From the IMG/VR virus record IMGVR_UViG_3300037584_001158, positions 1 through 28,209 of that record: a stretch of 28,209 nucleotides of DNA. One strand, given 5' to 3'. This stretch comes from a virus. Position 1 is the stretch's first letter. Each line of letters starts with the position of its first letter. Below the pieces are notes generated by a model. The model did no database searches. It saw only the letters and a program-made list of their open reading frames with translations, and had not been told where the DNA came from. The translations under genes were made by a program, and so were the position numbers. Shown here piece by piece: positions 1 to 28,209 of the stretch.

Positions 1-2
1 TA

Positions 3-1190
3 AAAATCATACAGGCTACGATGAACACGGAGCTTGCTGTGAGGTTTGGTAGGAAGGTTAGGGATTTGATTGCTGATCCGATTTATGGTGAGATTTTTCC
101 GAAGACGGATTTGAAACAGGACAGTCAGGCAGCGGGTCGTTGGGAGACGAGTGCTGGTGGTGAGTATTTTGCTGCGGGGGTTGGTGCTGCGATGACGGGT
201 CGAGGTGCTGACTTATTAATTATTGACGACCCGCACTCGGAGCAAGATGCACTGTCCACGGTTGCTTATGACAACACATACGAGTGGTACACATCGGGTC
301 CGAGACAGAGATTGCAACCGGGGGGAACCATTATAATTGTGCAGACGAGATGGTCGAAGAAGGATTTGACGGGTCGATTGATACAGAATATGGCGAAAGA
401 TACTATGGCGGATCAATGGGAGGTGATAGAATTTCCAGCGATATTGCCGAATGACAAACCTTTGTGGCCCGAGTTTTGGGAGACTGACGAGTTATTGAAG
501 GTCAAGGCATCACTGTCCCCGACCAAGTGGAATGCACAATGGCAACAGAATCCGACCAGTGAAGCTGTTGCGATGATAAAAAGGGACTGGTGGCAAGTTT
601 GGGAGAGGACTGACACACCGAGGCTGGACTATATAATTCAGAGTTATGATACTGCGTATAGTAGAAAGGAGACTGCTGACTATAGTGCGATAACGACATG
701 GGGTGTTTTTGAGCCGAGGGAGAATGGCGATCAGCATTTAATAATGTTAGACGCACAAAAGGGTCGGTGGAGTTTTCCAGAGTTGAAGGAGATTGCGATA
801 GATCAGAATGAATACTGGGAACCTGATGTAATGTTGATTGAGGCAAAAGCGAGTGGACAACCTTTAGCAGATGAACTAAGGTTATTAAATCTACCTGTTT
901 CCACATTTAGTCCTGGTAGGCGAAAAGGTGGTGGGGGTATAGATAAGACGATGAGGATGCACATTGTATCGCCTATTTTCGAATCGGGAAAAGTGTGGTA
1001 TCCTGATGGCGAGAAGTTTGCAGAAGATGTAATAGAAGAGGTTGCATCTTTTCCGAATGGAGATCATGATGATTATTGTGATAGTATGACGTTAGCATTG
1101 ATGCGTTTTAGACAAGGTGGTTTTATAGATTTAAGAGGCGAAGAGATTCCAGAGGACTGGTATCCAAGAAGAGCAAGAGAGTATTACTGA
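3..1190 (+). CDS. terL: Terminase large subunit, 5'-truncated by window edge
   Basis: ATPase and nuclease of the DNA-packaging motor, acting at the portal vertex. The frame is open to the left edge, and the residues before the ATG at base 21 (K-I-I-Q-A-T) continue naturally into NTELAVRFGRKVR. That ATG is therefore probably internal, and the Walker A part lies outside the window. Numbering from the ATG at 21, I see Walker B LLIIDD (65-70), the coupling-type motif QTRW (108-111), and an RNase H-like nuclease domain with SYDTA (Asp210), LIEAKASG (Glu274) and a C-terminal DHDDYCDS (Asp350/Asp354). The stop shares one base with the next ATG (TGATG). The first 800 or so bases are richer in G/C than what follows. 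The assignment rests on motif order and the neighbouring portal gene, and I consider it secure. Confidence 0.95.
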   Translation, partial: KIIQATMNTELAVRFGRKVRDLIADPIYGEIFPKTDLKQDSQAAGRWETSAGGEYFAAGVGAAMTGRGADLLIIDDPHSEQDALSTVAYDNTYEWYTSGPRQRLQPGGTIIIVQTRWSKKDLTGRLIQNMAKDTMADQWEVIEFPAILPNDKPLWPEFWETDELLKVKASLSPTKWNAQWQQNPTSEAVAMIKRDWWQVWERTDTPRLDYIIQSYDTAYSRKETADYSAITTWGVFEPRENGDQHLIMLDAQKGRWSFPELKEIAIDQNEYWEPDVMLIEAKASGQPLADELRLLNLPVSTFSPGRRKGGGGIDKTMRMHIVSPIFESGKVWYPDGEKFAEDVIEEVASFPNGDHDDYCDSMTLALMRFRQGGFIDLRGEEIPEDWYPRRAREYY

Positions 1191-1990
1191 TGGCTGATGA
1201 TTTAGACGATATCAAAGATTACCATGAAAACCGAAGAACGGGTTCTAAAAAGGTAAAAATTGATGGTAAGACTTATACTGGTGGTACAAAAATAAAATTA
1301 AAAGATGGCACTACGGCTCGAATGATAAATGTTTTTGGTAATCCTAATGATCCGATGATGCACATTATAAGAGACGATGGTAGTAAACAAACGATGCGTC
1401 TTTCTAATAGAGTTACAGGTAAAGGTGGAAGACCAACAAAACAAACAAAACAAGATGCACCAAAAAGAGAACCAAATCCTTTTATAAAAGTTTTTAACAC
1501 AAAAGCAGATCAGATAACAAAAGATACGAAAGACGGTAAAATTAAAACATTAGCAGATTTAAAACAACATCCTTCTTATAAATCTACTTTTAGTGGTGAT
1601 ATAAAAAGTAAATTAGTAGGTGCTTTCAAAGCTGCAGGTGGAGATACTTCATACACACCAGTGCCAAAAAAAGAAGTTAAGAAAAAAAGTGCAGGCAGTT
1701 TTGCTCCTGAAAAACTGGCAAAAATTAAACCAGGGTCTTTTAAAGCTGCAGGAACATCGAGAGGACCAGACGGAGTTATACAAATTCAAGAACCGCTTTT
1801 GCTTGATAAAAGACAAATGGATCTTGATCGAAGAAGCATGTCTCAAAGGGCGTTTATACAAAAATACCCTGGACAAAAATATGCGTCTGGAGGTTTAGTT
1901 AACGCAAACAACGGAGCTTTTATAGAAGTGCAGAATAGATTTTCAGATAGATTATTACCCGGCAAAAAACGAACCACGAGGATATACTAA
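1190..1990 (+). CDS. Lysine-rich protein of unknown function between terminase and portal
   Basis: A 266-residue protein I do not recognise. The N-terminal 80 residues look like a small beta-rich domain (alternating KVKIDGKTYTGGTKIKLKDG). A lysine-rich, low-complexity middle (residues 85-180) contains two FKAAG elements. The C-terminus has a KYASGGLV segment, a Gly-Gly pattern that recurs in small proteins of marine phages. It has no signal peptide and no membrane segment. Start and stop overlap terminase and portal by one base each, so it is translated with the packaging genes. The position suggests a packaging or head-associated accessory role, but that is inference from context only. Confidence 0.8.
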   Translation: MADDLDDIKDYHENRRTGSKKVKIDGKTYTGGTKIKLKDGTTARMINVFGNPNDPMMHIIRDDGSKQTMRLSNRVTGKGGRPTKQTKQDAPKREPNPFIKVFNTKADQITKDTKDGKIKTLADLKQHPSYKSTFSGDIKSKLVGAFKAAGGDTSYTPVPKKEVKKKSAGSFAPEKLAKIKPGSFKAAGTSRGPDGVIQIQEPLLLDKRQMDLDRRSMSQRAFIQKYPGQKYASGGLVNANNGAFIEVQNRFSDRLLPGKKRTTRIY

Positions 1991-4389
1991 TGGCAACAGA
2001 ACCTAGACAAATTGCAGGAATGGTAGAATCAGCTATGGGAGCAGGTGGATCACCGATGCCTGAAGATGAAGCTCTTGATATTGAATTAGAAGAAGACATG
2101 GAAGAATTGCCAGAAGGCATTGAAATGGCTGGCGAAGAAGAAGTTGAGGTACAAGCAGAGGCTTATGATCACACAGCCAATCTTGCAGAAGTTCTTGATG
2201 ATTCTGTTCTAGGAGAGCTATCTTCTGACATTCAGTCAAAGTTCCGTGAAGATGTTGAATCAAGAGAGGACTGGGAAGAAGCGATTGCAAAAGGTTTAGG
2301 TTTGCTTGGTATCAACTACGAAGACAGAAGTGAGCCGTTTATGGGTGCTAGTGGTGTAACTCATCCACTTTTATCAGAAGCAGTGACCCAGTTCCAAGCA
2401 CAGGCTTACAAAGAAATGTTACCAAGTGGCGGTCCTGTAAAGACCCAGATCCTTGGTGCACCGACCAAGGTTACTGAAGATCAGGCACAGCGTGTAGAAG
2501 ATTTCATGAATTATCAGCTAACCGAGGTTATGGAAGAATACGATGCTGACACAGATCAGATGTTATTTTATTTGCCGTTAACAGGTTCTACATTCAAGAA
2601 AGTTTACTTTGATGAAACAAAGCAGAGAGCCGTTTCCAAGTTTGTACCAGCCGAAGATTTAGTAGTTCCGTATTCTGCGTCTGATTTAATGACAGCAGAA
2701 AGAGTTACACATGTTGTCACAATGTCGTATAATGATGTTCGCAAACTACAAGTAGCAGGAGTATATAGAGATGTTGAAATATCTGAAGCAAGCGATGGCG
2801 AAGACGAAGGTGCTATCCAAGAGCGTGCTGACGAGTTGTTGGGATTACGTCCAAACTACTCTGACGACTCTTATACGTTACTGGAGTGTCACATTGACTT
2901 GGATCTGGAAGGTTTTGAAGACTTGGATATGGAGGGGAATCCTTCGGGGGTTATGCTCCCTTATATTGTTACCATTGATCAAAACTCTGGAAAAGTGTTA
3001 TCGGTGGTTAGAAACTTTAGAGAGCAAGACTCATTAAAGAGAAAAAGACAATATTTTGTTCATTTCAAATTTTTACCGGGTTTTGGTTTTTATGGTTTCG
3101 GGTTACTGCACACAATCGGTGGATTATCTCGTGCAGCGACATCGATTCTAAGGCAGTTGATCGATGCGGGTACTTTATCTAATCTTCCAGCTGGTTTTAA
3201 GTCGAGAGGTGTTCGTATTCGTAATGATGATGAGCCTCTTAACCCTGGTGAGTTCAGAGATATCGATGTACCGGGTGGTGATCTCAAAAATTCCATCATC
3301 CCACTGCCATACAAAGAGCCATCTGCTACATTAGCGAACCTTTTGGGTGTTGTTGTTGACTCTGGAAAGCGTTTTGCACAGGTTGCTGACGCAAAAATAG
3401 CGGATGTAAACTCAAATGCACCTGTAGGAACGACTGTTGCACTCATTGAACAGGGTTCAAAGATCATTTCAAGCATACATAAGCGTTTACATTACGGACA
3501 GAAGCAAGAATTTCGCATGTTATCAGAGATTTTTAGCGAAAATCCCGTTCCGTACCCGTATTTTGTTGGAAATGTGCCTCCAGAGACCATGCAACAGGAC
3601 TTTGATGGTCGTGTAGACATACTTCCAGTGTCAGATCCGAACATTTTTTCTATGGCACAGCGATTATCGCTTGCTCAAACACAATTACAGATGGCACAAG
3701 CCGCACCACAGATGCACAATCTTCGTGAGGCGTATAGAAGGATGTATGATGCGTTAGATATTAAGAATATTGACGCAATTTTGCCCGAGCCACCACAACC
3801 AACACCCATTGATCCAGCAACCGAGAACGGAAATGCACTAAAAGGTATGCCTTTACAGGCTTTCCCAGAACAGGATCATGAAGCACATGTTAGAGCACAC
3901 ATACCTTTCTTGGCAAATCCAGCATCACAGGCAAATCCACAAGGATTTTTGATGTTACATGCACATGTACAAGATCACATAGGCATGATGGCTCGAGATC
4001 AGGTTACAGCTTTCTTCCAAAAAGCAGCAGAAGAGGCACAAATGAAAGGCGAACCTGTTCCACAAATCAATCCTGCAGCAGTAGAAGCAGCGATTGCTCA
4101 ACAAACTGGTGAGATATTGAATGAATTACTACCATCATTAGCACCAGCAACACCACCAGATCCTCTAGTTGAAATCAGGAAACAAGAACTTGAGAATGAC
4201 TCAGCAGAGCTACAGCGTAAAGCAATGAATGATCAAATGAATTTTCAGATTGACGCTGCCAAATTACAACAAGCTTATGAACTTGCACAACAAAGACAAC
4301 AGTTACAGTCAAACATCGCTGATGATAGAAACGATGTAAATGTTTATAGAATAAATATGGCTGCTGCAAAAAATAACAAAAAGAAGTAA
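1990..4389 (+). CDS. Portal protein (long, P22-like)
   Basis: A 799-residue protein directly after terminase, with the length of long podoviral portals (P22 gp1 is 725 residues). It forms the dodecameric ring through which DNA is packaged and on which the tail is built. Residues 20-60 are strongly acidic. The middle carries typical portal segments, including GFGFYGFGLLHTIGGLSRAA and a long helical stretch with NAPVGTTVALIEQGSKIISSIHKRLHYGQ. The last 80 residues are rich in Gln and helical, as expected for a portal barrel or C-terminal coiled coil. The stop of the preceding gene overlaps the ATG (TAATG). No frameshift is seen. The call rests on size, position and overall pattern, not on a database match. 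Confidence 0.9.
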   Translation: MATEPRQIAGMVESAMGAGGSPMPEDEALDIELEEDMEELPEGIEMAGEEEVEVQAEAYDHTANLAEVLDDSVLGELSSDIQSKFREDVESREDWEEAIAKGLGLLGINYEDRSEPFMGASGVTHPLLSEAVTQFQAQAYKEMLPSGGPVKTQILGAPTKVTEDQAQRVEDFMNYQLTEVMEEYDADTDQMLFYLPLTGSTFKKVYFDETKQRAVSKFVPAEDLVVPYSASDLMTAERVTHVVTMSYNDVRKLQVAGVYRDVEISEASDGEDEGAIQERADELLGLRPNYSDDSYTLLECHIDLDLEGFEDLDMEGNPSGVMLPYIVTIDQNSGKVLSVVRNFREQDSLKRKRQYFVHFKFLPGFGFYGFGLLHTIGGLSRAATSILRQLIDAGTLSNLPAGFKSRGVRIRNDDEPLNPGEFRDIDVPGGDLKNSIIPLPYKEPSATLANLLGVVVDSGKRFAQVADAKIADVNSNAPVGTTVALIEQGSKIISSIHKRLHYGQKQEFRMLSEIFSENPVPYPYFVGNVPPETMQQDFDGRVDILPVSDPNIFSMAQRLSLAQTQLQMAQAAPQMHNLREAYRRMYDALDIKNIDAILPEPPQPTPIDPATENGNALKGMPLQAFPEQDHEAHVRAHIPFLANPASQANPQGFLMLHAHVQDHIGMMARDQVTAFFQKAAEEAQMKGEPVPQINPAAVEAAIAQQTGEILNELLPSLAPATPPDPLVEIRKQELENDSAELQRKAMNDQMNFQIDAAKLQQAYELAQQRQQLQSNIADDRNDVNVYRINMAAAKNNKKK

Positions 4390-4408
4390 ATTGTGATACA
4401 AGTATATT

Positions 4409-5158
4409 ATGGATCCTGTAACTATATCAGTAGCCGTAGGAGTGGCATCGAAAGCATTTGACGCAATCAAAAAAGGATTTGCAGTAGGTCGTGATATTGA
4501 ACAAATGTCTGGAGACATCGGACGCTGGATGGGAGCCGTATCTGATGTTGATAATGCAGAAAAACAGGCAAAAAATCCTCCGTTATTTGGTAAATTATTC
4601 AAGGCTGGATCTGTAGAAGAAGCCGCTATGGCAGCTTTTGCTGCAAAAAAGAAGCTAGAAGAACAGAGATACGAGTTAAAAATGTTCTTGAATATGACTT
4701 ATGGCCCACAAGCCTACGATGATCTACTCAAGATGGAAGGACAAATACGCAAAGAACGACAGCAGACAATATATAAACAACAACAGTTGAGAAGACAAAT
4801 CGGTGAAGCGGTTGCTTGGTTGATGGTTGCGTTAATTGTAGGTGGGTTTGCAGTATTAGTTGCTAGTATATGGATTAAAGAAGCAAGAGCATATGAATAC
4901 AAACCAAAAGATTACTCAAGACAACAAAAGGAATGGCGTAATCCAGATACAAAAAAATACACAACATGTAGACTTAAAAAAAGAATTACGTCAAAATACA
5001 CACAGAAAAAAGCGTGTATTTACGAAGGTGGTAATAAAACTTTTACGATGATGATTGAAACTTGGTGTCCAAAAAAGTATAAGTGTGTGTATGATCCGAA
5101 TGGATCAGAGCCAAATATAGATAAAGTTATGGATAGTTTGAGGAGTATAAAAGATTGA
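4409..5158 (+). CDS. Single-TM protein with coiled coil and Cys-containing C-terminal domain
   Basis: A 249-residue protein of unknown function. A helical N-terminal part (1-130, with a charged coiled-coil stretch about 77-130) leads into one clear transmembrane helix (about 134-156). A basic C-terminal domain of about 90 residues follows, with four cysteines (187, 203, 220, 226) spaced as if forming two disulfides. If the C-terminus faces the periplasm, this is an inner-membrane protein with an oxidised external domain. It opens a cassette of membrane proteins that ends in a holin, so a role in lysis, superinfection exclusion or DNA entry is possible. The gene starts 19 bases after the portal stop with a poor Shine-Dalgarno sequence. 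It ends by overlapping the next start (TTGA). Confidence 0.8.
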   Translation: MDPVTISVAVGVASKAFDAIKKGFAVGRDIEQMSGDIGRWMGAVSDVDNAEKQAKNPPLFGKLFKAGSVEEAAMAAFAAKKKLEEQRYELKMFLNMTYGPQAYDDLLKMEGQIRKERQQTIYKQQQLRRQIGEAVAWLMVALIVGGFAVLVASIWIKEARAYEYKPKDYSRQQKEWRNPDTKKYTTCRLKKRITSKYTQKKACIYEGGNKTFTMMIETWCPKKYKCVYDPNGSEPNIDKVMDSLRSIKD

Positions 5159-5364
5159 CGGAAGAAAAGAAAAAACCAATAAACGTAAAGATTGACGAGA
5201 ACAGTTTTGAGTTATCTTTAAGAATATTAAGTAATGAATTTGTTGCGATAAAGATTGGTTCTACAAATTTTTCTGGTAAGTTGATAGCAGGTGGCATTTT
5301 ATTATTATTCTTTACCCTAATTTTATTAGAGGGTTTTGGTTTGAATGAGTTATTAATACAGTGA
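5155..5364 (+). CDS. Small single-TM protein, TTG start
   Basis: A 69-residue protein with a charged soluble N-terminus (1-40) and one strong hydrophobic helix (about 42-60, IAGGILLLFFTLILLEG) near the C-terminus. It starts with TTG, overlapping the previous stop as TTGA, and its own stop overlaps the next start as GTGA, so translation is very likely coupled. This position is between two other membrane proteins and just upstream of a holin. It could be a lysis accessory or antiholin-like protein, but no motif proves this. Confidence 0.65.
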   Translation: MTEEKKKPINVKIDENSFELSLRILSNEFVAIKIGSTNFSGKLIAGGILLLFFTLILLEGFGLNELLIQ

Positions 5365-5609
5365 ATGTAGAGACGTTTTTGAAATGGAAGATCCTCCCAA
5401 GACTGATGATGCTTGTTAGTACAATCATGTCGTGGAGATGTGCAGAATGGTTCATGGCTTTGGATGAACCAACTGCCAGTCAATCTGCTTTTGTGTCGGT
5501 TGTCATGGGCGTTATGACAGGCGTTTTTGGTATTTGGATGGGTCACGAACATAAGGGAGATACTAATGTTACAAGCATTGATAGGTCCAGTAACAGGACT
5601 ACTAGATAA
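5361..5609 (+). CDS. Small two-TM protein, holin-cassette member, GTG start
   Basis: An 82-residue protein with two predicted transmembrane helices (about 11-33 and 43-61), joined by a short loop with a conserved-looking AEWFMALDEP. A hydrophilic tail of about 20 residues follows. The GTG start overlaps the upstream stop (GTGA). The 3' end overlaps the following holin gene by 44 bases in another frame, which is an unusually long overlap for this genome. It is a candidate second holin or antiholin partner, based on size, topology and neighbours. No known family is assigned with certainty. Confidence 0.7.
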   Translation: MNVETFLKWKILPRLMMLVSTIMSWRCAEWFMALDEPTASQSAFVSVVMGVMTGVFGIWMGHEHKGDTNVTSIDRSSNRTTR

Positions 5610-5943
5610 ATTTATTCCAGACGCAGATCAGAAAGCGAAGCTTGCCCATGATATAGCCACTATGTCTGAAAAACACGCTCAAGAACTGGCACTCGCTCAA
5701 ATAGATGTATTAAAAGAAGATGCCAAAGGTAACTGGTTTCAAAGCTCGTGGCGACCCCTTATTGGCTGGATTTCGGGACTCAGCCTAGGTATAAATTACA
5801 TGGTAGCACCAATTTGTGCTGGATTTGGGATCATGATACCACAAGCAGATATGTCTGTGATGATGCCTTTGATGTTTGGAATGCTCGGAATTGGCGGGAT
5901 GAGAAGCTATGATAAGATGAAAAAGACGGATACAAAGAAATGA
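5566..5943 (+). CDS. Holin, 3-TM gene-transfer-agent type
   Basis: A 125-residue protein that matches by eye the 3-TM holin family first described in gene transfer agents (Pfam GTA_holin_3TM). An amphipathic N-terminal helix region (1-58) is followed by the hallmark SWRPLIGW (61-68), then hydrophobic helices at about 66-90 and 97-113 and a lysine-rich tail. The product would form the membrane lesion that triggers lysis. I chose the ATG at 5566 over an upstream in-frame TTG at 5527. It has AAGGGAG about seven bases upstream, and the protein then begins with the family-like MLQALIGPV. No endolysin is recognisable next to it. Confidence 0.85.
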   Translation: MLQALIGPVTGLLDKFIPDADQKAKLAHDIATMSEKHAQELALAQIDVLKEDAKGNWFQSSWRPLIGWISGLSLGINYMVAPICAGFGIMIPQADMSVMMPLMFGMLGIGGMRSYDKMKKTDTKK

Positions 5944-5954
5944 CAAGAATAAAT

Positions 5955-5983
5955 TTGGAATTATTTAAATTTTTTAATAAGAT
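5955..5983 (+). promoter_or_regulatory. Possible sigma70-type promoter after the holin gene
   Basis: TTGGAA (5955-5960) and TAAGAT (5978-5983) are separated by 17 bases in the AT-rich 88-base gap behind the holin. Each hexamer matches the consensus at four of six positions. AT-rich gaps produce such matches by chance, so this is only a candidate for transcription of the small genes that follow. Confidence 0.25.
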
Positions 5984-6031
5984 AGGTAATTATTTTTATA
6001 GAAAACATGTAGAGGGAGTTAAAAAGAATAG

Positions 6032-6199
6032 ATGATAGAGATAGTTCCAGCAAGTATTTGCCCTATACATAAAATAGCGTATACTAAAACAGAAGCAGAA
6101 GAGCCAATACCTTTTGCGGGTGTTGTGAAACTTACAACTTATAAATGTCCTATGTGTGCCATACCTGTAGAGGAGACTGAATATGAAACGAAAAGTTAA
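6032..6199 (+). CDS. Small protein with CxxH/CxxC zinc-binding pattern
   Basis: A 55-residue reading frame beginning MIEIVPASICPIHKIAY and ending in ETKS. It has a CPIH pair (residues 10-13) and a CPMC pair (39-42), 25 residues apart, the layout of a small zinc ribbon. An in-frame stop directly before the ATG fixes this start. The GGGAG upstream (6014-6018) is rather far away. The end overlaps the next small gene by 17 bases. Paired metal ligands in an otherwise gene-free gap make a real gene likely. The function is unknown, and nucleic-acid or protein binding would be typical of such domains. Confidence 0.6.
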   Translation: MIEIVPASICPIHKIAYTKTEAEEPIPFAGVVKLTTYKCPMCAIPVEETEYETKS

Positions 6200-6299
6200 A
6201 AAAGTAATCAAAGGTTTGAAGAAAGCCTCTAAATTACATGCAAAGCAAGCAAAAACACTAACGAGTATTTTGAAGAATGGTAAAAAGAAAAGACCCTAA
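6183..6299 (+). CDS. Tiny lysine-rich protein
   Basis: A 38-residue frame (MKRKVKKVIKGLKKASK...) with AGGAG about six bases before the ATG. Nearly half of the residues are Lys or Arg and only hydrophobic helix positions break the run, so it could be an amphipathic basic helix. It overlaps the previous gene by 17 bases and the following gene by 23. The good Shine-Dalgarno sequence and dense coupling support it. Its short length leaves doubt. Confidence 0.5.
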   Translation: MKRKVKKVIKGLKKASKLHAKQAKTLTSILKNGKKKRP

Positions 6300-6567
6300 A
6301 GTTGGAACTGGAAAAAAACCAAAAGGTTCTGATAGACGTTTGTACACTGACGAGAACCCTAAAGACACAGTTAGAATTAAATTTGCTACTCCAGCAGATG
6401 CTAGAGCGACAGTCGCAAAAGTTAAAAGAGTTAATAAACCTTATGCAAGAAAGATCCAAATATTGACAGTTGGCGAACAAAGAGCCAAAGTAATGGGTAA
6501 GGCAAAAGTGGCTGCTATATTTAAAAAAGGTAAAGAATCTATAAGGAAAGCACATGGCAAGGGTTAA
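6277..6567 (+). CDS. Small basic protein with RRLYTDENPKDTV signature
   Basis: A 96-residue, strongly basic protein. Its distinctive segments are KVGTGKKPKGSDRRLYTDEN (residues 8-27), then KDTVRIKFATPADARATV, and later YARKIQILTVGEQRAKVMGK. From memory these segments mark a family of unknown function seen repeatedly in marine phages and some large algal viruses. I could not check a database. The alternation of beta-like and helical stretches suggests a compact folded domain and not disorder. It overlaps the preceding and following genes, so it belongs to the same transcription unit. A DNA- or RNA-associated role would suit the charge, but this is not shown. Confidence 0.75.
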   Translation: MVKRKDPKVGTGKKPKGSDRRLYTDENPKDTVRIKFATPADARATVAKVKRVNKPYARKIQILTVGEQRAKVMGKAKVAAIFKKGKESIRKAHGKG

Positions 6568-7054
6568 CCAGTTTGCAAAAGATCTAGGAATAAACTACAA
6601 TCAAGCAAAAAATTTGATTAATGAAGGTCGCAGTCGAAAAGACGGAGGTTCACAAATATTGGAGAAAACAATGAAACCAATTAAAGCAAAAGACGGTAAA
6701 TACAATAAAGTGACGAAGCCTAAAAAGAAACCTAAAAATTTTAAAAAGACAGTCAATAAAATAAAGATGGAAAAAGCCATTGAGAAAGGGCAAGCCACTG
6801 TTGGCGATTTTAACGAAATGTCTGAATATGATATGAAGCAATTTCTTAAAGGCAACAAAAAAGGCACTTTTAAAGATTTAAGTGGTGACGGTGAAATAAC
6901 CATGAAGGACGTTTTGATTGGTAGAGGTGTTCTTGAAAAACCTCAAGAAAAAGCAGGTGGTGGAATGCCAAAGATGCCAAAATACAGAGACGGTGGTGTT
7001 TTTAGAGGTTGTGGTGCTCAAGTCAAAGGTAAAAAATTTAAAGGAATATTTTAG
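6554..7054 (+). CDS. Basic protein with HTH-like N-terminus, EF-hand-like loop and RGCGA tail
   Basis: A 166-residue protein with three recognisable parts. Residues 4-32 (NQFAKDLGINYNQAKNLI...) look like a small helix-turn-helix of the IF2-N or excisionase kind. Residues 40-75 are a lysine-rich linker. Residues 108-119 (DLSGDGEITMKD) fit a calcium-binding EF-hand/dockerin loop, with ligands at positions 1, 3, 5, 9 and 12 of the loop. The C-terminus (145-166) reads YRDGGVFRGCGAQVKGKKF. The RGCGA element recurs in the protein encoded at 13366-13662. The role is unknown. A virion-associated protein that binds DNA and calcium is a hypothesis only. Confidence 0.75.
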   Translation: MARVNQFAKDLGINYNQAKNLINEGRSRKDGGSQILEKTMKPIKAKDGKYNKVTKPKKKPKNFKKTVNKIKMEKAIEKGQATVGDFNEMSEYDMKQFLKGNKKGTFKDLSGDGEITMKDVLIGRGVLEKPQEKAGGGMPKMPKYRDGGVFRGCGAQVKGKKFKGIF

Positions 7055-8052
7055 TGGAATTTGATGAGAGCATATCACAAGGTGACATAGACGCTTCTAG
7101 TCTTGGAGCAGCTCAAGAGAGTTTTGGACCATCTGGTTTCTCTTCTGATTTAGGATCAGGTGATAGTGCAGAAGATTTTAACTCGTTTGTAACTGGTCTT
7201 ACCCCACAACAAGCTTATACCACTGGTAGGGGTGCAAAAAGTAAAGCACTTGGGGACAACGTAAATAATCCATTTCCAGAATCTTTCTTTTCTAAGTTGT
7301 TTGGTGCAGAAAACGTAGATTATAGTAATATATTAAACACGCCTGGTGGATATACTCCAGCAGGAATAAACCAACTAAGATTTAATCAATCACAGAATCC
7401 ACAAAATTTTGGAATGGGTGATTTTTATCTTGGTCAAGATACTGTTTTAGGAGAAGTAAAACCAGTTCCTAGTATGATGGGCAACATAATGAATTTCCTT
7501 CCGGGTGGAGGGATACTAAATGCTTTTATCCCACAAAAAGGTCTCCCAAAGTTTGATCCTCGCCGTATAGCAATGATAGAAGAAGAACAAAAATCTGCGA
7601 ATGATCCAACGATTTTTGATAGAACATCTGATTTTGTTAAGTCTATATTGGGTCTTGACCCAAAAGACTCTGGTGCTTCTTTAGCAGCAAGTCCTACAGG
7701 GGATGGGCAGATGAGAGTTCCTGATACTAGAACTTTTGATGCTTTTGGAAACGTAACTGGTTCTAATTTAGATACACAAGATAGATTCAAAACAATAGAA
7801 CAATTATCTGAGGATAGAAAAAAACAAAACGCTATAAACGCTATTTCAGATATGTTCCAAGCAAAACCTAAAGTTCAAAAGGTTGCTGATCTTGGACAAA
7901 CTTTTAGGAACATTCGTGACACAACAAAAGACGTTGTGGGTCCTGATGGTGTGCCTGTATTTGGCAATGAAAATATAAGATTTAGGCTTGGCGTAGATCC
8001 AGAAAAGCAAGAACCAAAAGCTATGTTTACATATAATTTTCCAACAGTATAG
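7054..8052 (+). CDS. Gly/Pro-rich protein of unknown function, GTG start
   Basis: A 332-residue protein with a GTG start overlapping the upstream TAG and AAGGA eight bases upstream. I recognise no family. The sequence is rich in Gly, Pro, Asn and Phe (for example NFLPGGGILNAFIPQKGLP about 148-166), with little predicted helix except around residues 170-190 and 250-270. It has no membrane segment and no signal peptide. Such composition is common in internal or loosely folded virion proteins. Its place between portal-side genes and the head assembly genes suggests a head-associated role, which is inference. Confidence 0.75.
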   Translation: MEFDESISQGDIDASSLGAAQESFGPSGFSSDLGSGDSAEDFNSFVTGLTPQQAYTTGRGAKSKALGDNVNNPFPESFFSKLFGAENVDYSNILNTPGGYTPAGINQLRFNQSQNPQNFGMGDFYLGQDTVLGEVKPVPSMMGNIMNFLPGGGILNAFIPQKGLPKFDPRRIAMIEEEQKSANDPTIFDRTSDFVKSILGLDPKDSGASLAASPTGDGQMRVPDTRTFDAFGNVTGSNLDTQDRFKTIEQLSEDRKKQNAINAISDMFQAKPKVQKVADLGQTFRNIRDTTKDVVGPDGVPVFGNENIRFRLGVDPEKQEPKAMFTYNFPTV

Positions 8053-8054
8053 TA

Positions 8055-8258
8055 ATGTATATAACAGAATTTTTAAATAAATATAAAAAAGATTTAAATA
8101 CTAGAATTAATGACATAAGTATTTCCTTGACCAGTGGAAGTGCTTCTGATATTGGTCATTATAAGGCAATGGTAGGTGAAATACAGGGATTAACCTATGC
8201 GTTGGAACAAATACAAACCCTGCTAAAAAAGGTGGATGATGAGTCTGATAGTACCTGA
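8055..8258 (+). CDS. Small helical protein upstream of GroES
   Basis: A 67-residue, mostly helical protein (MYITEFLNKYKKDLNTRIND..., then a second helix EIQGLTYALEQIQTLLKKVDDE). Two helices with heptad-like hydrophobics linked by a short Ser/Gly turn suggest a helical hairpin or oligomer. It starts two bases after the previous stop and overlaps the GroES-like gene by about 20 bases. The function is unknown. It may be a head-assembly accessory protein given its neighbours. Confidence 0.7.
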   Translation: MYITEFLNKYKKDLNTRINDISISLTSGSASDIGHYKAMVGEIQGLTYALEQIQTLLKKVDDESDST

Positions 8259-8664
8259 TTACGTTCTAGCACAGAGGAACGCAAAGAAAAAAGCCGAAGA
8301 ACAAGCAAAAAAGCTAAAATTAATAGAAAGAATACCACAGCCAACAGGTTGGCGAATATTAGTCATGCCATACATAGGCAAAGAAAAGACTGAAGGTGGT
8401 GTTTATGTACCAGATCCCGTAAGAGAAAGAGAAGCACGAGCCACAGTTACAGCGTATGTAGCTAAAGTCGGACCTTTGGCTTACAAGGATATCGATAAAT
8501 TTGGAGAAGACGGAGCTTGGTGTAAAGAGGGCGACTGGGTTTGTATTGGTCGTTACGCTGGTTCACGATTCCAGATAGAGGGTGGGGAAGTAAGAATAAT
8601 CAATGACGATGAAGTCATTGCAACCATTGTCGATCCTGACGACATCAAAACATACGGAGCTTAG
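8239..8664 (+). CDS. GroES-like co-chaperonin
   Basis: The phage lid protein for a chaperonin, expected to work with host GroEL in folding the capsid protein, as T4 gp31 does. After a basic helical extension of about 35 residues, the GroES fold is visible. GWRILVMPY is its first strand. EKTEGGVYVPD has the Gly-Gly plus hydrophobic triplet of the GroEL-binding mobile loop. KEGDWVCIGRYAG follows, and the end IINDDEVIATI matches the terminal GroES strand. At about 141 residues it is longer than bacterial GroES (about 97). Two adjacent ATGs (8236 and 8239) are possible starts. I list the second because it leaves more room after AGGTGG. No GroEL is present in the window. Confidence 0.88.
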   Translation: MSLIVPDYVLAQRNAKKKAEEQAKKLKLIERIPQPTGWRILVMPYIGKEKTEGGVYVPDPVREREARATVTAYVAKVGPLAYKDIDKFGEDGAWCKEGDWVCIGRYAGSRFQIEGGEVRIINDDEVIATIVDPDDIKTYGA

Positions 8665-8665
8665 T

Positions 8666-9577
8666 ATGCAAGAAGAAAAAGATAAAGTCGAAGAAGAAAT
8701 AGAAGAGGGTCAAGAAATAGAAATAGAAGAGGAGAAGGTTGAAGATGATAAACAGGAAGTTGTCGCAGATTCCAAAGCTCCAGCCGAGGAGGAGAAACAA
8801 GACGATTCAGATGCTGATGACTTGTCTGAGTATTCCGAATCTGTCAAGAAACGTATCAGCAAGCTTACGTCTAAGTTTCGAGAAGAAGAAAGACAAAGAA
8901 ACGAAGCAATTAAATTTGCTGAATCTGTCAAGAAACAAAACGAAGAATTAAAAGCAAAGTTAAATAAGCTAGATACCACATATGTTGGTGAGTTTGATAC
9001 AAGAGTGCAATCTCAAGCTATAGCTGCAAAAGAAGCTTATAGAAAAGCTGTTGAAGAAAATGATGTTGATGCCATGTACGAGGCACAGCAGAATATTTCA
9101 AGAATAGCTATGCAAGAAGCTGAATTAAATAAAATGAAAAAAGATAGAGAGGAACAAGCTGAAAAATTGAAAGCCAGCGAGGCTACACCAGCACAACCTG
9201 CACCAGCGGCTCCTCCTCCAAAACCAGACCCAAAAGCAGAGGATTGGGCAAAGAAAAATACATGGTTTGGTCAAGATCAAACAATGACTTATGCTGCTTT
9301 TGGACTACATAAACAATTAATTGAAGAAGAAGGGTTTGACGCAACGTCAGATGAATACTATACTGAACTGGATAACAGAATTAGATCAGAGTTTCCGCAT
9401 AAATTTCAAGAAGCTCAAAAAAGATCTAATAGTCCTAGAGTCGCCTCTGCTGGGACAACGGCTTCAAAGTCGTCAACAAAGGGACGCAGAACAGTCAAAT
9501 TGACTCCATCGCAAATAGCCATTGCGAAACGATTGAATGTTCCGCTTGAAGAATATGCTAAATATGTGAAGGAGTAA
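8666..9577 (+). CDS. Capsid scaffolding protein
   Basis: A 303-residue internal scaffold that would template the procapsid and leave before or during packaging. Residues 2-57 are extremely acidic (Glu/Asp runs). Residues 58-172 form a long charged coiled coil. A Pro/Ala linker (174-188) follows, and the C-terminus is basic, ending in KLTPSQIAIAKRLNVPLEEY (278-297). That ending is a helical segment of the kind scaffolds use to bind the coat protein. I chose the ATG at 8666, just after the GroES stop and behind CGGAG. A longer reading from 8603 would overlap GroES and adds unrelated residues. The place directly before the head genes fits. Confidence 0.85.
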   Translation: MQEEKDKVEEEIEEGQEIEIEEEKVEDDKQEVVADSKAPAEEEKQDDSDADDLSEYSESVKKRISKLTSKFREEERQRNEAIKFAESVKKQNEELKAKLNKLDTTYVGEFDTRVQSQAIAAKEAYRKAVEENDVDAMYEAQQNISRIAMQEAELNKMKKDREEQAEKLKASEATPAQPAPAAPPPKPDPKAEDWAKKNTWFGQDQTMTYAAFGLHKQLIEEEGFDATSDEYYTELDNRIRSEFPHKFQEAQKRSNSPRVASAGTTASKSSTKGRRTVKLTPSQIAIAKRLNVPLEEYAKYVKE

Positions 9578-9580
9578 AAA

Positions 9581-10048
9581 ATGGCAGAAAAAAGAACAAC
9601 ACGAGAAGCAGAAAGTCGTGCAAATAATACGAGGAGAAAACCTTGGCAACCTCCAGCTAAGTTGGATGCTCCCCCTGCTCCAGATGGATATGAACATCGT
9701 TGGATCAGAACTCAATTAAGAGGAGAAGACGATAAAGCAAATGTTTTTTCCAGAATGAGAGAAGGGTGGGAACCAGTTAGAGCAGACGAATATGGCTCAG
9801 AAGCTGCAAAATATCCAGTTATAGAGGAAGGTAAAAACAAAGGAATTATTGGTGTCGGTGGTTTAATGTTGGCACGAATACCCACAGAAACGGTGCAAGA
9901 GAGAACTGAATATTTTCGGGATCAGACCCGCAATCAATTGAAAGCCGTGGATGAAAACTTGATGAGGGAACAACATCCCTCGATGCCTATCACTGTTGAT
10001 AGGCAAAGTCGTGTAACTTTCGGTGGGGAGAAAAAACCTTCCGAATAA
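9581..10048 (+). CDS. Head-associated protein, unknown
   Basis: A 155-residue hydrophilic protein with AAGGAG six bases before the ATG. The first 35 residues are Arg/Pro-rich and probably disordered. The middle has a compact region beginning DGYEHRWIRTQLRGEDDKAN and containing REGWEPVRADEYGSEAAKYP, then GGLMLARIPTETV. The RxREGWxPV phrase is familiar from proteins encoded just before capsid genes in marine phages, but I cannot name the family. It lies between scaffold and capsid genes, so a minor head protein or assembly factor is likely. Confidence 0.75.
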   Translation: MAEKRTTREAESRANNTRRKPWQPPAKLDAPPAPDGYEHRWIRTQLRGEDDKANVFSRMREGWEPVRADEYGSEAAKYPVIEEGKNKGIIGVGGLMLARIPTETVQERTEYFRDQTRNQLKAVDENLMREQHPSMPITVDRQSRVTFGGEKKPSE

Positions 10049-10065
10049 CTTAGAAGGAGCAATAA

Positions 10066-10686
10066 ATGGCTAATGCAAATGTAGCTTTTGGACTCAAGCC
10101 TGTTGGAAGACATGGTTCAAGTCCAGCGACTCAAGGTACGAGTCAATACTTTATTGCTAGTGATGCTTCTGCGATTTTTCAAGGTTCACCAGTAAAAGCT
10201 GAATTGACTGGCGGAACTATTGCAATCGGCTCTGCAACTGGTAACGGAGACCAATTACTTGGTGTCTTTGCTGGATGTGAGTTTGTGGATGCAACCACTG
10301 GCAAGTTAAGGTTTAGTAATACATGGCCCGGTTCAGGATCAGCTAATACTAACTTTGACATCAAAGGGTTTGTGTATGACGATCCATCACAGAGATTTAT
10401 TATCGCTGCTGATGGTGGTAACACTGACAGAGCAACTGCTAAAGTAGATATTTTCAAGACAGCTGATCTAGCTGGTGGAACTGGTGGTAACACTACTACT
10501 GGTATTTCTACTGCTAAGTTAGATATATCATCTGCTGAAAATACAGATACTTCAAATTGTGTGATGATTTTAGGCATCCATGAAGAAGTAACTAATGCTG
10601 ACCACAGTGCTGCTGGTGTTTCATACATAGTTAAAATCAACAATCATGCGTTAAATTCTTCGGATGCTGACGCTACTGCATCATAA
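10066..10686 (+). CDS. Probable head decoration or minor capsid protein
   Basis: A 206-residue beta-rich protein starting MANANVAFGLKPVGRHGSSP, directly before the major capsid gene. A strong AAGGAG lies at 10054-10059. The composition (Gly, Ala, Thr, Ser, Asn with regular hydrophobic strands, few charges) and the length fit a surface-exposed virion protein. P22-like and other phages often place a decoration or stabilising protein here. I know similar N-termini from marine phages but cannot name a structural family, so the decoration role is inferred from position and composition. Confidence 0.7.
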   Translation: MANANVAFGLKPVGRHGSSPATQGTSQYFIASDASAIFQGSPVKAELTGGTIAIGSATGNGDQLLGVFAGCEFVDATTGKLRFSNTWPGSGSANTNFDIKGFVYDDPSQRFIIAADGGNTDRATAKVDIFKTADLAGGTGGNTTTGISTAKLDISSAENTDTSNCVMILGIHEEVTNADHSAAGVSYIVKINNHALNSSDADATAS

Positions 10687-10698
10687 GGAGAGTGTAGT

Positions 10699-11610
10699 AT
10701 GGCTATTTCAAGAGCACAACTCGCCAAAGAGTTAGAGCCTGGCTTGAACGCTCTCTTTGGTATGGAGTATAATAGGTATGAAGGTCAACATGCAGAAATC
10801 TTCGACACAGAGTCATCTGACCGAGCGTTTGAAGAAGAAGTGATGTTGAGTGGCTTCGGTGCAGCACCCACTAAGCAAGAGGGTTCTGGTGTCACATTTG
10901 ATGATGCAAATGAAGCTTACACTTCAAGATATAACCATGAAACTGTCGCAATGGCGTTCTCAATAACAGAAGAAGCTGTAGAAGATAATCTCTACGACAA
11001 GCTTTCTGCTCGTTATACAAGAGCACTTGCCAGATCTATGGCACACACAAAGCAAGTAAAAGCTGCGAACATTTTAAATAATGCGTTTACAGCTGGTGCG
11101 AGTGCTGGTGGTGATGGTAAAGCATTGTTAGCAACAGATCATCCATTAACAAATGGTGGAACTTTCGCTAACGAGCCAACTGTAGCAGCTGATCTTAATG
11201 AGACATCTTTAGAAGATGCTTTAATTAAGATTGCAGGTTTTGTGGATGAAAGAGGATTAATAATCGCTCTAAGAGGCATGAAGTTAATTGTTCCAAGACA
11301 ATTACAATTTGTCGCAGAGAGAATATTAAACTCTAATCTAAGAGTTGGAACAGCAGATAATGATGCTAATGCCATGAGACAAATGGGAATGTTGCCTCAA
11401 GGATATATCATCAATGATTATTTGACTGATACTGACGCTTTTTTCATCAAAACAGATGCACCAAATGGTCTAAAGCATTTCGAAAGAATGCCTATGGCAA
11501 CAGCTATGGATCCAGATTTTGACACAGGAAACATGAGATATAAAGCAAGAGAGAGATATTCTTTCGGCTTCTCAGATCCTCGTTCACTATTTGGTTCACC
11601 AGGAGCTTAA
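10699..11610 (+). CDS. Major capsid protein
   Basis: A 303-residue coat protein with a strong AAGGAG at 10685-10690. It begins MAISRAQLAKELEPGLNALF. The body contains an E-loop-like region (residues 35-80), a long spine-helix region around RYTRALARSMAHTKQVKAAN, then the P-domain and A-domain strands with GMKLIVPRQLQFVAERIL and LPQGYIINDYLTDTDAFFIK. It ends in a Phe/Arg-rich strand (RYKARERYSFGFSDPRSLFG). These features and the order scaffold, accessory, coat fit the Mu gpT-like branch of HK97-fold capsids. An intrinsic terminator follows 20 bases after the stop, as is usual for the most highly expressed head gene. Confidence 0.9.
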   Translation: MAISRAQLAKELEPGLNALFGMEYNRYEGQHAEIFDTESSDRAFEEEVMLSGFGAAPTKQEGSGVTFDDANEAYTSRYNHETVAMAFSITEEAVEDNLYDKLSARYTRALARSMAHTKQVKAANILNNAFTAGASAGGDGKALLATDHPLTNGGTFANEPTVAADLNETSLEDALIKIAGFVDERGLIIALRGMKLIVPRQLQFVAERILNSNLRVGTADNDANAMRQMGMLPQGYIINDYLTDTDAFFIKTDAPNGLKHFERMPMATAMDPDFDTGNMRYKARERYSFGFSDPRSLFGSPGA

Positions 11611-11630
11611 CAAAAAAAACAACTTTTTTA

Positions 11631-11659
11631 GGGCGACTCATTGCAGTCGCCCTTTTTTT
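11631..11659 (+). terminator. Strong rho-independent terminator after the capsid gene
   Basis: A perfect eight-base-pair stem, GGGCGACT with AGTCGCCC, closes a six-base loop and is followed by seven T. It lies 20 bases behind the capsid stop. It would end or attenuate head-gene transcription before the tail genes. Confidence 0.9.
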
Positions 11660-11668
11660 ATGTATAAT
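11641..11668 (+). promoter_or_regulatory. Possible promoter just behind the terminator
   Basis: A perfect TATAAT (11663-11668) lies just after the terminator T-run. The only -35 candidate, TTGCAG (11641-11646) at 16 bases, is weak and lies in the hairpin. A small inverted repeat CGAAG/CTTCG (11682-11697) follows. A phage-specific promoter or read-through would be equally possible. Confidence 0.25.
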
Positions 11669-11711
11669 AAAATTACCTTGACGAAGAATTAACTTCGACA
11701 ACAGCCAAGAC

Positions 11712-11726
11712 AAGGAGATATACATG
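11712..11726 (+). promoter_or_regulatory. Strong Shine-Dalgarno of the first tail-side gene
   Basis: AAGGAGATATACATG has a full AAGGAG six bases before the ATG. It is nearly the same as the leader of the T7 capsid gene, so very efficient initiation is expected. Confidence 0.7.
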
Positions 11727-12230
11727 GCTAATACAACATTCTCAGGTCCTATTAGATCTGAAAGCACACTTAAAACAATCAGTAAAGATGCAACTAGTGG
11801 AACCATTACAGAGGTAACAACTCTTGGTGGAGCACCAGTTAGTTTATCTGATGGAGATCAAACTTTAGATAACGCTACTCATAGTGGTAGAATTCTACTT
11901 GTACCAGATGGAACACAAGATAATACATACACATTACCAGCACCAATAGCTGGATCTGTGTTTAGATTTGTTTACGCTGGTGGAGCCGCTGATGCAACAG
12001 ATGCTCTTATAATCACACCTGGTAACACAAACTTTTATATTGGTGGGATCACTCATTTAGACACAAATGCAGATAATGTGACTGTATTTTCAAATGGTAG
12101 TTCAAACAGTAGTGTTCAGTTAAATGTACCACAAGCATTTGATATTACGATTGTAGGAAAAGACACAACAAATTATCAAATTTTTGGTACTGTTACATCG
12201 ACTACAGTTCCAGCTTTTGCCGACCAATAA
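11724..12230 (+). CDS. Small beta-rich virion protein
   Basis: A 168-residue protein beginning MANTTFSGPIRSESTLKTIS. It is rich in Thr, Ser, Gly, Asn and regularly spaced hydrophobics, with no membrane segment. The segment TLDNATHSGRILLVPDGTQD (about 47-66) and the strand-rich C-terminal half suggest a beta-sandwich. It is the first gene after the capsid terminator and has a very strong ribosome-binding site, so it is probably abundant. That fits a head fibre, decoration or tail-surface protein. No named family is recognised. Confidence 0.7.
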   Translation: MANTTFSGPIRSESTLKTISKDATSGTITEVTTLGGAPVSLSDGDQTLDNATHSGRILLVPDGTQDNTYTLPAPIAGSVFRFVYAGGAADATDALIITPGNTNFYIGGITHLDTNADNVTVFSNGSSNSSVQLNVPQAFDITIVGKDTTNYQIFGTVTSTTVPAFADQ

Positions 12231-12242
12231 TAGGAGATCCTA

Positions 12243-12647
12243 ATGGCTGATGCAGTAACATCACAAACCATAATAGATGGTGTGAAAACTGTCGTACAAA
12301 AATTTACCAATATATCCGATGGAAGTGGTGAATCAGCAGTTGCAAAAGTAGATGTAAGTGCTCTTGCCGCAGGTCCAGATGGACAAACTTGTACTGGCGT
12401 ATCGATTGAAAAGATTTGGTGGCAGTGCATAGGTATGAAAACCAGACTGTTTTTTGATGCCACATCTGATGCTTTTATAATCGAATTAGGTGAAAATCAA
12501 AGTGGTTATCATGATTATAGTGGCTTTGGTGGTGTAACTAATAATGCTGGTAGTGGTAAAACTGGTGACATAGTTTTTACAACTGTTGGTCATAGTTCTG
12601 GAGATACATATACTGTAACTCTTCAGATGAGAAAGAATTATGACTAG
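12243..12647 (+). CDS. Small virion structural protein
   Basis: A 134-residue protein with AGGAG upstream of the ATG. It begins MADAVTSQTIIDGVKTVVQK and continues FTNISDGSGESAVAKVDVSA. That opening is common to small virion proteins of marine cyanophages and pelagiphages in my memory, not verified. Alternating strands (MKTRLFFDATSDAFIIELGE) point to a beta fold. The stop overlaps the next gene by eight bases. The exact place in the particle is unknown. Confidence 0.7.
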   Translation: MADAVTSQTIIDGVKTVVQKFTNISDGSGESAVAKVDVSALAAGPDGQTCTGVSIEKIWWQCIGMKTRLFFDATSDAFIIELGENQSGYHDYSGFGGVTNNAGSGKTGDIVFTTVGHSSGDTYTVTLQMRKNYD

Positions 12648-12924
12648 AAAGGCAGATAAACAACCGCCTAAAACTAAAAAGTATTTCCGCTCCACTAAAT
12701 CTGGAGCGGGAATGACAAAGGCAGGAGTTGCTAAATATCGTAGAGACAACCCTGGTAGTAAATTAAAAACAGCTGTTACGGGCAAAGTAAAACCCGGAAG
12801 TAAAGCTGCAAAAAGACGCAAATCATTTTGTGCAAGATCAGCAGGGCAAATGAAAAAATTTCCTAAAGCTGCAAAGAATCCTAACAGTAGATTAAGACAA
12901 GCTAGAAGAAGGTGGAAGTGCTAA
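12640..12924 (+). CDS. Small, very basic Cys-bearing protein (NPGSKLKTAVTGK family)
   Basis: A 94-residue protein with roughly one third Lys/Arg and only two acidic residues. Its characteristic phrases are GMTKAGVAKYRRDNPGSKLK (24-43), then KAAKRRKSFCARSAGQMKKF (55-74), and NPNSRLRQARRRWKC at the end. From memory these are shared by proteins of marine phages and large DNA viruses carrying a DUF label (I believe DUF6321, unverified). The Cys residues at 64 and at the very C-terminus are unusual for such a basic protein. A nucleic-acid-binding or packaged protein would suit the charge. It overlaps both neighbours. Confidence 0.75.
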   Translation: MTRKADKQPPKTKKYFRSTKSGAGMTKAGVAKYRRDNPGSKLKTAVTGKVKPGSKAAKRRKSFCARSAGQMKKFPKAAKNPNSRLRQARRRWKC

Positions 12925-13130
12925 TGCCAAGAGGAAGACCAAAAAAATTAACCGCTGAACAAGTCATGGCTGAATTAGCAAGACATGAAAAAGAATGTGG
13001 TTTTAGATATACAAGATTAGAAGAAAAATTAGAAGACAACAAAGCTAGTCTTAAAAGTCTTGATGTAAGACTTTGGGGATTAGGTGCGTTAATAATAGGT
13101 GCTGCGATAGCAGAAAACTTTATACCATGA
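12924..13130 (+). CDS. XhlA-like small protein: AT-hook-like start, coiled coil, C-terminal TM
   Basis: A 68-residue protein beginning MPRGRPKKLTAEQV, whose RGRPKK equals the core of an AT-hook. An amphipathic coiled coil (about 15-48) follows, then a transmembrane helix (about 50-66, LWGLGALIIGAAIAENF). Coiled coil plus one C-terminal TM is the layout of XhlA, a holin partner of Bacillus phages. I chose the ATG at 12924 (overlapping the previous stop as TAATG, with AAGGTGG upstream). A GTG at 12912 would add only four residues. It may be a lysis accessory protein. Whether the basic start binds DNA is open. Confidence 0.65.
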   Translation: MPRGRPKKLTAEQVMAELARHEKECGFRYTRLEEKLEDNKASLKSLDVRLWGLGALIIGAAIAENFIP

Positions 13131-13288
13131 CAATATCTCGTGGTAGCATGAGTAGGCAAATTACGAAGGCACCGGGTAAAAGGAAGTGGAGCGATGCTAG
13201 GAAGAGGAAAATCAATTGCAGAAGACCTAAAGGATTTTCTGAAAAAGCACATTGTGCCTCTAAAAAAAGGAGAAGTGGTAAGAGGTGA
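13127..13288 (+). CDS. Tiny highly basic protein with GFSEKAHC motif
   Basis: A 53-residue protein with about 20 Lys/Arg and two acidic residues. The segments KRKWSDARKRKINC and RPKGFSEKAHCASKKRR contain the only two cysteines. I recall the KGFSxKxHC pattern from many marine phages, function unknown. The ATG at 13127 overlaps the previous stop as ATGA, which decides the start against an upstream in-frame one at 13073 that would run through the XhlA-like gene. The end overlaps another small frame (13194-13373). Confidence 0.65.
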   Translation: MTISRGSMSRQITKAPGKRKWSDARKRKINCRRPKGFSEKAHCASKKRRSGKR

Positions 13289-13373
13289 ACCAATAAAAGA
13301 CTGTCCAAAATGTATGAAGAGAGTTTATTGGTGCACATGTTGGAAAGTAATGAAAGGAAAGTATTATGCCTAA
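13194..13373 (+). CDS. Overlapping small zinc-ribbon-like protein
   Basis: A 59-residue frame lying 95 bases inside the preceding gene in another frame. It then fills the 77-base gap and overlaps the next ATG by eight bases. The unique part has DCPKC (residues 36-40) and WCTC (46-49), a tight CxxC-x6-CxC cluster typical of metal binding. The ATG at 13194 has a GGAG only a few bases upstream. An in-frame GTG at 13275 would give a 32-residue form, but its AAGGAG is only two bases away. The cysteine cluster argues for a real protein and the long overlap argues against it. Confidence 0.45.
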   Translation: MLGRGKSIAEDLKDFLKKHIVPLKKGEVVRGEPIKDCPKCMKRVYWCTCWKVMKGKYYA

Positions 13374-13662
13374 AGACGCATGTTATCATAAAGTTAAAGC
13401 ACGATATAAGGTTTTTCCATCAGCGTATGCCTCGGGAGCCATTGCAAAATGTCGAAAAGTTGGTGCGGCTAATTATGGTAAAAGCAAGAAGAAAAAAGAT
13501 GGCGGTCTTATGGAAGCCATTAAAAATGTTAAAGATAAACAAGCAGTTATTAAAGCATCAAATGGTAAAGCTTTTAGGAAAAGAAAAACAAACAATCCTA
13601 AAATTGCTAGAGGCTGTGGTGCTATAATGGCAAGTAAAAGAAAAGTTACAAAGCGTGCATAA
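13366..13662 (+). CDS. Small basic Cys protein with RYKVFPSAYASGA and RGCGA motifs
   Basis: A 98-residue, lysine-rich protein. The N-terminus reads DACYHKVKARYKVFPSAYAS (4-23) followed by GAIAKCRKVGAANYG, a block I know from many marine phages and some large algal viruses without a known function. The C-terminus has ARGCGAIMASKRK, whose RGCGA matches the tail of the protein at 6554-7054. Cysteines at 6, 29 and 84 are conserved-looking. A frame at 13310-13627 overlaps it but has no matching features, so this one is preferred. It overlaps the next gene by one base. Confidence 0.75.
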   Translation: MPKDACYHKVKARYKVFPSAYASGAIAKCRKVGAANYGKSKKKKDGGLMEAIKNVKDKQAVIKASNGKAFRKRKTNNPKIARGCGAIMASKRKVTKRA

Positions 13663-13946
13663 TGGCAGTAAGAAAGACTAAATCAGGACTAGCTTTAAAA
13701 AGATGGTTCAAGGAGGGTTGGAAAGATGTCAAAACAGGCAAGCCTTGTGGTCGTCAAAAGGGTGAGAAAAGGGGTACGCCTTATTGCCGTCCTACTAAAA
13801 GGGTATCGAAGAAAACTCCGAAAACTGCTTCGGAGATGACTTCTACTGAAAAACGTAGTAGGATAAGACAAAAGAATCGGTTGGGACAGCCAGCTGGTAA
13901 ACCGAGAAGAGTAGCGTCACTAAAAAGGAAAAGGAAAAAATCATGA
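13662..13946 (+). CDS. Small basic protein with LKRWFKEGW...CGR...CRPTKR motif
   Basis: A 94-residue, very basic protein. The first 50 residues hold LKRWFKEGWKDVKTGKPCGR and then YCRPTKRVSKKTPKTASEM, with two cysteines about 14 residues apart. The rest is Lys/Arg-rich and probably disordered. The W-rich first block with paired Cys recurs in viral proteins of unknown function in my memory. The start overlaps the previous stop (TAATG) and the stop overlaps the next ATG (ATGA). Confidence 0.75.
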   Translation: MAVRKTKSGLALKRWFKEGWKDVKTGKPCGRQKGEKRGTPYCRPTKRVSKKTPKTASEMTSTEKRSRIRQKNRLGQPAGKPRRVASLKRKRKKS

Positions 13947-14533
13947 AAAAAGTCACTAGATTAAGACAGCCAGAGGGCGGTGTGGATATTTTCAAAAAGA
14001 AACCTATACCAAAGAAACCTAGACAGCCAGAAGGTTCTGGAATGGTTAAAAAGAAAAAGTTAGTTCAGAGACAGCCAGAAGGTTCTGGAGCACCTAAGAA
14101 GAAAAAGTTAATTCAAAGACAGCCAGAAGGTTCTGGAGTGGTTAAAAAGAAAAAGTTAGTTCAGAGACAGCCAGAAGGTTCTGGAGCACCTAAGAAGAAA
14201 AAGCTGGTTCAAAGACAGCCAGAGGGTTCTGGAGCACCTAAGAAAATAACTGGAAGAGGTGAGTTTGCTGATACGAATAGATCTAAAAAAACAAATGTAG
14301 TAAAAACAAGTGGAACTTATAAAATAAAATCTGGAGACACGCTATCTGCTATAGCTAGAAACAAAGGAACAACTGTATCCACATTAAAAAAATTAAATAA
14401 CATAAAAGATGCTAACAAAATTTTTGCTGGTAGATCTTTAAAACTTCCTAGTTCTAACGGAACTAAGAAGAATATGGTAAAACTAGTAAAAACTGCGGTC
14501 AAAAAAGGTAGAGCTATGAGGGCAACAACATAA
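13943..14533 (+). CDS. LysM-domain protein with RQPEGSG/KKKKL tandem repeats
   Basis: A 196-residue protein with three parts. Residues 8-101 carry six RQPEG motifs, five of them spaced exactly 16 residues apart (27, 43, 59, 75, 91) and separated by KKKKL blocks. Residues 125-169 form a single clear LysM domain (TYKIKSGDTLSAIA... ending FAGRSLKLP), which binds N-acetylglucosamine polymers such as peptidoglycan. The last 25 residues are again basic. No catalytic domain is present, so it is not a complete endolysin. A cell-wall-binding virion or lysis accessory protein is likely. The polybasic repeat may bind DNA or lipopolysaccharide, which is inference. Confidence 0.85.
   Translation: MKKVTRLRQPEGGVDIFKKKPIPKKPRQPEGSGMVKKKKLVQRQPEGSGAPKKKKLIQRQPEGSGVVKKKKLVQRQPEGSGAPKKKKLVQRQPEGSGAPKKITGRGEFADTNRSKKTNVVKTSGTYKIKSGDTLSAIARNKGTTVSTLKKLNNIKDANKIFAGRSLKLPSSNGTKKNMVKLVKTAVKKGRAMRATT
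14021..14245 (+). repeat. 48-bp in-frame tandem repeat with 96-bp higher order
   Basis: Five units begin at 14021, 14069, 14117, 14165 and 14213 (the last one partial). Units 1 and 3 (MV/VV variants) resemble each other most, as do units 2 and 4 (AP variants). A 96-base pair of units was therefore probably duplicated after the first 48-base duplication. Confidence 0.85.
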
Positions 14534-15199
14534 ATGGCAACTTCAAACTCAAGAGATTTTGACCTAGATGTAGGTGAGATAATAGAAGAAGCTTATGAGC
14601 GTTGTGGCTTAGAGATGAGAACTGGCTACGATGCGAAAACAGCTAGACGTTCTATGAACCTCATGTTTGCTGACTGGGCAAATCGTGGACTAAATTTGTG
14701 GACTGTAACGCAAGATACTAAAGCTGTTACTTCTGGCACGGCAACTTACACCTTTGATGCTACTCATGTGGACTTGCTAGAAGTTGTTCTTAGAAACAGT
14801 AGTAACACTGACTTTACCTTAACTCAAATGAGTAGAGGTGAGTATCTTACAATCCCAAATAAAACCGCTACAGGTCAACCTAGTCAATATTTCTTTGATA
14901 GACAAGTAACACCCACGATAACTTTGTGGTCTACTCCAGATGCTTCTTACACTCTTGTTTACTATTATGTAAGACGTATTCAAGATGCAGATGCTTTGAT
15001 AAATACAACAGACGCACCTTTTAGATTTTTACCATGTGCTGTTGCAGGACTTGCTTACTATTTAGCAATGAAACGAGCACCAGAGAGAGTTCAATTATTA
15101 AAAGCTGTGTACGAAGAAGAGTTTCAAAGAGCAGCGGCTGAAGATGCTAATAGCACTCCTTTGAAGTTAACTCCAAGAATGGATTACTTGAGGTATTAA
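14534..15199 (+). CDS. Head-tail connector, P22 gp4-like
   Basis: A 221-residue protein expected to bind below the portal and start closure of the filled head. It begins with a helical segment DFDLDVGEIIEEAYERCGLE and then RTGYDAKTARRSMNLMFADW (31-50), familiar from podoviral gp4-type tail accessory factors. A beta-rich middle and a helical end (AGLAYYLAMKRAPERVQLLK...) follow. It starts directly after the LysM gene and ends immediately before the next ATG. The name rests on sequence phrases remembered from this family and on the order before the adaptor and nozzle genes. Confidence 0.75.
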   Translation: MATSNSRDFDLDVGEIIEEAYERCGLEMRTGYDAKTARRSMNLMFADWANRGLNLWTVTQDTKAVTSGTATYTFDATHVDLLEVVLRNSSNTDFTLTQMSRGEYLTIPNKTATGQPSQYFFDRQVTPTITLWSTPDASYTLVYYYVRRIQDADALINTTDAPFRFLPCAVAGLAYYLAMKRAPERVQLLKAVYEEEFQRAAAEDANSTPLKLTPRMDYLRY

Positions 15200-15703
15200 A
15201 TGGCTAGGTATGCAAGTGGTAAAAGATCATGGGGGTATTCAGATCGCTCTGGGTTTCGTTATCGTTTGCGTGATATGATAAAAGAATGGAATGGTTTAAA
15301 AGTTGGTAGAGATGAATATGAAGCTAAACATCCACAACTAGAACCAAACTATCCTGGACCAGATCCAACAGCTTTGTTTGAGCCAAGACCAGATAGAAGA
15401 ACAGAAGTGACCGTAGAGAATCTTCTTGGTCTAAATCCATTTTTATCCACAGCCAGTAGTGCGTCTATCACAGTTATAGAACCATCACATGGCAGATCAA
15501 CAAGTGATACTGTTAGATTCAGAGATGCAGAGGGTTTTGATGGATTTACAGCAACTGTTTTGAATAATTCATCTGGTTATGCTATAACCAAAGTAGATGA
15601 TAACACATATACTTTTTCTGCTAGTAGTGGCACAGCGACTACAGGTGGACTAAGAGGTGGTGGTGGTAGAGTTACTGCTGGCCCAGTTACATTGGGGACA
15701 TAA
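15200..15703 (+). CDS. Structural protein with N-terminal SGFRYRLRDM block and beta module
   Basis: A 167-residue two-part protein. Residues 1-75 (ARYASGKRSWGYSDRSGFRY..., EWNGLKVGRDEYEAKHPQLE) form a block often found in structural modules of marine phages. Residues 88-155 form a separate beta module (ITVIEPSHGRSTSDTVRF..., YAITKVDDNTYTFSASS). That second module recurs in the nozzle protein that begins at 27570. Encoded between the gp4-like and adaptor genes, it is probably a tail or connector component. The function is not known. Confidence 0.7.
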   Translation: MARYASGKRSWGYSDRSGFRYRLRDMIKEWNGLKVGRDEYEAKHPQLEPNYPGPDPTALFEPRPDRRTEVTVENLLGLNPFLSTASSASITVIEPSHGRSTSDTVRFRDAEGFDGFTATVLNNSSGYAITKVDDNTYTFSASSGTATTGGLRGGGGRVTAGPVTLGT

Positions 15704-16351
15704 ATGAGTTTTACAAAAGCGACATTAACAACGGCAATACAAGATTATACTGATAATTCAGAAACAACTTTTGTAAACAATATACCTAACTTTATAAAAG
15801 CCGCTGAAGAAAAAATATTAAAAAGCGTAGATTTAGATTATTTTAGAAAAAATGTGACAAGTGCGTTAACATCATCAGATGCTTTTCTTACAGTACCTTC
15901 TGATTATTTAGCATCATTTTCTTTGCAGATAACAACATCTGGATCTGAAAGTTTTATACTACAAAAAGATGTAAATTTTATTAGAGAATACACTCCAGCT
16001 TCTTCAACAACTGGACTACCAAAATATTTTGCTAGGTTTGATGAGAATAATTTTATATTAGCACCCACACCAGATAGTAACTATACAATAGAGTTACACT
16101 ATTTTTACAGACCTGATAGTTTAACAGCAGGTTCTGACAGTGGTACAACATGGGTTAGCACCAATGCACCTTTTGCTTTACTTTACGGATCTCTTGTAGA
16201 GGCTTATACTTTTATGAAAGGTGAGCCAGATGTGATACAAAACTATAATGGCTTGTATGGACAATACTTAGAGAGATTAAAAGATCTTGGAGAGGCAAGA
16301 GAAAACACAGATGGTTATAGAGTTGGTCTGCCATCGAGACCAAGAACATAG
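15704..16351 (+). CDS. Head-tail adaptor (SU10-type adaptor-like)
   Basis: A 215-residue protein. The N-terminal helical region (IPNFIKAAEEKILKSVDLDY about 25-44) is followed by a beta-sandwich-like centre. The C-terminal helix segment contains NAPFALLYGSLVEAYTFMKG (154-173), a phrase typical of podoviral adaptor proteins of the SU10/T7 gp11 kind that sit between portal and nozzle. The length fits (about 200-230). It starts at once after the preceding stop (TAAATG). This is well supported by pattern and by location between connector and tail genes. Confidence 0.75.
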   Translation: MSFTKATLTTAIQDYTDNSETTFVNNIPNFIKAAEEKILKSVDLDYFRKNVTSALTSSDAFLTVPSDYLASFSLQITTSGSESFILQKDVNFIREYTPASSTTGLPKYFARFDENNFILAPTPDSNYTIELHYFYRPDSLTAGSDSGTTWVSTNAPFALLYGSLVEAYTFMKGEPDVIQNYNGLYGQYLERLKDLGEARENTDGYRVGLPSRPRT

Positions 16352-16360
16352 GAGTAGAAA

Positions 16361-16834
16361 ATGGCAACAGCAAATGCAGCAACCACCTTTTTAGAAAATA
16401 GAATTTTAAGTCTTATTTTCAAAAATAACGCAGCATCATTTAGTTCACCTGGAGATAATATCTTTGTTGGATTAGCCACGGCAGTATCGAACTTTAATGA
16501 TTCAACTGGTGAATCTGGAGATCCTACAATAACAGAAGCAACCTTTACTAATTATGCAAGACAGCAAGTTGCAGCTTCTGGATGGACATTAACAACAGAA
16601 TCTGCAAATACACAAAGTTGCACTAATGCAGCTAACATAGAATTTCCAGCATCTGGAGGCACAAACAACACAATTACTCATGTTTTTGTAGCAACTCATG
16701 TGAGTAACTCATTAGATGTTGTAGGCTCTGGTGGTAATGTCCTATTTATAGGAGCATTAGATGCAAGTAAGGCTATAGCAAGTGGTGATATATTTAGAAT
16801 AAATGCTGGTAACTTAACAATAGAGTTGAAGTAA
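16361..16834 (+). CDS. Small tail protein, beta-rich (Gp80-like pattern)
   Basis: A 157-residue protein with the order: helical start ([18 protein letters not shown]), an IFVGLAT strand, [27 protein letters not shown], and [17 protein letters not shown] followed by a final strand LTIELK. This pattern recurs in many small tail proteins of phages (some labelled tail fibre or Gp80-like). It probably sits on the tail or fibre base. The TAATG overlap couples it to the large fibre gene that follows. Confidence 0.65.
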
Positions 16835-17976
16835 TGGCTTTAGTATTAAACGACAGAGTAAAAGAAACTACAACCACAACTGGTACTGGCACATTTACTT
16901 TAGCTGGTGCAGTAACTGGTTTTGAAACTTTTGCTGCTGGAGTTGGAAACAGTAATACAACATATTACGCAGTTACTTTGCCAGGTTCCTCAGAGTTTGA
17001 GGTTGGATTAGGCACACTAAGTGGTGACTCTAGTACAATAGCAAGAACAACAGTTATAAGCAGTTCCAATAGTGATAATGCAGTAAACTTTAGTGCAGGC
17101 ACAAAGACAATCTTTTGTACAATACCTGCCTCCAAATCAGTGTTTTTAGATGCTAGTGGTAATGCTACATTAGGAGCGGATTTATCTGTAGGTGATGATC
17201 TTACTGTTAACGGAGGTGTGATAGAGCTTAGAAGTAATAGTGGCAGTGTAGGTCAAGTAAAATTATACTGTGAAGTCAGCAATAATCACGCACAAACTAT
17301 ATCTCCTCAACCACATAGTCAGGCAGCTACAAATACTTTAACTTTGCCAGGTGGCAGTACCATAGGTAATTCAGATGCAACTCTTGTTTCTGATACTGGA
17401 ACTCAAACACTAACAAATAAAACTATAAATGCTTCTCAATTATCTGGAACTGTAGCAAACGCAAGATTGGATGCAGAGTTACAAGCATTAGCTGGTTTAA
17501 CATCAGCCGCAGATAAAGGCATACAATTTACTGGGTCTGGTACTGCATCAACATACGACTTAACAACAGCAGGTAAAGCATTACTTGACGATGCAGATGC
17601 TGCTGCTCAAAGAACAACATTAGGGTTAGGCACAGCCGCAGTTGCAGCTACTGGTATATCAAACACAAATGTACCTGTGTTTACATCAGGTGTAGCTGAT
17701 AATGATTTCTTGCGTGTAGATGGAACATCGATAGAGGGTAGAAGTGCATCTGAAGTATTAAGTGATATTGGTGGTCAAGCATCTTTAACTTTTGGTATAT
17801 CAAATACTAATGCAGTCAAGATAGATAGTGCAAGTGTAGCAGATGATGAGTTTGCAAGATTTACTGCAAATGGTTTAGAGAGCAGAAGTGCATCAGAGGT
17901 GCTATCAGATATAGGTGCAACAAGTGCTACAGATGCAGCGAACGAAGCCACCGCCTTGGCGATAGCGCTTGGGTGA
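16834..17976 (+). CDS. Large tail fibre protein with internal repeat
   Basis: A 380-residue fibre. The N-terminal domain (1-100) looks like a virion attachment domain ([18 protein letters not shown]..., [16 protein letters not shown]). A shaft region with [20 protein letters not shown] (192-211) is a common phage-fibre linker. Residues 274-313 and 321-361 are two copies of a roughly 40-residue repeat starting GISNTN and ending [10 protein letters not shown]. The end is an alanine-rich helix. It is the first and largest fibre of the array, so it may be the one that carries the others. Confidence 0.8.
17653..17916 (+). repeat. Two-copy 40-residue repeat in the tail fibre
   Basis: Both copies begin GISNTN and end [11 protein letters not shown]. 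The middle differs ([13 protein letters not shown] against [14 protein letters not shown]). The protein identity is diverged, so this is an old duplication of a shaft module. Confidence 0.75.
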
Positions 17977-17990
17977 TTAGGAGATAAAAA

Positions 17991-18338
17991 ATGGCAAATA
18001 CTTTTAAATTATCAAGCAAAGCAGGAGTAACGAGTGCAGATGTAATCTACACAGTAGCTAGTAGCACAACAACCATAATACTGGGTTTGATATTAGGAAA
18101 CACAACAACTAGTCAAGTTACTGCAACTGTAACATTAACATCTGATACTGGTAATAGAACAAATGCTAATGATGAAGTAAATCAACCAGTAGAGCTTATT
18201 ACCAATGCACCCATTCCAGCAGGATCATCATTGGAGCTTTTGGCGGGTAACAAAGTTGTATTGGAAACAACAGACAGCATATCAGTATCTGCAACAGGTG
18301 CAACAGACGTTGCCTTATCTTACATGGAGATTACATAA
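17991..18338 (+). CDS. Small beta-sandwich tail protein
   Basis: A 115-residue protein (MANTFKLSSKAGVTSADVIY...) made almost wholly of beta-forming residues, with strands at IILGLILGN, VTATVTLTS and DVALSYMEIT. It resembles small virion proteins found beside fibres in marine phages. The sequence ATGGAGATTACATAATG at its end contains the GGAG used by the following gene. It is probably a fibre-base or decoration protein. No named family. Confidence 0.7.
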   Translation: MANTFKLSSKAGVTSADVIYTVASSTTTIILGLILGNTTTSQVTATVTLTSDTGNRTNANDEVNQPVELITNAPIPAGSSLELLAGNKVVLETTDSISVSATGATDVALSYMEIT

Positions 18339-18787
18339 TGCCTTTTGTTGGTAAATCACCAGTTACAACTTTTGAGGCTACAACTGCCGTACAAAGATTT
18401 AATGGCGATAACTCAGATACTACATTTACATTAAACAGAACTGTAAGTTCAGTACAAGATGTACTTGTATCTGTAGATGGTGTTGTACAAGACACATCAG
18501 CATATACAATACCAGATGGCACAACCTTGACATTTACTGCTGCACCTAGTTCTGGAACTGCAAATATATTTGTAAACTTTTTAGCACCACAAACTGGTAC
18601 AGTTACACCAGCCGCAGAGAACAAAGGTAATTTTAAAGCAGGTGGTTTGTTTAGAACTAATGCACAAAACCTAACTGCTAACACTACAATACTAGCCACA
18701 GAAAATGCACAGGTTACTGGTACATTTACAATAGATAGTGGCGTTACTTTGACTGTTAATAGTGGTGGAAGGTTGGTGATATCGTGA
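18338..18787 (+). CDS. Fibre protein with DVLVSVDGVVQD domain
   Basis: A 149-residue fibre-type protein. After a short MPFVGKSP tag comes a domain of about 80 residues with VSSVQDVLVSVDGVVQDTSA and ANIFVNFLAP, common to phage tail fibres. A C-terminal beta region follows (GGLFRTNAQN..., TFTIDSGVTLTVNSGGRLVI) that looks like a trimer-forming beta-prism. The architecture is the same as in the gene at 22180-22638. Its start uses a GGAG located in the codons of the previous gene. Confidence 0.75.
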   Translation: MPFVGKSPVTTFEATTAVQRFNGDNSDTTFTLNRTVSSVQDVLVSVDGVVQDTSAYTIPDGTTLTFTAAPSSGTANIFVNFLAPQTGTVTPAAENKGNFKAGGLFRTNAQNLTANTTILATENAQVTGTFTIDSGVTLTVNSGGRLVIS

Positions 18788-19362
18788 GTACAATTAAAGT
18801 AGATGCAATACAAGGAACTAGTGGAGCTTCCACAGCCATTACATTAAGTGGTGGTGTTGTTACATTTAGCCAAACCCCAGTTGGTGCATTTATTGCTGAA
18901 GCTGATATGTTTAGATTTACTTCTAATCTAATAAATACTGGTGATGCTATTATGACAGGAGGTTTTGAAAGAGTAGATGATGCAACTTTTGCTAAAATAG
19001 GAACAGGTATGACAGAAAGCTCAGGTGCTTTTACTTTTCCAAGAACAGGTTTATATCGTGTGGCAGTGTCTGCTCATTTATATATACCTGATGGTAATGA
19101 TGGTGCAGTGGGAGTAAACATAAAGGTTTCAAGTAATAGTGGTTCAAGTTACGACACTGTAGCAGTAGCATGGGCAGGTAATAATGATGGTACTGCTCAA
19201 TGGTATGGAACACACCCTTGCGAAGCATTTGTCAATGTTACTAATGCAAGTACTTTTAGAGTTGCATTTTTTGCTAATAGCAGTTCAGACTCTTACATTG
19301 TTGGTGATACTGACAGAAACCAAACTTCTTTTAGTTTTATTAGATTAGGAGAAAGTCAATGA
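18784..19362 (+). CDS. Fibre protein with C1q-like jelly-roll head, GTG start
   Basis: A 192-residue protein. The N-terminal tag MSTIKVDAIQGTSGAS is of the kind seen on several small fibres in this array. From residue 40 on it resembles a C1q/TNF-like jelly roll (FRFTSNLINTGDAIM, GAFTFPRTGLYRVAVSAHLY, FRVAFFANSSSDSYIVGD, FSFIRLGE). Such heads trimerise and bind receptors at the tip of phage fibres. The GTG start overlaps the previous stop (GTGA). Receptor binding is inferred from the fold type. Confidence 0.75.
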   Translation: MSTIKVDAIQGTSGASTAITLSGGVVTFSQTPVGAFIAEADMFRFTSNLINTGDAIMTGGFERVDDATFAKIGTGMTESSGAFTFPRTGLYRVAVSAHLYIPDGNDGAVGVNIKVSSNSGSSYDTVAVAWAGNNDGTAQWYGTHPCEAFVNVTNASTFRVAFFANSSSDSYIVGDTDRNQTSFSFIRLGESQ

Positions 19363-19655
19363 GTTTTAGAGATTACTTTCAAGAAGCATTGCTTAGTTTT
19401 AACGGTGGTAATTGGTACACTTGGAAAACACATGATGATGATGGAAATAAAATACCTAATTCAGAACGTATGCAATATAAATGGATTAAGATTGTAAAAG
19501 ATGGTGCAACGATGCCAAGTGAAGCAGATGTAAATGCAAAGGTAAAAGAATTAAAAGATGCAGAAACTGCAAAAGTTAATAGTAAAACATCAGCGATAGC
19601 CAAGCTAAAAAAGTTAGGTTTGACTGATGATGAGATAAAAGCACTAAGGCTATAA
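19359..19655 (+). CDS. Small hydrophilic protein, fibre-chaperone-like
   Basis: A 98-residue, helical, charged protein placed between two fibre genes. It contains WYTWKTHDDDGNKIPNSERM, then MPSEADVNAKVKELKDAE and a C-terminal helix pair SAIAKLKKLGLTDDEIKAL. The EAD..AK.KEL phrase recurs in the gene at 21883-22176 and is reminiscent of XkdW-type proteins near tail genes. Small helical proteins after fibres are often assembly chaperones, so this is the preferred guess. Its GGAG lies in the last codons of the fibre before it. Confidence 0.6.
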   Translation: MSFRDYFQEALLSFNGGNWYTWKTHDDDGNKIPNSERMQYKWIKIVKDGATMPSEADVNAKVKELKDAETAKVNSKTSAIAKLKKLGLTDDEIKALRL

Positions 19656-19656
19656 A

Positions 19657-20085
19657 ATGAGTGAAGTAATACTAGACACAATCACAGGCAAGTCCACTGC
19701 AACAACCATAACCATTGGCTCAACACCTGTAGTTAGTGCAAGTGCCAACTCTATGACTATTAGAGGTGAGGGTTCAGCACAGACAAGTATACAGCAAGGG
19801 TTGGCTAAGATGTGGGCATTAGGCAATGAAGGTTCTGGTAGTTTAGATAGTTTTAATAATAGTGGTACAACTGATAACGGAACTGGCGATTATACAAAAG
19901 CATTTACAAATAGTTTCTCAAGCGACAACATAGCCTGTGTGGGTACAAGTGCAGGAGATAATACTAGAAACTATATTGATACTCAAACTAGAGCAACAGG
20001 GTCAATACAAATTAGGGCACAAGACCAAAGTGCTTCTGCACAAGATTCAAGAATAGCTATGGGTATTTGGGGAGACCTAGCATAA
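19657..20085 (+). CDS. Short fibre protein, GDLA family, member 1
   Basis: A 142-residue fibre-like protein. It opens MSEVILDTITGKSTATT, then a strand, GEGSAQTSIQQGLAKMWAL, then DSFNNSGTTDNGTGDY, and ends GIWGDLA. The K-x-W, DSFN-S and terminal GDLA features are shared with the genes at 22635, 23051 and 23443 and, less closely, 20085. Such small beta proteins would form trimers on the tail. The last codons supply GGAG for the next start. Confidence 0.75.
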   Translation: MSEVILDTITGKSTATTITIGSTPVVSASANSMTIRGEGSAQTSIQQGLAKMWALGNEGSGSLDSFNNSGTTDNGTGDYTKAFTNSFSSDNIACVGTSAGDNTRNYIDTQTRATGSIQIRAQDQSASAQDSRIAMGIWGDLA

Positions 20086-20087
20086 TG
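20071..20087 (+). promoter_or_regulatory. Cassette junction with embedded Shine-Dalgarno
   Basis: GGAGACCTAGCATAATG encodes G-D-L-A-stop of one gene and gives the ribosome-binding GGAG and ATG of the next. The same block recurs at 23037, 23429 and 23833. Confidence 0.7.
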
Positions 20088-20489
20088 GCAAACGGAACAA
20101 TAGCATTTGATACATTACAGACAAGTGGACAGATAAGTGGTACAGCTAGGTCTTTAGATACAGATTTTGTTGTGAGTGGTAGTGCAAAGGCATGGATGAG
20201 ATGGGATATGTCTGCGTCTACTTTAGAAGGAAGTTTTAATGTTAGTGGATTTACAGACGTTTCAACAGGGATTAGTCAATTTAATTATTCTTCAAATTTA
20301 GCTGATGGCAACTATGCAATAGCAGGTATTGCAGGAGAAAAATCTGGAGGTGGTAATAGAGCATTAGGAGTAAATGGTAATTCAAGTGTTCCAACGACAG
20401 CTTTAATAAGATTTTACTCTTTTACTTCATCTTGGGGTGCATCTGACTTAGACCTTAATGGTGCTAACATAAGTGGAGATATGGCATGA
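20085..20489 (+). CDS. Short fibre protein, GDLA family, member 2
   Basis: A 134-residue fibre-like protein starting MANGTIAFDTLQTSGQIS, with KAWMRWDMSASTLEGSFNVS in the core and ISGDMA at the end. It keeps the Trp, SFN-S and G-D-x-A positions of its family but lacks the QQGLAK segment of members 1, 3 and 4, so it is a more distant or shortened copy. The ATG at 20085 sits in TAATG behind an embedded GGAG. A start at 20067 would lie before that site and adds six unrelated residues. Confidence 0.75.
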   Translation: MANGTIAFDTLQTSGQISGTARSLDTDFVVSGSAKAWMRWDMSASTLEGSFNVSGFTDVSTGISQFNYSSNLADGNYAIAGIAGEKSGGGNRALGVNGNSSVPTTALIRFYSFTSSWGASDLDLNGANISGDMA

Positions 20490-20974
20490 CAATAAAAACA
20501 CCAGAATTTCAAGGCACACATCTTTGGGATAGATTGTGTTGGGCAAAAGAAAAACTAGAGCCTTACAGAACAGAATATTGTGTTGTATGGGAAGACCCAG
20601 AGACACCTGATGAACCTGCAAAGGTTACACACCCTGATCCTAATTGGATGGCTTGTGCATTGCAGGGTGGTATTTTACCTCCCGTTGAGGCATACTGGGA
20701 GTTAAAGAAGGATGAGGCAAAACCAGACTTTGTAAAACATACAAGAGGGTATTTGCTTCACAACACAAAGCCTATTGAGGCAATGACAGAAGAAAGAGCT
20801 ATAGAGTATTTAATTATGAAAGATCTTCCACAAAGAGTGTGGAAAGATTATAATAAAGCAAATAAACCAAGAATGGTTATATGCAGAAAGAATCAACTTC
20901 CTAGCACAAGAGTATGGCGAAATGCTTGGAAGATTAACGAAGAACTAACCATACAGAAAGATGAGGTGGCTTAA
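20486..20974 (+). CDS. Unknown protein with PSTRVWRNAW motif
   Basis: A 162-residue soluble protein unlike the fibres around it. It is rich in Trp, Pro and charged residues (HLWDRLCWAKEKLEPYRTEY 12-31, AMTEERAIEYLIMKDLPQRV 99-118) and ends with LPSTRVWRNAWKINEELTI. The last motif also occurs at the start of the next gene (VPSDRHFRGAW). I know similar proteins from fibre regions of marine phages but not their function. An assembly or fibre-attachment factor is possible. The start lies in the ATGA overlap behind GGAGATATGGC. Confidence 0.6.
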   Translation: MTIKTPEFQGTHLWDRLCWAKEKLEPYRTEYCVVWEDPETPDEPAKVTHPDPNWMACALQGGILPPVEAYWELKKDEAKPDFVKHTRGYLLHNTKPIEAMTEERAIEYLIMKDLPQRVWKDYNKANKPRMVICRKNQLPSTRVWRNAWKINEELTIQKDEVA

Positions 20975-21346
20975 ATGGCAACAACAAACATAGTAGATAA
21001 AGATGGCAACACCATTGCAGCATCAGACGCAACAGTGCCATCAGATAGACATTTCAGAGGTGCTTGGACATTATCTGGCAAAACAATAACAGAAGATCTA
21101 GCTGAATCTAAAAAGATTTTTCAAGATAAGATTAGAGAAGTTAGAGCTCCTTTGTTAGCTGAAGAAGATGTAGTTTATATGAAAGCATTAGAAGCTGGAG
21201 ATAGTTCTGCACAAGCAGCTAGTGTCACTAAGAAAAAAGCATTAAGAGATGCACCTGCCGCACAAGCAATCACAGATGCAGACACTATTGCAAAGCTAAA
21301 GGCTGCTTGGGATACAAGCACATTAGGTGACAGTCCATACGCATAG
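20975..21346 (+). CDS. Small helical protein with PSDRHFRGAW motif
   Basis: A 123-residue protein with an N-terminal beta part (DKDGNTIAASDATVPSDRHF, then RGAW to residue 31). A helical remainder follows (ESKKIFQDKIREVRAPLLAE, AQAASVTKKKALRDAP, IAKLKAAW). This combination (a short head with R-x-F-R-x-A-W followed by a helical region) is frequent beside tail fibres of marine phages and may be a fibre-assembly chaperone or a C-terminal connector domain. It begins at once after the previous stop. The function is inferred from context. Confidence 0.6.
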   Translation: MATTNIVDKDGNTIAASDATVPSDRHFRGAWTLSGKTITEDLAESKKIFQDKIREVRAPLLAEEDVVYMKALEAGDSSAQAASVTKKKALRDAPAAQAITDADTIAKLKAAWDTSTLGDSPYA

Positions 21347-21355
21347 GAGTAAGTA

Positions 21356-21886
21356 ATGGCTTTAACTCAAATAACTGGTGATGGATTAGCGACAAGTGGA
21401 CTACCTGCAGGTACTGTGTTGCAAGTTGTACAAGTCTCAAAAACCGATACGTTTTCTACGAATAGCACATCATATACTGATGTAACTGGATTATCATTAT
21501 CTATAACACCTAGTTCTAGTTCTAATAAAATACTATTTATAGCAGATTTAAGTGTTGGTGGTACTGATGGTGCAGATGATAACCATGTATTTGTTCAAAT
21601 GGTTAGAGGTTCTACTGCACTCAACATTGGTGATGCAAGGGGAAGCCATAGAAAAAGAGGAACTCATGTTATTAATAATGGTTTAGCTGGACAAATGTTT
21701 CATTGTAGCAGTTGTTTTTTAGATTCCCCAAGCACAACAAGTGCAACTACTTATAAAATACAAATGTTAACAACTGCAGGTTCAGAAACTGGTTGTATCA
21801 ATCGTTCTGGTAGAGATTCGGACTCAAGTGCAGGACATGATGGTAACGCTTCATCAACAATAACAGCTATGGAGATTGCAGGGTGA
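21356..21886 (+). CDS. Fibre protein with ITP-S-S jelly-roll domain
   Basis: A 176-residue fibre. It begins MALTQITGDGLATSGLPAGT, then VLQVVQVSKTDTFSTNS, then YTDVTGLSLSITPSSSSNKI, a very common phage fibre domain (a small jelly roll with a Ser-rich loop), and a cysteine-bearing loop (HCSSCFLDSP). It is probably a receptor-binding or collar fibre. The end (ATGGAGATTGCAGGGTGA) contains the GGAG for the next gene, whose GTG overlaps this stop. Confidence 0.75.
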   Translation: MALTQITGDGLATSGLPAGTVLQVVQVSKTDTFSTNSTSYTDVTGLSLSITPSSSSNKILFIADLSVGGTDGADDNHVFVQMVRGSTALNIGDARGSHRKRGTHVINNGLAGQMFHCSSCFLDSPSTTSATTYKIQMLTTAGSETGCINRSGRDSDSSAGHDGNASSTITAMEIAG

Positions 21887-22176
21887 CCGATATAGCAAAG
21901 TCAATATTAGCTATTAATTCAAAAGCACAATTTTCTGTTAATGCAGAAGATGTAAAACAAATTACATGGCATAATAACACAACACCTGTAGCTGAAGCAG
22001 ATATTCTTGCAAAACAAAAAGAATTACAAACTGCATATGATAATGTTAAATATCAAAGAGACAGAGTAGAAGCCTATCCATCTATAGCAGACCAATTAGA
22101 TGATTTATATCATAATGGCATTGATGGTTGGAAAACAACAATCAAAGCAGTCAAAGACAAATATCCGAAAGGTTAA
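21883..22176 (+). CDS. Small helical protein, fibre-chaperone-like, GTG start
   Basis: A 97-residue helical protein (TDIAKSILAINSKAQFSVNA, then VAEADILAKQKELQTAYDN and YPSIADQLDDLYHNGIDGWK). The (E)AD..AK.KEL helix is shared with the gene at 19359. A C-terminal DQLDDLYHNGIDGW segment is familiar from tail-fibre accessory proteins. The GTG at 21883 lies eight bases behind GGAG and overlaps the preceding stop. The location between two fibres makes a fibre chaperone the best guess. Confidence 0.65.
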   Translation: MTDIAKSILAINSKAQFSVNAEDVKQITWHNNTTPVAEADILAKQKELQTAYDNVKYQRDRVEAYPSIADQLDDLYHNGIDGWKTTIKAVKDKYPKG

Positions 22177-22179
22177 ACA

Positions 22180-22638
22180 ATGCCATACATAGGTCGCTCA
22201 GAAAATTTTGGTGTAAGAAGTAGGTTTCAGTATCAAGCCACAGCTGGACAAACTAGCTTTAGTGGATCAGATGCCAACTCACTATCACTAAGTTACACTG
22301 ATAGTCTGTACATGGATGTATATCAAAATGGTGTGTTGTTAGTGCCGGGTGACGACTACACGGCAACAACTGGTACAACTGTTGTACTAGTCCAAGTAGC
22401 AAGTTTGAACGATATAGTAGAAATGGTCGTATATGATACTTTTTCTGTAGCAGATAGTTATACAAAATCAGAAGCGGATACGAGATATCCTTTCAAGGGT
22501 AATAATAGTATTATAAGATTAAACGGACAGACAATAAGTGCAGACATTACAATAGACAGTGATGAGAATGGTGTAAGTGCAGGTCCTATAACACAGTCGG
22601 CAACAGTTACTGTTAATGGATATTGGAGTATCGTATGA
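22180..22638 (+). CDS. Fibre protein with DSLYMDVYQNGVLLVPGDDY domain
   Basis: A 152-residue fibre-type protein. After MPYIGRSENFGVRS it has FQYQATAGQTSFSG, DSLYMDVYQNGVLLVPGDDY and MVVYDTFSVADSYTK, a very common phage fibre domain. It ends in a short beta tail with IRLNGQTISADITIDSD. The layout matches that of the gene at 18338, so they are probably distant paralogues. Its last codons (TGGAGTATCGTATGA) hold the GGAG for the next gene. Confidence 0.8.
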   Translation: MPYIGRSENFGVRSRFQYQATAGQTSFSGSDANSLSLSYTDSLYMDVYQNGVLLVPGDDYTATTGTTVVLVQVASLNDIVEMVVYDTFSVADSYTKSEADTRYPFKGNNSIIRLNGQTISADITIDSDENGVSAGPITQSATVTVNGYWSIV

Positions 22639-23051
22639 CTAGTCAATTAAATGTAGACACCATTGTAGATAAAGCAGGGTCAGGTGGGTCAAATGTTAAG
22701 ATGGCTAATACCTCTACTTATGTAGGTGAAGGTGGTGGTAGCACACAGAATACTGTGCAAGGATTAATTAAATCGTGGGTTTTAGCAAGTAATGCAGCAT
22801 CACCTACAGATTCATTTAATGTAAGTGGTGGAACTGATAATGGCACAGGTCATTATACTTATGCTTTTTCAACAAACATGGGCAATACAAATTATTCAGT
22901 AGCTGCAGGAACAGCAGGTGGGTCTACTTTTTTTGGTTTTAATCTTTCTGGTAGTTCAGCTACAGGAAATCATACAAATAAAATTGCTACGGATGGTGGT
23001 AGTTTGACGGATGATATAAATATATCTCATGTAGCAGGAGACTTAGCATAA
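22635..23051 (+). CDS. Short fibre protein, GDLA family, member 3
   Basis: A 138-residue fibre-like protein beginning MTSQLNVDTIVDKAGSGGSN. The core has STQNTVQGLIKSWVLAS, then TDSFNVSGGTDNGTGHYTYA and NYSVAAGTAGG, and the end is HVAGDLA. This is the closest match to member 1 (19657): both carry a DNGTG loop and QxGL-K-W. The ATG at 22635 is in an ATGA overlap, six bases behind GGAG. An upstream start at 22623 would lie before this site. Confidence 0.75.
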   Translation: MTSQLNVDTIVDKAGSGGSNVKMANTSTYVGEGGGSTQNTVQGLIKSWVLASNAASPTDSFNVSGGTDNGTGHYTYAFSTNMGNTNYSVAAGTAGGSTFFGFNLSGSSATGNHTNKIATDGGSLTDDINISHVAGDLA

Positions 23052-23053
23052 TG
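23037..23053 (+). promoter_or_regulatory. Cassette junction with embedded Shine-Dalgarno
   Basis: GGAGACTTAGCATAATG again encodes G-D-L-A-stop and presents GGAG ten bases before the next ATG. It differs from the 20071 copy at one synonymous position (CTA/TTA). Confidence 0.7.
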
Positions 23054-23443
23054 GCTAGTGAACTTAAAGTAGATAAATTTACAGGTGTAACCACAGCAGG
23101 TTCTATACTTGTTACAGGTGAAGGCAATAGTACAACAACTAATCTGCAACAAGGGTTAGCGAAGGCTTGGAGTTTTGTAAATCAAAATGATGGTTCTCCT
23201 GCATTTGCCGATTCATTTAATTGTTCAAGTCTTGCTGATGAAGCTACTGGCAGAACATTTAATAATCTTACTAATAATATGAGTAGTGCAAATTTTGCCA
23301 CAGGTGGTAAAGTAACAGCAATTAACATTTCTTGTGTAGAAACTTATAGAACATTTGGAGTAAGATACAGAGCTTTTAATTCAAGTTTTAGTGAAACTGA
23401 TTTAGATTCAAATACTTTGTCAATACACGGAGACCTCGCATAA
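23051..23443 (+). CDS. Short fibre protein, GDLA family, member 4
   Basis: A 130-residue protein: MASELKVDKFTGVTTAGS at the start, TTTNLQQGLAKAWSF, DSFNCSSLADEATGRTF, and SIHGDLA at the end. The QQGLAK-W segment equals that of member 1 almost exactly. The middle loops differ freely, as expected where receptor contacts vary. It is directly joined to members 3 and 5 by the repeated junction. Confidence 0.75.
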   Translation: MASELKVDKFTGVTTAGSILVTGEGNSTTTNLQQGLAKAWSFVNQNDGSPAFADSFNCSSLADEATGRTFNNLTNNMSSANFATGGKVTAINISCVETYRTFGVRYRAFNSSFSETDLDSNTLSIHGDLA

Positions 23444-23445
23444 TG
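23429..23445 (+). promoter_or_regulatory. Cassette junction with embedded Shine-Dalgarno
   Basis: GGAGACCTCGCATAATG, with the same reading and spacing as the junctions at 20071 and 23037, and one synonymous difference (CTC). Confidence 0.7.
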
Positions 23446-23847
23446 GCTAGTATATTAAGAGTAAACACATTAACAGATGCAAGTAGTAATAATTCTATTG
23501 CTACGAGTTTTATAGCAGGTGGTAGTGCTAAAGTTTGGTGTAAATTAACTGGTGCAGCACAGACAATCAATGATAGCTTTAATTTAAGTTCACGCACAGA
23601 CCAAGGAGTAGGTCAAACAGAGTTAACTTTTTCATCAGCTTTTGGTAGTGTGCATTTCTCAAAGACAGCAACAGCAGATTTTGATTCTAGTGTTGATAAT
23701 GGTCTTCATGCCTATGGTTCAGATGGTCAATCTAGTAGTGCAACACCTACCACAACAAAAACAAGGATAGATATATTAGAATATAACTCAACAAATGATG
23801 GTGATTCTGGTTATCTTTGTGCAACTATTCATGGAGACCTAGCATGA
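23443..23847 (+). CDS. Short fibre protein, GDLA family, member 5
   Basis: A 134-residue protein starting MASILRVNTLTDASSNNS, with GGSAKVWCKLTGAAQTINDS followed by FNLSSRTDQGVGQTELTF, and ending TIHGDLA. It shares K-x-W, DSFN-S and GDLA with the family. It lacks QQGL, using GGSAK as does member 2 (20085), so members 2 and 5 form one subgroup and 1, 3 and 4 another. It overlaps the next gene by four bases. Confidence 0.75.
   Translation: MASILRVNTLTDASSNNSIATSFIAGGSAKVWCKLTGAAQTINDSFNLSSRTDQGVGQTELTFSSAFGSVHFSKTATADFDSSVDNGLHAYGSDGQSSSATPTTTKTRIDILEYNSTNDGDSGYLCATIHGDLA
23833..23846 (+). promoter_or_regulatory. Cassette junction with embedded Shine-Dalgarno (ATGA type)
   Basis: GGAGACCTAGCATG is identical to the 20071 junction up to GCAT, but then the stop is TGA overlapping the ATG and not TAA before it. 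Confidence 0.7.
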
Positions 23848-24875
23848 CCAGAGCAGCAGAAATAGCAAAGATGGGTGAAGTCCTAACCAATAGTCAGATT
23901 GGTGGGCGAAGGAATATTATTATCAATGGTGCGATGCAAGTGGCTCAGAGAGGTACATCAAGCACAGGTATTGGTGGGTCAGCAGGATATTTTACTTTAG
24001 ATAGATGGCAAATAAGTCCAAATGGAACAGATGGCAGACTTACGATGACACAAGACAGCTCTGCTCCTAGTGGTTTTGCAAACAGTACCAAATTAGCCTG
24101 TACCACTGCTGATACATCTATTGCAGCAGGCGAGTTTTTAACTTTTACACAAAAAATAGAAGGACAAGACTTACAAGCATTTGCAAAAGGAACATCAGAT
24201 GCAAAAACATTTGCTGTATCGTTTTATGTTAAAGGCAACGCTAATGTTACATATGTGGCAGAACTTATGGATAATGACAATAGCAATAGACATGTTAGTA
24301 AAAGTTTCAGTGTTACAACAGATTGGACAAGAGTGGAATTGAGTTTTCCTGCTGACACAACAGGAGCATTTGATGATGATAATGCTGACAGCATGGTATT
24401 GAATATATGGTTACACGCTGGTACAAACTTCACATCAGGTTCATTACAAACTACATGGGGAGCGTTATCACAAACAAGTAGAGCTGTTGGTATATCTTCT
24501 TTTTTTTCAAGCACATCAAATACTTTTTTCATTACTGGAGTCCAACTAGAAGTTGGAAAAACCACACCATTTGAGCATAGGTCATTTGGGGAAGAACTAA
24601 ATTTAGCAAGACGTTATTATTATCAACCAGATTTAGCATTAAGAATGATAAGTATGCTTTTAAGACCTGACAATAAAAGACAGTTTCAACATTTTTTTCC
24701 AGTGCAAATGAGAGCAGACCCAACTGCCACCACAACTTATGATGCTGATGGTAGTAGTGCTACATTAACTAGTCCTATAGTGAGCAAAGATCAATTTAGA
24801 GCAAGGACAGATGCTCTTAACGCCACAACTCAAGACCCTAGATTAACTGCATTTAAAATGGATGCAGAGTTATAG
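23844..24875 (+). CDS. Large fibre with carbohydrate-binding-like domain
   Basis: A 343-residue fibre. A short tag MTRAAEIAKMGEVLTNSQIG precedes NIIINGAMQVAQRG, a typical opening of phage receptor-binding fibres. A domain of about 180 residues follows, with the look of a carbohydrate-binding beta-sandwich (YFTLDRWQIS, FAVSFYVKGNANVTYVAELM, TDWTRVELSFPADTTGAF, FITGVQLEVGKTTPFEHRSF). The end holds LARRYYYQ. I chose the ATG at 23844, in overlap with the previous stop and behind embedded GGAG. An upstream start at 23817 would lie inside the previous gene. It is probably the main sugar-binding fibre. Confidence 0.85.
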   Translation: MTRAAEIAKMGEVLTNSQIGGRRNIIINGAMQVAQRGTSSTGIGGSAGYFTLDRWQISPNGTDGRLTMTQDSSAPSGFANSTKLACTTADTSIAAGEFLTFTQKIEGQDLQAFAKGTSDAKTFAVSFYVKGNANVTYVAELMDNDNSNRHVSKSFSVTTDWTRVELSFPADTTGAFDDDNADSMVLNIWLHAGTNFTSGSLQTTWGALSQTSRAVGISSFFSSTSNTFFITGVQLEVGKTTPFEHRSFGEELNLARRYYYQPDLALRMISMLLRPDNKRQFQHFFPVQMRADPTATTTYDADGSSATLTSPIVSKDQFRARTDALNATTQDPRLTAFKMDAEL

Positions 24876-24883
24876 GAGATATT

Positions 24884-25057
24884 ATGAATATTACAAAAGC
24901 TAAATATTATTTAGATGAAGATGGTAATGCTAATCAAGGAATAGATGTTACTATAGATGGACAAGAAATGTCTGTACCACTAGACCCTGCTAACAGACAC
25001 TACCAAGCAATCCAAGAATGGGTAGCTGAAGGCAACAAGATAGAGGATGCTGATTAA
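24884..25057 (+). CDS. Small acidic protein with IDGQEMSVPLDPANRHY motif
   Basis: A 57-residue protein (MNITKAKYYLDEDGNANQGI..., VPLDPANRHYQAIQEWVAEG) with AGGAG six bases before the ATG. It fills the only gap between two fibre-region genes and overlaps the next ATG by one base. The pattern (short beta start with DG, then PLDPxNxxYxxIxxWVxxG) is frequent in small proteins next to phage fibres. I see it as a fibre accessory or chaperone fragment of the DUF4376 neighbourhood type, without proof. Confidence 0.7.
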   Translation: MNITKAKYYLDEDGNANQGIDVTIDGQEMSVPLDPANRHYQAIQEWVAEGNKIEDAD

Positions 25058-25542
25058 TGTTAGGTCACGCTGCCATAGCAGAAACTGCTCTTGCTGATGT
25101 AGGTGGCGTATTACAAGTAGCAACAGCGGAGATGAACGCTCTTGCTTCAAGCTCTAGCATAGGATCTGGAACACTTGTTGGTATTTCATCTATTGATGGT
25201 AACTTTACACAAACAACTGCTGGTATATTTATAACTGGTAGTGTAAATGCAGAAGTTAGTTCTAGTTTTACACAAACCACAGAAGACATTAAGGTAGTAA
25301 ACTTTACTGATGTAACCATGAGTAGTGCGTTTACACAGACAGCAGATGGTATCGCTGTACTTGGAGGAATATCTTCTCAAGATTTGAATTTTACAAAAAC
25401 ATCATCTGGAGATATACTGTTTGTAAACGTAGTGACTGATGCCACAACAGAAACTTTTACAGAAATAACTCCAAGTGGCACAGAAACATATACAGAGATT
25501 ACGCCTAGTGGCACAGAGACATATACAGAAATAGTGAGGTAA
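25057..25542 (+). CDS. Repeat-built virion protein (FTQT repeats)
   Basis: A 161-residue protein with two kinds of repeat. Residues 50-124 consist of four imperfect units, each beginning FTQT or FTKT with period 21, 21 and 20 residues. That spacing is about one coil of a beta-helix. Residues 131-159 consist of an 11-residue repeat TET(F/Y)TEITPSG, present two and a half times. The N-terminus MLGHAAIAETALADV is a short helical tag. It is probably a rigid fibre or spike piece. It starts in TAATG overlap with the small gene before it. Confidence 0.7.
   Translation: MLGHAAIAETALADVGGVLQVATAEMNALASSSSIGSGTLVGISSIDGNFTQTTAGIFITGSVNAEVSSSFTQTTEDIKVVNFTDVTMSSAFTQTADGIAVLGGISSQDLNFTKTSSGDILFVNVVTDATTETFTEITPSGTETYTEITPSGTETYTEIVR
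25447..25533 (+). repeat. 33-bp tandem repeat (TETYTEITPSG)
   Basis: Two full 33-base units and a third partial one at the 3' end of the gene. They differ by mostly synonymous changes (ACTCCA/ACGCCT, GAAACA/GAGACA), so the repeat is kept at protein level. Confidence 0.8.
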
Positions 25543-25544
25543 GC

Positions 25545-26444
25545 ATGGCAAGTACATATACATCAAATCTAGGAGTAGAAAAGATAGGTGCTGGTGAACA
25601 AGCTGGTACTTGGGGCAATACTACAAACAACAATCTAGACATAATAGACAGAGCTATAAATGGTGTGGGTGCTATCACATTATCTGGTACAAGTCACACA
25701 TTAACAACTAGCGATGGCACATTGTCAGATGGTGGTTTTAAAGTTCTTGTTTTAGGTGGATCTCCATCTGGCACAAACACAATAACAATATCTCCTAACG
25801 ATCAAGATAAAGTTTACATAGTACAAAATGGCACAAGTCAGACTGCTACCTTTACACAAGGCTCTGGTGGTAATGTATCTGTGCCTGCTGGATCAAAGAA
25901 AATTATATTTGCAGATGGTGCAGGATCTGGTGCAGCCGTAACTGATGTAACAGACGCACTTGATGTGGCAACACTAAGGTTAGGTGGCACTGCGATAACA
26001 TCTACAGCAGCCGAACTTAATCTTATGGATGGTGGCACAAGTGCTGGAACAACAGCCGTTGCAGCAGGTGATGGTATTGTAACCAACGATGGTGGTACAA
26101 TGAGACAGACCACTGCTGCTACCTTTTCTACATATTTCAATGCCAATCTTGTGTCAGTGCCAAGTGCCATAACATCATCTTCTGCTACGCTTACACCATC
26201 GTCTGCACAATCTATTTATCAAAAGGTCGATACATCCAGTAACAACGTAGCATTAACTTTAGCAATAGGCAGTTTGGCGATAGGTCAGTATATAATTGTA
26301 GATAAGACAAGTTCATCTAATACATTAACTTTGAGTTATCCATCTAACTCACAAGGTGTAAGTCTTGGTAACTCGGCATCTTTTGCAATAGCAATAAATC
26401 AAAATGGAAGTATATTTACTTTTGTGGAATCAATTAAGTTTTAG
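25545..26444 (+). CDS. Tail fibre protein with NLGVEKIGAGEQAGTWG start
   Basis: A 299-residue fibre. The N-terminal phrase YTSNLGVEKIGAGEQAGTWG and then NTTNNNLDIIDRAING is a well-known opening of fibres in marine phages and probably an attachment domain. A beta-rich shaft (about 100-200) contains ITSTAAELNLMDGGT, a typical fibre linker. The C-terminal domain (200-299) is rich in strands (LTLAIGSLAIGQYIIVD, SFAIAINQNGSIFTFV). It starts two bases after the preceding gene. No catalytic motif is visible. Confidence 0.85.
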   Translation: MASTYTSNLGVEKIGAGEQAGTWGNTTNNNLDIIDRAINGVGAITLSGTSHTLTTSDGTLSDGGFKVLVLGGSPSGTNTITISPNDQDKVYIVQNGTSQTATFTQGSGGNVSVPAGSKKIIFADGAGSGAAVTDVTDALDVATLRLGGTAITSTAAELNLMDGGTSAGTTAVAAGDGIVTNDGGTMRQTTAATFSTYFNANLVSVPSAITSSSATLTPSSAQSIYQKVDTSSNNVALTLAIGSLAIGQYIIVDKTSSSNTLTLSYPSNSQGVSLGNSASFAIAINQNGSIFTFVESIKF

Positions 26445-26451
26445 GTGATAC

Positions 26452-27570
26452 ATGGCAATACCATTAATATCAAATGTAGGATTTACTGAAGTAGACTCAA
26501 GTGGTAGTCTGAACACTAAAGCTGGTGATAAGACAAAACTACCTATACAGTTTTTTAGATTATCTGGAGCAATAACTGGTGCTTTGACTCTTGATAATAA
26601 CTCTGCACATAAAAAAATAATACTTGATACGAATGGCAATAACATAACAAATTCTAGTGGATCACCTTTGACAACAAACTCCAGTACAACGCTTGAATTA
26701 AAAGGCAGTGGTAATGTTCAATCTACTTTAAAGACATTTACAAGTTCAGAAAGTAGCACCAGCAATACTGGCACAACAACTATAAGCGAAGCAGATAATT
26801 CAACTGTAGTTGTAACATCAGTTGCTAGAGATGCAGACATATCTTTAACAGATGGAGTTAGTGTAGCTTCTGGTTTTTCAGGTTCTTTTTCCACATCTGA
26901 TACTGTTTACTTACCGAATACAGAACTGCTTACACATCCTGCTAATCCAGGTGGTAATACTGGGTCTTTAAATTCAACAGCGGCAGCAGCGGCATCTGCA
27001 ATGATTTCTATTGTAGGTAGTAATTTTGAAAATATTACCACAGGTTTTTCTATAACAATAGCCAGTTCAACTTACGGTATAAGTTCAACAACATTAACTT
27101 CTCCTACTAGCACAACATCTAACACTAGAGTTTTTAAAATAGGTGCGTCATCCGATAGCTTTGGAACCTTTAACATTGGTGTAAAGTTTGTTAAACGTAG
27201 TAGCACAGATATGAGAATAGAGACTATTACAGATCCTAGTAGCGGAGGGGGTAGAGCCGCACCATCGGTTTCAAATATAAGAATACCAAATAACACAGTA
27301 TCAGGTGGCGGTAGAACAATAGCCTTTACAAACAATTTATCTATATCATGTGTGTTAACTGGTGCAAATCCTTTTGACTCTGTAACAGTTGCTGCTGGTG
27401 CAACAAACACACAAACAAGATCCACGACTGACGGATCATTTAGTTTAACTGGTACTATATCTGGTAATGATGGTAGTAGTAGACCTTTTGCTTTGAAAGA
27501 CATGAATGATGGGAGTGGCAGTGTTGATGAAACTGCTTATACTGGAACTAAATCAGTGAGTGCGTTCTGA
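26452..27570 (+). CDS. Ser/Thr-rich structural protein of unknown fold
   Basis: A 372-residue protein, very rich in Ser, Thr, Asn and Gly, with no helix predicted except a short Ala run (about 177-189). It begins MAIPLISNVGFTEVDSSGSL and contains KLPIQFFRLSGAITGALTLD. Residues around 285-350 include IRIPNNTVSGGGRTIAFTNN and DSVTVAAGATNTQTRSTTDG, likely a beta-sandwich. It is probably a long fibre or spike piece or a tail-surface protein. The position between fibre genes and the nozzle suggests a tail base. I cannot name a family. Confidence 0.7.
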   Translation: MAIPLISNVGFTEVDSSGSLNTKAGDKTKLPIQFFRLSGAITGALTLDNNSAHKKIILDTNGNNITNSSGSPLTTNSSTTLELKGSGNVQSTLKTFTSSESSTSNTGTTTISEADNSTVVVTSVARDADISLTDGVSVASGFSGSFSTSDTVYLPNTELLTHPANPGGNTGSLNSTAAAAASAMISIVGSNFENITTGFSITIASSTYGISSTTLTSPTSTTSNTRVFKIGASSDSFGTFNIGVKFVKRSSTDMRIETITDPSSGGGRAAPSVSNIRIPNNTVSGGGRTIAFTNNLSISCVLTGANPFDSVTVAAGATNTQTRSTTDGSFSLTGTISGNDGSSRPFALKDMNDGSGSVDETAYTGTKSVSAF

Positions 27571-28209
27571 TGCCTATGACAGCTTTAAAATTTAAACCTG
27601 GTGTTGTATCTGATATTACATCTTATAGTAATGAAGGTGGTTTTGTTGATGGTGATAAAGTAAGATTTAGGTTTGGTTTTCCAGAAAAATTTGGTGGTTG
27701 GGAAAGAGTTACATCTAATACTTATGAAGGATCTGCAAGACGGCTACATAACTGGGTAGCTTTGGATGGATCTGATTTTTTAGGTGTTGGCACACATCTC
27801 AAATATTACATCGAAGAGGGTCAGACTTTTAACGATATTACACCAATTAGAAATACTACAGGTGCAGGTGATGTAACCTTTTCTGCTACAAACGGATCTA
27901 CAACTATAACCGTTACAGATCCAGCACATGGTGCAAATGAAAAGGATTTTGTAACATTTTCTGGTGCAGCTAGTTTGGGTGGCACAATAACTGCTACTGT
28001 ACTTAATGCAGAGTTTCAGATAACAAAGCTAATAAGTTCTAATGCTTACGAGATTACATCAAGCGTGGCAGCTAACTCATCTGATACTGGTAATGGTGGT
28101 AGTAGTATTGTAGGTGCGTATCAAATAAATGTTGGATTAGATGTAACAGTTGGAGGAACTGGTTTCGGTGCTGGTCAGTGGAGTGGTACAACATCTGGTG
28201 CTTTAGCAA
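27570..28209 (+). CDS. Tail nozzle protein (P22 gp10-like), 3'-truncated by window edge
   Basis: The first 213 residues of a protein that continues past the right edge. The start MPMTALKFKPGVVSDITSYS, followed by GDKVRFRFGFPEKFGGWE (29-46) and LHNWVALDGSDFLGVGTHLK (59-78), is typical for nozzle/tail-stabilisation proteins of marine podoviruses. Together with gp4-like and adaptor proteins it would close the channel. An inserted beta module (110-188: ITVTDPAHGANEKDFVTFSG ... YEITSSVAAN) resembles the one in the gene at 15200. The ATG overlaps the preceding stop (TGATG). Expected full length is several hundred residues more. Confidence 0.8.
   Translation, partial: MPMTALKFKPGVVSDITSYSNEGGFVDGDKVRFRFGFPEKFGGWERVTSNTYEGSARRLHNWVALDGSDFLGVGTHLKYYIEEGQTFNDITPIRNTTGAGDVTFSATNGSTTITVTDPAHGANEKDFVTFSGAASLGGTITATVLNAEFQITKLISSNAYEITSSVAANSSDTGNGGSSIVGAYQINVGLDVTVGGTGFGAGQWSGTTSGALA

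Follow-up and report, generated by a model that had tools for sequence, protein, structure and literature searches.

A tail-fibre gene array of marine phages in which the gene end doubles as a probable ribosome-binding site, with repeated domain replacement between fixed slots

Translationally coupled overlapping genes are joined by ATGA or TAATG overlaps, with an embedded Shine-Dalgarno (SD) sequence and a constrained synonymous choice at the gene end. The tail-fibre array described here resembles them in having a start that overlaps the stop and an SD within the last codons of the preceding gene. It differs in that a whole paralogous family uses one peptide/SD seam, which is interchangeable from slot to slot and from follower to follower. 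Shufflon and integron arrays likewise consist of cassettes that share a joint and can stand in for one another; in the fibre array the slots are fixed, inversion is absent and most relatives lack a dedicated recombinase. Passages of PMC3029335 cite a short conserved boundary sequence between exchangeable phage modules, located at mosaic breaks, and state that phage mosaicism is often ascribed to illegitimate recombination, with conserved joints not findable at most boundaries. At such boundaries and at the fibre seam alike, mosaic breaks coincide with a short conserved sequence, but the seam has a specific second role (C-terminal codons and putative SD) and recurs several times per genome, across hundreds of contigs. 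The variable parts of marine phages include host-recognition genes (tail fibre, C1q and carbohydrate-binding; Mizuno 2014, PMC3909814); under-recruitment is reported for these metaviromic islands, in a text that nowhere mentions recombination or cassettes and gives no joint. Morphogenesis modules of the HMO-2011 type occur with other replication modules (PMC8528129), a recombination at whole-module scale whose boundaries its authors call difficult to identify. No report of the Gly-Asp-Leu-Ala (GDLA) seam was found in the open-access literature searched.

The window is the whole 28,209-nt stretch analysed, IMG/VR record IMGVR_UViG_3300037584_001158. We consider it very probable that it carries an HMO-2011-type fixed-slot tail-fibre array, with a GGAG seam as SD and repeated domain replacement by recombination. 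The array of Puniceispirillum phage HMO-2011 (GU557055), in whose annotation the fibre genes are simply individual putative tail fibre genes, has the same gene order and families and GGAGACCTNGCAT joints. The F, C, H and f proteins are 67-78% identical between the two, and the homology blocks of HMO-2011 with metagenomic contigs start at GGAG (7285, 10536). The window terminase, portal and capsid gave no match in HMO-2011 (tblastn, 1e-3); the portal match was SU10-like and the capsid match Mu gpT-like. These comparisons suggest that the window has the fibre array of HMO-2011 but not its type of whole genome, and, as the head genes lack a match, that the array is common to different head types. 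The carriers of this array are a common group of marine phages.

All features of the array lie on the plus strand. Gene m (17991..18338) ends in ..ME-I-T, with GGAG at 18326-18329, and joins the next gene by a TAATG overlap; in relatives, GGAG was present in 41/41 overlapping m ends. Gene F (18338..18787), T7-tail-fibre-N-terminus-like, is the anchor of the first array, and its own end reads GGTGAT, without GGAG. It is followed by a slot occupant of fibre family E (18784..19362; end LGESQ, GGAG 19348-19351, ATGA overlap) and by protein G (19359..19655), a small, tail-related and rare occupant. The main fibre (A) family has five copies in the window. The cassette of slot U2 (19657..20085) ends in GDLA and leads through seam GGAGACCTAGCATAATGGC (20071..20089) to slot U1 (20085..20489), whose cassette, the fifth paralogue, ends in GDMA; seam GGAGATATGGCATGA (20475..20489) connects it to gene C. 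Homology blocks with relatives (80-93% identity) begin at 20474/20475, i.e. at this seam, and the U1 domain is 88% identical to that of a downstream-array slot of locus L020. The conserved genes C (20486..20974) and H (20975..21346; end SPYA) come next, and the gene after H has its own SD past the stop. Slot M holds a member of fibre family D (PHROG 6942; 21356..21886; end MEIAG, GGAG 21871-21874, GTGA overlap), after which comes the small, tail-related protein g (21883..22176).

The second anchor is gene f (22180..22638), a paralogue of F (end YWSIV, GGAG 22625-22628, ATGA overlap). The remaining A-family cassettes, D1 (22635..23051), D2 (23051..23443) and D3 (23443..23847), all end in GDLA and are linked by seams GGAGACTTAGCATAATGGC (23037..23055, D1 to D2), GGAGACCTCGCATAATGGC (23429..23447, D2 to D3) and GGAGACCTAGCATGA (23833..23847, D3 to gene B). 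Within D2, residues 37-126 form a predicted beta-sandwich, and a second joint, CAACAAGGGTTAGCGAAG (23147..23164, QQGLAK), lies at the start of the folded domain and is a frequent left breakpoint. The D1 domain is 93% identical to that of one L195 D3 slot. Gene B (23844..24875; PHROG 4492) encodes a larger terminal fibre protein with a weak CBM_4_9 match. Five window proteins matched the profile of tail fibre family PHROG 11355 (E 8e-7 to 8e-13).

The earlier note claimed that nine starts in the window have GGAG inside the upstream coding end, and this was found for 9/9, with a spacing of 6-10 nt from GGAG to start. The nearly identical GDLA junctions that it listed were also recovered: four read GGAGAC-Y-T-N-GCAT, with GGAG at 20071, 23037, 23429 and 23833, and the 19-mer GGAGAYYTNGCATAATGGC occurs in three copies in the window against 0.08 expected. 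The comparison with the other window genes that it called for showed enrichment: embedded GGAG occurs at 9/14 array junctions vs 2/26 elsewhere (Fisher p=3e-4), and when the count is confined to junctions with a -1/-4 overlap the values are 9/10 and 1/10 (p=0.001). The excess is also beyond codon use: in 5000 synonymous-codon shuffles of the array genes the mean was 3.3 and the maximum 8, vs 9 observed. Some array genes take no part in the scheme, embedded GGAG being absent for those at 18784, 19657, 20975, 21356 and 22180.

The set of relatives comprised 203 loci with 647 distinct A-family gene ends, nearly all of which carry G-D-L-A. The embedded GGAG pattern is far more general than one window. 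In the first 293 distinct ends with GDLA, its Gly was encoded by GGA in 97% and by GGG in 3%, and never by GGT or GGC; elsewhere in those genes GGA makes up 25% of Gly codons. One explanation is that GDLA is conserved for a need of the protein and that GGA is a by-product of descent. The near invariance of GDLA (293/322 distinct ends) speaks for it, as does the persistence of GGAG in 26/34 ends that do not overlap the next start. In 509 non-redundant genes, however, the codon bias at the terminal G, D, L and A was 1.70, 0.85, 1.05 and 0.86 bits, while that at equally invariant D, N, S and G residues within the domain of the same proteins was at background (0-0.17 bits). Moreover, the GSLA ends use GGG AGT in 5/5 cases, by which GGAG is kept, and the terminal Leu codon varies freely. 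The background codons in the domain and the GGG-AGT solution argue that GGAG is held as DNA. We therefore regard protein need as a very improbable account; as the sole cause it is contradicted by the codon data, and an additional protein role is possible.

GGAG is thus kept by selection as DNA, not as protein. The variant ends GELA, GALA and GGLA mostly retain it, the SDLA ends without it have gained TAGGAG past the stop (3/3), and in locus L024 an early stop turns GGAGACTTAGCATGA into non-coding DNA. The A end overlaps the next start in 606/640 distinct ends, 586 of which have GGAG, so that loss is seen in 20/606 overlapping vs 8/34 non-overlapping ends (p=4e-5). At the ends of genes C and H, GGAG was found in 0/126 and 0/135 distinct ends, and the follower of H usually has a GGAG of its own past the stop. 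An embedded GGAG is not obligatory, because the conserved overlapping joints after F and after i in the same arrays function without it. The idea of a gene end that is both protein tail and ribosome-binding site is supported by the window starts together with the codon data of the relatives.

It had also been proposed that the cassettes are exchanged and reordered. The order 'F x A A C H (x) f A A A B' is kept in more than 80 loci, which rules out free reordering; exchange stood, and the contents move between fixed slots. Of the 74 close domain pairs (>=85% identity), 40 were in different slots and 34 in the same slot, vs 16% at random, so this movement is not free. The 66 shared domain clusters require at least 35 slot moves. 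At >=80% identity there are 77 pairs of domains in different slots, nearly all of them with unrelated flanks. Duplication, another part of the proposal, is rare within one genome; a single within-contig pair, at 75%, was found, and recent tandem duplication was ruled out. These comparisons point to fibre domains that have been swapped repeatedly between slots by recombination between phages. Almost every locus is a metagenome contig and the seam recurs both inside a genome and from one genome to another, so the swaps could be chimeric contigs joined at the seams. This is very improbable: identity across the seam spans just ~13-30 nt, the swapped domains differ by 1-17%, and these block starts are found again in the isolate HMO-2011. 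In addition, several swaps recur in at least two separate metagenomes (L015/L016/L017 vs L140, L112/L113 vs L184, L162/L167 vs L214, L151/L154 vs L128 and L201/L204 vs L150).

The predicted clustering of breakpoints at GGAGAC..GCAT was observed: 42/50 mapped right breakpoints lie between -7 and +11 nt relative to the stop, including 21 precisely at GCAT|, with a resolution limited to about 13 nt by similarity within the conserved seam. The left breakpoints form two groups, one at QGLAK and the other about 90-117 nt upstream of it, near the gene start. The notion of a whole exchanged cassette holds at its right end, the junction; its left end is often intragenic, at QGLAK and not at the previous junction. 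In agreement, the domain model starts at QGLAK and ends directly before GDLA. This result rests on a domain-pair test that replaced an all-homology-block test, in which left ends fell at A-gene stops in 59% vs 8% at random and right ends showed no clustering there (2% vs 8% random), because most blocks stop within the conserved N-terminus of the next gene. Over 40 inter-slot pairs, Leu codons matched in 88% within the domain vs 46% at the terminal Leu (random 30%; p=1.4e-6), which indicates that linkage breaks inside the seam. In pairs sharing gene C with unrelated domains, linkage of the terminal Leu to the downstream gene was at chance (0.36 vs 0.35); its assignment to the downstream side is thus unsupported, and within the seam a crossover can be placed only loosely.

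We suggest the following course of exchange. GGA GAC YTN GCA would double as the SD of the following gene, whose start is joined to the stop in an ATGA or TAATG overlap, and translational initiation or re-initiation would take place at the embedded GGAG. Because all A-family seams are alike, an incoming domain with its own seam could take the place of the resident one in any A slot without costing the next gene its working start; that translation stays coupled after the exchange is plausible. The crossover on the right falls within or beside the seam; that on the left falls at QGLAK, where the folded domain begins, or close to the gene start. The recombination may be the work of general phage or host enzymes acting on the short shared sequence. 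T7-type endonuclease I was rejected as a common resolvase, being present in only 1/8 relatives.

Tentatively, QGLAK and the seam, which flank each domain, may be maintained in part for domain exchange, as general recombination sites with built-in compatibility of the ribosome-binding site, recombinase-free and across marine phages; we see this as possible but short of probable. Ordinary compaction and mosaicism, where the strong SD required by late structural genes is pushed into the upstream gene by the overlap of the starts, other recombinants are broken and the seam is passive, has a nearly even standing in our judgement. It opposes only the last, mechanistic step of the exchange course given above and leaves the double use of the seam and the moves between slots untouched. 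Selection alone could produce the clustering at the seam, GGAG SDs lie outside coding sequence elsewhere among the structural genes of the window, other families arrive at GGAG through different reading frames (M-E, W-S, L-G-E), and predicted domain edges coincide with the breakpoints. On the other hand, peaks of synonymous bias are also present at QGLAK and at the N-terminus, positions that call for no SD, and linkage breaks inside the seam and not anywhere beyond the domain.

A dedicated system moving the cassettes, such as a shufflon/invertase, an integron-type integrase or a diversity-generating retroelement, is extremely improbable. HMO-2011 does encode a tyrosine integrase, but such a gene occurs in 1/8 relatives only; these eight relatives (55-62 kb) contain no serine recombinase and no reverse transcriptase, and the A genes are all on one strand in fixed order.

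The fibre seam is a readable joint with a probable second use, recurrent in hundreds of marine phage contigs, and it makes testable whether boundary sequences drive exchange or merely survive selection. It shows how a virus may exchange fibre parts without breaking gene expression, and suggests a route for the circulation of fibre domains between phages, even with unrelated heads. Each A slot encodes a small protein with a predicted short unstructured N-terminus and, behind it, a single predicted beta-sandwich domain, for which we infer a role in host recognition or receptor binding. A PDB fold search with the A domain gave no match below 1e-3, and in BFVD the domain was located within the one-piece tail fibres of cyanophages.

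The window (28,209 bases, 38.5% GC, a complete IMG/VR record) carries five paralogues of the main tail-fibre family, A, beginning at 19657, 20085, 22635, 23051 and 23443 and matching PHROG 11355 (tail fibre protein). It also carries the anchor gene F (18338), which resembles the T7 tail-fibre N-terminus slightly under the Pfam cut-off, and its paralogue f (22180). The AlphaFold model of the A gene at 23051–23443 (pLDDT 81) predicted that residues 1–31 are unstructured and residues 37–126 form a beta-sandwich, the terminal Gly-Asp-Leu-Ala (GDLA) adjoining its last strand. The closest predicted viral structures to the A domain include domains that Synechococcus and Prochlorococcus phages carry within long, one-piece fibres.

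The earlier note placed GGAG, a putative Shine-Dalgarno (SD) sequence, ahead of nine starts within the preceding gene, and all nine were present at a spacing of 6–10 nt. The suspected enrichment was also confirmed, as GGAG was embedded at 9 of 14 array junctions vs. 2 of 26 others in the window (9/10 vs. 1/10 for overlapping junctions only), and it went beyond codon use, since none of 5000 synonymous-codon shuffles reached nine. Other array families contain GGAG in different reading frames, read as M-E (m, D), W-S (f) or L-G-E (E). The F genes end in AAGG or GGTGA(T) in place of GGAG despite the ATGA overlap with the next gene (window 18770–18787 and relatives), and both are other portions of the same anti-SD complement.

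Viral contigs were searched with A, f, the conserved gene C and the larger terminal fibre protein B, which yielded 774 A members in 203 non-redundant loci; the loci were taken as top matches rather than sampled at random, and most are metagenome contigs. The DNA scan for the seam GGAGACYTNGCATAATGGC, the gene end encoding GDLA, hit an A-family gene end in 95 of 99 among the matches listed, and two among the matches listed terminate another fibre-like domain. At L248:3265-3283 and L297:4622-4640, this seam belongs to a different domain, one with terminal TFTLIGDLA. The same array, including its seams, is present in the cultured phage HMO-2011.

Biased terminal codons and telling exceptions show that GGAG at the A-gene ends is maintained at the DNA level. 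Among 293 distinct GDLA ends, the terminal Gly codon was GGA in 97.3% and GGG in 2.7%, while the remainder of the same genes used GGT most often (46%) and GGA at 25%. In 509 genes with domains below about 78% nucleotide identity, codon choice was strongly biased at the tail G, D, L and A and at background at invariant domain residues. All GSLA ends use GGG AGT, which retains GGAG shifted by one base, and SDLA ends without an embedded GGAG have a new TAGGAG 3' of the stop. In locus L024 near 1610, an A gene has an early stop and its seam GGAGACTTAGCATGA persists untranslated before gene B. GGAG was lost in 8 of 34 ends without an overlapping next gene vs. 20 of 606 overlapping ones (p = 4e-5).

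The cassette reordering proposed in the earlier note was not borne out, as gene order was nearly constant: t m F (A/E/D) A A C H (none/A/D/E) f A A A (B/A). With slots labelled by a simple rule from neighbouring genes, the tree of A genes grouped mostly by slot, and the overlap type at A junctions tracked slot. It is the fibre domains that were exchanged: 40 of 74 collapsed domain pairs (≥85% identity, different genomes) occupy different slots, and 66 shared domain clusters require at least 35 moves between slots, 13 having more than one gene family as follower. The flanks of inter-slot pairs were nearly always unrelated. The window domain in U1, an upstream-array slot, matched a downstream-array slot of L020 at 88%, and that in D1 (downstream array) matched slot D3 of L195 at 93%; in both, similarity stops in the seam. 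Such swaps are unlikely to be metagenome chimeras, since several were found again in separate metagenomes.

As anticipated, breakpoints clustered at the junction: 42 of 50 right breakpoints lay at −7 to +11 relative to the stop, and 21 of these fell precisely behind GCAT, with resolution limited by similarity within the seam. The clustering could also have arisen through selection for functional junctions. Left breakpoints were bimodal, at QGLAK, where the folded domain begins, or close to the gene start; the QGLAK codons were biased too, and where the motif was complete its Gly codon was GGG in 71% vs. a background of 9%. Between inter-slot pairs, the terminal Leu codon matched in 46% vs. 88% for Leu codons in the same domains (random, 30%), so it is far less conserved and linkage is lost inside the seam. 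No linkage of this codon to the downstream gene C was found, as would be expected if crossovers occurred on either side of it.

At the level of sequence, these comparisons establish that the gene end has a dual use and is under synonymous constraint, that slots are fixed and domains move between them, and where similarity breaks. We propose that the embedded GGAG would direct ribosomes to start the following gene, either on its own or through reinitiation past the overlapping stop, that A domains may bind host surfaces, and that domains may be exchanged via general recombination. Serine recombinase and reverse transcriptase were absent from all eight relatives of 55–62 kb and a tyrosine integrase occurred in only one of them, so gene content indicates no dedicated shuffling enzyme.

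The window F, C, H and f proteins are 67–78% identical to those of HMO-2011, whereas the window terminase, portal (SU10-like) and capsid (gpT-like), at 21–11610, had no match in that phage. Thus, by protein comparison, the whole fibre array is also found with different, unrelated head types. This agrees with the report that HMO-2011-type morphogenesis modules are joined to other replication modules, with boundaries that are hard to identify (PMC8528129). A relative of gene C (49% identical) lies at 15551–15928 of HQ332136.1 (Dunaliella viridis virus SI2), which may be a phage despite its algal-virus label. Elsewhere in the window, a LysM protein (13943–14533) has several RQPEGSG-x-KKKKL repeats in tandem, and TETYTEITPSG tandem repeats form the C-terminus of the product of 25057–25542.
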